From Planctomycetota bacterium (GTDB lineage Bacteria; Planctomycetota; UBA1135), in assembly GCA_004295085.1 (NCBI GenBank), contig SHNF01000009.1, positions 496,001 through 560,000 of the forward strand: a DNA stretch of 64,000 nucleotides. The letters are read 5' to 3'. Positions 1 through 64,000 of the stretch are shown piece by piece. The notes beneath the pieces were generated by a model. That model was not told where the DNA came from and searched no databases. It worked only from the letters and a program-made list of their open reading frames with translations. The position numbers were made by a program, and so were the translations under genes. Every line of letters starts with the position of its first letter. Within the stretch, counting starts at the first letter, position 1.

Positions 1-602
1 GACGACGCCAGCGTGCCGGCCCCGAAGTCCCCGATCTTGCTCCAGCCGACGATGCGGCCGCCGCGGGCGCGGATCTCGAGCTGCTCCTCGTCCTCGTACT
101 TGATCGCGAGCATCGGGCCATCAGGTCCTTCCACCAGCTCGCCCTTGCCGGTGTTGACCGCCATCTGGCTCAGGAAGCTGAAGGTCCGTTGCGCGAGATC
201 GCCGCGCAGGCCCAAGGCGAAGCCCATGCACACGGCGACTTGATGCTCGCCGTTCACCACGGTCCCTGGACCCAGCGCCAGGCCGCCCTCGAGAGACGTG
301 AGGGCATCCCATTGCAGCAGGTCCGGGGGCACCCCGAGACCCCCCGCCTGCGCGCGCACGCCGGTCCAGCCTTCGCGCAGCATGCCGAGCAGGCCGCCTG
401 CAAAATCCTGCACCGCGGGATCGCGGTAGATGCGGCCCAAGGCGGAGGTCTTGCCGCTCTCGATGAAGCCTTGGAGGTCCGCGATTTCGAAGTAGACGAG
501 GGTCTCGGCGGGCAACTCGGAAGCCAGAGAGGCTTCCTGCGCGGGAAGTGTCGCCGCCAGCAACCCTGCCAGAACGCCAGGCAGGAGGATCCGTGAGGTC
601 AT
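1..602 (-). CDS. Secreted protein of unknown function, C-terminus outside the window
   Basis: Open minus-strand reading frame from an ATG at 602 to the window edge, about 200 residues with no stop, so the gene is partial. The N-terminus (MTSRILLPGVLAGLLAATLP followed by AQEAS) looks like a signal peptide with cleavage near Ala-Gln. The mature part begins with a segment (LPAETLVYFEIADLQGF) reminiscent of secreted planctomycete proteins that open with 'LPADTLVY..' and carry DUF3352-like domains; that link is from memory and weak. Start chosen because the signal peptide begins right there. It is divergent from the lipoprotein gene at 750. Function unknown. Confidence 0.7.
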   Translation of the reverse strand, partial: MTSRILLPGVLAGLLAATLPAQEASLASELPAETLVYFEIADLQGFIESGKTSALGRIYRDPAVQDFAGGLLGMLREGWTGVRAQAGGLGVPPDLLQWDALTSLEGGLALGPGTVVNGEHQVAVCMGFALGLRGDLAQRTFSFLSQMAVNTGKGELVEGPDGPMLAIKYEDEEQLEIRARGGRIVGWSKIGDFGAGTLAS

Positions 603-749
603 CGAGCGAGTTTCAGGGTTGCGCGGGGGAAGATGCCAACAACAGCATACGCGCCGGACGGCCGTCCAGGGTCGCCAATCCGGCGTGCGTTGTCCCCTGC
701 CGCGCTCTCGACTAAGATCTCCGCGCCGCCGCGGCGGTGGAATGCACTC

Positions 750-1172
750 GTGCGTCGCTGGATCCTCTCCCTGCTGTTGCTGGTTGCGGGCGCCTGTCAG
801 GCCAACCCCGACCGCGGTGACTCCGTGCTCGCGGGCTGGGCCGACATCCCCGTGCCGCGCGGCTTCCGCCTGGTGGACCAGCCCCACGGCGAGGTCCCCG
901 TGAGCGTTGGCGAGTACCGGGCCGGGAAGTTCCTATTCGAAGGCCGTGGCTCACTGCCCACTGTCGGGGATTACTACCGCAGCCACATGCCCTTGCACGG
1001 CTGGACCTGGGATCCGGCCGGCACTTGCTGGCGAAAGGGGCCCAGCCGCGTATCTCTGATCCTAACCGGTTTGGCTACGCCTGCTTACGCCTCAGACTAT
1101 GGATTGGTGCGCTACCAGTTGGAGGTGCGGTCCGAGCGGCCGCCCATGACGCCGGAAACGGAACCGGAATGA
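750..1172 (+). CDS. Putative lipoprotein of unknown function
   Basis: 140-residue protein. I chose the GTG at 750 because it places a classical lipoprotein signal at the N-terminus: two Arg, a Leu-rich core and a lipobox ending VAGAC. An upstream in-frame start at 633 would add about 39 low-complexity residues in front of the signal and looks wrong. The mature part has two short conserved-looking segments (IPVPRGFRLVD, GDYYRSHMPLHGWTW) but no domain I can name. The stop overlaps the next ATG (ATGA at 1169-1172), so translation is probably coupled to the cyclophilin-like gene. Both products would sit at the cell envelope. Confidence 0.7.
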   Translation: MRRWILSLLLLVAGACQANPDRGDSVLAGWADIPVPRGFRLVDQPHGEVPVSVGEYRAGKFLFEGRGSLPTVGDYYRSHMPLHGWTWDPAGTCWRKGPSRVSLILTGLATPAYASDYGLVRYQLEVRSERPPMTPETEPE

Positions 1173-2173
1173 GTGAGAGTTCTTCGCATCGGGCCCCAGC
1201 GCCTGGGGCGGCCAGCCGCACCGTCCTGGACGCAGAGTCCCCGTTCCAGCACTACATCGGCAGGTACTGGAAGGCTGCGGCCATGGTGGCCATCGCCCTG
1301 GGAGCGGGCTTGCTCGTTGGCCGAGTCCTCCACAGCCAACGCATCCAGCGCGACATGGCAGCCTGGGATGAGTTCCAGACAATCGTCCAGGACCCGACGA
1401 CCAGCTTCGGCCCCGACCACCTGCCGGAGTCGCTGGCAAGGGCCAAGGAACGCCCCCTGATCTATCCTTGGGTCGTTCTCGCCGCGGTGAACCATGGGTT
1501 CACTCGCGGCGACAGCGCTGCGTTGCAGGCGTTGCAGCCGGAACTCGCTGCGATCGAGGACGCCGGCAGTCTGCGCGGCTTGTACCTCGTGTCCGACGGC
1601 GAACGCGTGGAAGTTGTGCCGTATCTACGCCAGCAGGTTGAGAAGGAGCTGCAGTCCCAGAATCCGGCGCTGCAGTTCCAGAATCCAGAGCCTACGGGAA
1701 AACGTGTCAAGATCACTGTAAGCTCTGATGGCGGCGATACATATGACATTGTCATTGGGCTGTACGAGGATGTGGCTCCGCTGGCGGCTCAGAATTTCCT
1801 GAGCGCGGTCGAAGCGGCCAGCTTGGTGGACCAGGACCTGAGTCTCCTGTTCAATGGCCTTCGGGTGGTTGGATTGGCGAAGGCCGCCGAGCCGTCGGAT
1901 CCGCTTCCGCTCGAGGCTCAGTGGGGGTATTTCCGGAAGGCGGGAGCCCTGGCAACCCAGGTCGCGCCGCAAGGCTCCGGTGGCCAACAGGACCGCGACG
2001 TGGCTGTCATCCTCACAAAGGACGACTACTCCATGGACGGCCAGACCACTGTATTCGGCCAGATCGTAGAAGGCCGGGAGAGCCTGGACGCACTAAGCAC
2101 CCTTCAGTCCAGCGCCGATGCCGGCACCGTGCCGCCCAAGCTCAAGGTGGCGGCCGCCGTCGTCCTGCCCTAG
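1169..2173 (+). CDS. Membrane-anchored cyclophilin-like peptidyl-prolyl isomerase domain protein
   Basis: 334 residues from the ATG at 1169, which overlaps the previous stop. One transmembrane segment lies near residues 35-52 (AAAMVAIALGAGLLVG), with an extracytoplasmic domain after it. The C-terminal half from about residue 175 follows the cyclophilin layout: a strand (VKITVSSDGGDTYDIVIGLY), then EDVAPLAAQNFLSAV like the family 'D.AP.TV.NFl', and a final FGQIVEGRESLDALS like 'FGqVveGmdvvdkI'. The catalytic FHRVI-type motif is not recognisable (FNGLRVVG at that place), so activity as an isomerase is doubtful and it may act as a binding domain. Envelope folding or quality control is inference. 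Confidence 0.7.
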   Translation: MSESSSHRAPAPGAASRTVLDAESPFQHYIGRYWKAAAMVAIALGAGLLVGRVLHSQRIQRDMAAWDEFQTIVQDPTTSFGPDHLPESLARAKERPLIYPWVVLAAVNHGFTRGDSAALQALQPELAAIEDAGSLRGLYLVSDGERVEVVPYLRQQVEKELQSQNPALQFQNPEPTGKRVKITVSSDGGDTYDIVIGLYEDVAPLAAQNFLSAVEAASLVDQDLSLLFNGLRVVGLAKAAEPSDPLPLEAQWGYFRKAGALATQVAPQGSGGQQDRDVAVILTKDDYSMDGQTTVFGQIVEGRESLDALSTLQSSADAGTVPPKLKVAAAVVLP

Positions 2174-2186
2174 TACGCGGTTTTTC

Positions 2187-3086
2187 TCAGCCAGGGCCAA
2201 GCAGCTCTTCCGCCTCGCTGCGTAGACCCAGCCGCCGGGCCAGGGCGTCCAGACTTTCCAGCTCTGCGAAGTGCAGGATCAGCTTGCCGCCTCCCTTGCG
2301 CAGGAGCCGGACTTCCGCGCGGACGCCAAGGCCGCGGGTGATTTGTTCTTGCAGGCCTTGGATCCATGCCGGCTGTCGAGGCCGCGGCGCGTGGGCAGGC
2401 TTCGCCGGGTGCTGCGCCAGCCTCCCACAGGCCTCCTCCGCCTGCCGGACCGACCAGTCTTCCCGGATCATCTGCTCCATCAGCCTGGCCTGCTGCGGGT
2501 GCCCATTGAGCCGCAACAGGGCTCGCGCATGACCAGCGCTCAGTGTTCCACGTGAAACAACGTCCTGAATGGCTTCCGGGAGCTCCAGCAGGCGGATCAA
2601 GTTCGCGATCGTGGACCGCTCGAGGCCGAGCCGCCCGGCGACATCCTCCTGGGTCAGCTGATATGTCTCGAGGAGCTGCCGGCAGGCCCTGGCCCGCTCG
2701 ATCGCATTCAGGTCCTCGCGCTGCACGTTTTCGATCAGCGCCAGCTCGAGCCGCTCCTCATCGCCGGACACCTGAGGCCTCAGAATCACCGGAACAGACT
2801 TGAGGCCGGCATGCGCGGCTGCCCGCCAGCGCCGCTCGCCCGCGATGATTTCGAACTTGTCAGGGGCAAGCGGCGTCACCACAATCGGTTGCATCACCCC
2901 GTGCCGCCTTATGGACTCCGCCAGACGCTCCAGCCCCTTTTCGACATCCGCCCGCGGCTGCTTGCGGTTAGGAACCAGATGCTCGATGGCGACCCATTGC
3001 GGCCCCCCGGGCACACCTTCATCCTCGGCATGCCGCGTCGTGAGCAAGGAGCTCAGGCCTCGACCTAGCTTTCGTCCGCTGTTCAT
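2187..3086 (-). CDS. parB: Chromosome partitioning protein ParB
   Basis: 299 residues, normal for ParB. An N-terminal ParB/Sulfiredoxin CTPase domain holds the PNRKQPR segment near residue 40 and the GERRWRAA motif near residues 84-91. It is followed by the helix-turn-helix region (LTQEDVAGRLGLERSTIANLIRLLELP, about 140-170) that reads parS, and a C-terminal dimerisation region. With ParA it segregates the replication origin by spreading on DNA around parS. It is not in an operon with parA, which lies 6 kb away on the other strand. A parS site lies inside the gene at 2544-2559. It is divergent from the metallophosphoesterase, with a 72-bp gap. Confidence 0.95.
   Translation of the reverse strand: MNSGRKLGRGLSSLLTTRHAEDEGVPGGPQWVAIEHLVPNRKQPRADVEKGLERLAESIRRHGVMQPIVVTPLAPDKFEIIAGERRWRAAAHAGLKSVPVILRPQVSGDEERLELALIENVQREDLNAIERARACRQLLETYQLTQEDVAGRLGLERSTIANLIRLLELPEAIQDVVSRGTLSAGHARALLRLNGHPQQARLMEQMIREDWSVRQAEEACGRLAQHPAKPAHAPRPRQPAWIQGLQEQITRGLGVRAEVRLLRKGGGKLILHFAELESLDALARRLGLRSEAEELLGPG
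2544..2559. promoter_or_regulatory. parS: parS centromere site inside parB
   Basis: The 16-mer TGTTCCACGTGAAACA matches the bacterial parS consensus TGTTTCACGTGAAACA at 15 of 16 positions. It lies within the parB coding sequence. ParB binds such palindromes to nucleate the segregation complex near the origin; dnaA is about 8 kb away, the usual distance range. I saw no second copy in the window. Confidence 0.93.
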
Positions 3087-3158
3087 CCGTAGATTCTCCG
3101 GCTGTCGGGGAAAACTCGTGAGGCTAGCCTACACGAAGCACTGGAGAAAAGTCACCGC

Positions 3159-3902
3159 ATGAGCCCGCCGCGCGCGATTGGCATCCTCGGGGACCTGCAC
3201 GCCAACTTGTCCGCGCTGACGGCAGTTCTGGAGGTCCTCGACCGGGAAGCCATCACCGAGATCTACTGCGTGGGGGACATAGTCGGCTACGGCCCGCGCC
3301 CGAATGAGGTCATGGACCTCATCCGGGAGCGCAACGTCCGCTCCGTTGCCGGGAACCACGACTGGGCCCTCCTGGGGCGTATCGACGCGGCATACTTCAA
3401 CCCGTACGCGCTCGCTGCCATCGATTGGACCCGTGCCCGCATCACCCGCGATCATCTGGATTACCTCGCGGCACTGCCGCTGCGGATTGACGAGCATGAC
3501 TTCTGCATTTTCCACGGCGCCTTGCCGGAGCCGGAGGCTTTCAACTACCTGCAATCCTTCCCGGCGGCGAGGGCCGCCCTGGGCGATTTCACTGCGGCGG
3601 TTGGATTCTGCGGCCACACTCACGTACCCATGAACTTCGTCCAGAGCCCGGGCCGGCGCGAGCTCGAATGGCACTTTCACGACGACTGGGTACTCAAGCT
3701 GGATGACCGTGCCGTGATCAACGTCGGCAGCGTCGGCCAGCCACGCGATGAGAATCCGCTGACTCCGGTCGGCATCTACGACACGGGTTCCCGCCGCATG
3801 CGCTTGCCCAGAGTTCCATACAACATCCCGGGCGAGCAGAAGCTGATCCGCAAGGCGGGGTTGCCGTCCATCTTGGGCGATCGGCTGGTGCATGGGATTT
3901 GA
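3159..3902 (+). CDS. Calcineurin-like metallophosphoesterase
   Basis: 247 residues with the complete metallophosphoesterase signature in order: GDLHAN near residue 11 (D-x-H), GDIVGYGPRPNEV near 40 (GD), GNHDW near 65 (GNHD), a FHGA motif near 125 and GHTHVPMNF near 150. These ligands hold the two-metal centre that hydrolyses phosphomono- or diesters. The close spacing, small size and VGYGP segment fit the YfcE/MJ0936-like group (Metallophos_2). The true substrate is unknown. Stands alone between divergent parB and the convergent HPr-domain gene. Confidence 0.88.
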   Translation: MSPPRAIGILGDLHANLSALTAVLEVLDREAITEIYCVGDIVGYGPRPNEVMDLIRERNVRSVAGNHDWALLGRIDAAYFNPYALAAIDWTRARITRDHLDYLAALPLRIDEHDFCIFHGALPEPEAFNYLQSFPAARAALGDFTAAVGFCGHTHVPMNFVQSPGRRELEWHFHDDWVLKLDDRAVINVGSVGQPRDENPLTPVGIYDTGSRRMRLPRVPYNIPGEQKLIRKAGLPSILGDRLVHGI

Positions 3903-3930
3903 TGCACCAGATGTATCCTAACTTTATTGC

Positions 3931-5262
3931 CTAGCTAGGTTTGAGGTAGTTCAAGTGGGCCGGGAGCCGATCCAGCCCATCCTCGCCGAGATGGTGCTGG
4001 AACAAGAGCGCCAGGTCCTTTAAGACCTCCTGGTCGCCATAGAACCGCACGCTGCGGGCGTTGGGCTGACCGCCCGCAACCATCAGCATCTGCATGATGC
4101 TGGCTGCGCTCGCCTTGCGGCCCTGGATTTCCATCTCCACACTGGTGCCGTGTCGGCTGACGACGGACACGATCAAAGAAATCGGCCGCGCGTGCAGCGT
4201 GACTCCATCCGGCAAGGCCAAGTCAACCGAAGTCTGCCGCGTGAACACGCGCAGGATCAGCTCGGCGTCCGCGCGCCCCCTCTGGAGTCCGTCGCAAGCC
4301 ATTATAACACAGCCAGTTACAAGTACATCCAGGAGTCGTTCCTCGACAATGGCGCGCTCGAACTGCGCGCGCAGCGCCCCTCCCGGGCCGTGCAGGTCGT
4401 GACGCTCGTACAGGTGCACCAGGCAGGTGCCTGCCTCGAGCAGGTGCAAAGCCTGGCTGACGGCTCCACGCAGGCGCGAGAGCTCCACGTGCCTGGCCTC
4501 GTCCTGCGTCCCGGCGATCTGGGTGTCGTAAGAGCTTTGGAGGTTGTGGGCGCGCGCCTCGATGCTGCGGGCGCTCTCCTCCGTGTAGTAGTTGGCCACA
4601 AACTCCCGCAGGGGCTGCAGTCCGCTCACCGGCCCGGCGCAGAACTTCTCGAGACTGCGCATCAGCTCCAGGTACTGGCTCGCCAACCGCGCAGCGGCCG
4701 GATGCGCCGCGCTGGCGTCCGGCTGCTCGTCCCGGTTGCGGCGCAAGCGCGGATGGGGCCCGCTGGGATGCGTGCCGTCATCACGCTCCACCACGCTGGT
4801 CCAGGTCAAGCCCACTGCAATCCAGTTCTCGCGCAAGCCTTGCAGGGTGCGCACGATCATTTCCCCCAGTTCCAGCGCGCTCCTGCGTATGCTCGGCGCC
4901 AGCACGTTCCTGGCCCAGGCCTCGTCCACCAGCTGATAGGACGGCAGGCGCGAGTCCAGGTGCAGCAGGTTGGTCATGGCCAGGCTGAGCCAGCGGACCA
5001 GCGCCACCAGCTCGCGGATGGGCAGAAAGGTGCGGTTTTCCCGGGCTCCGTAGTTGTCGAGCAGGGTCTCGAGATCGCTGCTCGTGCGGTGCAGCCGGTA
5101 CGTCTGCCGTTGGCTCCACTGCTCCGGCGCCGATTCCAGCACGCCGTTGCAGGTGGACAGGAAGTCGCTGGTCTGGCCGGCCAGGTACGCGCAGAACTCC
5201 GACTCTGCGATTTCCGAGCGCCGCGGTGCGCCGTCGGTCCAGTGAGGAGTAGAGGGGGTCAT
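3931..5262 (-). CDS. Large protein with C-terminal HPr-like phosphocarrier domain
   Basis: 443 residues. The first ~340 are mostly helical and I do not recognise them. The C-terminal part (about 345-430) reads as an HPr domain: GVTLHARPISLIV matches the HPr active-site motif G.HARPA with His at about residue 357, and QGRKASAASIMQMLM matches the regulatory-serine segment. His and the candidate Ser are exactly 31 residues apart, as are His15 and Ser46 of HPr. HPr carries phosphate from PTS enzyme I or serves as a regulatory phosphorylation target. No PTS gene lies nearby, so a regulatory role is more likely than sugar transport; that is inference. No signal peptide or membrane segment. Convergent with the phosphoesterase. 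Confidence 0.72.
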   Translation of the reverse strand: MTPSTPHWTDGAPRRSEIAESEFCAYLAGQTSDFLSTCNGVLESAPEQWSQRQTYRLHRTSSDLETLLDNYGARENRTFLPIRELVALVRWLSLAMTNLLHLDSRLPSYQLVDEAWARNVLAPSIRRSALELGEMIVRTLQGLRENWIAVGLTWTSVVERDDGTHPSGPHPRLRRNRDEQPDASAAHPAAARLASQYLELMRSLEKFCAGPVSGLQPLREFVANYYTEESARSIEARAHNLQSSYDTQIAGTQDEARHVELSRLRGAVSQALHLLEAGTCLVHLYERHDLHGPGGALRAQFERAIVEERLLDVLVTGCVIMACDGLQRGRADAELILRVFTRQTSVDLALPDGVTLHARPISLIVSVVSRHGTSVEMEIQGRKASAASIMQMLMVAGGQPNARSVRFYGDQEVLKDLALLFQHHLGEDGLDRLPAHLNYLKPS

Positions 5263-5498
5263 TGGCCGGAATCGGAGCGTGGATGACTTGGAGCCGGCAT
5301 TCTATGCCGTCCTGGAACAGGAGTGCTTGCGCCCGCCGGGTGCGCGCCGGGCGCACGAGGCGGCGGCGGGCCCAAGGCAGCCGCGGCCCGCGCTATCCTG
5401 GATTCTTGCCGGGAAAGAGCTCTCTCCGCCCCGCCGCCCGCAAGGGCGTGCGCGCCTCGCAGCGCCTGCGACTGGCGGCCGCGGCAGCGCCGGCGGAG

Positions 5499-6659
5499 AT
5501 GCTGCGCGAGGATGGCCGATCGCTGTACGTGCACCTGCCGTTCTGCACCAGCAAGTGCCGCTACTGCGACTTCAACTCCTACGCCTGGAGCGGCCAGAGC
5601 CTGGAGCGACACGTGCGCGCGGTGCTGGCCGAGGCGCGCGCCCGCGCGGCCGGGTTGCGGCCCCAGACCGTGTTCATCGGCGGCGGGACGCCCAGCTTCC
5701 TGCCGGCCCCGCTGCTCGGCGAGCTGCTGCAGCAACTGGACGAGGTGACGGGTTTCCGCGCCAGCGCCTCGGAAGTGACGATGGAGGCGAACCCGGAATC
5801 CTTCGACGACGCGCGCGCGGCCGCGGCCGCGGCCGGCGGCGTGAACCGCGTCTCCATCGGCGTCCAGTCCCTGCGCGCTCCTGTGCTGCGCGCCTACGAT
5901 CGCGTGCACAGCGCGGAGACGGCGCTGGCGGCGCTGCGGCGCGCACGCGCGCTCTTCGCGCGCGTCAACGCCGATCTCATCTACGCGTTTCCCGGCCAGG
6001 ATCCGCAGGAGTGGCAGGAAGACCTGGAGAGCGTGCTCGCGCTGGGCGTGGACCACGTTTCCTGCTACGAGCTCAGCTTCGAACCCGGCACGGCCCTCAC
6101 CCGCATGCGCGACGCCGGGCGCTTCCGCGCGGAAGAGCCGGAGCGCGGGCGCGCCTTGTTCGAGCGCACCCGCGCGCTGTGCGCGCGCCACGGCTTCGGC
6201 CAGTACGAGGTCTCCAATTACGCCCGCGCCGGCGCGGCCTGCCGCCATAACCTGGCCTACTGGCGCTCGCTGGACTACGTCGGCATCGGCGCCGGCGCCG
6301 CCTCGTGGCTGGACGGCGAGCGCCGCAAGAACCTGGAGCTGCCGGAGGCGTACGAGCAGGCTGTGCGCGCGGGGAAGGATCCGGTCGCGGAAGCCGAGCG
6401 CACCGACCCGGCCACCACCTTGTTCGACGCGCTCATGATGGGCCTGCGGCTGCCGGCGGAAGGTGTGCTCCTGGAGCGGGCGCGGCGCATCTCCGGCCTC
6501 GACCCCGCGGCCGCGTGCGGCGCGACGCTGGACGAGCTGATCGGAGAAGGTCTGCTCGAGCTCACGCCCGGCCCGGCGCGGCGCCTGCGCGCCACGGATT
6601 CAGGCCTGCCGTTCCTCGACTCCATCCTGACGCGGCTGCTCGCGGTGCTGCGGCCATAG
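5499..6659 (+). CDS. hemW: Radical SAM heme chaperone HemW
   Basis: 386 residues from the ATG at 5499, matching the usual HemW length of about 380; upstream in-frame starts would add a basic low-complexity tail. The radical SAM cluster motif CTSKCRYCDFNSY sits at residues about 16-28 (CxxxCxxC plus the HemW-type YCDFNS). It is followed by FIGGGTPS, the MEANPES segment, the RVSIGVQS motif and NLIYAFPG-like (ADLIYAFPGQ), and the C-terminal HemW region with YEVSNYARAG and HNLAYW. HemW binds heme and a 4Fe-4S cluster and inserts heme into respiratory proteins; it is often misannotated as coproporphyrinogen III oxidase. About 236 bp upstream hold no gene. Confidence 0.9.
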   Translation: MLREDGRSLYVHLPFCTSKCRYCDFNSYAWSGQSLERHVRAVLAEARARAAGLRPQTVFIGGGTPSFLPAPLLGELLQQLDEVTGFRASASEVTMEANPESFDDARAAAAAAGGVNRVSIGVQSLRAPVLRAYDRVHSAETALAALRRARALFARVNADLIYAFPGQDPQEWQEDLESVLALGVDHVSCYELSFEPGTALTRMRDAGRFRAEEPERGRALFERTRALCARHGFGQYEVSNYARAGAACRHNLAYWRSLDYVGIGAGAASWLDGERRKNLELPEAYEQAVRAGKDPVAEAERTDPATTLFDALMMGLRLPAEGVLLERARRISGLDPAAACGATLDELIGEGLLELTPGPARRLRATDSGLPFLDSILTRLLAVLRP

Positions 6660-6713
6660 GCTCCATACCGTTATAGTTGCACGGCGCCGGGCGGGAGACC
6701 GGTGGAGACCGGC

Positions 6714-6839
6714 ATGGCGAAAGACCACGGCAATCCGATCCTTGCGGTCTTCTTGTGCGGGCCGGCGGTCGTTCTGCCCGGCTCCGAGGAGCGCCATGCG
6801 ATCTCCTCGGCCCCGGTCACCGGCCAGGCCATGGCATGA
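6714..6839 (+). CDS. Small ORF translationally coupled to pyrF
   Basis: 41-residue ORF beginning MAKDHGNPILAVFLCGPAVV, with a purine-rich GGTGGAG about 6-8 nt before its ATG. Its TGA at 6837-6839 overlaps the pyrF ATG at 6836 (ATGA), the same coupling seen between many real genes in this window. The middle is hydrophobic but too short for a confident membrane helix. It could be a leader peptide that gates pyrF translation or simply a chance frame. No homologue is known to me. Confidence 0.4.
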   Translation: MAKDHGNPILAVFLCGPAVVLPGSEERHAISSAPVTGQAMA

Positions 6840-7741
6840 GCTTCCCCTCGCGCCTGTGGGCGGCCGTGGAGCGCAAGGGCACGCCGGCCATGATCGGCGT
6901 GGACCCGCGCCCCGCGAAGTTCCCTGAGCCGTTCCGCGCGCGCGCCGTCGGCCGCGGCGCCGCCGGCGCCGCGGCCGCCATGCGCGACTACCACCGCGCG
7001 CTGCTGGACGTGCTCGCGCCGCGCGTGCCGGCCGTGAAGCCCAACGCCGCCTTCTTCGAGGAGCTCGGGCCGGACGGCTTCGGCGCGCTCGCCGACTGCG
7101 TCGCGCACGCGCGCGCCCTCGGCTTGATCGTGGTGATGGATGCCAAGCGCGGCGACATCGGCTCCACGGCCGAGGCCTACGCATCCACCTTCCTTGCCGG
7201 CGGTTATGAGGGGGCGTTTCCCGCCGCCGACGCCCTGACGGTGAATCCGTATCTCGGCTCCGACGCCGTTGCGCCCTTTCTCGAGGCCGCGCGCGCCCAC
7301 GACGCCGGACTGTTCGTGCTGGTCAAGACCTCCAACCCCGGGGCCGACGAGTTCCAGGGCCACGGTACGCCGCCGCTGGCGCAGCGCGTGGCCGCCGCGG
7401 TGGCGCAATGGGGAGCCGCGCTCGTGGACTCGTCCGGCTGGTCCTCGGTGGGCGCGGTGGTGGGCGCGACGCGCCCGGAGGAGCTGGCCGTGTTCCGCGC
7501 CCTGATGCCGCGTGCGCCCTTGCTGCTGCCTGGCTTCGGCTTCCAGGGCGGCGAGGCGCGCGGGCTCGCACCCGCGTTCGACGCCCTCGGCCGCGGCGCC
7601 GTGGTCAACGCCAGCCGCTCCGTGCTGTGGGCCCACGAGCGCGCCGACCTGCAGCACCTGCCCGGATGGGAAGCGCGCGTGGACGCCGCCGTGCAGGAAA
7701 TGGTGGACGCGCTGCGGCCGGTGGCGCGCGCGGTGCGATGA
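6836..7741 (+). CDS. pyrF: Orotidine 5'-phosphate decarboxylase, type 2
   Basis: 301 residues from the ATG at 6836 (MSFPSRLWAAVERKGTPAMI). Converts OMP to UMP, the last step of pyrimidine synthesis. The sequence shows GVDPRPAKFP near residue 20, VKPNAAFFEELGPDG near 65, the catalytic loop VVMDAKRGDIGSTAEAYA near 100 (Lys and Asp of the DxKxxD motif), NPYLG, and a C-terminal LLPGFGFQGGE and VNASRSVLWA phosphate-binding end. Length and motifs fit the longer type 2 subfamily. Its stop overlaps the ATG of the next gene by four bases, and its own start overlaps the stop of a 41-residue ORF, so three frames are chained. Confidence 0.93.
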   Translation: MSFPSRLWAAVERKGTPAMIGVDPRPAKFPEPFRARAVGRGAAGAAAAMRDYHRALLDVLAPRVPAVKPNAAFFEELGPDGFGALADCVAHARALGLIVVMDAKRGDIGSTAEAYASTFLAGGYEGAFPAADALTVNPYLGSDAVAPFLEAARAHDAGLFVLVKTSNPGADEFQGHGTPPLAQRVAAAVAQWGAALVDSSGWSSVGAVVGATRPEELAVFRALMPRAPLLLPGFGFQGGEARGLAPAFDALGRGAVVNASRSVLWAHERADLQHLPGWEARVDAAVQEMVDALRPVARAVR

Positions 7742-8745
7742 GCGACGTCGCCGTGGTGCACGCGCCGGCGCTGGCCGGCGGTCCCCTGCGCCTGCTCAAC
7801 CGCGTGCTGCAGGCCTGCGGCGAGGCGTGCGCACGCTCGCTCGAGCAAGGGCGGCCCTGGCGCGCCGTGCTGGTGCTCGACGACGGCCTCACGCGCCAGC
7901 GTGACCGCGCGCTCCTGCTGCTGAACGCCTTCGGCGACCCGGTGGTCCTGGCGGGCCCGGGCAACGGCGTCTACAGCGCCGAGGAACGCGCGGCCGTGGC
8001 TGCGGCCGCACACGACCTGATGCCGCCCACCGCGGAAGCCGCCGCCGTCATCGAGCGCCTGCTGCCGGCCCCGGGCGCGGACCCCGTGGCCGCCGCCGCC
8101 GATCTGTGGCGCGCGCTCCTGCGCGATGCGGGCCTGCACGTGCGCACACTGCGCCCCGGAGAAGCGGCCGGGGAGGCGCCGGCAGCGGTGATCGGCGACG
8201 CGCCGGCGGAATGGAGCGGCACCGAGCGCGTCGCTCCACGGGAGGCCACCTGGTTCGCGCCGCGCCACCTGCAGTTGCTGCGCCAGCTGCAGCTGCCGCC
8301 CTCGGCGGCCCTGGCCGGCGAGACGATGCTGCGTGCCGCGGCCACCCCCGCCGAGGGCGGCGCGGTGCTCCAGCAGGCGCGCTCGCTGGCCGCCGAGCTC
8401 GATCGGAGGCTGGGGGCGCTGGAGGCGGCCGTGGCCGAGGATGATCCCTCGCTGCTGGGCACCGGGGCGCGCCTGCGCCGGCAGACGCGCGCCGCGGTCA
8501 AGGACTTCCTGCTGCGCGCCGAACGCAACGCCCGCAATCGCCGCGGCATCCGGGGCGCCCGCCTGCACGCCTTGGCGCAGGCACTGCGGCCCCTGGATCA
8601 GGCTCAGGAAGACCACATCGGCCTGCTCTGTGCCGCCGCCTTGTTCCGCCTGGACCTGGACCGGCTGCCCGCGGCGATCCCGCGCTGGGCCGTGGCCCCT
8701 CGCACGGGGAGGCTGCTCTTGGCCTGCGATCTTACCGACATGTAG
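7738..8745 (+). CDS. Hypothetical protein, possibly BshC-like
   Basis: 335 residues starting at the ATG that overlaps the pyrF stop (ATGA). The N-terminal half has Rossmann-like strands (AVLVLDDGLTRQRDRALLLLN, VVLAGPGNGVYSAEE). The C-terminal third is a long helical or coiled-coil stretch ending ALAQALRPLDQAQEDHIGLL, which recalls the end of BshC, the cysteine-adding enzyme of bacillithiol synthesis ('L.P.g..QER'). BshC is usually above 500 residues, so this would be short and divergent. The assignment is tentative; a hypothetical protein conserved with pyrF is the safe reading. Confidence 0.55.
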   Translation: MSDVAVVHAPALAGGPLRLLNRVLQACGEACARSLEQGRPWRAVLVLDDGLTRQRDRALLLLNAFGDPVVLAGPGNGVYSAEERAAVAAAAHDLMPPTAEAAAVIERLLPAPGADPVAAAADLWRALLRDAGLHVRTLRPGEAAGEAPAAVIGDAPAEWSGTERVAPREATWFAPRHLQLLRQLQLPPSAALAGETMLRAAATPAEGGAVLQQARSLAAELDRRLGALEAAVAEDDPSLLGTGARLRRQTRAAVKDFLLRAERNARNRRGIRGARLHALAQALRPLDQAQEDHIGLLCAAALFRLDLDRLPAAIPRWAVAPRTGRLLLACDLTDM

Positions 8746-8804
8746 TGGGGAGCAAGTCGTGGCACACAATCACCACAGTCGTATCCGCTTGTAACTGCCC
8801 GGCA

Positions 8805-8813
8805 TGGTATGCT
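8805..8813 (+). promoter_or_regulatory. Candidate extended -10 promoter for parA
   Basis: TGGTATGCT matches an extended -10 (TGnTATnnT). It ends 6 nt before the GTG at 8820, so transcription would begin at or next to the start codon, giving a leaderless message. No good -35 at the usual distance; TTGTAA at 8789 is too close. No ribosome-binding site precedes 8820, which fits. Confidence 0.4.
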
Positions 8814-8819
8814 GGCGCC

Positions 8820-9680
8820 GTGCAGGTCGTCGTCATCATCAATCAGAAGGGGGGCGTAGGAAAGACCACAGCGTGCGCCAACCTCGGCGCGGCCCTGGCG
8901 CTTGCGGGGCGCCGCGTGCTGCTGATGGACCTGGATCCACAGGCACACCTCAGCATCAGCTTCGACCGCATGCCGGCGCCGGGCGAGCCTTCCGTGTACT
9001 CGCTGCTCGCAGGTCGGCACGCGATCGAGGAGGTGGTTCGGCCCACCTCCATGGAAGGCCTCAGCGTCGCGCCCACCAATCTGGACCTCACGGGAGCTGA
9101 AACGGAGTTCGCCGCCGAGATCGGGCGCGAGACGCTGCTGCGCAACGCCCTCGAGAAGCTGCGCGCCGCGGATGCCGCGGAGATCGTGCTGCTGGACTGC
9201 CCGCCGTCGCTGGGACTCCTGTCGCTGAACGCGATGGTGGCGGCCGACCACGTGCTCATCCCGGTGCAGGCCGAGTTCTTCGCGCTGCAAGGCATGGCGC
9301 AGCTGCTGGACGTGATCGAGCGCGTGCAGCGGCGCCTGAACCCGCGTCTGAACCTGCTCGGCATCCTGGTCGGCCTGTATACCAAGCAACGCAGCCTGTC
9401 CCGGGAAGTGCTCAAGGAGCTGCACGATCACTTCGGTGCCTTGCTGTTCCCGGCGCTCGTGCGCGTGAACGTGCGTCTGGCCGAGGCGCCGAGCCACGGG
9501 CTCACCATCTTCGAGTACGCGCCGGACAGCAGCGGCGCCACGGACTTCAGCGCGGCGGCCGCGGAGCTGGAGCGGCGACTGGGCCTGCCGCCGGTCGCGC
9601 GCGCGGCGCAGGGCGCCTCCGCGGCGCGACGCGAGCGCGCGCCGGCGGCTGCGCCCGCGCAGGAAAGTGCCGTCGGATAG
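8820..9680 (+). CDS. parA: Chromosome partitioning ATPase ParA
   Basis: 286 residues from the GTG at 8820, placing the deviant Walker A motif NQKGGVGKTT at residues 8-17 as in ParA/Soj. Further landmarks are LLMDLDPQAHLS (Walker A') near 40, VLLDCPPSLGLLSLNAM (Walker B) near 125, and VPVQAEFFALQG-like IPVQAEFFALQGMAQL. It dimerises with ATP on DNA and moves ParB-parS complexes. An in-frame GTG at 8745 would overlap the previous stop but adds 25 residues before the P-loop. The last ~30 residues are an Ala/Arg-rich tail. It overlaps the cysteine desulfurase start by 14 bp. Unusually, parB is not adjacent. Confidence 0.93.
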   Translation: MQVVVIINQKGGVGKTTACANLGAALALAGRRVLLMDLDPQAHLSISFDRMPAPGEPSVYSLLAGRHAIEEVVRPTSMEGLSVAPTNLDLTGAETEFAAEIGRETLLRNALEKLRAADAAEIVLLDCPPSLGLLSLNAMVAADHVLIPVQAEFFALQGMAQLLDVIERVQRRLNPRLNLLGILVGLYTKQRSLSREVLKELHDHFGALLFPALVRVNVRLAEAPSHGLTIFEYAPDSSGATDFSAAAAELERRLGLPPVARAAQGASAARRERAPAAAPAQESAVG

Positions 9681-10839
9681 CCTCTACCTGGACTTCAACT
9701 CGGGCGCGCCGATGCGCCCGGAAGTGCTGGAGGTGTGGGTGCGCGCGGCGCGGGACGCGCCGGCGAACCCCGCGTCCCTGCACCGCCCGGGCCGGCGCGC
9801 GCAGGCCGTGGTGGAGGAGGCGCGCAGCCGTGTGGCCGAGCTGCTGCGCTGCCCTGCGCGCGAGATCGTGTTCACCAGCGGCGCGACCGAAGGCAACAAC
9901 CTGGCCCTGCTGGGCGCCGCCCGCGGCCGCGCGCGGCTGCGCGGCGCGCCGCCGGCGCTGATGTCCTCGCGCGCCGAGCACCCGAGCGTGCTCGGCCCGC
10001 TGCGCAGCCTGCAGCAGGAGGGCCACGCGCTGGTGCTCGCGCCCTTGGACCGCAGCGCGCGCGCCGACACGCGCGCACTGCTCGACGCCCTGCACGAGCG
10101 GCGCGGCGGCATCCTCGCGTGCCAGTGGGCCAACAACGAGACGGGGGCCGTGCAGGACCTGGAGGCGCTGGTGGCGGACCTGCCCGCGGACACGCACTTC
10201 CACTGCGACGCCGTGCAAGGCTTCGGCAAGCTGCCGCCACCCGCCGCGCTGTCCGCGGCGCACACCCTCGTGCTCAGCGCCCACAAGCTCGGCGGTCCCA
10301 AGGGCACGGGAGTGCTGCGCGTGCGCGAGGACGCTTTCCTCGAGCCCGTGCTCAGCGGCGGCGGCCAGCAACGCAACCTCCGGCCAGGAACGGAATCCCC
10401 GGCGGCGGCCGCGGCCTGCGCGGAGGCGCTGGCACTGGCGCTGCGGGCTCAGGACGCCTTCGCCCGGCACACAGCGGCGGCCTGCCGCCGCCTGCTGCAG
10501 CACGTCCGCGAGGACTTCCCCCTGGTGCAGGTGAACAGCCCGGACGAAACGGAGCCGCGGCTGCCGAACACCCTGAGCCTCAGTTTCCCCGGGGTGGACG
10601 GCCGCGCCCTGCTGCTGGCTTGTGACGCGGAGGGCCTCGCGCTTTCCTCCGGATCGGCCTGCGCCTCCGGCGCGGCCCAGCCGTCCGCCGTGCTGCGCGC
10701 CGCTGGGCTGTCAGAAGAACTTGCCAGGGCCACACTTAGAGTGAGCTTCGGGTGGGGTCAAAGTGAAGAGGAAGGGGAGCTCGCGGCCGCCCGCTTGCGC
10801 GTGGTGCTGCGCCGGCTCTACCAACTTGCAGATCCTTAG
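9667..10839 (+). CDS. Cysteine desulfurase (NifS/IscS family)
   Basis: 390-residue PLP-dependent class V aminotransferase starting at a GTG inside the end of parA. Motifs in order: LDFNSGAPMRPEV, FTSGATEGNNLALLG (cofactor phosphate binding), HPSVL, NNETGAVQDLE, HCDAVQGFGKLP, SAHKLGGPKGTGVL with the Schiff-base Lys near residue 206, the RPGTESPAAAAACAEAL segment, and SSGSACASGAAQPSAVL with the catalytic Cys near residue 333. It removes sulfur from cysteine for Fe-S cluster assembly or tRNA thiolation. No scaffold gene (iscU) or mnmA is adjacent, so the acceptor cannot be told. Confidence 0.92.
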   Translation: MPSDSLYLDFNSGAPMRPEVLEVWVRAARDAPANPASLHRPGRRAQAVVEEARSRVAELLRCPAREIVFTSGATEGNNLALLGAARGRARLRGAPPALMSSRAEHPSVLGPLRSLQQEGHALVLAPLDRSARADTRALLDALHERRGGILACQWANNETGAVQDLEALVADLPADTHFHCDAVQGFGKLPPPAALSAAHTLVLSAHKLGGPKGTGVLRVREDAFLEPVLSGGGQQRNLRPGTESPAAAAACAEALALALRAQDAFARHTAAACRRLLQHVREDFPLVQVNSPDETEPRLPNTLSLSFPGVDGRALLLACDAEGLALSSGSACASGAAQPSAVLRAAGLSEELARATLRVSFGWGQSEEEGELAAARLRVVLRRLYQLADP

Positions 10840-10873
10840 GCCTCGCGCGAAAGGGGCTTTGGGGTCGCGTTCG

Positions 10874-10884
10874 AAAAATATTTT
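10874..10884. other. AT-only patch upstream of dnaA
   Basis: The 11-mer AAAAATATTTT in an otherwise GC-rich 145-bp gap between the desulfurase gene and dnaA is the only strongly AT-rich point near the origin block. It could contribute to a dnaA promoter or DNA unwinding, but I see no DnaA-box cluster around it. Confidence 0.25.
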
Positions 10885-10984
10885 GGCCCTGCCGCGGCCT
10901 CCCGGACTAGTCTGGCGACATTCGGTGCGTCACTTCGATGATGCACGTAAGACATTGCCCCCAAAGTGTTTACGGAAGCAGACT

Positions 10985-12373
10985 GTGCTCAGCGCGACTC
11001 CTACCGAGCCCCTTGCGGAACTCGCGAGCACCTGGACCCGGGCGCTGGCCGCCTTGGAGAACCGGATCGGCCCCAGTGACGTCGACAACTGGTTCCGGTC
11101 GGTCCGGCTGCTGGATCTCCATGGTGGACACGCGCGCCTGGCCGTGCCTACGGATCTGCACGAACAGCGGATCCGCAAGCGCTTCCTCGGCACCCTGTGC
11201 GAGAGCCTGGGCGTCGCGGAATGCGCGTTCGAAATACAGCCCTTCAATCCGGAGCGCGAGCTGCTGGACGCCCCCGACCCGGAAACCCCCCGGCGGCCGG
11301 CGCCGGCCGTGCCGGCCGGCGAGCCGCCGCAGGAGGAGGGCACTCCCCTCAACCCCGAGTACTGCTTCGACAACTACGTCGTCGGTCCCTGCAACCGCTT
11401 CGCCCACGCCGCCGCGGTGGGCGTGTCGGACCGGCCGGCGGCGGCCTTCAATCCCCTGTTCCTGCACGGGCCCGTGGGGGTCGGCAAGACCCACCTGATG
11501 CAGGCCATCGCCCACCACCTGCTGGGGAAGGAGCCCGACCTCAAGATCCTGTTCCTCTCGTGCGAGACCTTCGTCAACCACTTCATCCGCTCCCTGCAGC
11601 AGGGCGACGTGGAGCGCTTCCGCAACCGCTACCGGCAGGCCGACGTCCTGGTGGTGGATGACATCCAGATGCTCGCGAACAAGGCGCGCACTCAGGAGGA
11701 GTTCTTCCACACCTTCAACACCTTGCACAACGCGCGCAAGCAGATCGTGCTCAGCAGCGACTCTCCGCCGCAGGACATCCCGGCCCTGCAGGAGCGTCTG
11801 GTCTCGCGCTTCAAGTGGGGCCTGGTGGCCGAGATCGAGCCCCCGTGCTTCGAGACGCGCGTGGCCATCCTGCATGCCAAGGCGCAGCGCAGCGGTCACG
11901 CCCTGGGCGACGACGTCGGCAAGTTCCTGGCCGAGCACATCCAGAGCAACGTGCGCGAGCTGGAAGGCACCCTGACGCGCATGTTCGCGATGGCGTCGCT
12001 CACCAACCGGGCGGTGGACATGGCGCTGGCGCGGGAAGTGCTCGGCCCGGCGCTGCGGGCGCGGCAGCGCATCATCCGCATGGATGACATCCTGCTGGCC
12101 GTGGTCTCGCGCTTCGGGGTCAAGGTCAGCGACCTGCAGTCGAAGCGGCGCACGCACAGCATCGTGTTCCCGCGCCAGGTGGCGATGTACCTGGCGCGTC
12201 TGATGACGTCCCTGTCCCTCGAGGAGATCGGAGGGTTCTTCGGCGGGCGCGATCACTCGACCGTGGTCTATGCCCTGGAGCGCGTGAGCGCGCGCCGGCG
12301 CGTGGACAGCGACTTCGGCGTGCTGCTGAACGAGCTGGAAGGGGACATCCGCGGCCGCGAGCTGGCCGCGTGA
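10985..12373 (+). CDS. dnaA: Chromosomal replication initiator DnaA
   Basis: 462 residues from the GTG at 10985; upstream extension of the frame enters non-coding-looking sequence. Domain I (about 1-85) includes NWFRSVRLLDLHGGHARLAVP, typical of DnaA. Domain III AAA+ shows NPLFLHGPVGVGKTHL (Walker A near residue 162), ADVLVVDDIQML (Walker B near 222), and sensor regions. Domain IV near 380-440 carries the DnaA signature (VFPRQVAMYLARLMTSLSL, then EIGGFFGGRDHSTVVYALE), which binds DnaA boxes. It opens the origin and loads the replicative helicase. A strong terminator follows, so it is separated from dnaN transcription. Confidence 0.97.
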   Translation: MLSATPTEPLAELASTWTRALAALENRIGPSDVDNWFRSVRLLDLHGGHARLAVPTDLHEQRIRKRFLGTLCESLGVAECAFEIQPFNPERELLDAPDPETPRRPAPAVPAGEPPQEEGTPLNPEYCFDNYVVGPCNRFAHAAAVGVSDRPAAAFNPLFLHGPVGVGKTHLMQAIAHHLLGKEPDLKILFLSCETFVNHFIRSLQQGDVERFRNRYRQADVLVVDDIQMLANKARTQEEFFHTFNTLHNARKQIVLSSDSPPQDIPALQERLVSRFKWGLVAEIEPPCFETRVAILHAKAQRSGHALGDDVGKFLAEHIQSNVRELEGTLTRMFAMASLTNRAVDMALAREVLGPALRARQRIIRMDDILLAVVSRFGVKVSDLQSKRRTHSIVFPRQVAMYLARLMTSLSLEEIGGFFGGRDHSTVVYALERVSARRRVDSDFGVLLNELEGDIRGRELAA

Positions 12374-12402
12374 CGCCGTCTGCGTCCACGCAGAAGCCGT
12401 GG

Positions 12403-12441
12403 AAAAGCCGTGGGTCCGCTCCGAGGAACCCGCGGCTTTTT
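12403..12441 (+). terminator. Rho-independent terminator of dnaA
   Basis: Stem GCCGTGGGT (12407-12415) pairs with ACCCGCGGC (12428-12436) with one G-U wobble, followed by five T at 12437-12441 and preceded by AAAA. It lies about 30 bp after the dnaA stop. Confidence 0.85.
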
Positions 12442-12605
12442 CCGCATCTCTCCGCAGGCGCCGCGGCCGCGCGGCCGCCCTGCCGGCAACCGGCGCTCTG
12501 TCCCCGGACACTCCCCGGGAAATCCCGCGTTCCCCGCCGCCGCAAGGACCTGCCGGGAACGACCTAAGCCCCTGCGCTCGTTGTAGTTACCAAGGCCGGC
12601 ATGGC

Positions 12606-12634
12606 TTTTTCCACACTCCGACGGCGCCTATACT
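12606..12634 (+). promoter_or_regulatory. dnaN promoter with overlapping DnaA box
   Basis: -10 box TATACT at 12629-12634, with TTTTTC at 12606-12611 at a 17-nt spacing as a weak -35. The sequence TTTTCCACA (12607-12615) fits the relaxed DnaA box TTWTNCACA and covers the -35, so DnaA could repress dnaN and the downstream genes when abundant. The regulatory effect is inference. Confidence 0.6.
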
Positions 12635-12686
12635 CTGATGACTGATTCGTTCCATGTCGGAAATACTCACCAAGAACGCCAGCGCC

Positions 12687-13827
12687 ATGAAATTCCTCAT
12701 TGACCGTCCCGCCTTCCGGGACGCGCTCCAGAGGGTGGAGATGGCCGTGGACCGCAAGCCGACCCGGCCGGTGCTGGGCGGGATCCTGATCCGCGCGGAA
12801 CGGGATTCCGTGGTCGTGGAAGCCACCGACCTGGAGATCGCCGTGCGTTACCGCATCGAGGCGGTGCAGGTGGACGCGGAAGGCTGGGCCATCGTGCCCG
12901 GCCGCGAACTGGTGGAAGTGGTGCGCGACCTGGACGCTGAAACCGTCAGCGCCTTCCTCAACGAGCAGCGGCAGTTCGAGATGGAGGCCGGCGAGGATCG
13001 CTGCACCCTCGTCACCATGGAGTCCTCGGCAGATCCCGATCCCGGCGGTGCGCCCCGCAAGAAGAGCCAGCAGTTCCCCGAGATCCCGGAACTGGGCGCG
13101 GAGCCGGACGTGGTCCTGGACAAGGCCACCTTCCTGCAGATGGTGGCGAGCACGCGTTTCGCGGTGTCGCGCGTCCACGACAGCCGCTTCCCGACAGAGG
13201 GGATCCTGTTCGAGGTCAAGGACGGGGCCGTGACCATGGTCGGCACGGACGGCCGCCGCCTGGCCTGCGTGCGCCGCCCCGCGCAGGGCGCCGCCTCCCA
13301 GCAGCGCTCGGTGCTGCTGCCCAAGGTGCTCGACCAGATCGCGCGCTTCGGCCAGGAGGAGCCGGCTACGGCCCTCGAAGCCTTCTTCCTGGGCAACCAG
13401 GTCGGCTTCCGCGTGGGCCGCCTGGAGTCGTTCGGGCGCGTCCTGGAGGGCGAGTACCCCAACTACGACAGCGTCATCCCCAAGGGTGGCAAGCACGTCC
13501 TGCGCGCGCAGCGCGAGCAGCTGAGCAAGAAGCTGCGCCTGGCCAGCCATCTCACCACGGACGCCGCCGCCGTGGTGCGGCTGCAGGTCGCGCCGGACAC
13601 GATGGAGATCTCCGCCGAGCACGAGGGCCGCGGCCGCGCCGCCGCCACCCTGGAAGTGGAGTACGAAGGCCCCGGCTTCACCACGCTGTTCAATCCCATC
13701 TTCCTGCTGGAAGGGCTCAAGGCGGCCCACGGCGAGGGCGTCGAGCTGCAGATGGAGGATCCCGCGCGTCCGGCTCGATTCCGGCTGGGCGAGGACTACA
13801 CCTACGTGGTGATGCCGCTGACCACCT

Positions 13828-13835
<8 letters not shown>
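12687..13835 (+). CDS. dnaN: DNA polymerase III beta sliding clamp
   Basis: 382 residues from the ATG at 12687, which gives the family-typical start MKFLIDRPAF; an in-frame ATG at 12654 adds 11 residues. Three beta-clamp domains are recognisable: RPVLGGILIRAERDSVVVEATDLEIAV in domain 1, FAVSRVHDSRFPTEGILFEV and VGTDGRRLA in domain 2, and FNPIFLLEGLKA plus the C-terminal YTYVVMPLT in domain 3. It tethers polymerase III to DNA. A short acidic/basic insert (ESSADPDPGGAPRKKS) lies between domains 1 and 2. Its stop overlaps the possible TTG start of the DUF721 gene. Confidence 0.95.
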
Positions 13836-16607
<2,772 letters not shown>

Positions 16608-16674
16608 TCCAGGCAATGGCCTCCTGGCGGCGGGGGGAGGAAGGGAAGTGGTAGCGCGGGTGCCGCGTCTGCCA

Positions 16675-17256
16675 TTAGAGAGGCGCAAGGTTCAGTTCGG
16701 TGAATCTTTCGAACAGCCCCCGCACCGTGTCCGCTTGGGCATCAACCTGCACGGTGATCAAGTACTCCGTTTCCACGATCAAAGGCGCGACATTCGTGCC
16801 GTTGATCAAATGCACGCTCGTCCAGAAGCGCCAGGTGGCATTCTTGTTCTCGATCAGTGGGAAGTTGAACTTGATGCGCCACTGGCCGGACGACGGGTCG
16901 AAATACAGGCACGTATGCGACTGCGGGGCGACATGCACCTGCGGGCTGCCCGACGTAGCCCCGTAGCGGAGCGTTGTGTATGCGGCGAGCGGCTTGGCTA
17001 GCGCGTCGAGGAGAATGTCACTGAACTTGCCCGGCTCTTTCCAGAAGTTCTGCAGTGGCACACCTTTCGTTCTCCAGGCATTGAACAAGTCCTTGATCTT
17101 GTGGCCGTTCAGAGAGGGGGGACCCATGACCTGCTCGTCGATGCTCGCCGCCAAGTCGTTCCATTCCTTGGCATCGCCGGCCGGCACGCTAGGCGCGGTG
17201 TGGTCGCGCACATGTCCTTGGAGAAAGAGAGTACCGACAGCATCTTCCTTATTCAT
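16675..17256 (-). CDS. Unknown soluble protein downstream of the kinase-FGE gene
   Basis: 193 residues, no signal peptide or membrane segment. A strong ribosome-binding site AAGGAG precedes the ATG at 17256 by 8 nt, clearly fixing the start and suggesting high translation, unusual in this window. The C-terminal half alternates strands (TCLYFDPSSGQWRIKFNFPL, WRFWTSVHLINGTNVAPLIV, TEYLITVQVDAQ) and may be a beta-sandwich. I do not recognise the family. It lies 85 bp after the kinase-FGE gene on the same strand, so it may be co-transcribed with the sigma-kinase pair. Base composition looks less GC-rich than gyrB beside it, hinting at later acquisition. Confidence 0.7.
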   Translation of the reverse strand: MNKEDAVGTLFLQGHVRDHTAPSVPAGDAKEWNDLAASIDEQVMGPPSLNGHKIKDLFNAWRTKGVPLQNFWKEPGKFSDILLDALAKPLAAYTTLRYGATSGSPQVHVAPQSHTCLYFDPSSGQWRIKFNFPLIENKNATWRFWTSVHLINGTNVAPLIVETEYLITVQVDAQADTVRGLFERFTELNLAPL

Positions 17257-17341
17257 GAAAGAATCTCCTTAAGGTTGCAATCTACGGTGCAACGAGAACG
17301 CTCGTTCCTGGAGGACGCCACTCGTATGGAGCACCAACGGC

Positions 17342-19855
17342 TCACGGGGGGGATCCTCGTACGCAACGGAATCCCACTGTGGGGACTCGAATGTGCAGCG
17401 GCGCCATGGCATACGTGGTCAGCCCATGCGTGCGCAGGTCCTCCAGGCTGTGCTGGAAGGACATGCCGCGCGTATAGCGCATCTCCTCAAGGACGACGGC
17501 TCCCGCCGGGCCCCACGTGCAGAAGGGCGTCGCTGTCCATTCCATCACACCCCATAGGGTGAAACGCAGACCGTAGGGGCCGAGGAACGCAGCTTCCTCA
17601 GGGTCGTCAATCGGCAACAGGTGCCCTGTTTCATCGTGCTTTGCTGGAGGGCTGCATACAGCGCCAGCCAGGCGCGCCTCAAAGCGTTCGAGCTGCAGCG
17701 GCCTTTCCCCCCACGGGAACTTCTCCATCCACGGTCCGCGAGTGGCGACTTCGCGCTCGGCGTAGGTCGGAAGGCGCTTGCCCTTCCATTCCGCATAGGC
17801 TACTGCCTCGTCCCATGTGATGCCGGTTGCAGGAAGAGTCGGCCGGTTCTCGGCAAAGCCGGGAGCCCACGTCCACGGGCACGCACGGCCTGTCGCCCGG
17901 CAAAACTCGGCAAACTCGCCCACGGACACCGGGTTCTCATCCACCCAGAAGCCGCAATAATCGACATCGAACACGCTTGCTTGCATCGGACCGACTTCCT
18001 GGTCGAGCGTTACGCTCAGCGATATCGTGCCTTCGGGAACATGGCGCATTCTGGCAGGCTGCGCCTCAAACATGTCCAGGCGCAGTTGCACCACGTGCCG
18101 CGGCGTCCTCAAATCAACGCGGCGCATGATGTCGCACCATCGGCCATCCTCCAGCACGGCCACAAAGCGGTAATCACCCGGCTGCAGCGCGTACTCTCTC
18201 AGCGGAGCGCTGCCGATCAGCGTCAAAGGAGCAAAACCAGAGAATGGGCTCTCGGCAGTGCGCGCCATGTACAACGCCGCATCGGCGCACCCGTCCGCGG
18301 CCTCGAACGAGATCGTCGCTACACTCAGGAAGTCGGCCGCCTCGATGGCGCCCGCGCCATCCTGGAGAGCCACGCCGCGTCCGACGCTATAGAGCAGCGT
18401 GCCCTGAAGGATCTTCTGCGAGTCCTGCGTGCGGAAGGGCCCGGAGTCGGAGGCGGACTGGCCGAGGCCGTCTCTGACCTGATCCAATCCCGCCTGCATG
18501 AGGTGCTCGGCCAACCGCACGCGGCGCGCGCGCAGTGCATCGAGGCGGGCGGCGTTGGCAGCGCTCATGCGCGTTCGCTCGCGGCCGAACTCATCGACGC
18601 TCGCGCTGAAGCGAAGCACGCCTTGGACGTCGGTGGGATCGATGGCGGTGGCCTGTGCTTCGAGGCGCTGTAGTTGAGCATCGACGTGCCGGCGCTGCTG
18701 CCACGCGAGAGAGAGCAGGCCTACCACAAGGACACCAGCGGCAATGCTGGCGCCAGCGATGAGAAGGCGACGCCGACGATATGCCCAACGCAGTCCGATG
18801 GTCACTGGATGCGGAGCCGTGGCGCTGATGGCATGATGTGTCAGGAAGGCGTGCAGGTCGGCAGCAAGATCCGCCGCAGATTGGTAACGCAAGGCGGGCG
18901 ACTTCTCGAGCGCCTTGGCGCAGATCAGGGCCAGATCGCTGGGCACGGCCGGGTTGCGCAGCCGGGGATCACGCGGCGGCTTGTGCTGGATGTTGAGCAG
19001 CACCTGCGGCGCGCTCGGAGCGTCAAAGGGCCGGACGTGCGTCAAGCACTCGTAGAGGATGACGCCCAGGGAGAAGATGTCCGTGCGCCGGTCCACGGTC
19101 CCTGTCGCGATGGTCTGTTCCGGGCTCATGTAATTGGGAGTGCCTTCGACGTCGTCCTGCGCGGTCAGGCTCGCGTGCTCCGCCAGCTTGGCCAGACCGA
19201 AGTCGACCAGCCGCGGCTCTCCGTCCATGCCGAGCAGGATGTTCTGCGGCTTGACGTCGCGGTGGATCACCCCGTTCCCGTGGGCGTGGTGCAGGGCACG
19301 CGCCAGCTTCAGGACTAGCGTGGCGGCAACGCGCGGCGACATCGCGGCATCGCGCGCCAACGACTGGGCGAGGGACATGCCCTCGACATACTCCATTGCG
19401 ATGTATGCGAGGGGCCCATCGGTGCCCACCAAGTAGACTTGGACGATGTTCGGATGCCGCAAGCGGGCGACCGCCGGACCTTCCCGCTCGAAGCGGCGCG
19501 CCTGTCGCTGCGAGCGCCTGGCCAGCGGGGAGAGGACCTTCAGGGCGACGAGCCGGTCCAGAGACAATTGGCGCGCCTTGTAGACAGTGCCGCTACTGCC
19601 ACCGCCGAGCTCATGGAGAAGGATGAAGTCGCCGATGCGTTCGCCGCAGACGCTGTCGGCTCCCAAGTCGCGCTCCTGTGACGGAGCCATGAATTGATCA
19701 GCGCAGCCATAGTGCTGCAGCAGCTGCGACACCTCTGCCAACAGATCGGCATCAGCGCCACAGGAGCGTTCCAAGAAAGCGCGCCGTTCCTCCGAAGGCA
19801 GGTCCAGGGCTCCGAAGAGGATCTGCTTGATGCGGTGCCAGCGCTCAGGGTTCAT
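17342..19855 (-). CDS. Transmembrane Ser/Thr protein kinase with C-terminal FGE-sulfatase-like domain
   Basis: 837 residues from the ATG at 19855 (MNPERWHRIK), which overlaps the end of the sigma gene. The kinase domain spans about 75-340: glycine loop LGGGSSGTVY, VALKVLS Lys, HRDVKPQN catalytic loop, VDFGLAK, and GTPNYMSPEQ. A transmembrane helix follows near 372-392 (LLIAGASIAAGVLVVGLLSL), then an uncharacterised segment, and a C-terminal formylglycine-generating-enzyme-like domain (about 610-835) with YCGFWVDENPVSVGEFAEFC, ITWDEAVAYAEWKGKRLPTY, FPWGE, GVMEWT and GFRCVRG. The FGE-like fold here is probably a sensor or ligand-binding module rather than a sulfatase activator. The N-terminal ~70 residues resemble the sigma/kinase-linked 'RW.RI..LF..AL.L...ER..FL' leader of this kinase class. 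Confidence 0.9.
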   Translation of the reverse strand: MNPERWHRIKQILFGALDLPSEERRAFLERSCGADADLLAEVSQLLQHYGCADQFMAPSQERDLGADSVCGERIGDFILLHELGGGSSGTVYKARQLSLDRLVALKVLSPLARRSQRQARRFEREGPAVARLRHPNIVQVYLVGTDGPLAYIAMEYVEGMSLAQSLARDAAMSPRVAATLVLKLARALHHAHGNGVIHRDVKPQNILLGMDGEPRLVDFGLAKLAEHASLTAQDDVEGTPNYMSPEQTIATGTVDRRTDIFSLGVILYECLTHVRPFDAPSAPQVLLNIQHKPPRDPRLRNPAVPSDLALICAKALEKSPALRYQSAADLAADLHAFLTHHAISATAPHPVTIGLRWAYRRRRLLIAGASIAAGVLVVGLLSLAWQQRRHVDAQLQRLEAQATAIDPTDVQGVLRFSASVDEFGRERTRMSAANAARLDALRARRVRLAEHLMQAGLDQVRDGLGQSASDSGPFRTQDSQKILQGTLLYSVGRGVALQDGAGAIEAADFLSVATISFEAADGCADAALYMARTAESPFSGFAPLTLIGSAPLREYALQPGDYRFVAVLEDGRWCDIMRRVDLRTPRHVVQLRLDMFEAQPARMRHVPEGTISLSVTLDQEVGPMQASVFDVDYCGFWVDENPVSVGEFAEFCRATGRACPWTWAPGFAENRPTLPATGITWDEAVAYAEWKGKRLPTYAEREVATRGPWMEKFPWGERPLQLERFEARLAGAVCSPPAKHDETGHLLPIDDPEEAAFLGPYGLRFTLWGVMEWTATPFCTWGPAGAVVLEEMRYTRGMSFQHSLEDLRTHGLTTYAMAPLHIRVPTVGFRCVRGSPP

Positions 19856-20438
19856 CGAAGTGCTGCCGGAGTCTGGACCGGGCGAGCTCCCAGTCACGTT
19901 CGGCCGTGCGCTTGGAGATCCCCAGAGCCCTGGCCGCCTCTTCAACCGTGCAGCCGAGGAAATAACGCAGCTCCACGAGGCGCACGAGATCCGGGTCCAG
20001 TACTTCGAGCTCCTCCAGGGCCTCGTTGAGAGTGAGCAAGTCGTCCGGTAGTGCGCTGAACGCTGCGCCGGCGTCGTCGAGGGGCAGTCGGCGCATGCCG
20101 CCTTGGCGTTTGTTGCGCTGCTTGCCGCGTGCGTGGTCGATGAGAATGCAGCGCATGGCGCGCGCCGCCACGTGGAGGAAGTGATTGCGGTCGTTCCACG
20201 CGGTCTCAGGACCTTTTCTCAACTTGAGGTAGGCCTCGTGCACCAGAGCGGTCGGCTGCAAGGTATGGTCTGGCCGTTGCTGGCGCATCAAGGCCGAGGC
20301 CAAAGCATGCAGCTCGCGGTAGAGCAACAGCAGCACACGGTCCTGGATCTCCGGGTGCGCAGAATTCGCGGCCCGCAGGATCTGGGTGATTTCCGCATCC
20401 GTGAAGTGCGAGTCGTGCGGGATGGGTGATTCGGACAT
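19845..20438 (-). CDS. ECF-type RNA polymerase sigma factor (kinase-linked type)
   Basis: 197 residues from the ATG at 20438 (MSESPIPHDSHF). Region 2 is covered by LLLLYRELHALASALMRQQR and TALVHEAYLKLRKG...FLHVAARAMRCILIDHARGK, the pattern of the ECF group described as TIGR02999/Sigma70_ECF, common in planctomycetes and acidobacteria. Region 4 is LNEALEELEVLDPDLVRLVELR followed by TVEEAARALGISKRTAERDWELA. It overlaps the kinase gene by 11 bp, so the pair is one transcription and translation unit, and the kinase probably controls this sigma factor by phosphorylation; that is known in principle for some kinase-linked ECFs and inferred here. Confidence 0.9.
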   Translation of the reverse strand: MSESPIPHDSHFTDAEITQILRAANSAHPEIQDRVLLLLYRELHALASALMRQQRPDHTLQPTALVHEAYLKLRKGPETAWNDRNHFLHVAARAMRCILIDHARGKQRNKRQGGMRRLPLDDAGAAFSALPDDLLTLNEALEELEVLDPDLVRLVELRYFLGCTVEEAARALGISKRTAERDWELARSRLRQHFDEP

Positions 20439-20792
20439 GGATGAAGAGCAGGCGGCCTGTGCGAGGGCTCGGCTGGAGGCATCTGGCGCGGTGACTCTCG
20501 CCGGCGTGCCGGCGCAGGCGGCAGTCGTCCTCGCCATAGTCTAGAACGATCTTAGCACGCGCCGCCCGCCATGGAATGCGAGGACATCGTGATGAGATCG
20601 ACGCCCCGTTCGTGATAGGTGTTGCCAGACAATCGAAGCCGCGCCCGGTGGTACACCCGCGCGCATGCGTAACGATGCATCACGCCACGGTCCGCCGGGG
20701 AAGGCAGGGACCCCGAGCTAAAGTCCCTGGAGCCGACGCGTACCGGCCCCAGGGAGAGTAGGTCTTATGCGCGGATGAATCGCGGCGCGCGG
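20439..20792. other. Gene-free stretch upstream of the ECF sigma gene
   Basis: About 350 bp. The side near 20793 holds the terminator of the small secreted protein gene (20725-20754). The rest should contain the promoter of the sigma-kinase operon, but I see no convincing -35/-10 pair and no ORF with coding character. Confidence 0.4.
20725..20754 (-). terminator. Hairpin after the small secreted protein gene
   Basis: On the minus strand CCCTGGGGCC (20754-20745) pairs with GGCTCCAGGG (20734-20725) with one G-U wobble and a 10-nt loop, followed by ACTTTAG. It lies 39 bp past the stop of the 20793 gene. The U-tract is weak. Confidence 0.55.
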
Positions 20793-21200
20793 CTAGTTGC
20801 TCAATACGAGGAAGTCGAAGTAACTGTCGGCGAGCCCGTTGATGCCGCCATTGCTGGTCTGGGCGTCGAAACGGGTCGTCACCGTGAAGCCGTTCGTGGT
20901 CTTGCCAGAAACCGAGGCGAACCCCACGCCGCAGGTGGCCTGCACGACGTAGTCGGTGTGCGGACGCGGCGAGGAGAACTTCACCTCGTACGTACCGGCG
21001 GCGATGTGCAGGACTTGACTCACGTTCACCGGACGGCTCACAAGCCCGACCGGAGAAACGACGCCGGATGCAACGAAGTTGTACGGCGGAGACGCGAGTG
21101 CGGGAGCTTCCGTGCTGGGATTGCGGTCCAGCGAGCCGGCATAAGCCGCCGCGCCGCACAGGAGCAATGAAGCAAGGAGCGAGAGAATGCGAAGGTTCAT
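20793..21200 (-). CDS. Small secreted beta-rich protein
   Basis: 135 residues from the ATG at 21200, which begins a clean signal peptide (MNLRILSLLASLLLCGAAAY, cleavage near AYA). The mature ~110 residues form a compact beta-rich domain: AAGTYEVKFSSPRPHTDYVV, then TNGFTVTTRFDAQTSNG and a terminal YFDFLVLSN. This layout ('G.Y.v.F..p..d..Y.V ... GF.v ... F.v') resembles the small domains at the ends of phage tail fibres and other surface-binding proteins; the likeness is by eye only. It is flanked by its own hairpin terminator and by the terminator of the beta-barrel gene, so it is monocistronic. Confidence 0.7.
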   Translation of the reverse strand: MNLRILSLLASLLLCGAAAYAGSLDRNPSTEAPALASPPYNFVASGVVSPVGLVSRPVNVSQVLHIAAGTYEVKFSSPRPHTDYVVQATCGVGFASVSGKTTNGFTVTTRFDAQTSNGGINGLADSYFDFLVLSN

Positions 21201-21327
21201 GGGTTTGATGAAAGAAGGTGTTTTGTGATTTGGCTGCGCAGACAATTGCGTCGCCTCAATCTGTACCAACGTCACAACATGAAGCTTCCCGCCAGAAACT
21301 TGCGGAATGCGAGGCGCAAGACAAATA

Positions 21328-21349
21328 GGGGGCCAGCATGCTGGCCCCC
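21328..21349 (-). terminator. Hairpin terminator after the beta-barrel gene
   Basis: Perfect stem GGGGGCCAGC / GCTGGCCCCC with a 2-nt (or larger) loop; on the minus strand it is followed by TATTTGT. It sits about 50 bp after the stop at 21398. Confidence 0.7.
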
Positions 21350-21397
21350 GCGAGACATGGTGATAGTGAGGCTGCCGGAACTCCTCCCCTCGTTCCG

Positions 21398-22216
21398 CTA
21401 GAACGTGAGTCCGACGCCGAAGAATGGCCCCGTGAACTCGAGCGTTGCGTCGAGATCGTGCGGGCTGTCCGGAATGGGGCCCTTGAAGTCCAGTGAGGTG
21501 GCGCGGTAGCCGATGATGGCCTCGAGCGGGTCGATAGGATTCCAATGGGCGGCCACCTGGGCGTCGTAGAAGGTCGCGTCGTAGTCATCGACGTCCACGC
21601 TCATGCCGGTCAGCTCACCGCCGATCCGCAACGCGGGGAAAACCTGGATGTCGGCGCGGACGCCGAGGACAGGGACCGGAAACTTCTCGTTCAGCGCAGT
21701 GGTCGCGCCGGAGCTCACGTCCGTCAGGCGCAGATCCATTTCGAAGTAGTGCGCTCCGACCAGGACGCCCAGGCGGCCGGCCGGGCCGTTCAGCAGATCG
21801 ACGCCGACGGTGCCGCGCAGCCCGCGCACTTCGAAGTCCGACTGGACCGCCCCGTCGAAGGCCTCTCCCAGGTAGAACCCGTTGAAGCTGCCGTCCCCGG
21901 TTTCGGCGTATTGGAAGCCGGAGAACGCCAGCTCGAGCGGCGCGGTGCCGAGCCGGATTTCCGCGGCTGGAGACAGGGAGGGCGCGCCTTGACCAACCTG
22001 CTCCAGGTCGAACTCCCCGGTCAGGGTGCCGGAGGCGGTCGTGGAGGTGGTCTTGAGCCGACCGCTGAGCGCCGGGGCATAGCCGCCTGCGAATGCGTTG
22101 GCGTGCATGCCGCTCCAGGAGGATTCACCGGGCAGCACACACGCAGGGGCGAGTGCTGCCACGGCCAGAATGGGAACGATACGTTGCATGTGCGTGTCCA
22201 CGGCAGATGAGGTCAT
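21398..22216 (-). CDS. Outer-membrane beta-barrel-like lipoprotein or porin-like protein
   Basis: 272 residues from the ATG at 22216, which overlaps the stop of the upstream gene (ATGA); an alternative ATG at 22189 begins right at the signal (MQRIVPILAVAALAPACVLP), whose ALAPAC could be a lipobox. The remainder is a series of amphipathic strands (LELAFSGFQYAETGDGS, RLGVLVGAHYFEMDLRLTDV, LRIGGELTGMSVDVDDYD, EAIIGYRATSLDFKG) and ends in GVGLTF with a terminal Phe, typical of barrel proteins inserted in the outer membrane. No substrate can be guessed. Partner of the small lipoprotein before it. Confidence 0.75.
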   Translation of the reverse strand: MTSSAVDTHMQRIVPILAVAALAPACVLPGESSWSGMHANAFAGGYAPALSGRLKTTSTTASGTLTGEFDLEQVGQGAPSLSPAAEIRLGTAPLELAFSGFQYAETGDGSFNGFYLGEAFDGAVQSDFEVRGLRGTVGVDLLNGPAGRLGVLVGAHYFEMDLRLTDVSSGATTALNEKFPVPVLGVRADIQVFPALRIGGELTGMSVDVDDYDATFYDAQVAAHWNPIDPLEAIIGYRATSLDFKGPIPDSPHDLDATLEFTGPFFGVGLTF

Positions 22217-22668
22217 GAGTTCGCGCCGCCGGCGTTCAGCTCGGAGTCGACGCGAAAGAACAAGCGTGCACAAACTTCTTCGACCAGGCCGGCGTCGGGA
22301 TCGGTCCGGAACCAGGTGCCGTCGTCGCGCTCTTCCACGAGCAGCGTGAATCGCACCAGGGTGCCGGCGGGGCGGGTGCGCACCGATGCAGCGACCTTGC
22401 GCCGCAGATCGGTGTCGAAGTCGCCGTCGAAGCCACCGCTCTCGTCGTACTCCGCTTCGATCGTTCCGGTCTCGGTATCCGACACGCGCACGAGGTAGCC
22501 CTCGTCCTGAAGGGCGTGGACCGTGGCCAGGAACACGTCCTTGTACGTAGCCTTGAAAGTGGAGGACGTGAGAACCTCGCGCGCTGTGGAGGACAGCTCC
22601 GTGAGCGTCGAGGAACAGGAAACGCCGATGGCGCCGAGCAGGACGAGGATGGACGTGGACCGAAACAT
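22213..22668 (-). CDS. Small lipoprotein of unknown function
   Basis: 151 residues with a lipoprotein signal (MFRSTSILVLLGAIGVSC, lipobox IGVSC). The mature part is an alpha/beta domain (FKATYKDVFLATVHALQDEG, YLVRVSDTETGTIEAEYDES, TLVRFTLLVEERDDGTWFR) resembling the small periplasmic lipoproteins that model trace amounts of membrane stress or assembly factors in other phyla (DUF3568-like layout: 'v..a...aL...Gy.v...d...G.i.a'). That link is tentative. Translationally coupled to the beta-barrel gene, so the pair probably works together at the outer membrane. Confidence 0.7.
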   Translation of the reverse strand: MFRSTSILVLLGAIGVSCSSTLTELSSTAREVLTSSTFKATYKDVFLATVHALQDEGYLVRVSDTETGTIEAEYDESGGFDGDFDTDLRRKVAASVRTRPAGTLVRFTLLVEERDDGTWFRTDPDAGLVEEVCARLFFRVDSELNAGGANS

Positions 22669-22772
22669 GGCGAGAAGTGATCAGCAAAGTGGGGCAGCGA
22701 TGAGGGACAACGCGTCCGCGTCGCAAGGCGCGCAGTTCCCGCTCCCTGGGCGAATAACGCCGGCTCAGCGCT

Positions 22773-22814
22773 GAATCCGCCAAACACTCAGGCTGCAAAA
22801 AGGGTGGCGGATTC
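22773..22814. repeat. Long-loop inverted repeat
   Basis: Perfect 10-bp arms GAATCCGCCA (22773-22782) and TGGCGGATTC (22805-22814) around a 22-nt loop containing AAAAAG. It lies in the 268-bp gap between the small lipoprotein gene (its start at 22668) and the frameshifted gene's end. Could be an operator or an RNA structure; nothing else in the gap looks like a gene. Confidence 0.5.
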
Positions 22815-22910
22815 CGGGCACCACTGTCGTTTGCGGCCCCATGCGGCAACGTCTCGGCCTGCCGGGAATCCAGGCGGTGCGCGGGCCCGTCCAGGCGCCG
22901 CGCGCTGGAG

Positions 22911-22931
22911 GCGCGGTCCTGGTGACCGCGC
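22911..22931 (-). terminator. Hairpin after the frameshifted secreted gene
   Basis: Perfect 8-bp stem GCGCGGTC / GACCGCGC with a 5-nt loop, starting 5 bp past the stop at 22937. No U-tract follows, so termination efficiency is uncertain. Confidence 0.45.
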
Positions 22932-22936
22932 GGGAC

Positions 22937-23660
22937 CTACAAGCTCACGCGGATGAACTTCGGCAGATACCAGTCGGCGTGGTTGAGCAGCTCGCCGAAG
23001 TCCAGGGAGTTGACGCTGTAGCCGATCAGCAGCTCGCCCGGCTGCGACAGGTGGGGGTGCGGGATCGGGTTGTAGGTCAGGATGTTGGGGCTCAGGTCCA
23101 GCTCGGGCGTGCGGTAGAGGACCTTGGGCGGGGTGAAGGGGCCCGCAGGGCCGTCCGCGAAACGGGCGTGGATGAGACCACCCAGGTCCAGGTACAGCGC
23201 GATGACGCGGCCGTCGCCGAGGATGTCCAGGTAGAGCCCGCCGGTGACATCGGCGAACAAGGGGTGGGACGCGGCGATGTCGGCGACCCAGTTCGTGCCG
23301 TCCCAGAAGCGCCAGGCGGAGGCGTCCTCGATATCTGCGGGCAATGTCCGGCACACGAGCAGCTTCTTGCGCAGCCCCTCCTCGTGCCCGTAGACGTACA
23401 GGTAGCCGTCCGGATGCGGCGCCAGAACCGAGAACGTGTTGTTGACGATGGTGCTGCCCGGCTGGCGCACGCCCATCATGTCCACTTCACCGACCCAGGC
23501 GTCGCCGAGCGTGAAGAGCGTGCGAGTGGACACGCCCGAGCCATGAGCTTGGACGCCGTTCAGGGGGATGGAAATCGCCCCGTTGGAACTGCACGGACGC
23601 CGCCGCGCAGGGGATGGCGAGCCCGAGAAACAGAGGCAGCACGCGGCCGCGCGGGCGCAT
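22937..23660 (-). pseudogene. Frameshifted secreted DUF4185/DUF5005-like protein
   Basis: An ATG at 23660 opens a good signal peptide (MRPRGRVLPLFLGLAIPCAA, then ASVQFQ). Within a few codons the protein-like sequence moves to another frame: NGAISIPLNGVQAHGSGVST, then TLFTLGDAWVGEVDMMGVRQ, and on to the stop at 22937. That body resembles DUF4185/DUF5005 secreted beta-propellers related to glycosidases ('DGa.Si.L..g..lW.fGDtwvG', VNNTFSVLAPHPDGY, LFADVTGGLYLDILGDGR). The two frames join near 23570-23600. Either a real frameshift inactivated the gene, or the sequence has an indel error there. The body is otherwise intact over about 210 codons. Confidence 0.65.
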
Positions 23661-23694
23661 GGCGCCCGGACAAAGGCCTCCGGGGGCTGGCGTC

Positions 23695-23715
23695 GTATGC
23701 ATCCATAGTGCATAC
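23695..23715. promoter_or_regulatory. Palindromic operator upstream of vapBC
   Basis: GTATGCA (23695-23701) and TGCATAC (23709-23715) form a perfect 7-bp inverted repeat with a 7-nt spacer, ending just before the vapB start codons at 23718/23724. VapBC complexes autorepress by binding such palindromes at their own promoter. Confidence 0.7.
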
Positions 23716-23723
23716 TGATGCAT

Positions 23724-23921
23724 ATGAGGACGACGCTCAACATCGACGAAGGCCTGCTCCGAAAGGCTGCGGCTCTGACCGGGATACGGGAGAAGACCGC
23801 CCTGGTGCGGTTGGGGCTGGAAGCGCTCATCTCGCGGGAGCGCGCGCGCCGCCTGGCCGCCCTCGGCGGCACGGAGAAGAAGCTGCGGCCCATCCCGCGC
23901 CGCCGTCCGGGGGCCGCGTGA
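23724..23921 (+). CDS. vapB: VapB-type antitoxin
   Basis: 65 residues; start at 23724 (MRTTLNIDEGLL) fits the family start, though an ATG two codons earlier is possible. The sequence MRTTLNIDEGLLRKAAALTG, then IREKTALVRLGLEALISRE, matches the ribbon-helix-helix VapB group (DUF2191) that binds DNA with its N-terminal strand and neutralises VapC with its C-terminal tail. Its TGA overlaps the vapC GTG (GTGA), the standard coupling. The upstream palindrome would be its operator. Confidence 0.9.
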   Translation: MRTTLNIDEGLLRKAAALTGIREKTALVRLGLEALISRERARRLAALGGTEKKLRPIPRRRPGAA

Positions 23922-24274
23922 TCCTGGTCGACACCTCCGTGTGGGTGGATCACTTGCGCAGGGGGAGCACGGACCTGGCGGCCTTGCTGGACCGGGGGGA
24001 GGTGTGCTGCCACCCCTTCGTGATCGGGGAGTTGGCATGCGGCAACCTGCGCCGGCGGGCCGAGGTGCTGGCGCACTTGCAGGCCTTGCCGCAAGCCAGC
24101 CTGGCCGACCACGAGGAGGCGCTGCAGTTGTTGTCGGAGCAGGAGCTGCACGGAGTAGGGCTCGGCTGGATCGACATCCACCTGCTGGCCTCCGCCTTGC
24201 TGTCCGGATGCCGGTTCTGGACGCATGACAAGCACCTGGCGGCGGCTGCGCGCGACCTGCGGTGCGGCGCATGA
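23918..24274 (+). CDS. vapC: VapC toxin, PIN-domain ribonuclease
   Basis: 118 residues from the GTG at 23918. PIN-domain acidic residues are all visible: LVDTSVWVDHL (first Asp), VIGELACGNL (Glu), GWIDIHLLASALL (Asp) and FWTHDKHLAAAA (Asp). These hold Mg for cleavage of tRNA or rRNA when the antitoxin is degraded. Normal length, intact active site, and paired with vapB, so it is probably functional. It lies 19 bp before the converging end of the alpha/beta hydrolase gene. Confidence 0.93.
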   Translation: MILVDTSVWVDHLRRGSTDLAALLDRGEVCCHPFVIGELACGNLRRRAEVLAHLQALPQASLADHEEALQLLSEQELHGVGLGWIDIHLLASALLSGCRFWTHDKHLAAAARDLRCGA

Positions 24275-24293
24275 GAAGGGGGACGAGGGCGCC

Positions 24294-26282
24294 TCAGCGC
24301 GCGCCGGCGCCGTCCGCGTGCAGCCAGTCCCAGGTGCGCAGGGCCTGCGCGCGCGCCGGGTCGCGGTCTTCCGCGAGCAGAAAGCGGTCCTCGATGAGCT
24401 GGCCGATGGCCGCGTCCACCGCGGCGGCGTAGGTGTCGCGGGACGGCCAGAGCTCGTCGATGCTGGGGCGCGGGTCGCCGCGCTGCGTGCGCTCCCCGGC
24501 GGTGCGCGCGAGCGGGATGAAGGTGCCGTAGAAGTCGTCCATCTCGCCGTTGCCGCCGGCGCTGCCGCTGCGCAGGTGCCAGGGCGCGTAGGTGGCGAGC
24601 GGGGCCAGGATCTCGAGGCTGGGCACGCCCCCCAGCTCGTTGCCGAGCGCGTCCACCTGCGGCACGAGGACCGCGTACGCGGGGCCGAGCGCGGGCGGCT
24701 CCAGGTCGATGATGCCGGCTTCCCAGCGCGGGCCGAAGTCGCAGCGGTAGGCCTCCTGCGCCGCCTGCGGGGCTGCAAGGCCCGGAATGGCGGGGAACGC
24801 CAGGTCAGGGATCGCGACGAGAGTGCCCTCGGCGATACGCGGGCAGGCGCTGGGCGGAGGCTCGGCGTCGCGCTCGACCCAGTCGAGGAGAGCGCGCAAC
24901 AGCGCGCGCTCGGCGCGCAGGAAGTCGGCGGGATTGCCGCGCCAGCGCGGCACGACGCCCGGCAGCGGCGCTTCGGTGCGCGGGTAGGGCACCGGGAAGT
25001 GCTGCGTGCTGCGCAAGTGGTAGATGCGCTCGTTGGGCAGCGGCTCGACGTCGGCGGAGCCGTCGAGCGAGGTGTGCAGCAGCGCGGCGGCCCGGCCCCA
25101 ATACTCATAGCCGGTGTTGGTGTAGAAGATCTTCGGCGCCGTGTCGCCGGCGAGCACGCGGCTCAGCAGTCCGTCGCGCCGACCGGTGAGCGGGTCGCGC
25201 TGCGCGCGGCCGCTGAAGGGGAACAGATCGGTGGGGTAGAAAAAGGAGGAGTAGCGGTGCGCGTCGCGCGACGGCTGGGCGAAGCGATGGTTGAAGCTGC
25301 CGCGGCCGGCGCCGGCGGTGTGGATCAGCATGCCGTCGAAGGCGGGGGCGCCGCCGGCGTCGTTGCAGCCCTGGTACAGGAAATGGCGCAGGAAGCGGCC
25401 GGTCTGCGACACGCCGAATGCGATCCCGCGGCGCACCGGGAACGGGCATTCGCGGTCGGTCTTGGCATAAAGGATGGTGTCGCGCACGGCCGCGAAGCCC
25501 AGGCCGGCGACTGCGGGATCGGCGGCGCGGTACACCAGCTCGTAGATGCTGCCGGCCTGGAACGGCTGGTCGCCCTGGATGACCCAGGCATTGCCCTCCT
25601 GCGCAAAGCGCCACGCGTCGCGCGGGACCGGCGTGCGCGGGGCCAGCCGTCCTTCGCGCAGCGTCAGCAGGCTCGACGGATCGCCAGGAGCGGCGGGCGC
25701 GTAAGCGACGTGATCGCGGTGGCCGAGCGCGAGGCTCGGCGCCGGATCGTCCACCACCCAGTCGCAGCGCACCAGGCCGGTGATCGCGGTGCCGTCGGGA
25801 TTGCGCGCGCGCGGCACGCGCAGCCGCAGCAGGCCGCGCTGCTGCGGCACGTCGAACTGCCAGCCGACCCAGATCAGGGTGAGGCCCTGGCGCAGCAGCC
25901 AGCCATCGCCGAAGTCCTCCGCGGTCGCCAGGTCGGCGCCGCCGCGGCCCGCGCAGAAGTAGCGCAGCATGGCCTTGCCGCCGCGATTGCTCACCTCCAG
26001 CAGCGCCGTGCCGCTGCCCTTGGCCGGATCCGCCGGGCGCAGCACCAGGAAATCGGCGCCGGCTTCCACGCGACCGGCGGCGTTGCGCGGCGCCAGGTCG
26101 AGGTCCACGATCGCCGCGTTGCGCGGATCCTCCGGATCGAAGGCGAAGTGGATGATGCCGGAGAGCTTCTCGTACGCTCCGGCAGCGCCGAACGCGCGCC
26201 CGTCCAGCACCGGCTCGCGCGCGTGGACCTCGAGCTGCGCGACCTGCGCCGCGAGCGCCAGCAGCAGGGCGGCCGGGCTCAT
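24294..26282 (-). CDS. Secreted alpha/beta hydrolase (Abhydrolase_10 family)
   Basis: 662 residues from the ATG at 26282, which starts a signal peptide (MSPAALLLALAAQVAQ). The body matches the 'alpha/beta hydrolase domain-containing protein' family PF20091: VLDGRAFGAAGAYEKLSGII at the N-terminus, a nucleophile elbow GVSQTGRFLRHFLYQGCN near residue 285, and conserved FYTNTGYEYWGRAAALLHT, RIYHLRSTQHF with candidate acid/base residues near 390-415. Substrates of this family are unknown, probably esters; the protein would act outside the cytoplasm. Convergent with vapC and 94 bp downstream of the kinase-TPR gene on the same strand. Confidence 0.8.
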   Translation of the reverse strand: MSPAALLLALAAQVAQLEVHAREPVLDGRAFGAAGAYEKLSGIIHFAFDPEDPRNAAIVDLDLAPRNAAGRVEAGADFLVLRPADPAKGSGTALLEVSNRGGKAMLRYFCAGRGGADLATAEDFGDGWLLRQGLTLIWVGWQFDVPQQRGLLRLRVPRARNPDGTAITGLVRCDWVVDDPAPSLALGHRDHVAYAPAAPGDPSSLLTLREGRLAPRTPVPRDAWRFAQEGNAWVIQGDQPFQAGSIYELVYRAADPAVAGLGFAAVRDTILYAKTDRECPFPVRRGIAFGVSQTGRFLRHFLYQGCNDAGGAPAFDGMLIHTAGAGRGSFNHRFAQPSRDAHRYSSFFYPTDLFPFSGRAQRDPLTGRRDGLLSRVLAGDTAPKIFYTNTGYEYWGRAAALLHTSLDGSADVEPLPNERIYHLRSTQHFPVPYPRTEAPLPGVVPRWRGNPADFLRAERALLRALLDWVERDAEPPPSACPRIAEGTLVAIPDLAFPAIPGLAAPQAAQEAYRCDFGPRWEAGIIDLEPPALGPAYAVLVPQVDALGNELGGVPSLEILAPLATYAPWHLRSGSAGGNGEMDDFYGTFIPLARTAGERTQRGDPRPSIDELWPSRDTYAAAVDAAIGQLIEDRFLLAEDRDPARAQALRTWDWLHADGAGAR

Positions 26283-26376
26283 GTTGCGCCACAGTATGGG
26301 GTGCGCTCGCCGCCACGGCTTCCACCTTTGCGGAAACCTGGAAGCGTCTCCGAGCCCAGGCCCCGGCACGCCGCGT

Positions 26377-29300
26377 TCACGGTTGCGCGTCCAGGTCGGC
26401 GCGCAGGTCCATGGCGCGCTGCGCCCAGGCGTCCGCCGCTGCCGCGGTGGCGGCGGCAGCGCTGGCCCCGGTGAAGATGGCGGCCAGGCGCGAGGACAGC
26501 GGCTTGCGTTCCACGAGGAGCGTGAGCGCGCGCTCCGCGTGCTCGACGGCGCGTTCGGGATGGCCGTCCGCCAGTTCCAGCTCCGCCGCCGTGACCAGGG
26601 CGACGGCCAGGCGCTGGCGATAGCCCGGGGTTTCCGGCGCCGCGGCCAGGCGCGCCTCCTGGGCGGCCAGCGCGCGTGGCACCAGCACGCGCGCGGGCTC
26701 CAGCTCCCCGGCGCCGATGAGCAAGGCCGCGAGCTCGGCGTCGACGTGGCCGCGCAGGCTGGAATAGTCGGCGCGCCTGGCTGTCTCCGGCGGCAGCCCG
26801 TCCAGGGCCGCAGCGGCGCGCTCGTAGGTGACCTGCGCCTCCTGGGTCCGGCCGCCTTCCGCGAACCAGGCACCGAGGGCGACCAGGGTGGTCGCCAGCT
26901 CGCCGGGGAGGTAGGCCATCGCCGGCATCTTCTGGATCAGGGATTCGAAGGCGGCGACCGAGCATTGCAGGGCCGCCTCGGCCTCTTCGCGGCGCCCCAG
27001 CACGCTGCGCGCGCGGCCCAGGCTGCGCCACTGGCGCGCCAGGTAGTAGTGCGTCTCGAGATCCTGCGGCTGCGCGGTGGCCACGCGCTCCAGGATCGCC
27101 ACTGCCGCTGCCAGGGCGGATTCCGCCTCCTGCAGCCGCCCTTGCGCCTCGTGCAGGCGCGCCAGCTCCGCGTGGGCCTGCCCGAGGTTGCTCTGGAACC
27201 TGTGGTTGGCCGGGAAGTCGGCCGCCAGGTCCTGTTGCAGCTCCACGGCGCGCGCCAGCGCCGGCTGCGCCTCGTCGTAGCGGCCGGCGGTGACGAGGAC
27301 CCCACCCAGAAGCCGGCAGGCGTCGCCCAGCTCCAGCCGGGCGCGCGGGAAGTAAGGGAGACGGGCGCTGGCCTCGTCCAGGATCTCGATCGCGCTCCGG
27401 TATGCGTCCGCCGCTTCCGGCCAGCGGCCTTGCAGGCGGTGCGCATCGCCGAGCTTGCTCCAGGCGATGCCGTGGCTGACGTGCAGCACGGGCGGCAGGG
27501 CGCCGGCCTGCGCGTCCTCGAACAAGGCGATGCAGGCGCGGCTGAACTCCTCCGAGGCGGCGCTCCCTTGCTGCGTGAGCCGCAGGGCCGCCAGGCTCAG
27601 GTAGACCTCGGCCAGCACGCCGCGGGCGTCGGCGTCCTCGGGGTCGGCCGCCAGCCGCGGCTGCAGGAGGTCGCGCGCGAGCTGCAGCTGCTGCGCTCCC
27701 GGTTCGACCTGCCCGCGGCTGATCAGCAGCGAGGCATAGGCGGAGTGCGTCCTGGCGAGCTGGGCCACCGAGGCGGGATCCGTGCCCGCCAGCCCGGCGA
27801 GGAGGACGAGCGCGCGGTCGAAGTGGTCCTGCGCCTGCTCCGGATCGCTCTGGTGCACGGCCAGGCCGGCGTGGGCGGCCGCGAGGCGGTTGCTGGCCCA
27901 CGCCTCGCGCCGGGGAAGCCGCTCGAACAGCGCGATGGCTTCCTGGTAGTTGTGGACCGCCGCCGCGCGGTCTCCGAGCGTGACCTGGACCTGCGCGGCC
28001 CGCAGGTGCGCCGCCGCCGTCTGGGCGGACGCTTCCGGGCGCGCGCCCTCCTCCTGCAGGAAGGACAGGTGGAACCCGAGCGCGTCCTCGAGCAGGCGGC
28101 GGCGCACCGGATCCAGCCGTGGATCATGGCTGAGGTCCTCCTGCGCCGCGGCCGTGAGCCGCTCCACCGCCTCCACGGCGGTCCTGTAGCCGGCCTCCGC
28201 GCGCTCGAACTGCGCCTGCACGCGGGCGCGCGCCTGCTGCTGCTGCCATCCGAACGCCAGCGGCCCTCCGATCAGCAGGACGGCGGCCAGCGCGGCGGCC
28301 GCGGCGCGCGGGGGGTTGCGCTGCACCCAGCGCTGGGCGCGCCGCAGCGGACCCGGACGCCGCGCGTTGATCGGCCGGCGCTCGAGCACGTTGCTCAGGT
28401 CCCGGGCCAAGTCGGCGGCGGTCGCGTACCGGCCGGCCGGGTCGTAGTCCATGGCCTTGCCGCACACGGCCTCGGCCTCGCGCGAGATGCCGGGGTGGAT
28501 CCGGCGCAAGGGCTGTGGGCGGCCGGCCAGGATGCGCTGCCGCGTGATCTCCGCCGTCTCGCCCAGGAACGGCGAGCGCTGCGCCAGGAGCTCGTGCAAG
28601 GTCACGCCCAGCGCGTAGACGTCGACCGCGGGGCCGGCCTCGCCGGCGTCGCCGCGCAGCTGCTCGGGGGCCATGTACGGCAGCGAGCCGAGCGGCGAGC
28701 TGGTGCGCGTCAGCTTCTGCGCATCGGCAAGCCCGGCCAGGCCGAAATCGAGCACCAGCAGGCGGCCGGCGGGCGTCACGATCAGGTTGGACGGCTTGAT
28801 GTCGCGGTGCACCACGCCGCGGCGGTGGGCGTGGTCGAGCGCCTCGGCCGCGTCGCGCGCCATCTGCAGGCAGGCGCGCTCCCATGCCGGAGAGAACGTG
28901 GCCTGCTGCGCGCGCCGCTCCGCCAGCAGCTCGGCGAGCGTGCGCCCTTCGATCAGCTCCATGGCGATGTAGCTGATCCCGCCGGCCTCGCCGTATCCAT
29001 AGACCGCGACGATGCCGGGGTGCTGCAGGCGCGCGGCCGCCTCGGCCTCGCGGCGGAAGCGCTCGGCGCTGCCGGGGGAGAACACCTGCTCGGCGCGCAG
29101 GATCTTCAGCGCGACGCGCCGGCGCAGGGACTCCTGTTCGGCCTCGTACACCACGCCCATCCCGCCGCCGCCGAGCCGGCGCAGCAGGCGGAAGTCCCCG
29201 AGCCGCGCGGGCACGTCCAACGCCGGCGCGCCGAGCATGCCCATGGCGCGCAGCGACTCGGTCCGCCGGCGGATCGCGTCCGCCAGCTCCGGGTGGCGGG

Positions 29301-29409
29301 CACAGGCCTCCGCCAGCGCCGCGGCCTCGCCCACCGCGTCGCGCCGTTCCAGGAACTCGGCGACGACGCGGCGGAGCGTGGCACGGGGATCGTCAGGAGC
29401 GGCGCTCAC
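26377..29409 (-). CDS. Transmembrane Ser/Thr protein kinase with TPR repeats
   Basis: 1010 residues from a GTG at 29409. The N-terminal ~65 residues are a helical leader. The kinase domain (about 68-330) has LGGGGMGVVYEAEQ, VALKILR, HRDIKPSN, VLDFGLAG and GSLPYMAPEQ, all catalytic residues present. A transmembrane helix lies near 365-385 (AAAAALAAVLLIGGPLAFGW). The long C-terminal part (about 400-1000) is a superhelix of TPR-like repeats (GDRAAAVHNYQEAIALFERL, LGDAHRLQGRWPEAADAYRS and similar). It probably senses or scaffolds partners outside the membrane. It follows an FG-GAP gene on the same strand with a hairpin between them, so it may have its own promoter. Confidence 0.92.
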   Translation of the reverse strand: MSAAPDDPRATLRRVVAEFLERRDAVGEAAALAEACARHPELADAIRRRTESLRAMGMLGAPALDVPARLGDFRLLRRLGGGGMGVVYEAEQESLRRRVALKILRAEQVFSPGSAERFRREAEAAARLQHPGIVAVYGYGEAGGISYIAMELIEGRTLAELLAERRAQQATFSPAWERACLQMARDAAEALDHAHRRGVVHRDIKPSNLIVTPAGRLLVLDFGLAGLADAQKLTRTSSPLGSLPYMAPEQLRGDAGEAGPAVDVYALGVTLHELLAQRSPFLGETAEITRQRILAGRPQPLRRIHPGISREAEAVCGKAMDYDPAGRYATAADLARDLSNVLERRPINARRPGPLRRAQRWVQRNPPRAAAAALAAVLLIGGPLAFGWQQQQARARVQAQFERAEAGYRTAVEAVERLTAAAQEDLSHDPRLDPVRRRLLEDALGFHLSFLQEEGARPEASAQTAAAHLRAAQVQVTLGDRAAAVHNYQEAIALFERLPRREAWASNRLAAAHAGLAVHQSDPEQAQDHFDRALVLLAGLAGTDPASVAQLARTHSAYASLLISRGQVEPGAQQLQLARDLLQPRLAADPEDADARGVLAEVYLSLAALRLTQQGSAASEEFSRACIALFEDAQAGALPPVLHVSHGIAWSKLGDAHRLQGRWPEAADAYRSAIEILDEASARLPYFPRARLELGDACRLLGGVLVTAGRYDEAQPALARAVELQQDLAADFPANHRFQSNLGQAHAELARLHEAQGRLQEAESALAAAVAILERVATAQPQDLETHYYLARQWRSLGRARSVLGRREEAEAALQCSVAAFESLIQKMPAMAYLPGELATTLVALGAWFAEGGRTQEAQVTYERAAAALDGLPPETARRADYSSLRGHVDAELAALLIGAGELEPARVLVPRALAAQEARLAAAPETPGYRQRLAVALVTAAELELADGHPERAVEHAERALTLLVERKPLSSRLAAIFTGASAAAATAAAADAWAQRAMDLRADLDAQP

Positions 29410-29516
29410 GAGGATTGCAAGGCATCAACCTACAGGATTCCGTGGGCCAGGCGGCGGTGGTGCTGCATGGCCGCTCTCATCGACAGCGACGCTGGAGGGT
29501 TTCCGGAAAGCAGGAC

Positions 29517-29544
29517 GCAGCCGGCGCAGTCGCGCGCCGGCTGC
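29517..29544 (-). terminator. GCAGCCGG-type terminator after FG-GAP gene A
   Basis: Perfect 11-bp stem GCAGCCGGCGC / GCGCCGGCTGC with a 6-nt loop, 20 bp after the stop at 29564; followed on the minus strand by a short CTTT. One of three related hairpins in the FG-GAP array. Confidence 0.6.
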
Positions 29545-29563
29545 TGGATGTAATCCGCACGCC

Positions 29564-31051
29564 TCAGTTGCTCAGGGCGGCTCCGAAAGCGGCCCCTCCC
29601 CCCGGGGTGGCCTGGTGCCAGACGTCATGCCCGGCGCTGCCCGCAGGTCCGTAGAACACCTCCACCTCGCCGGCCTGCTGGGTCGCACCGATGTCTTCGT
29701 TCGGCGTACCAACAGCGAGGTCGTCCTGGCCGTCGCCGTCGAAGTCGCCGGCGGCCAGTGCCGCGCCGAAGCGGTCGTTCTGCCCGACATCGCTGCCGAT
29801 GCCCGGGAGCAGGTTGTATTCGGAGCCGTTCCAGAGCCCGCCAACATGCCCGCGCGCGACTTGCACCGCGCCGGCCAGCACGTTGCCCACGGTCTCGTAC
29901 GGCGAGCCGACGGCCAGGTCGTCGTAGCCGTCGCCGTCGAAGTCGCCGCTGGCCACCGCGAGCCCGGTGCGGTCGCCGGCTTCGGCCACGCCTTGCAGGC
30001 CGCTGCCCTGGATGAGGATCTCGTTGCCGGCGCTGCTGAGGCCGGCGGCGGAGCCGTAGATCACGTTCACCGCGCCGGCGTTGACGACGCCGCTGTCCAG
30101 GTCCTCGGAAGGCGCGCTGGCCGCGAGGTCGTCGTAGGAGTCGCCGTCGAAGTCGCCGGCGGCCAGCGCCGTCCCGAACGCGCCGTAGGCCTCGGCGGAA
30201 TCCAGGATGCCCGGCATGTTCTGGTGCCAGAGCTGCGTGGACCCAGGCTGCAGGCCTTGGCTGGAGCCGTACAGGACCTGCACCAGGCCGGCGTCGATGA
30301 GGCTGCCGACATCCTCGAGCGGCGTGCCGATCGCGATGTCCGCGTAGCCGTCGGCGTTGAAGTGGCCGGCGGCCAGCGCCGAGCCGAAGCCATCCCCCCA
30401 CTCGACCGTCTGCCCGGGCGAGGCCTGGGCCTGGTTCCATACGACGTCGCCGGAGGTGCTCAAGCCGCCGGGGCTGCCGTACATCACGTGCACTCGTCCG
30501 GCGTCGATCTCCCCGTACACCGTGGCTCCCGGCATGCCGATGACCAGGTCGTCGTAGCCGCCGGCGGCGCCATTGAAGTTGCCGGCTGCCAGGGATGCGC
30601 CGTAATGGGCGCTGTATCCCAGGTCTCCCGCCATGCCGGGATCGTCGAGCCGCAGCAGCTGGTCGCCGGTGGCGCTCAGCCCGTTTGCGGAGCCGTACAG
30701 GACGTGCACGATTCCCGCAAGGATGTATTCATCCACCGTCTCGTTGGGCACGCCGATGGCGAGGTCGTCGTAGTCGTCGCCGTTGAAATCGCCCCAGGCC
30801 AGGGCCGCTCCGAAGTTGTCGTTCTGCTCGGCGACGCCCTGGATTCCCGGGACGTCCTGGTGCCAGTAGTCCGCGCCGGCGGCCGTGAGGCCGCTCGCGC
30901 TGCCGTACAGCACCGTCACCGAGCCGGCCCACTGCACGCCGTCCACGGTATCGTCAGGAGCGCCGATCGCGAGGTCGGCGTAGCCGTCGTTGTTGAAGTC
31001 CTGCGCCTCCGGGGCTGCGAACAGGGGTAAGAAGAGGAGGATGTTGTGCAT
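29564..31051 (-). CDS. Secreted FG-GAP beta-propeller protein A
   Basis: 495 residues. A very short signal peptide with no Lys or Arg (MHNILLFLPLFAAPEAQ) precedes DFNNDGYADLAIGAP, the first FG-GAP/integrin-alpha-type repeat. About seven repeats follow, each with a Ca-binding loop such as DFNGDDYDDLAIG, DFDGDGYDDLAVG or DFDGDGQDDLAVG and a strand like 'AG.V.VLYGSA.GL...G...W.QD.PGI', consistent with a seven-bladed propeller. It is probably secreted or surface-exposed and binds ligands or other proteins in a calcium-dependent way; the ligand is unknown. First of five paralogues that share an upstream element and signal-peptide style. Confidence 0.9.
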   Translation of the reverse strand: MHNILLFLPLFAAPEAQDFNNDGYADLAIGAPDDTVDGVQWAGSVTVLYGSASGLTAAGADYWHQDVPGIQGVAEQNDNFGAALAWGDFNGDDYDDLAIGVPNETVDEYILAGIVHVLYGSANGLSATGDQLLRLDDPGMAGDLGYSAHYGASLAAGNFNGAAGGYDDLVIGMPGATVYGEIDAGRVHVMYGSPGGLSTSGDVVWNQAQASPGQTVEWGDGFGSALAAGHFNADGYADIAIGTPLEDVGSLIDAGLVQVLYGSSQGLQPGSTQLWHQNMPGILDSAEAYGAFGTALAAGDFDGDSYDDLAASAPSEDLDSGVVNAGAVNVIYGSAAGLSSAGNEILIQGSGLQGVAEAGDRTGLAVASGDFDGDGYDDLAVGSPYETVGNVLAGAVQVARGHVGGLWNGSEYNLLPGIGSDVGQNDRFGAALAAGDFDGDGQDDLAVGTPNEDIGATQQAGEVEVFYGPAGSAGHDVWHQATPGGGAAFGAALSN

Positions 31052-31060
31052 GGACAGTCT

Positions 31061-31086
31061 GATCGACGCGCGCCGGCCATCGTCAC
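31061..31086 (-). promoter_or_regulatory. Shared two-box element upstream of FG-GAP gene A
   Basis: Minus strand reads GTGAC, 13 nt, CGTCGATC, then 9 nt to the ATG. It matches the same layout at four other FG-GAP genes. Box positions suit an ECF-type -35/-10 with a leaderless start, though 13 nt is shorter than the usual AAC-to-CGT spacing. Confidence 0.55.
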
Positions 31087-31143
31087 GCGATTCTTCCGTC
31101 GGGCCGGCCGGGCGCTATCTTGGGCAGCTCCAGCCTGAGAAGC

Positions 31144-31647
31144 ATGGACGGCAGCACCCTCCAGCGCGCGGACGCCGGCGATCCGGCCGCGGCCGCCGCC
31201 CTTCTGGCGCAGCACCTGACCGGGCTGCACGCCTTTGTCCGCCTGCGCATGGGTCCGCCGCTGCGCCGGCGCGAGGACAGCGGCGACCTGGTGCAGTCGG
31301 TGTGCGCCGAGATCCTGGGCAACCTGAGCCGCTACCAGCACCCGGGCGAGCGCCAGTTCCGCCAGTGGCTGTTCAAGACCGCCGAACGCAAGATCGCGGA
31401 CCACTGGAAGCACCAGCAGCGCCTCAAGCGGGACCCGGCGCGCGAGGAGCTGGAGCGCGCCGAGGCCGCCTTCGACAAGCTGGCGGAGGACGAGCGCGAG
31501 GTGATCCTGCTCGCGAACGTGGTCGGGCTGAGCCGGGCCGAGATCGCGGCCCAGCTCGGCAAGAGCGAAGGCGCGGTGCGGACCATGCTGTCCCGCGCGC
31601 TGTCGCATCTGGCCGAGCTGGTCGAAGAGAGCGGAGAGCAGGCCTAG
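31144..31647 (+). CDS. ECF sigma factor, copy 1
   Basis: 167 residues from the ATG at 31144; an earlier ATG at 31120 would add 8. Region 2 is DLVQSVCAEILGNLSRYQ and QFRQWLFKTAERKIADHW; region 4 is EDEREVILLANVVGLSRAE and IAAQLGKSEGAVRTMLSRAL. The linker between them is only a few residues: compared with copy 2 at 33215, a 29-codon stretch is missing, otherwise the two are almost identical over their full length. The last bases CTAG form the stop of this gene and, on the other strand, of FG-GAP gene B. It is divergent from FG-GAP gene A, 92 bp apart. Confidence 0.9.
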   Translation: MDGSTLQRADAGDPAAAAALLAQHLTGLHAFVRLRMGPPLRRREDSGDLVQSVCAEILGNLSRYQHPGERQFRQWLFKTAERKIADHWKHQQRLKRDPAREELERAEAAFDKLAEDEREVILLANVVGLSRAEIAAQLGKSEGAVRTMLSRALSHLAELVEESGEQA

Positions 31648-33170
31648 CGGCCCAGCGACCAGCCGAAGAAGTCGCCGTGCTCCGACAGGTCCGGGATGCC
31701 GGCCACGTTCTGGTGCCAGTAGTCCGAGCTGGCCGACGGGATGCCGGCGTAGAACACGTGCACGACGCCCATCGCCGCGTAGGCCGTTCCCGGGTACGCG
31801 CCGAGGTACTCGCCGGGCGCGCCGATCGCCAGGTCGTCGTAGCCCGAGTCGTTGAAGTCGCCGACGGCCAGGGCCTGGCCGAACATGTCGAAGACCTCGG
31901 AAGTCTCCTGGACCGTGTCGTCCTGCGTCCAGTACGACTTCTCGAAGTTGGACAGCCCGTCGACGCTGCCCATGAACACGTGCACGGCGCCATGCAGGTC
32001 GTAGAACTCACCCGAGCCTTCGCCCGGCACGCCGATGGCGAGGTCCGCGTAGGCGTCGCCGTCGAAGTTGCCGGCCGCGAGCGCGGCGCCGAACTGGTCC
32101 TGCGACTCGGCGACGTCGTACACGCCGGGCACGTCCTCGTGCCAGTACTCGTCGTCGGCCACCCCCAGGCCGGCGGGCAGCCCGTAGAGCACGTGGACAG
32201 CGCCCGGGCTGGCGCTGCCGGCAATGAAGTCGTAGGGCACGCCGATGGCCAGGTCGTCGCGCCCATTGCCGTCGAAGTCGCCGGCGGCCAGCGCCGCGCC
32301 GAACTTCTCGATGTTGGTCGGGGCGCTGTCGATCCCGGGCACGTCCTGGTGCCAGAAGCTGGCGCCCACGCTGGTGAGCCCGACGATGCTGCTGCTGTAC
32401 ACGACGTGCACCGCGCCGGCGCTCGATCCAGCGCCGACGTCGGTGCCTGGAGCGCCGATCGCCAAGTCGGCGTGGCCGTTGCCGTCGAAGTCGGCCATCA
32501 CCAGGGTGCTGCCGAAGCCGGCGCCGGACTGGGCCGCCTGCCCGAACGTGGCGCGGCTCCACTTGCTGCTGTCCAGCGGCTGCAGGCCGGCAGCCGAGCC
32601 GGCGAGCACCCAGACACTGCCCACGTAGCCGGCTCCGCCCCAGTCCGCTCCCGGGATGCCGATCGCCAGCTCGTCGCAGCCATCCTCGTCGACGTCACCG
32701 GCGGCCAGCGCGGCGCCGAACTTGGCCATGCTCTGCAGCGCGCCCGGGGCCCCAGGGGTCTTCTGGGTCAGGTACTCCTGTCCGGTGGTGGTCAGGCCCA
32801 GCGCTCCGCCATAGAAGACTTGCACCAGGCCGGCTTCCGCCAGGCCGGCGATCGCCTCGCGCGGGCTGCCCACCGCCAGGTCGTCGAAGCCGTCGCCGTC
32901 GAAGTCGCCGTGCTGGAGCGCGAGGCCGAAGGAGTCGTTCTGCTCGGCCATGTCCCTGACCCCGGCGCTGTTCTGGCACAGGAACTGCGCGCCAGCGCTG
33001 CCGAGGCCGGACGGGCCGCCATACAGCACCTGGACCGCGCCGGACGCGGCAGCCCCGGAGATGTTCTCGCCGAAGACGCCGACCGCCAGGTCGGAGTATC
33101 CGTCGCCGTTGAAGTCCTGCGCCGACGGGGCGGCGAGCAGGGAGGGGAGCAGGAGGAGGAGCTCGTTCAT
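31644..33170 (-). CDS. Secreted FG-GAP beta-propeller protein B
   Basis: 508 residues: short Lys/Arg-free signal (MNELLLLLPSLLAAPSAQ), then DFNGDGYSDLAVGVF and about seven FG-GAP repeats (DFDGDGFDDLAVG, DVDEDGCDELAIG, DFDGNGHADLAIG, DFDGNGRDDLAIG, NFDGDAYADLAIG, DFNDSGYDDLAIG). The protein ends EHGDFFGWSLGR with part of a last blade closing on the first. Same probable role as protein A. Its stop shares the CTAG at 31644-31647 with the sigma gene converging on it. Confidence 0.9.
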   Translation of the reverse strand: MNELLLLLPSLLAAPSAQDFNGDGYSDLAVGVFGENISGAAASGAVQVLYGGPSGLGSAGAQFLCQNSAGVRDMAEQNDSFGLALQHGDFDGDGFDDLAVGSPREAIAGLAEAGLVQVFYGGALGLTTTGQEYLTQKTPGAPGALQSMAKFGAALAAGDVDEDGCDELAIGIPGADWGGAGYVGSVWVLAGSAAGLQPLDSSKWSRATFGQAAQSGAGFGSTLVMADFDGNGHADLAIGAPGTDVGAGSSAGAVHVVYSSSIVGLTSVGASFWHQDVPGIDSAPTNIEKFGAALAAGDFDGNGRDDLAIGVPYDFIAGSASPGAVHVLYGLPAGLGVADDEYWHEDVPGVYDVAESQDQFGAALAAGNFDGDAYADLAIGVPGEGSGEFYDLHGAVHVFMGSVDGLSNFEKSYWTQDDTVQETSEVFDMFGQALAVGDFNDSGYDDLAIGAPGEYLGAYPGTAYAAMGVVHVFYAGIPSASSDYWHQNVAGIPDLSEHGDFFGWSLGR

Positions 33171-33178
33171 GTCCCCCG

Positions 33179-33204
33179 GATCGCCGCCGCGGCGTCGGCG
33201 TTAC
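33179..33204 (-). promoter_or_regulatory. Shared two-box element upstream of FG-GAP gene B
   Basis: Minus strand reads GTAAC, 13 nt, CGGCGATC, then 8 nt to the ATG at 33170. One base differs from the CGTCGATC form in the other copies. Confidence 0.5.
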
Positions 33205-33214
33205 CGTATTTCTC

Positions 33215-33817
33215 GTGGCCGGCAGCCTCGTCGACCGTGCCGACGCCGGCGACCCGGCCGCGGCCGCCGCCCTTCTGGCGCAGCACCTGACCGGGCTGCA
33301 CGCCTTCATCCGCCTGCGCATGGGTCCGCCGCTGCGGCGGCGCGAGGACAGCGGCGACCTGGTGCAGTCGGTGTGCGCCGAGATCCTGGGCAACCTGAGC
33401 CGCTACCAGCACCCGGGCGAGCGCCAGTTCCGCCAGTGGCTGTTCAGGACCGCCGAGCGCAAGATCGCCGACCACTGGAAGCACCAGCGGCGCCTCAAGC
33501 GCGACCCGGCGCGCGAGGTGCGCCTCGCGGACTCGGAAGGGGGCCATGACCTGCAGCTCCTGGCGCAGTACCGCTCCTTCTGCTCGCCCAGCGGGCGCGT
33601 CGCGGCCCGGGAGGAGCTGGAGCGCGCCGAGGCCGGCTTCGACAAGCTGGCGGAGGACGAGCGCGAGGTGATCCTGCTCGCGAACGTGGTCGGGCTGAGC
33701 CGGGCCGAGATCGCGACCCAGCTCGGCAAGAGCGAGGGCGCGGTGCGGACCATGCTGTCCCGCGCGCTCTCGCATCTGGCCGAGCTGGTAGATGAGCCTT
33801 CTGGCGGTGCTGGCTAG
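33215..33817 (+). CDS. ECF sigma factor, copy 2
   Basis: 200 residues from a GTG at 33215. Sequence is nearly identical to copy 1 (31144) from RADAGDPAAAAALLAQHLTG onward, in DNA as well as protein, but it keeps a 29-residue linker (VRLADSEGGHDLQLLAQYRS, FCSPSGRVA) between regions 2 and 4. That linker length is normal for ECF factors, so copy 2 looks like the parental form. It ends in the CTAG shared with FG-GAP gene C. Divergent from FG-GAP gene B with 44 bp between the starts, so its promoter overlaps the two-box element there. Confidence 0.92.
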   Translation: MAGSLVDRADAGDPAAAAALLAQHLTGLHAFIRLRMGPPLRRREDSGDLVQSVCAEILGNLSRYQHPGERQFRQWLFRTAERKIADHWKHQRRLKRDPAREVRLADSEGGHDLQLLAQYRSFCSPSGRVAAREELERAEAGFDKLAEDEREVILLANVVGLSRAEIATQLGKSEGAVRTMLSRALSHLAELVDEPSGGAG

Positions 33818-35307
33818 CGCCCCAGCCCCATGCCGAAGTTGTCGTAGGATCCGTACTGGTACCAGAGCTGGTAGCCGCCGGTCGCCGGCGGGCCGTAGAA
33901 CACCTCCACGGAACCGTTGTTTGTGTAGCCGGCCACGTCTTCGAACATGGTCCCGACCACCACGTCGTCCAGGCCGTCGCCGTTGTAGTCGCCGATGCCC
34001 AGGGACCAGCCGAAGTAGTCGCCGCTCTCCGCCGCGCTGGCGGTGAACGGCAGGCCCTGCTGGAGGGTCAGACCGGAGCCGCCGAGCCCACCGGGGGCGC
34101 CGTAGGCCACCATCGCCTTGCCTGCAGAGTTCTTGCCGCTGATCGTTTCCAGCGGGCTGCCGATCACCACGTCGCCGTAGCCGTCGCCGTTGAAGTCGCC
34201 GGCGATCATGGAGGAGCTCCAGTAGCCGGTGTAGTCGCCCGTGGCCGCGGAGCCGGGCAGGCCGCTGCCCTGGTACAGGAACTCGTTGCCGGCCGCGTCG
34301 AGGCCGCCGGCCATGCCGTAGATGACCTGCATTCCGCCGGCATTGGTGAGGCCGTTGAAGTCCTCGAGCGGCACGCTGATCGCCAGATCGTCGATGAAGT
34401 CGTCGTCGAAGTCGCCCACGGCGACCGCGCGGCCGAAGCCGTCGCCGGCTTCGGCGATGCCGGAAATGCCGCCGATGTCCTGGTGCCAGATCTCGGCGCT
34501 GGCGCTGCTCAGGCCGGAGGCGGAGCCGTACACCACGTGCACGGTGCCGGCGGCGTTGATGTTCCCGATGTCCTCGCCCGGGACGCCGATGGCCAGGTCG
34601 TCGTAGGGGTCGGCGTTGAACTGCCCGCTGGCCAGCGCGAACCCGAACTCGTCGTACGCCTCGACCAGCTGTCCCGCCCCCGCTGCCGCCTGGTTCCAGA
34701 GCACGTCGTCGGTGGTGCGCAGGCCGTTGGGACTGCCGTACAGGATGTGCACCTGGCCGGCGTTGGTCTTGCCGTTCACGTCGCTGTCCGGCATGCCGAC
34801 CGCGAGGTCGTCGCGACCATCGGCGTTGAAGTCCCCGGACGCGAGCACGCTGCCGTAGAAGTCGCCGGCCTGGCTGTTGCCGGCCACGCCCGGAGCATTC
34901 AGGAAGTACAGGGCGTCGTCGAGTCCGGTGAGTCCGCCTGGAGACCCGTAGAGCACCTGCACCACTCCGGCGTTCGCCAGCCCGTCGACCGTGGTGCCGG
35001 GAACCCCGATGGCGAGGTCATCGAAGCCGTCGCCGTCGAAGTCGCCGTGGGCCAGGGCGCGGCCGAAGTTCTCATTCGTCGCCGCGCCGCCCTCGATGCC
35101 GGGCACGTTCTGGTGGTAGGCGAAGCTGCCGGCAGTGCTCAGCCAGTCGCCGTTGCTGTACAGCACGACCACCGAGCCGGCGCCGGACAAGCCGCTGACA
35201 GTCTCCCCCGGAGTGCCGATCGCGAGGTCGTCGTAGCCGTCGCCGTTGAAGTCCTGCGGTGCCGGAGCGGCCAGCAGGGTGGGCAAGAGGAGGAGGATGT
35301 GGTGCAT
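33814..35307 (-). CDS. Secreted FG-GAP beta-propeller protein C
   Basis: 497 residues from the ATG at 35307 (MHHILLLLPTLLAAPAPQ); a TTG at 35340 would add MRRPCRVDPDA but would lie inside the shared upstream element, so it is rejected. Repeats include DFNGDGYDDLAIGTP, DFDGDGFDDLAIG, DFNADGRDDLAVG, QFNADPYDDLAIG, DFDDDFIDDLAIS, DFNGDGYGDVVIG and DYNGDGLDDVVVG: seven Ca-binding blades. C-terminus GYQLWYQYGSYDNFGMGLGR. Secreted surface protein of unknown ligand, paralogue of A, B, D and E. Confidence 0.9.
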   Translation of the reverse strand: MHHILLLLPTLLAAPAPQDFNGDGYDDLAIGTPGETVSGLSGAGSVVVLYSNGDWLSTAGSFAYHQNVPGIEGGAATNENFGRALAHGDFDGDGFDDLAIGVPGTTVDGLANAGVVQVLYGSPGGLTGLDDALYFLNAPGVAGNSQAGDFYGSVLASGDFNADGRDDLAVGMPDSDVNGKTNAGQVHILYGSPNGLRTTDDVLWNQAAAGAGQLVEAYDEFGFALASGQFNADPYDDLAIGVPGEDIGNINAAGTVHVVYGSASGLSSASAEIWHQDIGGISGIAEAGDGFGRAVAVGDFDDDFIDDLAISVPLEDFNGLTNAGGMQVIYGMAGGLDAAGNEFLYQGSGLPGSAATGDYTGYWSSSMIAGDFNGDGYGDVVIGSPLETISGKNSAGKAMVAYGAPGGLGGSGLTLQQGLPFTASAAESGDYFGWSLGIGDYNGDGLDDVVVGTMFEDVAGYTNNGSVEVFYGPPATGGYQLWYQYGSYDNFGMGLGR

Positions 35308-35315
35308 GGCATCCG

Positions 35316-35341
35316 GATCGACGCGGCAGGGCCGGCGCAAC
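35316..35341 (-). promoter_or_regulatory. Shared two-box element upstream of FG-GAP gene C
   Basis: Minus strand reads GTTGC, 13 nt, CGTCGATC, then 8 nt to the ATG at 35307. The first box is the most divergent of the five. Confidence 0.45.
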
Positions 35342-35351
35342 AGAAAACGCG

Positions 35352-35379
35352 ACGCAGCCGGCCCCCAGGCCGGCTGCGT
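35352..35379 (-). terminator. GCAGCCGG-type terminator after FG-GAP gene D
   Basis: Perfect 12-bp stem ACGCAGCCGGCC / GGCCGGCTGCGT with a 4-nt loop, followed on the minus strand by CGCGTTTTC. Good Rho-independent terminator 27 bp after the stop at 35406, directly upstream of gene C's promoter element. Confidence 0.8.
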
Positions 35380-35405
35380 GCGCCCGCGGAGCGGGAAGGT
35401 CTCGT

Positions 35406-36902
35406 TCAGCGGCTAAGGGCCGCGCCGAAGCGGTCGAGCTCCTCCGCAGAGCTGGCGATGCCGGGGCTGTTCTGGTGCAGGTACTCGGAGCCGCCCGAGG
35501 CGAAGCCGGCATAGAGCACGTGCACGACGCCGACGTTGTGGATGTTGAAGTCCTCGCCGCTCGCGCCCACCACGAGGTCGTCCAGCCCCGAGGCGTTGTA
35601 GTCGCCGACCGTGAGCGCGCTGCCGAAGACGTCGCCCTGTTCGCGCACCTGGGCCACGGTGTCGTCCTGGGTCCAGAAACGCTGGCCGGCGCTGGACAGG
35701 CCGTTCGCGCCGCCCATCAGGATGTGCACGGCGCCGACGCTGGTGCTGGCGCCGTCGAACTCGCCCGGAACGCCGATGGCGAGGTCGCCATAACCGTCGC
35801 CGTCGAAGTCCCCGATCGCGAGCGTTTCGCCGAAGCTGTTGTGCGTCTGCGCGACCTCGCTCACGCCGGCGGAGTCCTGGTGCCAGCGCTGGTCGCCCGT
35901 GGCGCTCAGTCCGAGTGCGCCGCCGTAGAGCACGTTGACCGCTCCGGCCCAGTCCTTGCCGTTCACCTCGTCCTCGGGCACGCCGATGGCGAGGTCGCAG
36001 AAGCCGTCGCCGTCCAGGTCGCCGGCGGCCAGGGACTCGCCGAAGAAGTCGTAGCTCCAGGCGGAGCCCTCGACGCCGGCCACGTCCTGGTGCCAGAGGT
36101 CGTCGCCGGCCGCGCTCAGTCCGGCGAGGCCGCCGTACAGGACGTGCACCGCTCCGGCTTCGAAATGGAGTCCCACGTTCGCGCCGCTGGCGCCGATCGC
36201 CAGGTCCGCGAAGCCGTCGCCGTCGAAGTCGCCCATGACCAGGGCGCCGCCGAACAGCGCGTCCTGCTGGTCGGGGAAGCCGAGGCTGCCGCGCGTCCAC
36301 AGGCTGCTGGCCTGGGGGTTCAGGCCACTGATCGTGCCCTCGAGCACGACCACGCGGCCGCTGTTATTCTCGCTGCCGAGGTCCGCCATCGGGACGCCGA
36401 TGGCCAGCTCGTCGTCACCGTCGCCGTCGACGTCGCCGGCCGCGAGCGTCAGGCCGAACTCCCCGCCGTACTCCGGGGCCAGGTTCAGGCCGTAGGTGCT
36501 CGGCGTGAGCGCCTGCTGGCCCAGGGTCGTGATCCCGGCCGCGCTGCCGTAAAAGACCTGCACCATGCCGGTGTTGGGGGAGACGCCGTTCTCGAACGGC
36601 ACGCCCACGGCCAGGTCGTCGAAGCCGTCGCCGTTGAAGTCGCCGTGGACCAGCACCTTGCCGAACTGGTCGCCTGCCTCGGTCGCGTCCGCGATGCCTG
36701 CGGAGCCCTGGTACAGGTACTGCGAGCCGGTCCCGTCGATGCCCCAGAGGCCGCCGTAGAGCACGTGGACTGCCCCGGCCGAGCCCGCCCCGCCGACGGT
36801 CTCGCCGGGGACGCCGATCGCGAGGTCCGGGTAGCCGTCGCCGTTGAAGTCCTGCGGTGCCGGAGCGGCCAGGAGAGGTAAGAAGAGGAGGATGTGCTGC
36901 AT
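35406..36902 (-). CDS. Secreted FG-GAP beta-propeller protein D
   Basis: 498 residues: signal MQHILLFLPLLAAPAPQ, then DFNGDGYPDLAIGVP and repeats DFNGDGFDDLAVG, DVDGDGDDELAIG, DFDGDGFADLAIG, DLDGDGFCDLAIG, DFDGDGYGDLAIG and DYNASGLDDLVVG. Structure and inferred role as in the other paralogues. Similarity to gene E is high in repeat order, including the WTQDDTVAQV segment near the C-terminus (WTQDDT also in B and E), suggesting B, D and E are a closer subgroup than A and C. Confidence 0.9.
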   Translation of the reverse strand: MQHILLFLPLLAAPAPQDFNGDGYPDLAIGVPGETVGGAGSAGAVHVLYGGLWGIDGTGSQYLYQGSAGIADATEAGDQFGKVLVHGDFNGDGFDDLAVGVPFENGVSPNTGMVQVFYGSAAGITTLGQQALTPSTYGLNLAPEYGGEFGLTLAAGDVDGDGDDELAIGVPMADLGSENNSGRVVVLEGTISGLNPQASSLWTRGSLGFPDQQDALFGGALVMGDFDGDGFADLAIGASGANVGLHFEAGAVHVLYGGLAGLSAAGDDLWHQDVAGVEGSAWSYDFFGESLAAGDLDGDGFCDLAIGVPEDEVNGKDWAGAVNVLYGGALGLSATGDQRWHQDSAGVSEVAQTHNSFGETLAIGDFDGDGYGDLAIGVPGEFDGASTSVGAVHILMGGANGLSSAGQRFWTQDDTVAQVREQGDVFGSALTVGDYNASGLDDLVVGASGEDFNIHNVGVVHVLYAGFASGGSEYLHQNSPGIASSAEELDRFGAALSR

Positions 36903-36911
36903 GCCCTCCCA

Positions 36912-36937
36912 GATCGACGTGCCCGGCGCGGCGTCAC
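36912..36937 (-). promoter_or_regulatory. Shared two-box element upstream of FG-GAP gene D
   Basis: Minus strand reads GTGAC, 13 nt, CGTCGATC, then 9 nt to the ATG at 36902. Confidence 0.55.
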
Positions 36938-36949
36938 TCGAAAACGAGG

Positions 36950-36979
36950 CGCAGCCGGCGCCCTCCGACGCCGGCTGCG
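36950..36979 (-). terminator. GCAGCCGG-type terminator after FG-GAP gene E
   Basis: Perfect 11-bp stem CGCAGCCGGCG / CGCCGGCTGCG with an 8-nt loop, followed on the minus strand by CCTCGTTTTCG. It lies 19 bp past the stop at 36999 and immediately before gene D's promoter element. Confidence 0.78.
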
Positions 36980-36998
36980 GGCAGAAGCTCGCGGCCGC

Positions 36999-38498
36999 TC
37001 AGCGGAGCAGGCTCGATCCGAAGGAGTCGTAGGGCTCGGTCGTGTCGGCGAGCCCCGCGGTGTCCTGGTACAGGTAGTCGGCGCCGGTCGCCGAGCCGCC
37101 GTAGAACACGTGCACGATGCCCACGGAGACCGCGCTGCCCCAGCTCTCGCCGGGCGCCCCGATGACCAGGTCGTCGTAACCCGAGGCGTTGTAGTCGCCG
37201 ACCGCCAGGCTGGCGCCGAAGCGGTCGTACTCCTCCGGGGACGAGGCGGTCGTGTCGTCCTGGGTCCAGAACACTTCGTTCAACCCTGACAGGCCCGTGG
37301 CGTCGCCGTAGAAGACGTGTACCGCGCCGGTGTACACGAGCGCGCCGAAGTACTCGCCCGACACGCCCACCGCCAGGTCCTCGGCGCCGTCGCCGTCGAA
37401 GTCGGCGATGGCGATGGCCGCGCCGAAGCGCTCGTCGGCGAGGGCGTTGCTCTCGACGTTCGCCACGTCCTGGTGCAGGATCTGGTTGCCGCCCGAGCCG
37501 AGGCCGAGGATGCTGCCGTAGAACACGTTCACGGCGCCGGCGGCGGCCTCGCTGCCGACGTCCTCGTACTGCACGCCGACCGCGAGGTCGTCCACGTCAT
37601 CGCCGTCCAGGTCGCCCGCGGCCAGGGCGCCGCCGAAGCGGTCGCCCGCCTCCAGCGCGCCCTCCACGCCGGCGACCCCCTGATGCCAGAGGTCGGTGTT
37701 GGCGCTGGACAGGCCGCTGGCCGTGCCGTACATCACCTGCACCAGGCCGGCGTTGAGCGATCCCGAGACCGTCGCCTCCGGCGCGCCGATGGCCAGGTCT
37801 GCATAGCCGTCGTCGTCGAAGTCCCCGGACGCCAGCGCGGCGCCGAAGTTGTCGTTCGCCCCGGCGGTGGCGCCGAGCTCGTTGCGGTTCCACAGCTCGC
37901 CGTTGACCACGTCGAGCCCGGTGACGGAACCGGGCAGCACGCACACCCGGCCGGCGTTGCTCGCGCTCTGGACGTCGAAGTACGGCGCGCCGACCGCGAG
38001 GTCGGCGAAGCCGTCGCCGTCGAAGTCGCCCGCGGCCAGCGACCAGCCGAAGCGCTCGCCGTTCTGGGGCGTGCCGGGCATGCCGGGCGTGTCCAGGGTG
38101 AGCTTCTGCTGGCCGAGGTGGGTCAGCCCGGCGCCGGTGCCGAAGAACACCTGCACCATGCCGGCGTCGATCGCGCCGCCGAAGTCCTCGGAGGGCGCGC
38201 TCACGGCCAGGTCGTCGTAGCCGTCGCCGTTGAAGTCGCCGTATGCGAGCGCCTGGCCGAACTGGTCCAGCGAGTCCGCGGCCTCCTTGACGCCGGGGGC
38301 GTCCTGGTGCAGGTACTGCGAGCCGGCGGTACCGACGCCGGCCCCGGAGCCGTACAGGACGTGGACGACCCCGGCGCCCGAGATCGCGCCGAGGTCCTCG
38401 GCCTGCACCCCGATCGCCAGGTCCGCGAAGCCGTCGCCGTCGAAGTCCTGGGCCGCCGGGGCTGCCAGGAGGGAAAAGAGGAGGAAGGAGTGATGCAT
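36999..38498 (-). CDS. Secreted FG-GAP beta-propeller protein E
   Basis: 499 residues from the ATG at 38498 (MHHSFLLFSLLAAPAAQ, no Lys or Arg); a GTG three codons upstream is possible. Repeats: DFDGDGFADLAIGVQ, DFNGDGYDDLAVS, DFDGDGFADLAVG, DFDDDGYADLAIG, DLDGDDVDDLAVG, DFDGDGAEDLAVG, DYNASGYDDLVIG. Seven blades with calcium loops. First gene transcribed in the D/E tail of the array and upstream of the SIR2-like gene's end. Ligand unknown. Confidence 0.9.
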   Translation of the reverse strand: MHHSFLLFSLLAAPAAQDFDGDGFADLAIGVQAEDLGAISGAGVVHVLYGSGAGVGTAGSQYLHQDAPGVKEAADSLDQFGQALAYGDFNGDGYDDLAVSAPSEDFGGAIDAGMVQVFFGTGAGLTHLGQQKLTLDTPGMPGTPQNGERFGWSLAAGDFDGDGFADLAVGAPYFDVQSASNAGRVCVLPGSVTGLDVVNGELWNRNELGATAGANDNFGAALASGDFDDDGYADLAIGAPEATVSGSLNAGLVQVMYGTASGLSSANTDLWHQGVAGVEGALEAGDRFGGALAAGDLDGDDVDDLAVGVQYEDVGSEAAAGAVNVFYGSILGLGSGGNQILHQDVANVESNALADERFGAAIAIADFDGDGAEDLAVGVSGEYFGALVYTGAVHVFYGDATGLSGLNEVFWTQDDTTASSPEEYDRFGASLAVGDYNASGYDDLVIGAPGESWGSAVSVGIVHVFYGGSATGADYLYQDTAGLADTTEPYDSFGSSLLR

Positions 38499-38506
38499 GG
38501 CACCCA

Positions 38507-38532
38507 CATCGACGGGCGCAGGGCGGCGTTAC
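38507..38532 (-). promoter_or_regulatory. Shared two-box element upstream of FG-GAP gene E
   Basis: Minus strand reads GTAAC, 13 nt, CGTCGATG, then 8 nt to the ATG at 38498. Confidence 0.55.
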
Positions 38533-38552
38533 GGGCTTACTGCACCGGGCGC

Positions 38553-39755
38553 TCAGACGTGCGCGGCGGCCAGGCGCGTCGCGATGGCCTCGCGGAGGTC
38601 CGCGCCGGCCCGCGTGAAGTCGCAGGCCAGGAAATTGCGCTGTTCGTCCATGCCCGGGCCGAGGACGCTGCGATAGTTGGCGAGCAGCTCCGGGCTCAGA
38701 TGCTTGTTCACCACCAGGCAGCGCAGCCGCCGGCGCGCGTGGCTCTGAATGGCCGCGCGCAAGGCCGCGCGAGTCAGGTAGTCGTCGATGGGCAGCGAAT
38801 AACCCAGGAAGACGAACTCGTGGGCCTCGCGGCACGCGCGGATGACGTCCTGCCAGATCAGCTTCTGCTCCAGGAACTGATACTGCTTGGCGAAGGTCGG
38901 CGGCGTGATGACCGGCGGGCACACCAGCGTGTACGCGCGCCGGTGCTCGAGATCCACGGGGAAGCCGATCTCTTCGTAGGCGAGAACGCGGCGCTGAAAG
39001 CGCGGAACCCGGCTGTCTCCCGAGGCGATGAAGTACGTCGAGGCGTTGCCGATGCCCTTGGCCACGTCGTACCAGCCCACGGAGCCGTGCGGCTTCAGCA
39101 CCAGGAAGGCGGGCGGCCCCCACGGCGTCCGGTAGGTGTAGTGCACCTCCGCGCCACTGTGATGCTCCATGCTGAGGAAGTAATCCACTTCCTCGTCCCA
39201 GTTGAAGCTGACCACCGCGTCGCGGTCGGGCGCCAGGCCTTCGAGCACGGAGCGCACCCCGCGCGGCAGGCGCCGGTTTTTCTGGCAGCGCTCGGTGAAC
39301 ACGGTGCGCACCACCGCCGCGACGTCATCGAACACCTGCGCCACGCCGTGGCCGCCCGAAGTGGAGAGCTGCACGAGCTCCCGCTCCTCGTGCCCTTCCT
39401 CGCCCACCAGCTCCGGCATCTGCGCCAGCATGTGGGCGATGGAGAAGAACTCGGTGACGCTGAGCTCCTCCAGGGAGTCGCGGTCGCAGGCACAGTACTT
39501 GTCCAGCACCAGGTCGATGGAGCGCAGGATCCGCTGCGGCTGCATGTAGCGGTCGCGCAGACGCTGCCCGCGCTTGCGGGTGGCGCGCCGGGCCGCGCGC
39601 CGCTCCAGGTACTCGATCACCAGCGGGACCAGCTCCCCGCCGAGCGGGTACTTCATGCCGGCGGAGAACCCGGCTCCGAACAGGAACACACGCGGGAAGA
39701 GGCTCTTGGATCCGGAGGCGGAAGTCACGGGCATGCAGGACGGTGACTGGCTCAT
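38553..39755 (-). CDS. SIR2-like domain protein
   Basis: 400 residues; start at 39755 or at the Met seven residues later. The N-terminus VFLFGAGFSAGMKYPLGGEL is the NAD-binding GAGxS motif of SIR2-like proteins. Later motifs agree: AVVSFNWDEEVDYFLS (position of 'T.NYD.LIE'), LVLKPHGSVGW (the 'KLHGS' strand), and FVFLGYSLPIDDYLTRAALR ('GYS..D'). It lacks the zinc cysteines of true sirtuins. Such proteins are common as NADase effectors of antiphage systems but also occur with other roles. No partner (TIR, Argonaute, HerA) is adjacent, so the function is open. It sits just upstream of the FG-GAP array on the same strand with its own start region. Confidence 0.8.
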   Translation of the reverse strand: MSQSPSCMPVTSASGSKSLFPRVFLFGAGFSAGMKYPLGGELVPLVIEYLERRAARRATRKRGQRLRDRYMQPQRILRSIDLVLDKYCACDRDSLEELSVTEFFSIAHMLAQMPELVGEEGHEERELVQLSTSGGHGVAQVFDDVAAVVRTVFTERCQKNRRLPRGVRSVLEGLAPDRDAVVSFNWDEEVDYFLSMEHHSGAEVHYTYRTPWGPPAFLVLKPHGSVGWYDVAKGIGNASTYFIASGDSRVPRFQRRVLAYEEIGFPVDLEHRRAYTLVCPPVITPPTFAKQYQFLEQKLIWQDVIRACREAHEFVFLGYSLPIDDYLTRAALRAAIQSHARRRLRCLVVNKHLSPELLANYRSVLGPGMDEQRNFLACDFTRAGADLREAIATRLAAAHV

Positions 39756-39920
39756 CGTAGGCGGCTCCTTCCCCGCGCCGGAGAGCCTGTAATGCCGGGG
39801 CGCCGGCGGCGCAAGGGCAGCATCAGTCCGCCGCGGGCGCGCTAAGCTGTCTTCATCACGGCTCCCGCCGCCCCGGCGGACTGAGTTTTCAGGATCTGTA
39901 CCGACTGGAGATTGTTCCCC

Positions 39921-40274
39921 ATGCCGAATTGGTCCAAGAACAACAGGGCGTGCCTGACCACATGGTCGACACTGCGTATCCTGGCACAGTTGAGCAAGCC
40001 TTTTGACAGCGCCGGCGCCGTCACCATGGGCAAACTGGCCATGTTCAACAAGAACGACGACCAGGCCATGCGCTCGTCCAAGGCGCTGATGCTGTCCATC
40101 CAGCTGGACAACGTCTTCCGCGACGTCCGCGGCGCGCGCTTCGAGACGGGTGTGAAGCAGGAGGCGGCCGTGGCCGAGATGAAGGCGGTCCTGGAAGACG
40201 ACACGAAGGACGTGAGCGGGCTGGCCGAGGTCGCTGACGACAACTACCGCTTCTGGCAGGAGGGAGAGCTGTGA
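39921..40274 (+). CDS. Hypothetical protein coupled to an outer-membrane gene
   Basis: 117 residues from the ATG at 39921 (MPNWSKNNRACLTTWSTLRI). No signal peptide; mostly helical with an acidic C-terminal part (KAVLEDDTKDVSGLAEVADD). Not recognised. Its TGA overlaps the GTG of the following gene (GTGA at 40271-40274), so the two are translated together and probably function together. Confidence 0.65.
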   Translation: MPNWSKNNRACLTTWSTLRILAQLSKPFDSAGAVTMGKLAMFNKNDDQAMRSSKALMLSIQLDNVFRDVRGARFETGVKQEAAVAEMKAVLEDDTKDVSGLAEVADDNYRFWQEGEL

Positions 40275-41509
40275 GCCGCCGCCGTCCGGGCGGGTGGCGC
40301 GGCCTCGCCGCCTGCCTCGTGCTCGCCGGCGCCGGCACGTCCCTCCCGGCGCAGGACGAGGAGGCGGAAGCGGAGAAGGACGCGTTCACGCTCCTCAGCG
40401 AAATGCTGCGCAAGGATGCCCTGTCCAGCGAGCCCGGCGAGGGAGTCTCCACGTCCGCGGGCGGACGCCGGATCACCAACGGCACCACGGACATCTTCGA
40501 TCTCCTCGGCGGGCCGGAGACTGCGAACCGCATCCTGCACGACCTGGCGGAGGGCAATGACTTCTGGCGCTTCCTGCAGGATTTCAACTTCCAGCTGAAG
40601 ACCTTCCAGGCCGACGAGGGCCGGACCGGCCTGGGCTTCGCCTATGACTATGACCGTGACTTCGGCCTGCGCTACCTGTCCGACACCGTGGCCCACGGCG
40701 TGATTTACTCGCTGGCCGCGCGCGGCAGCGTCGCCTTCGACGCCGACATCAATCCCGAGGACTTCCTGGAAGCACGCGCGTCGTTCCGCTACTTCCATTC
40801 CAGCGGCGGCACGGTGGCGGCCACGGAGGAGACCTTCACGGAGCTCAACGAGCTCGAGGCAGCCGCCGCGGAGTACACCACCGATGAAGCGCTGCGCGCC
40901 AGCCCGGAATGGATCCGGTTCCAGGAGGTGGCCCAGAGGTACCTGCGCAGCCAGTTCTACTTCGACGTCGGATTCAGCGGCGGCCTGGAGTCGAACCAGT
41001 CCTTTTCGCGGAAGAACTGGGTGCTGGGCGTGCAGGGCGTCGCCGACTTCAAGGCCTGGAACCCGGAGTCCGGGGCCGCCGTGTTCAACATCTTCGACTA
41101 CCCGTTCGCGGCGGTGCGCTTCTTCACGGGCATGGACCCGGACTTTCAGGTGCGCGGCTTCTTCCCCACGGTGCTCGTGGGGGTGGACGGCGTCTCCCCC
41201 GACGACGACGCGGGTCGCGGCGCCGCAGGCGACACGGGCAGCTACTGGCGCGGGCGCACCGAGATCTCCTTCAAGACGCCGGTCGCGATGCTGGGCGACG
41301 ACGTGTACTACTTCACTGCCAACCACCGCATGTACCAGGAGTTCAGTGCCGCGGCGGGGGTCAAGGCCGCGGATCTCGACTTCTCCCGCTACCTGGTGCT
41401 CACCCTGGGAGGCGACGCCGGCGTGTTCCTCAGCTTCTCCACGGGCAAGCTGCCCTTCGACGCCCGCAACGACCAGATCTACCAGATCGGCTGGCAGTTC
41501 CACTTCTAG
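40271..41509 (+). CDS. Outer-membrane beta-barrel-like protein
   Basis: 412 residues from a GTG overlapping the previous stop. N-terminal signal peptide (RGLAACLVLAGAGTSLPAQ, cleavage before DEEAE). The mature protein has a short acidic start, then many predicted amphipathic strands (TGLGFAYDYDRDFGLRYLSD, FYFDVGFSGGLESNQSFSRK, YLVLTLGGDAGVFLSFSTG) and ends IGWQFHF with an aromatic terminal residue, typical for outer-membrane barrels. No porin family recognised. Convergent with feoB, ten bases apart, so a link to iron is unlikely to be operonic. Confidence 0.72.
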   Translation: MSRRRPGGWRGLAACLVLAGAGTSLPAQDEEAEAEKDAFTLLSEMLRKDALSSEPGEGVSTSAGGRRITNGTTDIFDLLGGPETANRILHDLAEGNDFWRFLQDFNFQLKTFQADEGRTGLGFAYDYDRDFGLRYLSDTVAHGVIYSLAARGSVAFDADINPEDFLEARASFRYFHSSGGTVAATEETFTELNELEAAAAEYTTDEALRASPEWIRFQEVAQRYLRSQFYFDVGFSGGLESNQSFSRKNWVLGVQGVADFKAWNPESGAAVFNIFDYPFAAVRFFTGMDPDFQVRGFFPTVLVGVDGVSPDDDAGRGAAGDTGSYWRGRTEISFKTPVAMLGDDVYYFTANHRMYQEFSAAAGVKAADLDFSRYLVLTLGGDAGVFLSFSTGKLPFDARNDQIYQIGWQFHF

Positions 41510-41519
41510 TCCGCGCCGG

Positions 41520-43442
41520 TCAGGAGGCGATTCTGTAGGTGGCGAAGGCGGCGACCCAGGCCAGCACGAACGAGTACGTGAAGGCGACGGCCGGCCATTT
41601 CCAGCCGCCGGTTTCGCGGCGCATCACGACCAGCGTGCTGATGCACTGCAGCGAATAGACGAAATAGACCAGGAGCGCGAGGGCGGCGGCGCGGTCCAGG
41701 GGGGGGCGGCCGGTCTCCGGATCGGGCGTCGCCAGCGTCTGCGCCAGGCTCGCGGCGTGCGCCTCGTCCTCGATGGGGGTGGCGTAGACCTGCGCCATCG
41801 TGGTCACCATGACCTCGCGGGCCGCCTGCGCTCCGATCAGCCCCACGCACACGCGCCAGTCGAAGCCGAGCGGACGGAACAGCGGCTCCACGGTGCGGCC
41901 GAGATGCGCGCCGTAGCTGTTCTCGATGACGTGCTGCTGCTGCTGCGCCGGGGTCGCACCGGCCGGCGCCAGCCGCTGCGGGAAGTGCAGCAGGAACCAC
42001 AGGAGCACCGAGACCGCGAGGATGATGGTTCCGGCGCGGCGCAGGAACAGCGCGAGGCGCCGCCACACCTGCAGCAGCACCACTCGCGGCGAAGGGAAGC
42101 GGTACGGCGGCAGCTCCAGGTAGAAGGGCAGGGCGGCGCCGCGCAGGACGCCGCGCTTGAGGACCGCGGCGATCAGGAATGCGCTGGCGCTGCCCAGGAA
42201 GTACAGTCCGAACAGCGTCAGGCCCTGCCAGGTGAATGGGCCGAGCACGCGCTCGGAGGGGATGAAGGCGGCGATCAGCAGCGCGTAGACCGGCAGCCGG
42301 GCACTGCACGTCATGAACGGCGCCGCCAGGATGGTGGCCAGGCGGTCGCGGGGGCTGGGGATGGTGCGCGTGGCCAGGATCCCGGGCACTGCGCAGGCGT
42401 ACGAGCTGAGCAGCGCGATGAAACAGCGGCCCTCCAGGCCCACCACGCCCATGAGGCGGTCCACGACGAACGCCGCCCGCGCCATGTAGCCGCAGGCCTC
42501 GAGGAAGAAGATCACCAGGAACAGCAGCGCGATCTGCGGCAGGAACGCGATCACGGAGCCGACGCCCCGCACGATCCCGTCCGCGAGCAGGCCGGAGAGG
42601 ACGCCGGCCGGAAGGAGCGCGGCCAGCCCGGCTGCGGCCTGGTCCATCCATCCGGACATGAAGTCCATGGCCGGCTGGGCCCACGTGAAGATGGCCTGGA
42701 AGAAGACGGCAATGAACGCCAGGAACACCAGGGGGCCGGCCACCGGATGCAGGAGCACGGCGTCCAGCCGGCGCGTCAGGCGGCTTTCGGCCGGCCGGGC
42801 GCGGGCGCAACGGCGCAGCAGCGCGTCAGCCCAGCGGAAGCGCGCCTCGGTGTCGTCCGGCGGCAGATTCCGCGCCGCCGGCCAGCGCGCGCACTCGGCC
42901 ATGCGCGCGCGCAAGTCGTCCAGTCCGATGCCGCGGTTGCCGACCACGCCCACCACGGGCACACCCAGCGCGCGCTGCAGCTGGAACAGGTCGAGCTCGC
43001 CGCCGCGAGCTTTCAGCTCGTCCACCATGGTCAGGGCGACGCACGCCGGCAGCCCCACCTGCAGGACCTCGGCGATCACCGGCAGCGAGCGCTCCAGCGT
43101 GGTGGCGTCGGCCACGATGACCACGGCGTCCGGCGGCCGGCCCAGCAGCTCGCCGCGCAGCACCCGCACCGTCACGGCCTCGTCCTCGGAGATGGCGTGC
43201 AGGCTGTATAGGCCGGGCAGGTCGATGACGCACACGGCGCCGCCGGGCACACGGGCCGTGCCTTCGCGCCGGTCCACGGTGACGCCGGGGTAGTTGCCGG
43301 TCTTGGCGCGCAGGCCGGTGAGGGCGTTGAACAGTGTGGTCTTGCCGGTATTCGGGCAGCCGACCAGCGCGATCCGCGGCAGGCGCGCCTCCTTCGCGGC
43401 CGGCGGCCGCGCCGGGGCCTGGGAAGCGGTGGCCGCGGTCAT
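41520..43442 (-). CDS. feoB: Ferrous iron transporter FeoB
   Basis: 640 residues. The N-terminal G domain has GCPNTGKTTLFNAL (G1, residues ~28-41), TGNYPGVTVDRREG (G2), DLPGLYSL (G3) and LTMVDE at the G4 position, where most FeoB proteins have NxxD (Asn changed to Thr here). A helical GDI-like spacer follows, then the membrane part with two Gate motifs recognisable (GCFIALLSSYACAVPGILAT, ISTLVVMRRETGGWKW) and about eight to ten helices. It imports Fe(II) across the inner membrane. Overlaps feoA (ATGA at 43439-43442); same operon. Confidence 0.95.
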   Translation of the reverse strand: MTAATASQAPARPPAAKEARLPRIALVGCPNTGKTTLFNALTGLRAKTGNYPGVTVDRREGTARVPGGAVCVIDLPGLYSLHAISEDEAVTVRVLRGELLGRPPDAVVIVADATTLERSLPVIAEVLQVGLPACVALTMVDELKARGGELDLFQLQRALGVPVVGVVGNRGIGLDDLRARMAECARWPAARNLPPDDTEARFRWADALLRRCARARPAESRLTRRLDAVLLHPVAGPLVFLAFIAVFFQAIFTWAQPAMDFMSGWMDQAAAGLAALLPAGVLSGLLADGIVRGVGSVIAFLPQIALLFLVIFFLEACGYMARAAFVVDRLMGVVGLEGRCFIALLSSYACAVPGILATRTIPSPRDRLATILAAPFMTCSARLPVYALLIAAFIPSERVLGPFTWQGLTLFGLYFLGSASAFLIAAVLKRGVLRGAALPFYLELPPYRFPSPRVVLLQVWRRLALFLRRAGTIILAVSVLLWFLLHFPQRLAPAGATPAQQQQHVIENSYGAHLGRTVEPLFRPLGFDWRVCVGLIGAQAAREVMVTTMAQVYATPIEDEAHAASLAQTLATPDPETGRPPLDRAAALALLVYFVYSLQCISTLVVMRRETGGWKWPAVAFTYSFVLAWVAAFATYRIAS

Positions 43443-43702
43443 TCCGGCGCCGGTTCCTCGTCCAGGGTGATCACGACGCGCGCGGCCTCGCTGCGCCGCA
43501 GCGACAGGTCGGTGCCGCGCAGCCGGAACAGCAGAGGATCCCCCAGGGGCGCGCGGCGCAGGAACACGACCTCGGTGTCCGGGGCGAAGCCCAGCTCACG
43601 CAGCCGGTCGGCCAAGGCGCCACCGCCGTCCACGCGCAGCACGCGCCCCCGCCGCAGGCGCGGCAGGTCGGCCAGGGTCAGCGGCGAATTGTTGCGACTC
43701 AT
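43439..43702 (-). CDS. feoA: FeoA-family iron transport accessory protein
   Basis: 87 residues from the ATG at 43702 (MSRNNSPLTLADLPRLRRGR). SH3-like FeoA fold: LADLPRLRRGRVLRVDG, then DRLRELGFAPDTEVVFLRRA and PLGDPLLFRLRGTDLSLRRSEAARVVI, matching 'L..L..G....V..i.g......L..lGl..G..v.v......g.p..v...g...aL...a..I'. It modulates FeoB. First gene of the feoAB operon. Confidence 0.9.
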   Translation of the reverse strand: MSRNNSPLTLADLPRLRRGRVLRVDGGGALADRLRELGFAPDTEVVFLRRAPLGDPLLFRLRGTDLSLRRSEAARVVITLDEEPAPE

Positions 43703-43709
43703 TCTCAAC
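43691..43709. promoter_or_regulatory. Possible Fur/DtxR-like operator over the feoA start
   Basis: Imperfect 19-bp palindrome GTTGAGAATGAGTCGCAAC on the minus strand, 14 of 19 positions symmetric, covering the feoA start codon. Iron regulators bind 19-bp palindromes near iron-uptake promoters. Match to the Fur consensus is limited. Confidence 0.25.
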
Positions 43710-43747
43710 AAGCGGACGTGGCATTGTATCGGCCCCGCCGGGCTACC

Positions 43748-44455
43748 ATGCCGCGTCTGGTGATGGGCGCCGGTTCCTCCAAGCAGGCTGCGGGCAAAGC
43801 CGCCGCGGATCTGGTCCGCGACGGCGTCCTGCTCGGGCTGGGGACGGGCAGCACCGTGGATGCCTTTCTGGAGGCGCTCGCGCGCCGGATCCAGGCGGAA
43901 GGCATTACCGTGAAAGGAGTTCCAACGAGTGCCAAGACCGCGCAGCGGGCCGAGGCCCTCGGTATCCCGCTGACCTCGCTGGACGAGGCTCAGGAGCTGG
44001 ACCTGGTGGTGGACGGCGCCGACGAGGCCGATCCGCAGCTGCGCCTGATCAAGGGCGGCGGCGGCGCTCTGCTGCGCGAGAAGATCGTGGCCTCCGCCGG
44101 CAAGCACGTCATCATCATCATCGGCGAGGGCAAGCGCGTGCCGCGGCTGGGCACCGGCTTCCTGCTGCCGGTGGAGGTCCTGCCCTTCGGCAGCAAGGTC
44201 GTCACGCGCCACGTCGCCGGGCTGGGCTGCCAGCCCTTCCTGCGCGCCAGCGACACCGGAGCGCCGTTCGTCACCGACAACGGCAACTGGATCCTCGATT
44301 GCAGGTTCGCCGACGGCATCGCCGACCCCGAGGGCCTGCACTCCGCGCTCAGCCAGGTCCCCGGCGTGGTCGGCGTGGGCCTGTTCCTGAACCTGTGCGA
44401 TCTGCTGATCGAGGGCCGCGCCGACGGCGGCACCCGGACCTACACGCGCACCTGA
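43748..44455 (+). CDS. rpiA: Ribose-5-phosphate isomerase A
   Basis: 235 residues from the ATG at 43748. Interconverts ribose 5-phosphate and ribulose 5-phosphate in the pentose phosphate pathway. Family signatures: VLLGLGTGSTVDAFLEAL near residue 30, GVPTSAKTAQRAEALGIPL near 60, LVVDGADEADPQLRLIKGGG near 90 with GALLREKIVASA, and TDNGNWILDC plus VVGVGLFLNL near the end. Complete and of normal length. Three bases separate its stop from the RelA/SpoT-type hydrolase ATG, suggesting an operon. Divergent from feoA. Confidence 0.95.
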   Translation: MPRLVMGAGSSKQAAGKAAADLVRDGVLLGLGTGSTVDAFLEALARRIQAEGITVKGVPTSAKTAQRAEALGIPLTSLDEAQELDLVVDGADEADPQLRLIKGGGGALLREKIVASAGKHVIIIIGEGKRVPRLGTGFLLPVEVLPFGSKVVTRHVAGLGCQPFLRASDTGAPFVTDNGNWILDCRFADGIADPEGLHSALSQVPGVVGVGLFLNLCDLLIEGRADGGTRTYTRT

Positions 44456-44457
44456 CC

Positions 44458-45051
44458 ATGCAAGACCTGTACACGCTCGCAGCCGACGACCTGGCCTCCC
44501 GACTGCTCGCGCACGCGCGCCACATGCCGGCCGTGCCCAGGGCGCTGGAGTTCGCCCGCGCCCGCCACGCCGGACAGAAGCGCGCGGACGGCACCGACTA
44601 CATCCTGCACCCGCTGCGCGTGGCCTTGATCCTCTGGGAGATCGGCGGCGTCAAGGATCCGAACATGCTCGCCGCCGCGTTGCTGCACGACACGGTGGAG
44701 GACGGCGGCGCCGATGCCTTCGACGTCGAGGACGCCTTCGGGCACAAGGTCGGCGACCTCGTGCGCGCCATGACGCTGCCGCCGCTGAATCCCGGCGAGA
44801 GCAAGCACCAGCGCGCGTGCCGCTACTTCGAACACCTGGCCTGGGAGGGCCGTGACCCGCAGATCCTGCGCAGCGCCGACCGCCTGGACAACCTGCGCAC
44901 TCTGGACGGCGTCCTCGGCCGGGAACGCGAGGCGGAATACCTGCAGGAGTCGCGCGAGCTGCTGCTGCCGCTCACGCTCGCCTGCAACACCGCTCTGTAT
45001 CACGCCCTGAGTGCCGCGCTGGAGGCCCGCGCGGCGCGGCTGGGCGCCTAG
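44458..45051 (+). CDS. Single-domain RelA/SpoT-type HD hydrolase
   Basis: 197 residues. HD-domain motifs of (p)ppGpp hydrolases: ARARHAGQKRADGTDYILHP (the 'R.yH..Q.R..G.pyi.HP' start), LAAALLHDTVEDGGADA with the HD pair, EDAFGHKVGDLVRAMT, and later ILRSADRLDNLRTL (the 'KLaDRLhNmrTl' helix). No synthetase, TGS or ACT domain, so it is a small alarmone hydrolase-like protein (MESH1 type). It may remove ppGpp or act on another nucleotide. Directly downstream of rpiA. Confidence 0.85.
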   Translation: MQDLYTLAADDLASRLLAHARHMPAVPRALEFARARHAGQKRADGTDYILHPLRVALILWEIGGVKDPNMLAAALLHDTVEDGGADAFDVEDAFGHKVGDLVRAMTLPPLNPGESKHQRACRYFEHLAWEGRDPQILRSADRLDNLRTLDGVLGREREAEYLQESRELLLPLTLACNTALYHALSAALEARAARLGA

Positions 45052-45150
45052 ACCGCGGCCGCGCCGCGTGCGGGCCGGGTTCAATTCAGGATGGACCCGC
45101 GATGTGGCCTTTGGTTTCCAGCGTCTCCAGCGGGCGCCCCGCAGGGAAAA

Positions 45151-45172
45151 TATATTGACTGCGATCAATATA
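45151..45172. promoter_or_regulatory. ArsR operator palindrome
   Basis: Perfect 8-bp inverted repeat TATATTGA / TCAATATA with a 6-nt spacer, 21 bp before the arsR ATG. It matches the ATCAA-N6-TTGAT type layout bound by ArsR repressors (here as TTGA-N6-TCAA). Confidence 0.85.
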
Positions 45173-45193
45173 CTCCTATCCTGTCCAGGTCGC

Positions 45194-45541
45194 ATGAAAC
45201 CTGCGCTGCCGCTGCTCGAGGCCTCCGCCGCGCCGTGCTGTCCCGGCCGGCCGAAGCGCCGGGCCCGTCCCACGGCGAGCTACGTGCGCTTGTTCCGCGC
45301 GCTCGGGGACGAGGCGCGGCTCGAGATCGTGGGACTCCTGGCCGCGGCGAAGGGTGCCTTGTGCGCGTGCGACATCGAGAGTCACTTCACGCTGTCGCAG
45401 CCCACCATCTCGCACCATCTGCGCGTGCTGCGGGACGCGGGCCTCGTGACCTCCGATCGACGCGGTACCTGGGTGTACTACAGCCTGGGCCGCGACACGC
45501 TCCGCCAGCTCCGGGAGTTCCAGGAGCTCCTGCAGCGCTGA
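45194..45541 (+). CDS. arsR: ArsR-family metalloregulator
   Basis: 115 residues from the ATG at 45194. Winged helix: ASYVRLFRALGDEARLEIVG, then CACDIESHFTLSQPTISHHL (recognition helix SQPTISHHL) and the wing VTSDRRGTWVYYSL. The ALCACDIE segment corresponds to the ELCVCDL metal-binding motif of ArsR, with two Cys; further Cys lie in the N-terminus (PCC). As(III) binding would release it from the palindrome just upstream. First gene of an arsR-arsM-arsC operon. Confidence 0.92.
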   Translation: MKPALPLLEASAAPCCPGRPKRRARPTASYVRLFRALGDEARLEIVGLLAAAKGALCACDIESHFTLSQPTISHHLRVLRDAGLVTSDRRGTWVYYSLGRDTLRQLREFQELLQR

Positions 45542-45565
45542 GCGCTCTCTCTTTTTGGCCCGTAC

Positions 45566-45581
45566 ATCGATAAGAATCGAT
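45566..45581. promoter_or_regulatory. ATCGAT-AAGA-ATCGAT inverted repeat before arsM
   Basis: Two ATCGAT palindromes separated by AAGA in the 59-bp gap between arsR and arsM, 19 bp before the arsM ATG and near its ribosome-binding site AGGAGA. It could be a second operator or affect translation; different in sequence from the operator upstream of arsR. Confidence 0.5.
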
Positions 45582-45600
45582 ACAGAGAACAGGAGACCGC

Positions 45601-46440
45601 ATGGACCAGGACATTCGCACGCACATCCAGCAACGCTACGGCAGCCTGGCGCGCAACGCCGGCGCCAAGCCGCAGAGCTGCTGCGGCCCCGCTTCCGGCC
45701 CCGAATCCGGCGCCGCGGGCAGTTGCGCCGACCCCATCACCGCCGACCTCTACAGCGTGGCGGAGGGCGGGCTGGTACCCGAGGAGGCCTTGCGCGCCTC
45801 GCTGGGCTGCGGCAATCCGACCGCGCTCATCGACCTGCAGCCGGGCCAGGCGGTGCTCGACCTGGGTTCGGGCGGTGGCATCGACGTGCTGCTCTCCGCG
45901 CGGCGCGTGGGACCGGAAGGCAAGGCCTACGGCCTGGACATGACGCCGGAGATGCTGGAGCTGGCGCGTGAGAACCAGCGCCGCAGCGGCCTCGCGAACG
46001 TCGAGTTCCTCGAAGGTCACATCGAAGCCATCCCGCTGCCGGACGCCGCGGTGGACGTCGTGATCTCGAACTGCGTCATCAACCTTTCCACCGACAAGCG
46101 CCGGGTCCTGCGTGAGGCCTTCCGGGTGCTGCGCCCGGGCGGGCGCTTCGCGGTGTCCGACGTCACGCTGCGCCGGCCATTGCCCGAGGCCGCGCGCCGC
46201 TCGATGGAGCTGTGGACCGGCTGCGTCGCCGGCGCCCTGGAGGAGTCGGAATACCGCCAGGCGCTCGCGGACGCCGGCTTCGTGGACATCGAGATCGTGC
46301 CGACGCGCGTCTTCGGCCGCGCGGACGCGGAAGGCATGGCCGCCGCGGCGTCGTGCTGCGGCGCCGACACGGAATCCCTTGCGGCGCAGCTCGACGGCGC
46401 CGTGGCGAGCAGCTTCATCCGCGCGCGCAAGCCCGCGTGA
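45601..46440 (+). CDS. arsM: Arsenite S-adenosylmethionine methyltransferase ArsM
   Basis: 279 residues. SAM-binding motif I VLDLGSGGGIDVLLSAR near residue 88, acidic motif GLDMTPEML, and the ArsM-specific As-binding cysteines: NCVINLSTDK (near 161), ELWTGCVAGAL (near 208), plus the N-terminal SCCGP and C-terminal AASCCGAD pairs. It converts arsenite to methylated, partly volatile arsenicals. A clear AGGAGA ribosome-binding site precedes the ATG. Its TGA overlaps the arsC GTG, so methylation and reduction are co-translated. Confidence 0.93.
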   Translation: MDQDIRTHIQQRYGSLARNAGAKPQSCCGPASGPESGAAGSCADPITADLYSVAEGGLVPEEALRASLGCGNPTALIDLQPGQAVLDLGSGGGIDVLLSARRVGPEGKAYGLDMTPEMLELARENQRRSGLANVEFLEGHIEAIPLPDAAVDVVISNCVINLSTDKRRVLREAFRVLRPGGRFAVSDVTLRRPLPEAARRSMELWTGCVAGALEESEYRQALADAGFVDIEIVPTRVFGRADAEGMAAAASCCGADTESLAAQLDGAVASSFIRARKPA

Positions 46441-46838
46441 AGACCATCCTGTTTGCCTGCGTGCACAACGCCGGGCGCTCGCAGATGGCGGCGGCGCTGT
46501 TCAACCGCCTGGCCGACCCGGCGCAGGCGCGCGCGATCTCCGCAGGCACGGATCCGGCACGCCGCGTGCATCCAGAGGTGCAGGCGGCGCTGGCGGAGCT
46601 CGGCATCGAGCTCGGCGACCGCCGCCCGCGCAAGCTCACGCCGGAGCTGGCGCGCTCCGCCGATCTGCTCGTCACCATGGGCTGCGGGGACCGGTGCCCG
46701 GACGTCCCGGGCCTGGAGCGTCTGGACTGGGCCCTGGAAGATCCGAAGGGACAGCCGCCGGAGCGCGTGCGCGCCATCCGCGCCGCCGTCGAGGAGCGGG
46801 TGCGGGCGCTGCTCGCAGCACGCGCCTGGTCGCGCTAG
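46437..46838 (+). CDS. arsC: Arsenate reductase, low-molecular-weight PTP type
   Basis: 133 residues from the GTG overlapping the arsM stop. LMW-phosphatase fold with the P-loop ACVHNAGRSQMAAALF (CX5R, catalytic Cys at residue ~8), and further ISAGTDPARRVHPEVQAAL, LVTMGCGDRCPDVPGLERLD containing the extra Cys pair typical of thioredoxin-linked ArsC, and the WALEDPKG (DP) loop. It reduces arsenate to arsenite, feeding ArsM. No arsenite efflux pump gene follows. Confidence 0.93.
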   Translation: MKTILFACVHNAGRSQMAAALFNRLADPAQARAISAGTDPARRVHPEVQAALAELGIELGDRRPRKLTPELARSADLLVTMGCGDRCPDVPGLERLDWALEDPKGQPPERVRAIRAAVEERVRALLAARAWSR

Positions 46839-46852
46839 AGGCGGATGCGGAG

Positions 46853-47794
46853 CTAGCCCACGGTCCCGAGCACGTGCTGCAGATCGGCGGAAGGCAGGCG
46901 GCGCAGCAGCGCCTCGGCCGCGACGTGCACGCGGAACGGCGCGAACCCCTGCAGGTTGAACTCGCGGCGCAGGTCCAGCCCGGTGCGCTCGGGATACGTG
47001 CTCACGAGGATCTTGAGGCCCCCGCCGGACTGGCGGCCGAGCACGATCACCCAGTCGTAGCGCTGCTGCAGCGCCAGCATCATCGCGGTGACGTCCACGC
47101 GCTGATCCGACGGAAACCGGCGCAGGTCCACGACCGCCGCGTTCTCCGGGATGTCCGCCAGTGGGATCGCCGCGGCTGCCGCGCGCTCCGCGGCGCCGCG
47201 CGCGCGGGCGTGCGCGCGCGCGGCGGAATCCAGGCGCCGGGCGACCTCCTCCGGCTCCTGCGCACCGCGCGCCTCGGCCAGCACCGAGGCGACCACCGCG
47301 CGGCGTACGCCGTCCCTGTCGCCGCCGCCGCGCAGCGCATGGTCCAGGCGCTGGCCGCGCGGCGTCAGGCTGCCGCGGCGCGTGTCGGCGGCGATCCCGT
47401 CGGGATCGAGCCAGTGCGGGACGGGCAGCTCGAGCTGCAGCAGGGTCCACTTGGCGGCGCTCAGCACGCCGTCCAGGTCCCCGTGCGCCAGCACGGCGTC
47501 GACCGGGCCGAAGCGGCGCACCCGTTCCCGGGTGACCAGCGGCGGGCAGGCCGGAGCCAGCGCGCGCGGCACCAGGACGAAGCGCGGATCGGAAGCCACG
47601 CGTTCCCAGCACGGCTGGTCGTGGTGGTCGATCCAGACCGCCAGCCGGGGACCCAGGGCCGCGGCCCAGCGCAGGTCGCGCTCGGGATCGGCCCCGTCGA
47701 AGGCCAGGTCGAGCACGGCCACGCGGCCGGGCAGCGCTGCCGCCGGCGGAAGCTTCCCGGGGCGGGTGAAGCGCGCATGGATCGGCAGCGCCAC
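46853..47794 (-). CDS. DHH-type phosphoesterase-like protein
   Basis: 313 residues if it begins at the GTG at 47794; a longer start at 47839 overlaps the prfB start codon and is less likely. Motifs fit the DHH superfamily loosely: VAVLDLAFDGADPERDLRWA, LAVWIDHHDQPCWERV (DHH) and VDAVLAHGDLDGVLSAAKW (the 'thgDaDGv.Sa' motif), followed by a C-terminal region with SGGGLKILVSTYPERT similar to DHHA1 substrate-binding domains. It may act on short nucleotides or other phosphoesters. Divergent from prfB with 43 bp between the starts. Confidence 0.7.
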   Translation of the reverse strand: MALPIHARFTRPGKLPPAAALPGRVAVLDLAFDGADPERDLRWAAALGPRLAVWIDHHDQPCWERVASDPRFVLVPRALAPACPPLVTRERVRRFGPVDAVLAHGDLDGVLSAAKWTLLQLELPVPHWLDPDGIAADTRRGSLTPRGQRLDHALRGGGDRDGVRRAVVASVLAEARGAQEPEEVARRLDSAARAHARARGAAERAAAAAIPLADIPENAAVVDLRRFPSDQRVDVTAMMLALQQRYDWVIVLGRQSGGGLKILVSTYPERTGLDLRREFNLQGFAPFRVHVAAEALLRRLPSADLQHVLGTVG

Positions 47795-47837
47795 GGCCGC
47801 TACTCTATTCGCCCGCTTCTGCACGCCACGCACCCCC

Positions 47838-48939
47838 ATGAAGGCCTACCTGGATCGCGCCGCCGAGATCGAACGCCGCCTCGAGCAGATCAAGGAGAGC
47901 CTTTGACTACGCGAGCAAGCTGAAGGAAAGGCAGGAGATCGAGGCGCAGATGGCCGCGCCGGGCTTCTGGGAGAGCCAGGAGAAGGCGCAGGGCCTGATC
48001 GATCGGCTGAAGCTGGCGCGCGCGGCCGTGGACCCGATCCAGGCCGCCGAGCAGGCCGTCGAGGAGATCCGCACCTTCGTGGAGCTGGGCCTGGAGACCG
48101 AGGACGAGGGCGCGGTAGAGGATGACCTGCGGGCCGCGGTGGCCTCCGCCGAGGAGAAGGTGAACGCCCTGGAATTCCAGGTGATGCTGGGCGGCGAGAA
48201 CGACTCGCGCAACGCCTACCTCGCGATCCAGGCCGGCGCCGGCGGGGTGGACGCGGCCGACTTCGCCAACATGCTGCTGCGCATGTACCTGCGCTGGAGC
48301 GAGCGGCGCGGCTTCACGGCCGAGCTGATCGAGGTCACGGAAGGCGAGGAAGCCGGCATCCGCCACTCCACGTTGCTGGTCAAGGGCCCGTACGCCTTCG
48401 GCTATCTGAAGGCCGAGCGCGGCGTGCACCGGCTGGTGCGCATCTCGCCCTTCGACTCGCAGGCGCGCCGCCACACCGCCTTCGCCGCGGTGGAGGTGAC
48501 GCCGGAGCTGGACGACGACGCCCCCATCGAGATCAAGCCGGAGGAGCTCAAGACCGACACCTACCGCGCTGGCGGCGCCGGCGGCCAGCACGTGAACAAG
48601 ACCGAGTCGGCAGTGCGCATCACGCACCTGCCCACCGGCATCATCGTGGCCTGCCAGAACGAGCGCAGCCAGCACAAGAACCGCGCTACCGCCATGAAGA
48701 TGCTGCGCGCCAAGCTCTACGAGATGCGTGAGCGCGAGCGCGACGAGGAGCTGAAGCGCATGTACGGCGAGAAGGGTGAGATCGCCTGGGGCTCGCAGAT
48801 CCGCTCCTACGTGCTGAACCCCTACCAGATGGTCAAGGACCACCGCACCAACCACGAGACCGGCAATACCCAGGCCGTGTTCGACGGAGCGCTGGACGAC
48901 TTCATCGAAGAGTACCTGCGCATCCGCACCGCCAAGTGA
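47838..48939 (+). CDS. prfB: Peptide chain release factor 2, with programmed +1 frameshift
   Basis: Read as 47838..47903 joined to 47905..48939, giving 366 residues, the normal RF2 length. The first 22 codons ([22 protein letters not shown]) end at an in-frame TGA at 47904-47906; skipping T47904 continues into [20 protein letters not shown] and the rest. The decoding motif SPF ([15 protein letters not shown]) and the catalytic GGQ ([16 protein letters not shown]) are present. RF2 terminates at UGA and UAA, and the frameshift lets low RF2 raise its own synthesis. Ten bases before purH; possible operon. Confidence 0.96.
47892..47907 (+). other. prfB programmed +1 frameshift site
   Basis: Shine-Dalgarno-like AAGGAG (47892-47897), 3 nt, then CTT TGA C (47901-47907). 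The spacing and slippery CUU-UGA-C equal those of the E. coli prfB site. The ribosome slips from CUU to UUU when RF2 is scarce. Confidence 0.95.
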
Positions 48940-48949
48940 GTCCTACCGC

Positions 48950-50476
48950 ATGATCGAACGCACCGCAGTTCGCCGCGCCCTGGTCAGCGTCTACTCCAAG
49001 GACGGCGTCGTCGACCTGGGCCGCGCCCTGGCGGAGCACGGCGCGCAGATCCTGAGCACCGGCGGCACCATGGCCGCGCTGCGCGCCGCCGGACTGCCGG
49101 TGACCGAGGTCGCCGACTACACCGGATTCCCCGAGATGCTGGACGGCCGGGTGAAGACCCTGCACCCGATGATCCACGGCGGCCTGCTGGCGCGCCGAGA
49201 CCTGCCCGAGCACATGGACGCCATCGGCCGCATGGGCATCGGCCCCATTGACCTCGTCTGCGTCAACCTGTATCCCTTCGAGGAGACGGTGGCCGACTCC
49301 AGGGCGACCCGCGAGGACATCATCGAGAAGATCGACATCGGCGGCCCCTCCATGCTGCGCAGCGCGGCCAAGAACCACGACTCCGTCGCCGTCCTGTGCG
49401 ACCCCGCCGACTACGCCGAGGTGATCGCCGCCCTGCATGAAGGAGGCACCACCCTGGAGCAGCGCCGCCGCCTGGCCGCCAAGGCCTTCGCGCGCACGTC
49501 CACCTACGACGGCGCCATCGCGCACTGGTTCGCGCAGGACAGCGGCATGGGCCACCTGCGCTACGGCGAGAACCCGCACCAGCAGGCGGTGTTCCTGCCC
49601 GACGCGCCTGCCTCCGGCCTCGGCGGCGCCGAGATCCTGCCCGGTGGCGGCAAGGAGCTGTCCTACAACAACTACCTGGACCTGGACGCCGCCCTTGGCT
49701 GCGCCGCTGACCTGCCGGCGCCGGCCGCCGCCGTCATCAAGCACACCAATCCTTGCGGCGCGGCCACCGCTTCCACCATGGCCGAAGCCCTGGCCCGCGC
49801 CTGGGACGGGGATCCCGTGAGCGCCTTCGGCAGCGTCATCGCCGTGCACGGCCGCTTCGACCGCGCCGCCGCTGAGTTCCTGAGCACCGGCCAGAAGTTC
49901 GTGGAGTGCCTGGCGGCGCCGGACTTCGAGCCCGAAGCCGTCGAGATCCTGCGCACCAAGCCGAAGTGGGGAAAGAACCTGCGCCTGCTGCGCGTGCCGG
50001 ATCTGGCCAGCCGGCCGCGGGGCTTCGAGGCGCGCCGCATCGCGGGCGGCACGCTCCTGATGACGTCCGACCCCTCGAATGGTTACACCGAGAACCTGAA
50101 GGTCGCAGGCAAGCAGCCGATCCCGCCCGGCCGCGAGGCCGACCTGCGCTTGGCCATCACCCTCGCCAAGCACCTCAAGTCCAATTCCATCGCCATCGTC
50201 AGCGGCGGAATACTGGTCGGCGCCGGCGCCGGCCAGATGAGCCGCGTGGACTCGGCCCGCATCGCGGTGGAGAAAGCCGGCTCGCGCGCCCGGGGCGCGG
50301 TCGCCGCCGGCGACGCCTTCTTCCCCTTCCCGGACGGAGTCGAAGTGCTCGCCAGGGCCGGCGTGATCGCCGTCGCCCATCCCGGCGGCAGCGTCAAGGA
50401 CGCCGAAGTCACCGCCGCCGCCGACGCGCACGGCATGTGCATGATCCACACCGGCGTGCGCCACTTCCGCCACTAG
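48950..50476 (+). CDS. purH: Bifunctional AICAR transformylase / IMP cyclohydrolase
   Basis: 508 residues. Catalyses the last two steps of purine synthesis to IMP. N-terminal cyclohydrolase (MGS-like) domain: ALVSVYSKDGVVDLGRAL, LSTGGTMAALR, GRVKTLHPMIHGGLLARRD, NLYPFEETV and EKIDIGGPSMLRSAAKN. C-terminal transformylase: LRYGENPHQQAVF, SYNNYLDLDAAL, VIKHTNPCGAA, VSAFGSVIAVHG, and AGAGQMSRVDSARIA and AGDAFFPFPDGVE. Complete. Confidence 0.97.
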   Translation: MIERTAVRRALVSVYSKDGVVDLGRALAEHGAQILSTGGTMAALRAAGLPVTEVADYTGFPEMLDGRVKTLHPMIHGGLLARRDLPEHMDAIGRMGIGPIDLVCVNLYPFEETVADSRATREDIIEKIDIGGPSMLRSAAKNHDSVAVLCDPADYAEVIAALHEGGTTLEQRRRLAAKAFARTSTYDGAIAHWFAQDSGMGHLRYGENPHQQAVFLPDAPASGLGGAEILPGGGKELSYNNYLDLDAALGCAADLPAPAAAVIKHTNPCGAATASTMAEALARAWDGDPVSAFGSVIAVHGRFDRAAAEFLSTGQKFVECLAAPDFEPEAVEILRTKPKWGKNLRLLRVPDLASRPRGFEARRIAGGTLLMTSDPSNGYTENLKVAGKQPIPPGREADLRLAITLAKHLKSNSIAIVSGGILVGAGAGQMSRVDSARIAVEKAGSRARGAVAAGDAFFPFPDGVEVLARAGVIAVAHPGGSVKDAEVTAAADAHGMCMIHTGVRHFRH

Positions 50477-50539
50477 TGCGATTCCAGACTCGTCGCTGCA
50501 ACGCCCATCAGGGAGCTCCGCACGAGTGGCGCTGAACGC

Positions 50540-53422
50540 TCAGGGCCGGGCCGCGAGCCGGGCTTCGAGCATGCGGACCGGCTGCGCTTCCGGCGCGAAG
50601 TATTGCCGGGCGGCGTCGAGAGTGGAGATCAGGATCGCCTTCGCGTCTTCCGTACGCTGGAGGGGCAGCAGCAGGTCGGCGTAGTACGCGGCGGCAGAGA
50701 AGCGCTCGGGATGGCCTGAATCGTTCCGTTCGAGCTCGCGCAAGGCAGATTCGAGCTGCTGCAGCGCGCCGCCGTTGTTGCCGTCGAGGGCGGCGAGGCG
50801 CGCGCGGCGCACGGCCAGGAAGCGCAGCTCCGCCGGCGAATTGCCGGCGGTGAGGATCTGCTCCAGCACCGCCAGCTCGGCGTGTGCGTCGCCGGCGCGG
50901 CGCTGGTCGAGATGGAGATCCAGCAGCGCGAAGCGGACCGGACTCGTGGCGACATGCGTGGCGGAGCCGCGCTGCGCGCCGATCAGGTCGAGGGAGGCGT
51001 GCAGGCTGGCGGAGGCTGCGTCGAAGGCGCCGCGGGCCGATTGGCAGCAACCCAGGCGATAGAGAGTGGTGGCCACGATCGGGTGCTGCTCGGTGAAGAC
51101 CTGGCGCTGCAACGGCAGGATCTCCTGCAACAAGGGCTCCGCCTCTGCGTAGCGGCCGCACAGGAACAAGGTGCCAGCCAGGTTGCCGCGGGTCAGAATG
51201 AGGGTGGGGTGGTCGGGCGCGTACAGCTCGCGCTGGATGGCCTCCGCTTCGCGGATGGGCACCAGCGCGGACTCGAGGCGGCGGAGGCCGAGCAGGAGGC
51301 CCGACTGGTTGGCGAGCAGGCCGGCGACGTCCGGGCCCTGGTCGCCCTGGATCTTGCGGTAGATGGCGGCCGCCTGGGCGTAGCGGGCCGCCGCCTCCTC
51401 GTAGCGCTCCAGGAAGCGCAGGCACAGCCCGAGGTTGGACGCGTTGCCGGCGAGCAGGCGCAGAGGAGCCTGCGGATGCGCTTCCAGCGCGTCCTGCGCA
51501 CCCTGCAGGTAGGTCGCGGCCTCCGCGAACCAGGCCTGCCGGTCCTCCTTCCGGTCCAGGGGCAGGTTCTGGGCGCGGTTCGTCAGCATCGAGCCAAGAC
51601 CGCCAACGATCTCGGCCTGCGCGAGCGGGGAGAGGCGCGGGACGTCCGGCATCGCGTCCATGAGCTCACGGTACGCGGCTTCCGCTTCCTCGAAGCGGCG
51701 CGTGCCGCTGAGGAACTGCGCGAACCAGCTGCGCACGTCCGCCCATTCCGGACTGTTGCGGCCGTAGTGATCCACGACGAGATCCTCGGCCTCCCGGAAC
51801 AGGGCCTCGGCCGCGGCGGCGTGGCCGAGCTCGGCCTGGGCGTAGGCCAGCACGCTGGTGCCGCGGCTCAGCAGTTCCACGTCGAGCGGCGTCTGGCCGC
51901 GCACCTGCTCGAGCGCGGGAGCGATCAGGTCGGCCGTTTCCTGCAGCTTGCCCATGTTGGCGTGCACCTGTCCGAGCGTGATCAGCAGGGCCGCGCGCGT
52001 GCGCGGCTGGTCCAGGAGCTCGTGCCGGATGCGCTCGGCGCCGCGGCGCAGCAGCTCGCGCGCCTCCACCTCCTCGCCGCGCGTCGCGACGGGATCGGTG
52101 TCACGGAACAGCTCCACCAGGAAACGGCTGACCGCCTCGTACTGGGAAGCGCGCGCCAGCGCCGTGTCGCGCTCGGCCGCCAGCTCGCGGTTGTGGCCGC
52201 GCTGCTGCAGCAGCAGGCCCGATGGCAGCCCGACCAGCAGCAATGCGCCCGCGGCGAGCGCCGCGCTGCTCCCGGGATTGCGTTGCACGGACCGGCGCAG
52301 GCGGCGCCAGGGGCCTGGCGGCCGGGCCGTGATCGGCCGCAGCGCCAGCACGTTGCCGAGATCGTCGGCGAAGTCGGCGGCGCTGGCGTAGCGCTGGGCC
52401 GGCTCCGCATCCATGGCGTGCAGGCACACCAGCTCGGCCTCGGGCGCGATGCGGCGGTTGCGCGCGCGCAGCGGGTCCGACCGCCCTTCCAGGATGCGGC
52501 GCTCCACCTCGCGGCGGTCCTCGGCTTGGTAGGGGAGCTGCAGGGTCAGCAGCTCGTAGAGCGTCACGCCGAGCGAGTAGACGTCCGTGCGCGCGTCGAG
52601 ATCGCGCCGGCCCTGGACCTGCTCTGGCGACATGTAGGGCAGGGTCCCGACCGCGGCGCCACTGCGCGTAAGGCGATCGGCCGCGGCGCCGCTGGTGAGG
52701 CCGAAGTCGAGCAGCACGGCGCGGCCGCCGGCAGTCACCAGGATGTTCGAGGGCTTGACGTCGCGGTGCACGATGCCGCGCGCGTGCGCATGCTCCAGCG
52801 CCTCGGCGACCTGCTGCACGACGCGCAGGCAGGCGTCCGACCAGCTCCCGCTGCATACAGGAGCCAGATCAGGCCCGGCGAGGGTCTCGGGAGCGCGCCC
52901 GGCAAGCCGGCGCAGCACCTCCGCCAGTGTGGCGCCTTGCAGCAGCTCCATGGCGAAGTACGGCACGCCGTTCGCTTCGCCGACCGTGTATACGGGCACG
53001 ATGCCCGGATGCTGCAGGTGCGCGACGGTCTCCACCTCGCGCCGGAAGCGCTCGCGCGCGCCAGGGAAGAAGAGGTGCTCCGGCCGCACCAGCTTGAGCG
53101 CGACCTCGCGGCCCAGCGAGACCTGCTCGGCGCGGTACACCACGCCCATGCCGCCGGCGCCGAGCCGCTCGAGCAGGCGGAAGTCGCCGAGCTGCTCCGG
53201 AAAGCCCGGCTCCTCGCCGGCGCCGCGAACGGGGCCGAATCCGGCCGAGCGCAGGAAGCCGCAGCGCCGGCGGAGCTGCACCGCGAGGTCCGGATGCTGG
53301 CGGCACAAGATCTCCAGGCGCGCGTCCTGCTCCGCTCCGGGCAGCTCGAGACAGCCGGCGAGCAGCTCTTCGACGGGGTCCGAAGTCGAGCCTCCGGGGT
53401 CGGACTCGGGGAATGCGCTCAT
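50540..53422 (-). CDS. Transmembrane Ser/Thr protein kinase with TPR repeats
   Basis: 960 residues from the ATG at 53422 (MSAFPESDPGGSTSDPVEEL). Kinase domain about 80-345: LGAGGMGVVYRAEQ, VALKLVR, HRDVKPSN, LLDFGLTS, GTLPYMSPEQ. Note DFGLTS where most have DFGLA. Transmembrane helix near 390 (SSAALAAGALLLVGLPSGLL). The rest is TPR-like (TLGQVHANMGKLQETADLIA, NLGLCLRFLERYEEAAARYA, LYRLGCCQSARGAFDAASAS), like the kinase at 26377. It is divergent from an ECF sigma gene with 42 bp between starts, so the two probably share control. Confidence 0.92.
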   Translation of the reverse strand: MSAFPESDPGGSTSDPVEELLAGCLELPGAEQDARLEILCRQHPDLAVQLRRRCGFLRSAGFGPVRGAGEEPGFPEQLGDFRLLERLGAGGMGVVYRAEQVSLGREVALKLVRPEHLFFPGARERFRREVETVAHLQHPGIVPVYTVGEANGVPYFAMELLQGATLAEVLRRLAGRAPETLAGPDLAPVCSGSWSDACLRVVQQVAEALEHAHARGIVHRDVKPSNILVTAGGRAVLLDFGLTSGAAADRLTRSGAAVGTLPYMSPEQVQGRRDLDARTDVYSLGVTLYELLTLQLPYQAEDRREVERRILEGRSDPLRARNRRIAPEAELVCLHAMDAEPAQRYASAADFADDLGNVLALRPITARPPGPWRRLRRSVQRNPGSSAALAAGALLLVGLPSGLLLQQRGHNRELAAERDTALARASQYEAVSRFLVELFRDTDPVATRGEEVEARELLRRGAERIRHELLDQPRTRAALLITLGQVHANMGKLQETADLIAPALEQVRGQTPLDVELLSRGTSVLAYAQAELGHAAAAEALFREAEDLVVDHYGRNSPEWADVRSWFAQFLSGTRRFEEAEAAYRELMDAMPDVPRLSPLAQAEIVGGLGSMLTNRAQNLPLDRKEDRQAWFAEAATYLQGAQDALEAHPQAPLRLLAGNASNLGLCLRFLERYEEAAARYAQAAAIYRKIQGDQGPDVAGLLANQSGLLLGLRRLESALVPIREAEAIQRELYAPDHPTLILTRGNLAGTLFLCGRYAEAEPLLQEILPLQRQVFTEQHPIVATTLYRLGCCQSARGAFDAASASLHASLDLIGAQRGSATHVATSPVRFALLDLHLDQRRAGDAHAELAVLEQILTAGNSPAELRFLAVRRARLAALDGNNGGALQQLESALRELERNDSGHPERFSAAAYYADLLLPLQRTEDAKAILISTLDAARQYFAPEAQPVRMLEARLAARP

Positions 53423-53464
53423 CCGGGCGGTAAGCTGGATCCAGGATAGCTCAAGGTCGGAACA

Positions 53465-54082
53465 GTGCCCGACGAGTCCGGCGAGCTCGTGACGCGCGCT
53501 TCCGCGGGAGACAGCTCCGTCCTGCCGGAGCTGGTGCGCCGCTATCTGCCCGGCCTGCGCCGCTACGTCCGGCATCACGCCGGCGGCCTGATTTTGCGCC
53601 GCGAGGCGAGCGAGGACCTGGTCCAGTCGGCCTGCCGGGAGATGCTGGAGCGGCTCGCGGACGAGCGCTACCAGTTCCAGGGCGAGGCGCAGTTCCGCCA
53701 GTGGCTGTACCAGGCCGCGCTGTTCAAGATCCAGGACCGCCGGCGCTATCACGGCGCGCAGCGGCGCGACCCGGACCGCGAGGCCCGGCGCCCCCAGCTC
53801 AGCTCCGCGGAGGCGCTCAGCTCGGTCCTGTTCCACGACGCCGGCACGCCGAGCGAGGCGGCGGCGCGCCGGGAACGCATCGTTCGCCTGCAGGCGGCGC
53901 TCGAGCAGCTGCCGGAAAGGTACCGGACCGTCCTCGATCTCGCTTACCGCGACGAGCTCCCGCACGAGGAGATCGCCGCGCGCCTCGACATCACACCCCA
54001 GAACTCGCGCGTGCTGCTGTCCCGCGCCCTGTCGCGCCTGGCACGGCTGGGCGTGGAACAAGAGGAAGGAGGCCCGGACTGA
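53465..54082 (+). CDS. ECF sigma factor
   Basis: 205 residues from a GTG at 53465. Region 2: LVRRYLPGLRRYVRHHAG, SEDLVQSACREMLERLAD, AQFRQWLYQAALFKIQDRRR. Linker of about 45 residues. Region 4: LQAALEQLPERYRTVLDLAY and HEEIAARLDITPQNSRVLLS. Same DLVQS-type group as the copies at 31144 and 33215 but clearly divergent. Paired head-to-head with the kinase-TPR gene. Its stop lies in the loop of a hairpin (54068-54096). Confidence 0.9.
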   Translation: MPDESGELVTRASAGDSSVLPELVRRYLPGLRRYVRHHAGGLILRREASEDLVQSACREMLERLADERYQFQGEAQFRQWLYQAALFKIQDRRRYHGAQRRDPDREARRPQLSSAEALSSVLFHDAGTPSEAAARRERIVRLQAALEQLPERYRTVLDLAYRDELPHEEIAARLDITPQNSRVLLSRALSRLARLGVEQEEGGPD

Positions 54083-54096
54083 AGGTCCGGGCCTCC
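54068..54096. terminator. Hairpin spanning the ECF sigma stop codon
   Basis: Perfect 12-bp stem GGAGGCCCGGAC / GTCCGGGCCTCC with the 5-nt loop TGAAG that contains the sigma stop codon. Between convergent genes, so it may terminate from both sides; no U-tract follows. Confidence 0.6.
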
Positions 54097-54119
54097 ATTC
54101 CGCGGTCCCGGCCGACGGC

Positions 54120-55859
54120 TCACTGCACGACGACGGATCCGAGGTCGGTGAGCGCGCCGAAGGCCGGGCCGGCCGGCGCATTCACGGCTACGGCCGCGAA
54201 GTTGAGCACCGTTCCGGGCAGGATGACGGCGGCCGGCGGGAACACCAGCACCGGCGTGGTGGCGTTGCCGCTGGCCGGCAGCACGCCGCCGAAGTTCGGT
54301 CGCGCGGCGAGCACGTGCATGAGGATGGGGTCCAGCCCCAGACCGGTGCTGCGCCCGTCCGGCAGCAGCACGGCGCCGGATGCGGCGGACAGCAGCACCA
54401 GGTAGTTCCAGCCGGCCTGGGAGCTCGGGAAGCCGGTCACGGCGAAGTTGACGAACTGACCGGCCTGGAAGACGCCGAGCGCCTGCACCTGCGCCGGACG
54501 GTAGCCGCCGGCGAAGGCGTGGGCCACTCCGGCGTCGTTGGCCACCCAGGCGTGCACGAAGTTGTTGTAGGACGCGTTGTAGTCGAGCACGGGCTGCGAG
54601 CTCGCCAGCGCGGCGTCGCTGACGATGAACGCCGGGTCCCAGCTCTGTCCGCCGTCGCGCGTGAATGCGGACTGGATCCTGCTGGGCACCATCGTGTCCC
54701 TCCAGGCCACGGCGAAGTCGTCGCCGGTGCCCTCCATGTGCCCATCAAGGCGGGGAGCCTGCGCGCCGCCGAAGGAGAGCTGCGCCTCGGGATTGAGCGC
54801 TCCGAGCAATCCGCTCGCGACGAAGTTCTCGTAGGCGCCCAGCCGGTTGTCGCGCCAGGCCACGATGGCATGTCCGCCGTTCAGCGCCACGTCGAGCCCA
54901 TCCACGTCGTCCACGCCGGGCATGTAACCGCCGACCAGGAAGTCGGGCGACCAGTTGATGCCGTCGTCCACCGAGAAGGCGTACTGCAGCTCGGTCGGGC
55001 CGCCGGCGCCGCCGGTGCGCTGGTCCTCCCAGGCCGCGAGCACTCCCTGGAGCTCGACGTCCAGGGACACGTTGCCAGCCGCCCAGCCCGGCGCGCCCGA
55101 GTTCATGTTGCGGTCGACGTTGAGCCAGGTGGCGCCGCCGGTGAAGCTGACCTGGTACCAGACGGTCCACAGCGGCGCGCCCCGGTCGTCCTGCCAGAGC
55201 ACGTTCACGTTGAAGCCGCCCTGCACCGCGAGATCGATGTTCTCGACGTGCTGGCCTGCCGGCATGAAGCCGGCAGGGGCGTGGGTCGGGGCCAGGAACG
55301 CGGCTCCCGCCGTATTCGAGTGCACCAGGAACAGGCCCTCCATGTCCGCGCCGCCGGCCGGCTCCGTCACGCACAGCAGGAAGTACACGTGGTCCTGCCC
55401 GCCCATCGGGTCCGGGCTCACCTCCATGCGCCAGTGACGCACCGTGCCGAAGCCGGCCGGCAGCGTGGTGTTGATGCGCTGCTCCCCGGCCCAGGTCACG
55501 CCGCCGTCGTTGCTGCGGTTGAAGTACACCTCGCGGTTGCCCCAGCGCTCGTCGCTCCAGCCCACGTAGACGCGAGAACCGAGCACGTGCACGCTGTCGG
55601 CCTGCGTGTAGCGCAGCACGTTGGCCGCCCCCCCGTCCACGCGGACCGGGGCACTCCAGGCCAGTCCGCGCCCGTCGGAGGCGCAGACCACGATCTGGTC
55701 GGCCGCCGGCCCGTCGGTGAAGGCGATGGCGCTGAGGCCGTCGCGGCTGGACACGGACGGATGCGCGCTGGCGTCGGCCGGGGTCGTGTCCACGAGCTTC
55801 GGCGCGCGCGCGTCTTGGACGGCTGCGGCCAAGATCAGGCAAAAGAGGCTGGTTTCCAT
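54120..55859 (-). CDS. Secreted BNR/sialidase-like beta-propeller protein
   Basis: 579 residues from the ATG at 55859, preceded by AAGGAAGG. Short signal (METSLFCLILAAAVQ, no Lys or Arg, like the FG-GAP family). Asp-box (SxDxGxTW-type) repeats: NRSNDGGVTWAGEQRI, VSFTGGATWLNVD, SVDDGINWSPDF and TRDGGQSWDPAF, with WSDERWGNREVYF and AWRDNRLGAYENF between them, as in the exo-alpha-sialidase-like propellers. Catalytic Arg/Tyr/Glu of true sialidases cannot be confirmed. The C-terminal ~130 residues (PAQVQALGVFQAGQFVNFAV) are a separate beta domain seen at the ends of secreted proteins in this group. Secreted binding or hydrolytic role. Confidence 0.8.
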   Translation of the reverse strand: METSLFCLILAAAVQDARAPKLVDTTPADASAHPSVSSRDGLSAIAFTDGPAADQIVVCASDGRGLAWSAPVRVDGGAANVLRYTQADSVHVLGSRVYVGWSDERWGNREVYFNRSNDGGVTWAGEQRINTTLPAGFGTVRHWRMEVSPDPMGGQDHVYFLLCVTEPAGGADMEGLFLVHSNTAGAAFLAPTHAPAGFMPAGQHVENIDLAVQGGFNVNVLWQDDRGAPLWTVWYQVSFTGGATWLNVDRNMNSGAPGWAAGNVSLDVELQGVLAAWEDQRTGGAGGPTELQYAFSVDDGINWSPDFLVGGYMPGVDDVDGLDVALNGGHAIVAWRDNRLGAYENFVASGLLGALNPEAQLSFGGAQAPRLDGHMEGTGDDFAVAWRDTMVPSRIQSAFTRDGGQSWDPAFIVSDAALASSQPVLDYNASYNNFVHAWVANDAGVAHAFAGGYRPAQVQALGVFQAGQFVNFAVTGFPSSQAGWNYLVLLSAASGAVLLPDGRSTGLGLDPILMHVLAARPNFGGVLPASGNATTPVLVFPPAAVILPGTVLNFAAVAVNAPAGPAFGALTDLGSVVVQ

Positions 55860-55992
55860 GGGTTTTCCTTCCTTGTGGCTGCTGAAAGGAAGTTCCCGGC
55901 CCCTTGTGACACGGTTTCCGAGCGGGGCGCCGCCCGCGCACACGACCTGCGGCCCCTGCTATCCTTCTTCCGGGCCTGGATCCCAACGGGCT

Positions 55993-56718
55993 ATGACTTT
56001 GCCGCGCGAAGACCCCCGCGTCCCTGACCCGAAGGAAGCAGTCGCCGGCGCGCTGCGCTTCGCCCGCGAGCGGCTGGGCCCGGCCAGCGAGGCCGTCCTC
56101 GCGGACACAGGGATCCAGGCCCTGGTCCTGTCGCGGATGCGCCAGGACCGGGATCTGGAGGACGCCGTGCTCGGCGAGGTCCATCGCGCGGCCGCGCACA
56201 ACGGCAAGGTGGCCGACGAGTTCCTCGCCTACTTCCTCTCCGACATGACGCGGCTCGGCCACCAGCGCGTTTCGACCGGCCTGCGCCGCTTCCTCGACAC
56301 CGGAGACCTGGTCCAGTCCGTCCTCGGCGACCTCTGGGAGGGCTTCGAGAGGCTCCACTTCGAGACCCGCGGGCAGTTCCTGGCCTACCTGGCGCAGGCT
56401 CTGCGCTGGAAGAGTTCCGGCCACGGCCAGCACCTGGCGGCGGGCAATCGCCGGGAGGACCTGCGCGTGGAACAGGCAGCCGAGAACCTGCAGGCACCGG
56501 CGGTGGGCCAGTCGCCTTCCTCGCAGGCCGGCGCGGCGGAGGAGCGGGAACGCCTGGCGCTGGTCCTGGTGCGCCTGCCGGATCGCGATCGCGACTTGTT
56601 GCGCGGCTTTCTCAAGGGCGAGAGCAACGAGGAGATCGGCGCCCGCCTCGGCCTGACGCCGGACGCGGCGCGCATGGGCGTCCAGCGCGCCATCGAACGG
56701 GCCCGACAGCTCTTATGA
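55993..56718 (+). CDS. ECF sigma factor, long-linker form
   Basis: 241 residues from the ATG at 55993. A 60-residue N-terminal helical extension precedes region 2 (LAYFLSDMTRLGHQRVSTGL, TGDLVQSVLGDLWEGFERL, RGQFLAYLAQALRWKSSGHG) and a region 4 (LALVLVRLPDRDRDLLRGFL, NEEIGARLGLTPDAARMGVQ). The promoter-reading helix is intact. Divergent from the BNR gene with 133 bp between them, and not next to a kinase, so its controller is not evident. Confidence 0.85.
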   Translation: MTLPREDPRVPDPKEAVAGALRFARERLGPASEAVLADTGIQALVLSRMRQDRDLEDAVLGEVHRAAAHNGKVADEFLAYFLSDMTRLGHQRVSTGLRRFLDTGDLVQSVLGDLWEGFERLHFETRGQFLAYLAQALRWKSSGHGQHLAAGNRREDLRVEQAAENLQAPAVGQSPSSQAGAAEERERLALVLVRLPDRDRDLLRGFLKGESNEEIGARLGLTPDAARMGVQRAIERARQLL

Positions 56719-56903
56719 GCGACACGGCCAGACCCGCGGGAAGTGGCAGCAAGCATTCCGCGCAACAGCGATGAGCGCGCGAGGACACGGCTGAAGCCGA
56801 GCTTCAGATGCGGGCAGCGATCGGCCAGCCCTTGATCCGCATTGACTGTTCAGTTCGCCGCGGTGTGCACGAACTGGTCGTTGGCCGAGAGCGCGACAGT
56901 CGA

Positions 56904-56932
56904 AGCAGCCCGGACGAGGCGTCCGGGCTGCT
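56904..56932 (-). terminator. Hairpin after FG-GAP gene F
   Basis: Perfect 12-bp stem AGCAGCCCGGAC / GTCCGGGCTGCT with a 5-nt loop, 22 bp past the stop at 56955. Similar in sequence to the hairpin at 54068. No long U-tract. The remaining ~185 bp of the gap up to the sigma gene show only a short CTGAAGC/GCTTCAG inverted repeat and no gene. Confidence 0.6.
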
Positions 56933-56954
56933 CTTGCCAGCCACTGGGCGGTGC

Positions 56955-58382
56955 TCAGGGCTGGTCCAGGACGGAGGCGAAACGGTCGTTCGCGGCCATG
57001 GCAACACCCGCGAAGGCGCCCGACAGCCAGTTCACGGAGCCGGCGCCCGAGTTCGGGAACAGGAAGAGCCGTCCCACGTCCGCGAGGCCGCCGGCGACAT
57101 AGTCCTCCTCGGGAGCTCCGACGGCGATTTCGAGTATGCCTCCGGGCTGGTAGTCGCCGCAGGCGACGCTGGCGCCGAACTTGTCGTCCGGAGCCCGGGC
57201 GGCGGCCGGCTCGGTCCGCACCAGGGTTCCGGCCCCCGTGATACCGCCCCCTGCGCCCATCCCGGCCGTGCCCCGCAGCACGTGCACCATGCCGACGTCA
57301 GCGCCGGCAGCCAGGTCTTCGTAAGGAACGCCGACGATGAGATCGTCGTCCCCGTCGAGGTCCACGTCACCGGCCGCGAGCGCGGCACCGAAGTGGTCAT
57401 TTGCTTCTACCACGTTCGGCAACCCGGCGTTCTGATGCCACCGACCGACGAGCACCAGCGTGGCACCATTGCTGTGGAGCATCATCACGCTGCCAGCGTC
57501 CACGAGTCCGGCGACGTCGTCGTCCGGGATTCCCACGGCGAGGTCGTTGTAGGGATCGCCGTTGAAGTTGCTGACGGCCAGCGTGGCGCCGAAGTGATCA
57601 CCGGCAAGATAGCCCGGATGGGTGCGCTTGACCACGAAGCCGACACCTCCGGTGTACATGGACACGGTACCCGCGTCGGCCACGCCACCGACGTCCTGCC
57701 AGGGGGCGGCTACGACGAGGTCATCGGCTGCGCCTGCATCGATCGCACCGGCCGCGAGCGCGGTGCCGAAGCGGTCGTTGGCGACCGGGGCAGGGTCGAA
57801 GACCCAGTTCCACCCGGCGAAGGGCGCTGCGGCGCCATAGTAGATGATCACCGCGCCGGCATTGGCCGCGAAGGTGTCATCATCAGGGATGCCGACCGCG
57901 AGGTCGTCGAAGCCATCGTTGTTGAAGTCACCGCTCGCGAGCGCCGAGCCGAGGTGATCGTTGGCGACGCCGCCACCGGGCCTCAGTACAGACATCACCC
58001 AGGCCGGTCCACCGGCCCACGGTCCAAAGGCGACGAGAACGGCTCCGACGGCGGGCGCGAAGGCCGAGGGCGCGCCCGGCGAGCCGATCGCCAGGTCCAA
58101 GGTGCCGTCGTTGTCGTAGTCGCCCCAGGAGAGCGCTCCGCCGACCTGGTCTCCGGCTCCGATCCCGGGGCCGAGAATGGCGCCGTCCAGGTTGAGCGAT
58201 GCCGCCGGTGCCGGTGCCGCGGCGCCCCACAGGAGGTGGACCATGCCGGCCTGCGGCGCCATGCCCACGGTGGCCATGGGCGAGCCGATCACGAGGTCCT
58301 CGATGCCGTCCGCGTCGAAGTCCTGCGCGGCGACGGGCGGAGCTGCTGCGGACAAGGCAGCTATTGCAAAAAGCTGGCGCAC
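56955..58382 (-). CDS. Secreted FG-GAP beta-propeller protein F
   Basis: 475 residues from a GTG at 58382, opening MRQLFAIAALSAAAPPVAAQ (signal, cleavage at VAA-Q) and then DFDADGIEDLVIGSP. Repeats: DYDNDGTLDLAIG, DFNNDGFDDLAVG, AIDAGAADDLVVA, NFNGDPYNDLAVG, DVDLDGDDDLIVG and DYQPGGILEIAVG, the last two more degenerate. An ATG just upstream is in a different frame and stops after 12 codons. It lacks the two-box element of genes A-E. Divergent from the kinase-WD40 gene with 147 bp between them. Confidence 0.85.
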   Translation of the reverse strand: MRQLFAIAALSAAAPPVAAQDFDADGIEDLVIGSPMATVGMAPQAGMVHLLWGAAAPAPAASLNLDGAILGPGIGAGDQVGGALSWGDYDNDGTLDLAIGSPGAPSAFAPAVGAVLVAFGPWAGGPAWVMSVLRPGGGVANDHLGSALASGDFNNDGFDDLAVGIPDDDTFAANAGAVIIYYGAAAPFAGWNWVFDPAPVANDRFGTALAAGAIDAGAADDLVVAAPWQDVGGVADAGTVSMYTGGVGFVVKRTHPGYLAGDHFGATLAVSNFNGDPYNDLAVGIPDDDVAGLVDAGSVMMLHSNGATLVLVGRWHQNAGLPNVVEANDHFGAALAAGDVDLDGDDDLIVGVPYEDLAAGADVGMVHVLRGTAGMGAGGGITGAGTLVRTEPAAARAPDDKFGASVACGDYQPGGILEIAVGAPEEDYVAGGLADVGRLFLFPNSGAGSVNWLSGAFAGVAMAANDRFASVLDQP

Positions 58383-58529
58383 AATGCTTGGGTTTTCATG
58401 GCAGTGGTGGGTTGAAGGTTCCACCCGGGAAAGAGGCCGCCCGCTCGTGCCGAACGCGTTTTTCCAACTCCTCACCTCCACCCCAGTTCTCCAGACCCCG
58501 ATGTATCCTGTTCCCGCTCCGGATCTTTC

Positions 58530-61500
58530 GTGGCGAAGCCCTCCCAACCCGACAACTATCCCGACCCGACGGAGACGGGCCGCGCGCAGGCCCAGGAGGC
58601 ATTCCGGGCCTACCTGGAGCGGCTGCGCCGCGGCGAGAACGTAGACCGCACAAAGTTCCTCGAGGAGCAACCAGCAGAGCTGCGCGTGGAACTGGCGCGC
58701 CTGCTGGAGGACTACGACGCCTTGAGCGGCCGCGGACCGGCCGGCGGACGCCTGAGTGCTGGATCCGTCTTCGGCGACTTCCGCCTGCTCCGGGAGCTGG
58801 GCCGTGGCGGCATGGGCGTGGTCTGGGAGGCGCAGCAGCTTTCCCTGCAGCGACGAGTCGCGCTCAAGCTGCTCTCGCCGCAGTTCGTGCTCTCCCCCCG
58901 CTTCCTGGAGCGATTCCAGCGGGAGGCGCAGGCCGGGGGGCGGCTGGCGCACATCGGAATCGTGCAGACCTATGCCTTCGGCGAGGCGGACGGCCAGCAG
59001 TACATCGCCCAGGAGCTGGTGCCGGGTGGAACGACGCTCGCCGACACGCTGGCGGAGTTCCGCAAGCTGCGGGACCTACCGGAGGACTACTATCGGAGGA
59101 CTGCTGCGTTCTTCGCCAGAGTCGCCGACGCGCTGCAGTACGCGCATGCGACCGGGGTCGTCCACCGGGACATCAAGCCGTCGAACATCCTGATCGGGGA
59201 GGACGACCAGCCCAAGGTGACGGACTTCGGGCTGGCGCATGTGGAGGGGCAGCTCGGGCTGTCCCGCACCGGCGAGATGGCCGGGACGCCGCACTACATG
59301 AGTCCGGAGCAGGCGATGTCCAAGCGGATGGGGATCGACCACCGCACAGACATCTTCAGCCTGGGCGCGACCTTCTACGAGGCGCTGACGCTCATCAAGG
59401 CGTTCGACGGCGATACGGCCCAGCAGATCCTGCAGAAGATCACGCTGGAGGATCCGCCGGAGCCCTGGAGGATCCGTTCGCGGGTGCCGCGCGAGCTCGG
59501 CATCATCTGTATGAAGGCGCTGGAGAAGAAACGGGAACGGCGCTACGCCACGATGCGCGAATTCGCCGGAGATCTGCGCCGCTTCCTGGGCCACCAGACG
59601 ATCGTCGCGCGCCCTCCGGGCACGCCGACGCGGATCCTCAAGTGGACGCAGCGGCACCCGATCGTGTCCACGAGTGGCGCCGTCGCGGTCGCCGCGCTGG
59701 TGACCATCACCGGCCTGCTGCTGCGCGTGCAGGCCAAGAGCGTGGAAGCGCGGGAGGCGCGGCAGGAGGCTGACGCGCGCGCCGCGGAGGCGACGCGGCG
59801 CAGCTATGCCGCCTACATCAGCGCGGCCTCCCTCAGTGCCGAGTCCGGGCTCTCGAAGGAAGCGCTGCGCCTGCTGGAAGCTTGTCCGAAGGAGCTCCGC
59901 GGCTGGGAATGGGACCACTTGCGGCTGAAGGCCGACGCGTCGCTCCGCAGCCTCTTCGGTCATACCCGGGACGTGGTGGCACTGGCCTTCAGCCCGGACG
60001 GGGGCTGGCTTGCTTCCGCCGCCGGCGATGGCAGCGTCCGGCTGTGGGATCCGGCCACCGGTGTCGAGAAGCTGCGCCTGGACGGCGGCTCGGATGCGAC
60101 TGCTTTGAGCTTCGAGCCCGGCGGCCAGCAATTGGCTGTCGGCTACCAGAATGGCTCGGTCCGCGTGTGGGACCTGGCCGGCAGCTTGATTCCGATGGCC
60201 GGCAACGACGAGGACGCGGTCCAGTGCCTCGTCCACAGTTCCGATGGCGTCTGGCTTGCCGCAGGTCGCCCGGGAGGCCGCGTCTCCCTTTGGGAGGCTC
60301 AGACCGGACGCTGGCACGCCAGCCTGGCCGGCTGCGAGGCCGGCACTCCCATCCGCCGTCTTGCCTTCTCGCCCGACGGCTCCGAGCTCGTCGGAACCGG
60401 CCTCGGCTTTTCCGCCGTGTGCCACTGGCGGACGCGAGATGGCGTCCGAATCGACGATTCGCGTCTGCTGCGAAACCTGGTCGGCCTTCACTGGGGCGCC
60501 GACGGGCTTCGGGTGGCGGCAGCGGCCGGACAGGGCGTCGAACCGGGCTTGTGGCTGATCGACCCGGAAACCGGGCAGGAAGTCACTCAGTGGGCATGGT
60601 GGAGCCCGGATCTCGGCTTCGACGTGGAGTGGAGCGAGGAGGGGAGCATACTGGCGCACCTCAACGCCCGCCGGGGGCAGGTGTGCGTGTGGCCGAACAA
60701 GGCGGCAGCGCAGCCGCGGGTCATCCCTTGCGGCCGTTCGACATCGCAGGCGCTCGCCTTGAGTGCCCAGGCAGGATTGATCGCGATCGCCAGCGGGAAC
60801 GCCATCGAGATCTGGGACCTCGAGACCCGCGGTCCTGACTCCGAGTTGAGATCGCTTTGCTGGCGCGATCAGAAGTGGTACGCGGCTCTCGCCTGCAGTC
60901 CGGACGGCCAATTCATCGCCGCGCTCAGCCTCGGCGAGGTCCATGTCTGGCAGTCGGCCTCGGGGCACCCGGTCGCGGTGCTCGACGACCTGCCTGGAGG
61001 AGCACTTTGCTTCGCATTTGCGCCGGCGACCGAGCCGTGGCTCGTCATCGCCTGCGGCGACGGCGTGCTCCGCTCCTTCCGGACGGACGGCGCGCCGCTG
61101 GAGGGCACGGAGAGGCTTCCGGCGACGCCAGAGACGCTTGCGTTCAGCCCAGACCACCGTTTCCTGGCCGCTGGCCTCGGGGATGGCGGAATCCTGATCC
61201 GCGACGGCGCCGGCGGGAAGTCGCCGCAAGTCCTGCGCGATCACGCCGGAGCCGTGCAGTTTCTCGCCTTCCTTGCCGACAACCGCACGCTGGTCTCGGC
61301 GGCGGCAGACCGGGAGGTCAGAATCCGGGACGTGACGACCGGGGAGCAACGGCGGGCGCTGCGGAGCGAGGGCCCGGCATGGACCGGAAGCTACGCCGTC
61401 TCCGCGGACGGCGCGAGCCTTGCTTCAGCAACCGCGGAGGGCGTCGAAATCCATGATCTGGCCGCCGGTGGCCGGCGCTCCCTGGCAGTGGGCCCCGAGA

Positions 61501-62324
61501 CCGGAGGAGTCCTGTCGCTCAGCTTCAGCCCGGACGGGCGCCGGCTCGCGACAGGTTGCCAGGACGGGACCGTACGACTCTGGGACCCGGAATCCGGCGA
61601 GCAGGTGGCCGTGGTCCGGCTGGATGACTCGGGCGCGGCTCGAGCCCTTTTCGATCCGTGTGGCGGCAGGCTCATCGCCCACACGAACCAGGCGGTGCAC
61701 GTGCTGGACTCGGAGCTGGCAGCCGCACGGCGCCGGTGGCACGCCACGGCGCAGGAGTTGGTGTGGGACGATGTGGTGCTTCCCCTGTTCGAGGACCGCT
61801 ATCTCCTGAGAGCCGTCCTGGAGGCCTTGGAAGAAGACAGCGGCCTCAGTCCTGAGCTGAAGCAGCTCGCGCAGGCGTTCGCCCAGGTACGAGGCGAGCC
61901 GATCGCGAACGTGCTCTCGGCCGCCGCCCACAAGCGGGTTCGTCTTCCAGGTGCCGACCAGCATGACCGCGACAAGGCCGTGTCCTTCGCCAGAGCGGCC
62001 TGTGAGCGCGATCCGGACAACACCTTCCACAGGTACGTACTTGGGTTGGCGCTGTACCGTTCTGGCGAGTTCGATCGCGCGCTGGCAACCCTTATCGAGG
62101 CGGACCAACTGAGGGTGAAGCCGACGGCAGCACCGACCATCAACCGCGCTCGAATCCTGGCGGCTCAAGCGTTGTGCCAGCAGCGGCTCAGCCGGCCCGA
62201 GGCGGCCATGCGTCTGCTCGTCGAGGCCTACACCCTCGCCGAGGGCGACACCAATTCCGACCTGAGGTCGTTGCTGGCAGAAGCAGCGGAGCTCATCGGA
62301 GCGCCGCCGGCCGCAGCGAATTGA
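58530..62324 (+). CDS. Giant Ser/Thr kinase with WD40 propeller and C-terminal TPR
   Basis: 1264 residues from a GTG at 58530 (MAKPSQPDNYPDPTETGRAQ). Helical leader, then a kinase domain (about 82-345) with LGRGGMGVVWEAQQ, VALKLLS, HRDIKPSN, VTDFGLAH and GTPHYMSPEQ. Transmembrane helix near 375-395 (GAVAVAALVTITGLLL). WD40 repeats fill about 470-1060 (HTRDVVALAFSPDGGWLASA, GDGSVRLWD, FSPDGRRLATGCQDGTVRLW). The last ~130 residues resemble TPR (NTFHRYVLGLALYRSGEFDR, RILAAQALCQQRLSRPEAAM). All kinase residues are present. The WD40 and TPR parts are probably outside the cytoplasm as a sensor or docking unit. Confidence 0.92.
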   Translation: MAKPSQPDNYPDPTETGRAQAQEAFRAYLERLRRGENVDRTKFLEEQPAELRVELARLLEDYDALSGRGPAGGRLSAGSVFGDFRLLRELGRGGMGVVWEAQQLSLQRRVALKLLSPQFVLSPRFLERFQREAQAGGRLAHIGIVQTYAFGEADGQQYIAQELVPGGTTLADTLAEFRKLRDLPEDYYRRTAAFFARVADALQYAHATGVVHRDIKPSNILIGEDDQPKVTDFGLAHVEGQLGLSRTGEMAGTPHYMSPEQAMSKRMGIDHRTDIFSLGATFYEALTLIKAFDGDTAQQILQKITLEDPPEPWRIRSRVPRELGIICMKALEKKRERRYATMREFAGDLRRFLGHQTIVARPPGTPTRILKWTQRHPIVSTSGAVAVAALVTITGLLLRVQAKSVEAREARQEADARAAEATRRSYAAYISAASLSAESGLSKEALRLLEACPKELRGWEWDHLRLKADASLRSLFGHTRDVVALAFSPDGGWLASAAGDGSVRLWDPATGVEKLRLDGGSDATALSFEPGGQQLAVGYQNGSVRVWDLAGSLIPMAGNDEDAVQCLVHSSDGVWLAAGRPGGRVSLWEAQTGRWHASLAGCEAGTPIRRLAFSPDGSELVGTGLGFSAVCHWRTRDGVRIDDSRLLRNLVGLHWGADGLRVAAAAGQGVEPGLWLIDPETGQEVTQWAWWSPDLGFDVEWSEEGSILAHLNARRGQVCVWPNKAAAQPRVIPCGRSTSQALALSAQAGLIAIASGNAIEIWDLETRGPDSELRSLCWRDQKWYAALACSPDGQFIAALSLGEVHVWQSASGHPVAVLDDLPGGALCFAFAPATEPWLVIACGDGVLRSFRTDGAPLEGTERLPATPETLAFSPDHRFLAAGLGDGGILIRDGAGGKSPQVLRDHAGAVQFLAFLADNRTLVSAAADREVRIRDVTTGEQRRALRSEGPAWTGSYAVSADGASLASATAEGVEIHDLAAGGRRSLAVGPETGGVLSLSFSPDGRRLATGCQDGTVRLWDPESGEQVAVVRLDDSGAARALFDPCGGRLIAHTNQAVHVLDSELAAARRRWHATAQELVWDDVVLPLFEDRYLLRAVLEALEEDSGLSPELKQLAQAFAQVRGEPIANVLSAAAHKRVRLPGADQHDRDKAVSFARAACERDPDNTFHRYVLGLALYRSGEFDRALATLIEADQLRVKPTAAPTINRARILAAQALCQQRLSRPEAAMRLLVEAYTLAEGDTNSDLRSLLAEAAELIGAPPAAAN

Positions 62325-62328
62325 CGAC

Positions 62329-63876
62329 CTACTGCTCCAATGCGCCGCCGAAGGCGTCGCCGGCCTGCGCGCCATCGGATGCCATACCAGGAGTGGCTTG
62401 GTCGAAGCAAGTCGCGCCGGTGAAGATTCCTGCCGTGTCGTCCCAGTACAGGACCTCGACAGAGCCGGAATCCATGGCGCCGGCGACGTCATCGAGCGGG
62501 ATGCCGATGCAGATATCCACGTCGCCGTCACCATCGAAGTCCGAGCTCACGATGTCGTAGCCAAACTGGGCCGAGGCTTCGATGCCGCAGGCCGACGAGT
62601 GGATCTGCACGCTGCCGGCTCCGCTGAACCCGCCCACGGCACCGAACATCACGCACACCGAACCGCAATCCGGGACTCCCACGGCGTTCTTCCTGGGAAT
62701 GCCGACGACTATGTCCCGGAAGCCGTCGACGTCGTAGTCCTCCGAGCTGAGACCGGCACCAAAGTGGTCTCCCGCCCGGGAGATGCCGGCCCCGGCACTG
62801 CTCTGGTCCCACCGCTCAGCTCCGGACAAGCCGGCACCGGATCCGTACACCACTTCCACTGCGCCCGCGTCGCTGGCAGCGCCTACGTCACTCATCGGAA
62901 TCCCGATGGCGAGGTCGTCGGCGCTGCCGTTGCCGAAGTTGCCGCCGGCAAGAGCCGCGCCGAACTTCGCTCCGCGCTGGGGATTGGCGCCAGCAGCCGT
63001 CAGGAGCTGATTGTTGGTGTCCGTCAGGCCGGTCATCATGCTGCCGTACAGGATGCACACGGCACCGGAGTCTGTGAAAGCACCGGTCTCCTCATTGGGC
63101 ACACCGATCGCGAGGTCGTCCACGCCATCGCCGTTGAAGTCGCCAGAGGCGAGAGCTGCTCCGAATCGGTCTCCCGGCTCGGGCTGGTCGAGGATCATCG
63201 GAGTGGCGTTCTGGTGCCAGCTCTCGGGACTGCCAAGGCCGCCGGCAGACCCATACCACACCTCCACCGCGCCGGCGTCCACGGCGCCGCCCACGTTCTG
63301 AAGTGGAATGCCGATCGCCAGATCGTCTCTCCCGTCGCCGTTGAAGTCGCCCGAGGTCATCACACGGCCGAACTGCGCGCCGGCCTGCGCCGGGGTCGCG
63401 GTCGCCGGGATGAACTCCACGATGGGAGACGGCAGAAGTCCAGTATTCAGCTGGCCGTACACCACCGCGACCAATCCCTCATTCGCAAAGAAGCCGTCGC
63501 GTCCAGGCACGCCGATGGACGTATCGGCGATCTCGTCGTCATTGAAGTAGCCCCACGTCACGCTGGCGCCGAAGAAGTCCCCAGCTGCCAGAGTGCTGCC
63601 GAGGACGGCCATGCTGAGGTCCTCGCTATCGGCCGTCGTGAGACCCGTCATAGAGCCGTACAAGGCGGTCGCCGCGCCTGCATCAATGAACGCCCCGATG
63701 TCCTCCTTCGGGCGGCCGATGACGATGTCCGCAAAACCGTCGCAGTCCTTGTCGTTGATCTTCGCGGAGCGCTGGGACCAGAGCGGCTCGGCGAGCACTA
63801 CGAGGGTAGCCGTCAGCACGGCAAGCCGCGCCAGCGCGCCGCTGAAGACGAGAGATCTGGCGCAAATTCGCGTCAT
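62329..63876 (-). CDS. Secreted FG-GAP beta-propeller protein G
   Basis: 515 residues from the ATG at 63876, which has a good ribosome-binding site AAGGAG 7 nt before it. A normal signal peptide with Arg (MTRICARSLVFSGALARLAV) leads to DKDCDGFADIVIGRP and repeats such as DFNGDGRDDLAIG, DFNGDGVDDLAIG, NFGNGSADDLAIG, DYDVDGFRDIVVG and DFDGDGDVDICIG. It differs from A-E in having a conventional signal and SD and no two-box element. Convergent with the kinase-WD40 gene, four bases apart. Confidence 0.88.
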   Translation of the reverse strand: MTRICARSLVFSGALARLAVLTATLVVLAEPLWSQRSAKINDKDCDGFADIVIGRPKEDIGAFIDAGAATALYGSMTGLTTADSEDLSMAVLGSTLAAGDFFGASVTWGYFNDDEIADTSIGVPGRDGFFANEGLVAVVYGQLNTGLLPSPIVEFIPATATPAQAGAQFGRVMTSGDFNGDGRDDLAIGIPLQNVGGAVDAGAVEVWYGSAGGLGSPESWHQNATPMILDQPEPGDRFGAALASGDFNGDGVDDLAIGVPNEETGAFTDSGAVCILYGSMMTGLTDTNNQLLTAAGANPQRGAKFGAALAGGNFGNGSADDLAIGIPMSDVGAASDAGAVEVVYGSGAGLSGAERWDQSSAGAGISRAGDHFGAGLSSEDYDVDGFRDIVVGIPRKNAVGVPDCGSVCVMFGAVGGFSGAGSVQIHSSACGIEASAQFGYDIVSSDFDGDGDVDICIGIPLDDVAGAMDSGSVEVLYWDDTAGIFTGATCFDQATPGMASDGAQAGDAFGGALEQ

Positions 63877-63945
63877 GGCAAGACTCCTTGGTGGCTGATC
63901 TGTTGAATGAGCCAGCGGCCAGCATACCGGCATTACCGCAAAGCG

Positions 63946-63978
63946 GCACTGCCCCTCGGAGATCCCGAGGGGCAGTGC
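63946..63978. terminator. Strong hairpin at the window edge
   Basis: Perfect 14-bp stem GCACTGCCCCTCGG / CCGAGGGGCAGTGC with the loop AGATC. It lies 69 bp upstream of gene G's start and probably ends a minus-strand gene beyond the window. No U-tract is visible. Confidence 0.6.
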
Positions 63979-64000
63979 GCACGCAGGAGCGCTGCGGCAT

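What the first reader, a model, noticed from the sequence alone, without database searches (positions are those of the whole stretch)
31061..38532. Five FG-GAP genes share an upstream two-box element with exactly 13-nt spacing
At 31061, 33179, 35316, 36912 and 38507 the minus strand reads GTNRC (mostly GTAAC/GTGAC), 13 nt, CG(T/G)CGAT, then 8-9 nt to the ATG. Spacing is identical in all five although the intervening bases differ. If the second box is a -10, transcription starts at the ATG and the messages are leaderless, which fits the lack of ribosome-binding sites. FG-GAP genes F and G lack it. The two ECF sigma genes inside the array are natural candidates to read it.
Basis: seen in the sequence. 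Interest (0 to 1): 0.8.

Follow-up and report, generated by a model that had tools for sequence, protein, structure and literature searches.

The report
Leaderless ECF-type promoters of FG-GAP array
Five neighbouring genes for FG-GAP (beta-propeller-type) proteins, plus a sixth relic copy, each carry the same small promoter-like switch right at the start of the gene, found nowhere else in this genome, and it looks like the kind of switch read by the specialised sigma factors encoded in the same cluster.

Summary
Five tandem FG-GAP genes carry GTNRC-N13-CG(T/G)CGAT; the gap to the ATG is 9-10 nt, not 8-9. A sixth copy (GAAAC-N13-TGTCGAT-N10-ATG, 29466-29503) lies at a relic gene start 58 nt before a Ser/Thr kinase gene. 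Genome-wide (4.1 Mb) the strict element plus ATG occurs exactly five times, all here; the relic is the only further site that fits. Shuffles never reach the observed conservation, although the paralogues are far diverged.

Best reading: an ECF-type promoter. Taking CGAT as the -10 core gives GTRAC-N16-CGAT, the spacing of known ECF promoters (BldN GTAAC-N16-CGTT). sigma-H numbering puts +1 one or two nt before the ATG, so the messages would be leaderless or nearly so. Leaderless starts are common in this genome (TANNNT ending 6-9 nt before starts, 29 versus 3.7 expected). Two divergent ECF genes and the STPK gene make a plausible dedicated circuit. ECF2 is the better reader, because ECF1 lacks 32 residues of the sigma2-sigma4 linker. 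The sigma-promoter pairing is inferred. There is no wide regulon, and other FG-GAP genes lack the element. This is a new member of a known kind.

The parts
31062..31086 (-). Element A: GTGAC (31082-31086), N13, CGTCGAT (31062-31068); 10 nt to ATG 31049-31051
33180..33204 (-). Element B: GTAAC, N13, CGGCGAT; 9 nt to ATG 33168-33170
35317..35341 (-). Element C: GTTGC, N13, CGTCGAT; 9 nt to ATG 35305-35307
36913..36937 (-). Element D: GTGAC, N13, CGTCGAT; 10 nt to ATG 36900-36902
38508..38532 (-). Element E: GTAAC, N13, CGTCGAT; 9 nt to ATG 38496-38498
29479..29503 (-). Element R, sixth copy: GAAAC, N13, TGTCGAT; 10 nt to ATG 29466-29468 of a relic 12-codon frame (MQHHRRLAHGIL*), about 58 nt upstream of the kinase GTG
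29564..31051 (-). FG-GAP gene A (495 aa)
   Evidence: Pfam PF01839 E=1e-55
31644..33170 (-). FG-GAP gene B (508 aa)
   Evidence: PF01839 E=4.5e-58
33814..35307 (-). FG-GAP gene C (497 aa)
   Evidence: PF01839 E=3.7e-58
35406..36902 (-). FG-GAP gene D (498 aa)
   Evidence: PF01839 E=2.6e-65
36999..38498 (-). FG-GAP gene E (499 aa)
   Evidence: PF01839 E=4.1e-62
31144..31647 (+). ECF1 sigma factor, divergent from A, stop overlaps the stop of B; lacks 32 residues of the sigma2-sigma4 linker
33215..33817 (+). ECF2 sigma factor, divergent from B, stop overlaps the stop of C; own start has TACCGT-N7-GTG (leaderless housekeeping-type)
26377..29409 (-). Ser/Thr protein kinase with TPR repeats, downstream of A and of element R
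   Evidence: PF00069 E=2.1e-43
35352..35379 (-). Terminator-like hairpin and T run between D and element C
36950..36979 (-). Terminator-like hairpin and T run between E and element D
29517..29544 (-). Hairpin GCAGCCGGCGC/GCGCCGGCTGC after gene A, before element R (same type, short T run)
   Evidence: read from sequence

Best explanation
Each FG-GAP gene of the array is a separate transcription unit started by the same ECF-type promoter: -35 GTRAC, 16 bp, -10 core CGAT (with G(T/G) just upstream, perhaps an extended -10). Start is at, or 1-2 nt before, the ATG, so the messages are leaderless or nearly so. The likeliest reader is ECF2 (or an ECF2/ECF1 pair), encoded divergently inside the array. 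ECF2 would be switched by phosphorylation of the Ser that replaces Ala in its DAED-type motif, by the neighbouring Ser/Thr kinase, so that a signal turns on the whole set of exported FG-GAP proteins together. Shown: the element, its conservation, its confinement to this locus, the spacing, the gene anatomy. Inferred: promoter activity, start site, sigma-promoter pairing, kinase control.
For: Six copies, invariant CGAT and flanking boxes, while paralogues share only 42-54% amino acids and 4-fold sites are near saturation. Exactly five strict hits with ATG in 4.1 Mb, plus R at 2 mismatches; the other 2-mismatch sites examined are inside genes or have no gene start behind them. Terminator hairpins stand just upstream of C, D and R, so transcription must restart there. 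GTRAC-N16-CGAT matches reported ECF layouts: BldN CGTAAC-N16-CGTTGA and SigW TGAAAC-N16/17-CGTA (PMC2375139), ECF41 TGTCACA-N16-CGTC (PMC3426412). sigma-H numbering G-11..T-9 (PMC6411747) puts +1 1-2 nt before the ATG. The genome's leaderless housekeeping -10 (TANNNT) ends 6-9 nt before starts, 29 versus 3.7 expected; the array's box lies 2-3 nt further out, as an ECF -10 ending at -9 rather than -7 should. ECF genes at 31144 and 33215; STPK at 26377; REDSGDLVQS in ECF1/2.
Against: The AAC triplet hallmark of ECF -35 boxes is met only in B, E and R (GTGAC in A and D, GTTGC in C). The -10 third base is A, not T, in CGAT. ECF1/2 are not preceded by the element, so there is no autoregulation through it. 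Other FG-GAP/ECF/kinase loci in the genome do not show it. No close relative with the array exists among 154 genomes of the order, so no phylogenetic footprint.
Confidence: 0.55

Rival explanations
1. The element is a real leaderless promoter, ECF-type or not, but is read by another sigma factor of the cell, not by ECF1/ECF2.
For: At least 20 ECF-family hits in the genome. ECF1 has lost its linker. The element does not precede either ECF gene.
Against: An element confined to this one locus argues for a local, dedicated reader, as for ECF41, whose neighbouring genes are its only detectable targets.
Confidence: 0.25
2. The shared upstream sequence is mainly left over from tandem duplication or gene conversion, with little function.
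For: The genes are tandem paralogues, and terminator plus element were duplicated as a unit before C, D and R. The spacer start GCCG is also shared by four copies. A second FG-GAP array (L070) shares a quite different upstream block.
Against: Flanking and spacer columns are near background (0.36 and 0.45 identity) while the boxes stay at 0.72 and 0.91. 4-fold sites show old divergence. Fisher P = 2.7e-5.
Confidence: 0.1
3. The element is the binding site of a transcription factor overlapping the start, or a translation-initiation signal, not a sigma recognition site.
For: It sits very close to the ATG; two conserved G columns follow box 2.
Against: No conserved RNA fold (alifold gives no structure) and no evident palindrome. 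The two-box layout with fixed spacing fits a sigma factor. No other promoter-like site lies between terminator and ATG; the sigma-70 scan finds none.
Confidence: 0.1

Closest known systems
ECF sigma promoters such as BldN (CGTAAC-N16-CGTTGA), SigW (TGAAAC-N16/17-CGTA)
   Same: GTAAC-type -35, 16-bp gap, CG-starting -10 core, rigid spacing
   Different: -10 core CGAT rather than CGT; some copies have GTGAC or GTTGC; extra conserved G(T/G) before CGAT; lies right at the ATG
ECF41 neighbour-only regulons (TGTCACA-N16-CGTC)
   Same: the element is found only next to the sigma genes
   Different: no C-terminal extension in ECF1/2; targets are FG-GAP genes; listed ECF41 target candidates have 5' leaders
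STPK-controlled ECFs (ECF43 EcfP/PknT; ECF59/60)
   Same: kinase gene nearby; Ser in the DAED-type motif (DSGD)
   Different: DSGD keeps two acidic residues; group assignment could not be run; kinase is not directly adjacent to the ECF genes
Leaderless TANNNT genes of high-GC bacteria
   Same: -10 box about 10 nt from the start codon, no Shine-Dalgarno sequence
   Different: different -10 sequence with a -35 box

Membership tests
ECF-type promoter | two boxes with rigid spacing of about 16-17 bp | tested here: met
   GTRAC-N16-CGAT in all six copies; with CGTC as core it would be 13, not met
ECF-type promoter | AAC in the -35 box | tested here: inconclusive
   AAC in B, E, R; GAC in A, D; TGC in C
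ECF-type promoter | CGT in the -10 box | tested here: inconclusive
   CGTC is present but at the wrong spacing; the correctly spaced core is CGAT
ECF-type promoter | transcription depends on an ECF sigma | not testable with these tools
   needs in vitro transcription or reporter
ECF sigma factor (ECF1, ECF2) | only sigma2 and sigma4 domains | tested here: met
   PF04542 and PF08281 in both; ECF1 lacks 32 residues of linker
STPK-regulated ECF (ECF43/59/60) | phosphorylatable residue replacing the DAED motif | tested here: inconclusive
   DSGD in ECF1/2, ESMD in two paralogues: Ser present, acidic ends retained
STPK-regulated ECF (ECF43/59/60) | kinase gene in the neighbourhood | tested here: met
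   kinase 26377-29409, next gene after A; kinase hit beside 14 of 29 ECF loci examined, nearly all from other genomes of the order
Leaderless gene | no Shine-Dalgarno sequence and a promoter -10 ending 6-10 nt before the start codon | tested here: met
Leaderless gene | mapped 5' end at the start codon | not testable with these tools
   no transcript data

The most novel reading that the evidence does not exclude
A kinase-switched ECF pair is dedicated to one array of exported FG-GAP proteins through six near-identical leaderless promoters, with one of the two sigmas (ECF1, linker deleted) acting as a damper. Each FG-GAP array in the genome would have its own private promoter code.
Probability: 0.2. 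Interest if true: 0.65.

Novelty: new member of a known kind. Interest (0 to 1): 0.42.

Why it matters
STPK-linked ECF sigmas with unknown targets recurred in the relatives searched here. A six-copy element tied to one such locus gives a concrete target promoter and a directly testable sigma-promoter-kinase circuit, and suggests what the FG-GAP arrays are regulated by. It also suggests that leaderless starts occur both at TANNNT and at an ECF-like -10 in one genome.

Tried and rejected
Wide regulon: rejected, no further gene start carries the element genome-wide. Housekeeping promoter variant: rejected, TANNNT is the housekeeping signal here and no -35 goes with it. RNA hairpin: no common fold. 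Footprinting in relatives: the order (154 genomes) has no ECF1 relative above about 56% identity and no FG-GAP gene beside such ECFs in the 3-kb loci looked at; the named-genome scan returned only 24-26% relatives. The five non-array CGTCGAT-N9-ATG sites lack the first box and do not look like gene starts, judged by eye. Literature: no paper on FG-GAP genes with sigma factors in planctomycetes in the library.

Full report
Check of the observation. The pattern GTNRC-N13-CGKCGAT has six hits in the window against 0.40 expected in shuffles. Five are the reported ones, directly in front of five tandem FG-GAP genes; the sixth (18680-18704) has no start codon behind it. Box 2 ends 9 nt (B, C, E) or 10 nt (A, D) before the ATG. 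For the five upstreams, 13 columns are invariant within 35 nt; 2000 dinucleotide shuffles gave at most 6. The genes are paralogues, so shared ancestry must be weighed. They share 42-54% amino acids and their 4-fold sites are 54-66% identical against 44-49% at saturation. The region upstream of the boxes is near background (0.36 pairwise identity) and the spacer only 0.45, while the boxes keep 0.72 and 0.91. Seven of 12 box columns are invariant in all six copies against 3 of 67 others (P = 2.7e-5). The spacer is not wholly free: four copies begin GCCG.

A sixth copy. At 29479-29503 the minus strand reads GAAAC-N13-TGTCGAT, 10 nt, then ATGCAGCACCAC, like the starts of the array genes, but the frame stops after 12 codons. 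It follows the hairpin at the end of gene A and lies about 58 nt before the GTG of the Ser/Thr kinase gene (29409). It is probably the promoter of a lost array member; whether it still serves the kinase is open, since the kinase also has a TANNNT (TAGGTT) 17 nt before its start.

Genome-wide. In the 4.1-Mb genome the strict element with N9/10 and ATG occurs five times, all in the array, and 150 relatives have 0 to 5 each, without pattern. Allowing mismatches, the array and the sixth copy come first. The remaining 2-mismatch sites that were examined lie inside genes or have no gene start behind them, and at 3 mismatches the counts are about those of the controls. Other FG-GAP genes of the genome lack it, including those beside other ECF genes. 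A second FG-GAP array (L070) shares a different upstream block that ends in a Shine-Dalgarno sequence, GGCAGGAG. So this is a local element.

What it is. Terminator-like hairpins with T runs stand just before elements C and D, and the same hairpin before R, so each gene must start its own transcript within the next few dozen bases. No sigma-70-type site was found in the region. ECF promoters need strict spacing (PMC6411747). If CGTC is taken as the -10, the gap is 13, too short. If the invariant CGAT is taken, the gap is 16, as in BldN CGTAAC-N16-CGTTGA and SigW TGAAAC-N16/17-CGTA (PMC2375139) and ECF41 TGTCACA-N16-CGTC (PMC3426412). With the numbering of the sigma-H structure (G-11, T-9) the start falls 1-2 nt before the ATG. 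Leaderless starts are common in this genome: TANNNT ends 6-9 nt before predicted starts 29 times against 3.7 expected, as described for other high-GC bacteria (PMC3160421). The array's box sits 2-3 nt further out than TANNNT does, as expected for an ECF -10.

Who reads it. ECF1 and ECF2 are on the plus strand, divergent from A and B, their stops overlapping the stops of B and C. They are 92% identical, but ECF1 lacks 32 residues between sigma2 and sigma4 that ECF2 and three paralogues keep, so ECF2 is the likelier active one. Both have DSGD where ECFs usually have DAED, and a Ser/Thr kinase gene lies downstream of A. STPK-regulated ECFs carry Ser or Thr there, charged by phosphorylation (review PMC8103513). 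Retained acidic residues make this less clear-cut here. Kinase, FG-GAP and ECF genes recur together at three other places in this genome (L068, L070, L074). In the order, kinase genes often flank such ECFs but FG-GAP genes do not. The sigma-promoter pairing is inference from locality.

Limits. No transcript data, no close relatives with the array, gene starts in the sampled 0.47 Mb are my own predictions, and the taxon is unnamed. The best NCBIfam match of the ECFs is TIGR02984, Planctomycetaceae-specific, below its cut-off, so Planctomycetota is likely but not shown.

Noticed in passing
window 31144-31647 versus 33215-33817: ECF1 is a near-copy of ECF2 with an in-frame loss of 32 residues between sigma2 and sigma4; it may be inactive or a damper.
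   Followed up: partly
window 29430-29468 (-): Relic start ATGCAGCACCAC... of a lost array member, a 12-codon frame ending 20 nt before the kinase GTG; could be a leader peptide.
   Followed up: partly
L070 (C6) 5536-15011: Second FG-GAP array next to an ECF and a kinase gene; genes share a different upstream block, TGATGNCCGGGCAGGAG, with a Shine-Dalgarno sequence.
   Followed up: partly
L074 3831-9411, L068 4504-9582, window 50540-55859: Recurrent module: Ser/Thr kinase, repeat protein gene (FG-GAP, or BNR in the window), convergent ECF sigma gene.
   Followed up: partly
window 38553-39755 (-): 400-aa protein upstream of gene E with weak SIR2 matches in PADLOC (E=4e-4) and no Pfam hit.
   Followed up: no
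window 33170-33230: The leaderless -10 of ECF2 (TACCGT) overlaps the -35 box of FG-GAP gene B on the other strand, so the two promoters may exclude each other.
   Followed up: no

What the first reader, a model, noticed from the sequence alone, without database searches (positions are those of the whole stretch)
31144..33817. Two almost identical ECF sigma genes, one missing a 29-codon linker
The copies match nearly base for base outside the missing segment, while the flanking FG-GAP genes differ much more. That points to recent duplication or gene conversion. The missing linker between regions 2 and 4 leaves both DNA-reading domains but changes their distance, so copy 1 may read a different spacing or be a dominant-negative form.
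Basis: seen in the sequence. Interest (0 to 1): 0.6.

Follow-up and report, generated by a model that had tools for sequence, protein, structure and literature searches.

The report
Gene twin lost its sigma-factor linker
A bacterium carries two nearly identical gene-switch (sigma factor) genes side by side, and one has lost the piece that joins its two DNA-reading halves, which probably stops it from starting transcription by itself and makes it either a dying copy or a natural blocker of its twin.

Summary
The two ECF sigma genes (31144-31647, 33215-33817, both +) are 96.5% identical over codons 9-162; copy 1 lacks 96 bp, i.e. 32 codons rather than 29. Flanking FG-GAP genes are 43-54% identical in amino acids. 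Divergence rises abruptly inside both ORF ends, and the convergent FG-GAP partners belong to different clades, so gene conversion between older tandem paralogues fits better than a recent block duplication. The gap is a deletion: the region 2-4 connector, measured between fixed anchors, is 13 residues in copy 1 and 35-53 in 45 others; the ends carry a 12/16 imperfect repeat ending in GAGG. No other linker-less relative showed in 154 genomes of the order or 392 drawn from the phylum. AlphaFold2 leaves 3 non-helical residues between the domains (30 in copy 2). Published sigma-H and sigma-L work shows that this linker threads RNA polymerase and that deleting it abolishes transcription, so 'reads a different spacing' is unlikely. 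I favour a recent loss-of-function deletion in copy 1, with copy 2 the working, probably kinase-linked sigma. A dominant-negative decoy stays open: the copy 1 lineage shows no polarised amino-acid change outside the gap. Raw reads were not available.

The parts
31144..31647 (+). Copy 1: ECF sigma gene, 167 aa, without the region 2-4 linker
   Evidence: ORF and Pfam domains; global alignment with copy 2. A TTG start at 31120 (175 aa) is also possible.
33215..33817 (+). Copy 2: ECF sigma gene, 200 aa, with normal linker
   Evidence: ORF and Pfam domains.
33515..33610 (+). 96 bp (codons 101-132) of copy 2 absent from copy 1; holds most of the linker with the conserved (S/T)PS motif
   Evidence: Alignment; linker present in all 45 other aligned sequences.
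31443..31444 (.). Deletion junction in copy 1
   Evidence: Alignment.
33503..33518 (+). Left half of an imperfect direct repeat (12 of 16 identical) at the deletion end, ending in GAGG
   Evidence: 34 of 12,888 position pairs at offset 96 in window 26001-39000 reach 12/16.
33599..33614 (+). Right half of the same imperfect direct repeat
31168..31629 (+). Homogenised tract in copy 1 (codons 9-162)
   Evidence: 16 differences in 462 bp against 20 in 39 bp at the ends, Fisher p about 1e-15.
33239..33796 (+). Homogenised tract in copy 2 (codons 9-194, with the 96 bp inside)
29564..31051 (-). F1, exported-looking FG-GAP repeat protein, divergent from copy 1
   Evidence: PF01839; clade F1+F3, support 99/98.
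31644..33170 (-). F2, FG-GAP gene convergent with copy 1 (stops overlap in CTAG) and divergent from copy 2
   Evidence: clade F2+F4+F5, support 100/99.
33814..35340 (-). F3, FG-GAP gene convergent with copy 2 (stops overlap in CTAG)
35406..36902 (-). F4, FG-GAP gene
36999..38507 (-). F5, FG-GAP gene
26377..29409 (-). Ser/Thr protein kinase with TPR repeats; likely partner kinase of the sigma genes (inferred from linkage)
   Evidence: PF00069 E 2e-43; related kinases beside other ECF genes.

Best explanation
Two older tandem ECF sigma paralogues inside an FG-GAP gene array were homogenised by gene conversion over codons 9-162 (inferred from sequence). Copy 1 then lost 96 bp by slippage or microhomology deletion between imperfect repeats ending in GAGG (the deletion is shown, its order and mechanism inferred). 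Sigma2 and sigma4 of copy 1 still fold (predicted), but with about 3 non-helical residues between them they cannot occupy their two sites on RNA polymerase at once and there is no sigma3.2-like segment for the active-site cleft; copy 1 therefore should not initiate transcription (inferred from published sigma-H and sigma-L work). The most likely reading is a young loss-of-function allele in a duplicated gene, with copy 2 the working sigma. Copy 2 is probably licensed by a Ser/Thr kinase, since the DAED motif of region 2 reads DSGD and related kinases sit beside many of its relatives (inferred).
For: Core identity 446/462 with four-fold sites 81/87 identical. Sharp edges inside the ORFs, while codons 1-8 keep paralogue-level similarity (16/24 bases), as expected when an older resident gene is overwritten. 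F2 and F3 fall in different FG-GAP clades. Connector 13 residues in copy 1 against 35-53 in 45 other sequences. In 154 genomes of the order, 1 of 67 matches (copy 1 itself) aligns across the junction in one piece; in 392 genomes of the phylum, 1 of 39, the most doubtful one being checked and having a full linker. Imperfect repeat at the gap ends. AlphaFold2: helices 69-94 and 98-111 in copy 1; 69-96 and 127-143 in copy 2. Sigma-H linker deletion abolishes transcription (PMC6411747); the sigma-L connector of 20 residues is fully extended (PMC6372665).
Against: The frame of copy 1 is intact, and none of the six differences polarised to its lineage changes an amino acid (neutral expectation 0.61-0.74 nonsynonymous; P of 0 in 6 = 0.0003-0.004; if both unpolarised nonsynonymous sites are put on copy 1, P = 0.006-0.045). 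So copy 1 was under purifying selection for most of the time since homogenisation; either the deletion is very young or the short form is kept. The polarisation rests mainly on L002, at 62% amino-acid identity, and codons 41, 81, 109 and 142 are weak or contradictory. Unwinding the first sigma4 helix would lengthen the connector to about 17 residues, near sigma-L's 20.
Confidence: 0.58

Rival explanations
1. Copy 1 is a maintained decoy (dominant-negative): its intact sigma2 (and sigma4) binds core RNA polymerase, the kinase or promoter DNA without initiating, damping copy 2.
For: Both domains are intact and recognised, the sigma4 part superposes on solved sigma4 domains at about 0.8-1.6 A; no polarised nonsynonymous change on the copy 1 lineage; deletion in frame and leaving a clean Asp-Pro start to the sigma4 helix.
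Against: A random deletion is in frame one time in three; no second example in the genomes searched, so no sign of long conservation; no expression data.
Confidence: 0.22
2. Assembly or strain artefact: the deletion is an error or a minor variant in the assembly (18 contigs, 90% complete).
For: A near-identical repeat pair is a usual place for misassembly; reads not available.
Against: Copies differ at 16 sites across the core and have unique flanks, so collapse would not give a clean in-frame 96-bp gap at a repeat.
Confidence: 0.08
3. Copy 1 is an active sigma factor with altered promoter spacing.
For: Both DNA-binding domains are present; linker length varies among ECFs (35-53 here).
Against: Sigma positions are set by RNA polymerase; sigma-H linker deletion or replacement by a disordered sequence abolishes transcription and off-spacing promoters are weak (PMC6411747); copy 1's model leaves 3 residues against 20 in sigma-L.
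Confidence: 0.04
4. Origin rival (concerns only how the pair arose): recent duplicative insertion of one sigma gene between two FG-GAP genes, rather than gene conversion between older tandem copies.
For: Only the sigma genes are near-identical; intergenic regions show no similarity above shuffles (303 of 1000 reach the score).
Against: Codons 1-8 are homologous but diverged (16/24), and both genes have the same 4-bp stop overlap with a convergent FG-GAP gene, which an insertion would have to recreate.
Confidence: 0.2

Closest known systems
ECF (group IV) sigma factors with a sigma2-sigma4 linker, e.g. M. tuberculosis sigma-H and sigma-L, E. coli sigma-E, CnrH
   Same: Same two domains; copy 2 models as a compact sigma2/sigma4 pair close to CnrH (4cxf_A, TM 0.73 by target, rmsd 4.3 A).
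   Different: Copy 1 lacks the linker that these use to thread RNA polymerase; it superposes as a whole on none of them (all 24 matches at E <= 0.001 have rmsd 12.7 A or more).
Kinase-licensed ECF sigma factors (EcfP/PknT of Vibrio parahaemolyticus, EcfK/PknS of Xanthomonas citri; original groups ECF43, 59, 60), from the review PMC8103513
   Same: Kinase genes beside many relatives (23 of 47 loci have a match within the stretch held); DAED replaced (DSGD here, often SxSD in relatives).
   Different: Here an FG-GAP gene lies between kinase and sigma; DSGD keeps two Asp; phosphorylation untested.
NCBIfam TIGR02984, Planctomycetaceae-specific sigma-70 subfamily 1
   Same: Best curated family by E-value for both copies.
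   Different: 109.7 and 91.1 bits against a cut-off of 183.75: not members by the curated rule.
Engineered sigma-H with sigma3.2 deleted (PMC6411747, Fig. 2d legend and text)
   Same: What copy 1 resembles most: sigma2 and sigma4 without the linker function.
   Different: There man-made and supplied as two separate domains or with a disordered linker; here natural and fused by about three residues.

Membership tests
ECF (group IV) sigma factors | Sigma70 region 2 and region 4 domains, no region 3 | tested here: met
   Both copies, above Pfam gathering scores.
ECF (group IV) sigma factors | A sigma2-sigma4 linker that can thread the polymerase (under 50 residues; 20 in sigma-L) | tested here: not met
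   Copy 1: 13 residues between anchors, 3 non-helical. Copy 2 meets it: 45 between anchors, 30 outside the domain helices.
ECF (group IV) sigma factors | Directs promoter-specific transcription | not testable with these tools
   Needs in vitro transcription.
TIGR02984 | Score at or above the curated cut-off of 183.75 bits | tested here: not met
   109.7 (copy 2), 91.1 (copy 1).
Ser/Thr-kinase-regulated ECFs | Kinase gene next to the sigma gene | tested here: inconclusive
   Kinase 26377-29409 is one gene away from copy 1; the C7 and C4 paralogues have kinase, FG-GAP gene, sigma in a row.
Ser/Thr-kinase-regulated ECFs | DAED motif of region 2 lost, with a phosphorylatable Ser or Thr | tested here: inconclusive
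   DSGD in both copies; the second place is Ser or Thr in 23 of 46 sequences, the last Asp is invariant.
Ser/Thr-kinase-regulated ECFs | Phosphorylation restores polymerase binding | not testable with these tools
   Needs biochemistry.
Gene-converted paralogue pair | Tract of near-identity with edges inside otherwise diverged homologues | tested here: met
   16/462 differences in the tract against 20/39 at the ends.

The most novel reading that the evidence does not exclude
Copy 1 is a selected, natural 'linker-less' sigma: a decoy made from the sigma gene itself, occupying polymerase or the partner kinase through sigma2 and so restraining copy 2.
Probability: 0.2. Interest if true: 0.65.

Novelty: new variant of a known kind. 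Interest (0 to 1): 0.32.

Why it matters
The sigma2-sigma4 linker of ECF factors has been shown essential in vitro for sigma-H. Here nature made the deletion beside an otherwise near-identical intact twin, so the pair is a ready matched test of what the linker does and of whether sigma fragments can act as decoys in genomes that hold dozens of ECFs. If copy 1 is only a young null allele, it still shows gene conversion and slippage at work in an ECF / FG-GAP / kinase module that recurs in this genome.

Tried and rejected
Recent tandem duplication of a sigma + FG-GAP unit: rejected because F2 and F3 are the least similar FG-GAP pair in amino acids (42.6%) and fall in different clades. Insertion of the linker into copy 2: rejected because 44 relatives and paralogues besides copy 2 have it. 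Selection on protein alone as cause of the similarity: rejected by four-fold sites. A possible second short form, G375 (match 6-124 of copy 1): fetched and found to have a full linker, as have three further checked genes (G365, G345, G172). A shared promoter element upstream of the two sigma genes: none above shuffles. Named relatives: the only genome-contig scan returned two distant loci (25% identity), of no use. Literature: the search for 'ecf sigma' with 'fg-gap' found 0 papers; the searches for linker length and for short linker with dominant negative listed none whose title or shown abstract start describes a naturally linker-less ECF; only listings were read there. A search for gene conversion in bacterial duplicates was listed only and not used.

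Limits: no orthologues of the pair were found in the order at E <= 1e-50 with copy 1 as query, so the deletion could not be dated by comparison between species; the 'order' search held 154 genomes and the phylum search 392 drawn from a larger group. score local matches at E <= 1e-22 and only the best-ranked candidates per genome (up to 23 and 9), so distant short-linker ECFs could be missed. Rows dropped before the linker count: L001, L003, L007 (the copies themselves), L016 (region 4 only), five own-genome matches without a locus, the matches without a locus, and L049-L050 (distant). Linker lengths of the most distant paralogues (L010-L020) rest on a weak alignment.

Full report
What is there. 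Two sigma genes on the + strand lie in an array of five minus-strand FG-GAP genes: kinase (26377-29409, -), F1 (-), copy 1 (31144-31647, +), F2 (-), copy 2 (33215-33817, +), F3, F4, F5 (-). Each sigma gene diverges from the FG-GAP gene before it and shares a CTAG with the stop of the one after it. Both have Pfam sigma region 2 and region 4 above gathering scores. The best NCBIfam model is TIGR02984, but below its cut-off.

The gap. Global alignment gives one internal gap of 96 bp (32 codons), not 29 codons. The ends show an imperfect direct repeat, 12 of 16 identical and ending in GAGG; 34 of 12,888 position pairs at the same distance in the surrounding 13 kb reach that. That suits a slippage or microhomology deletion. 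In an alignment of 46 sequences (the two copies, 16 paralogues of this genome, 28 from other genomes of the family and order) the distance between a fixed anchor at the end of region 2 and one in region 4 is 13 residues in copy 1 and 35-53 in the other 45. The linker is thus ancestral and copy 1 derived. The missing part carries a (T/S)PS motif whose Pro and Ser are nearly invariant (90% or more) in the 20-sequence alignment.

How rare it is. With copy 1 as query, 67 matches at E <= 1e-22 were found in 44 of 154 genomes of the order; only copy 1 itself aligned in one piece through the junction. In 392 genomes drawn from the phylum there were 39 matches in 20 genomes, again only copy 1. One match that ran past the junction (G375, to residue 124) was fetched and has a full linker, as have three others checked.

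Origin. Codons 9-162 differ at 16 of 462 bases (10 synonymous codons, 6 nonsynonymous), while the end codons differ at 20 of 39 (Fisher p about 1e-15). Four-fold sites match at 81/87 against 0.47 by composition, so this is shared recent ancestry and not protein constraint. FG-GAP pairs have 0.55-0.66 at such sites. In a tree F1 groups with F3 (99/98) and F2 with F4 and F5 (100/99), so the FG-GAP partners of the two sigma genes are not a recent pair. Codons 1-8 keep paralogue-level likeness (16/24). Together this favours gene conversion between two older tandem sigma genes over recent unit duplication or insertion. The 3' flanks do show likeness above shuffles (0 of 300 reach it), which I read as ordinary FG-GAP family likeness at the C-terminus. 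The deletion most simply came after the conversion, since the tract is near-identical on both sides of the gap; this order is inferred.

Selection. Polarised against paralogues (chiefly L002), six differences fall on copy 1's lineage, all synonymous (codons 9, 13, 31, 81, 85, 96; 81 is weak); on copy 2's lineage fall four nonsynonymous ones (V32I, Q92R, A141G, A168T) and two to four synonymous ones; two nonsynonymous ones stay open (polarised by reading the table). Under neutrality 61-74% of changes should be nonsynonymous, giving P = 0.0003-0.004 for 0 of 6, or 0.006-0.045 if both open ones belong to copy 1. Copy 1 has therefore not been a free-drifting pseudogene for most of the time since homogenisation. 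This does not tell whether the short form itself is selected.

Structure and mechanism. AlphaFold2 on 20-sequence alignments: copy 1, mean pLDDT 85.3 and pTM 0.50, helices 69-94 and 98-111 at the junction, so 3 residues between domains; copy 2, pLDDT 81.7 and pTM 0.75, helices 69-96 and 127-143, with 30 residues between. Foldseek: copy 2 matches CnrH as a whole (TM 0.73 by target, rmsd 4.3 A); copy 1 matches solved sigma4 domains at 0.8-1.6 A (3hug chains A, C, E, G, K) but no whole sigma. The low pTM means that the domain arrangement of copy 1 is not known. In published complexes the linker enters the active-site cleft and leaves by the RNA exit channel. Deleting it or replacing it with a disordered sequence abolished sigma-H transcription, and spacer changes weakened promoters (PMC6411747, passages read). 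Sigma-L bridges with 20 residues, fully extended (PMC6372665, passages and section 7 read). With 3 free residues, or about 17 if the first sigma4 helix unwound, copy 1 should not reach both sites. So I expect no initiation by copy 1 and judge altered spacing improbable. Whether it blocks copy 2 is open.

Setting. The C7 and C4 paralogues of this genome each sit in a row kinase, FG-GAP gene, sigma, the last two convergent; at C6 a sigma, a kinase and an FG-GAP array are neighbours. The genome has 69 matching stretches to F3 at E <= 1e-10. Of 47 loci scanned, 23 have a kinase match and 3 an FG-GAP match. The DAED motif of region 2 reads DSGD in both copies and is often SxSD in relatives; the review PMC8103513 (passages read) describes ECFs with altered DAED that are switched on by kinase phosphorylation. 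That this holds here is inference.

Verdict. A real and well-defined natural linker deletion in one of two gene-converted ECF sigma genes. Most likely a young loss-of-function allele, with a natural decoy as the interesting alternative. Moderate interest because it is a single, undated case without expression data or reads.

Noticed in passing
window 53477-54073 (+) and 56179-56715 (+): Two further ECF sigma genes in the same window, the first with a kinase gene beside it (L008), the second with an FG-GAP gene beside it (L015).
   Followed up: partly
L051 3795-9511, L052 4414-9736, L053 7976-18003: The kinase / FG-GAP / ECF sigma grouping recurs at three other places of this genome; a search for papers holding both 'ecf sigma' and 'fg-gap' found 0.
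   Followed up: partly
window 29564-38507: The five FG-GAP genes form two clades in mixed order (F1, F3 and F2, F4, F5), a sign of repeated block duplication or rearrangement in the array.
   Followed up: partly
window 35770-36158: A 210-bp period repeat, 1.9 copies, 76% matches, inside F4.
   Followed up: no
window 29012-31030 (+) and others: Very long ORFs antisense to the kinase and FG-GAP genes, best read as by-products of about 70% G+C.
   Followed up: no
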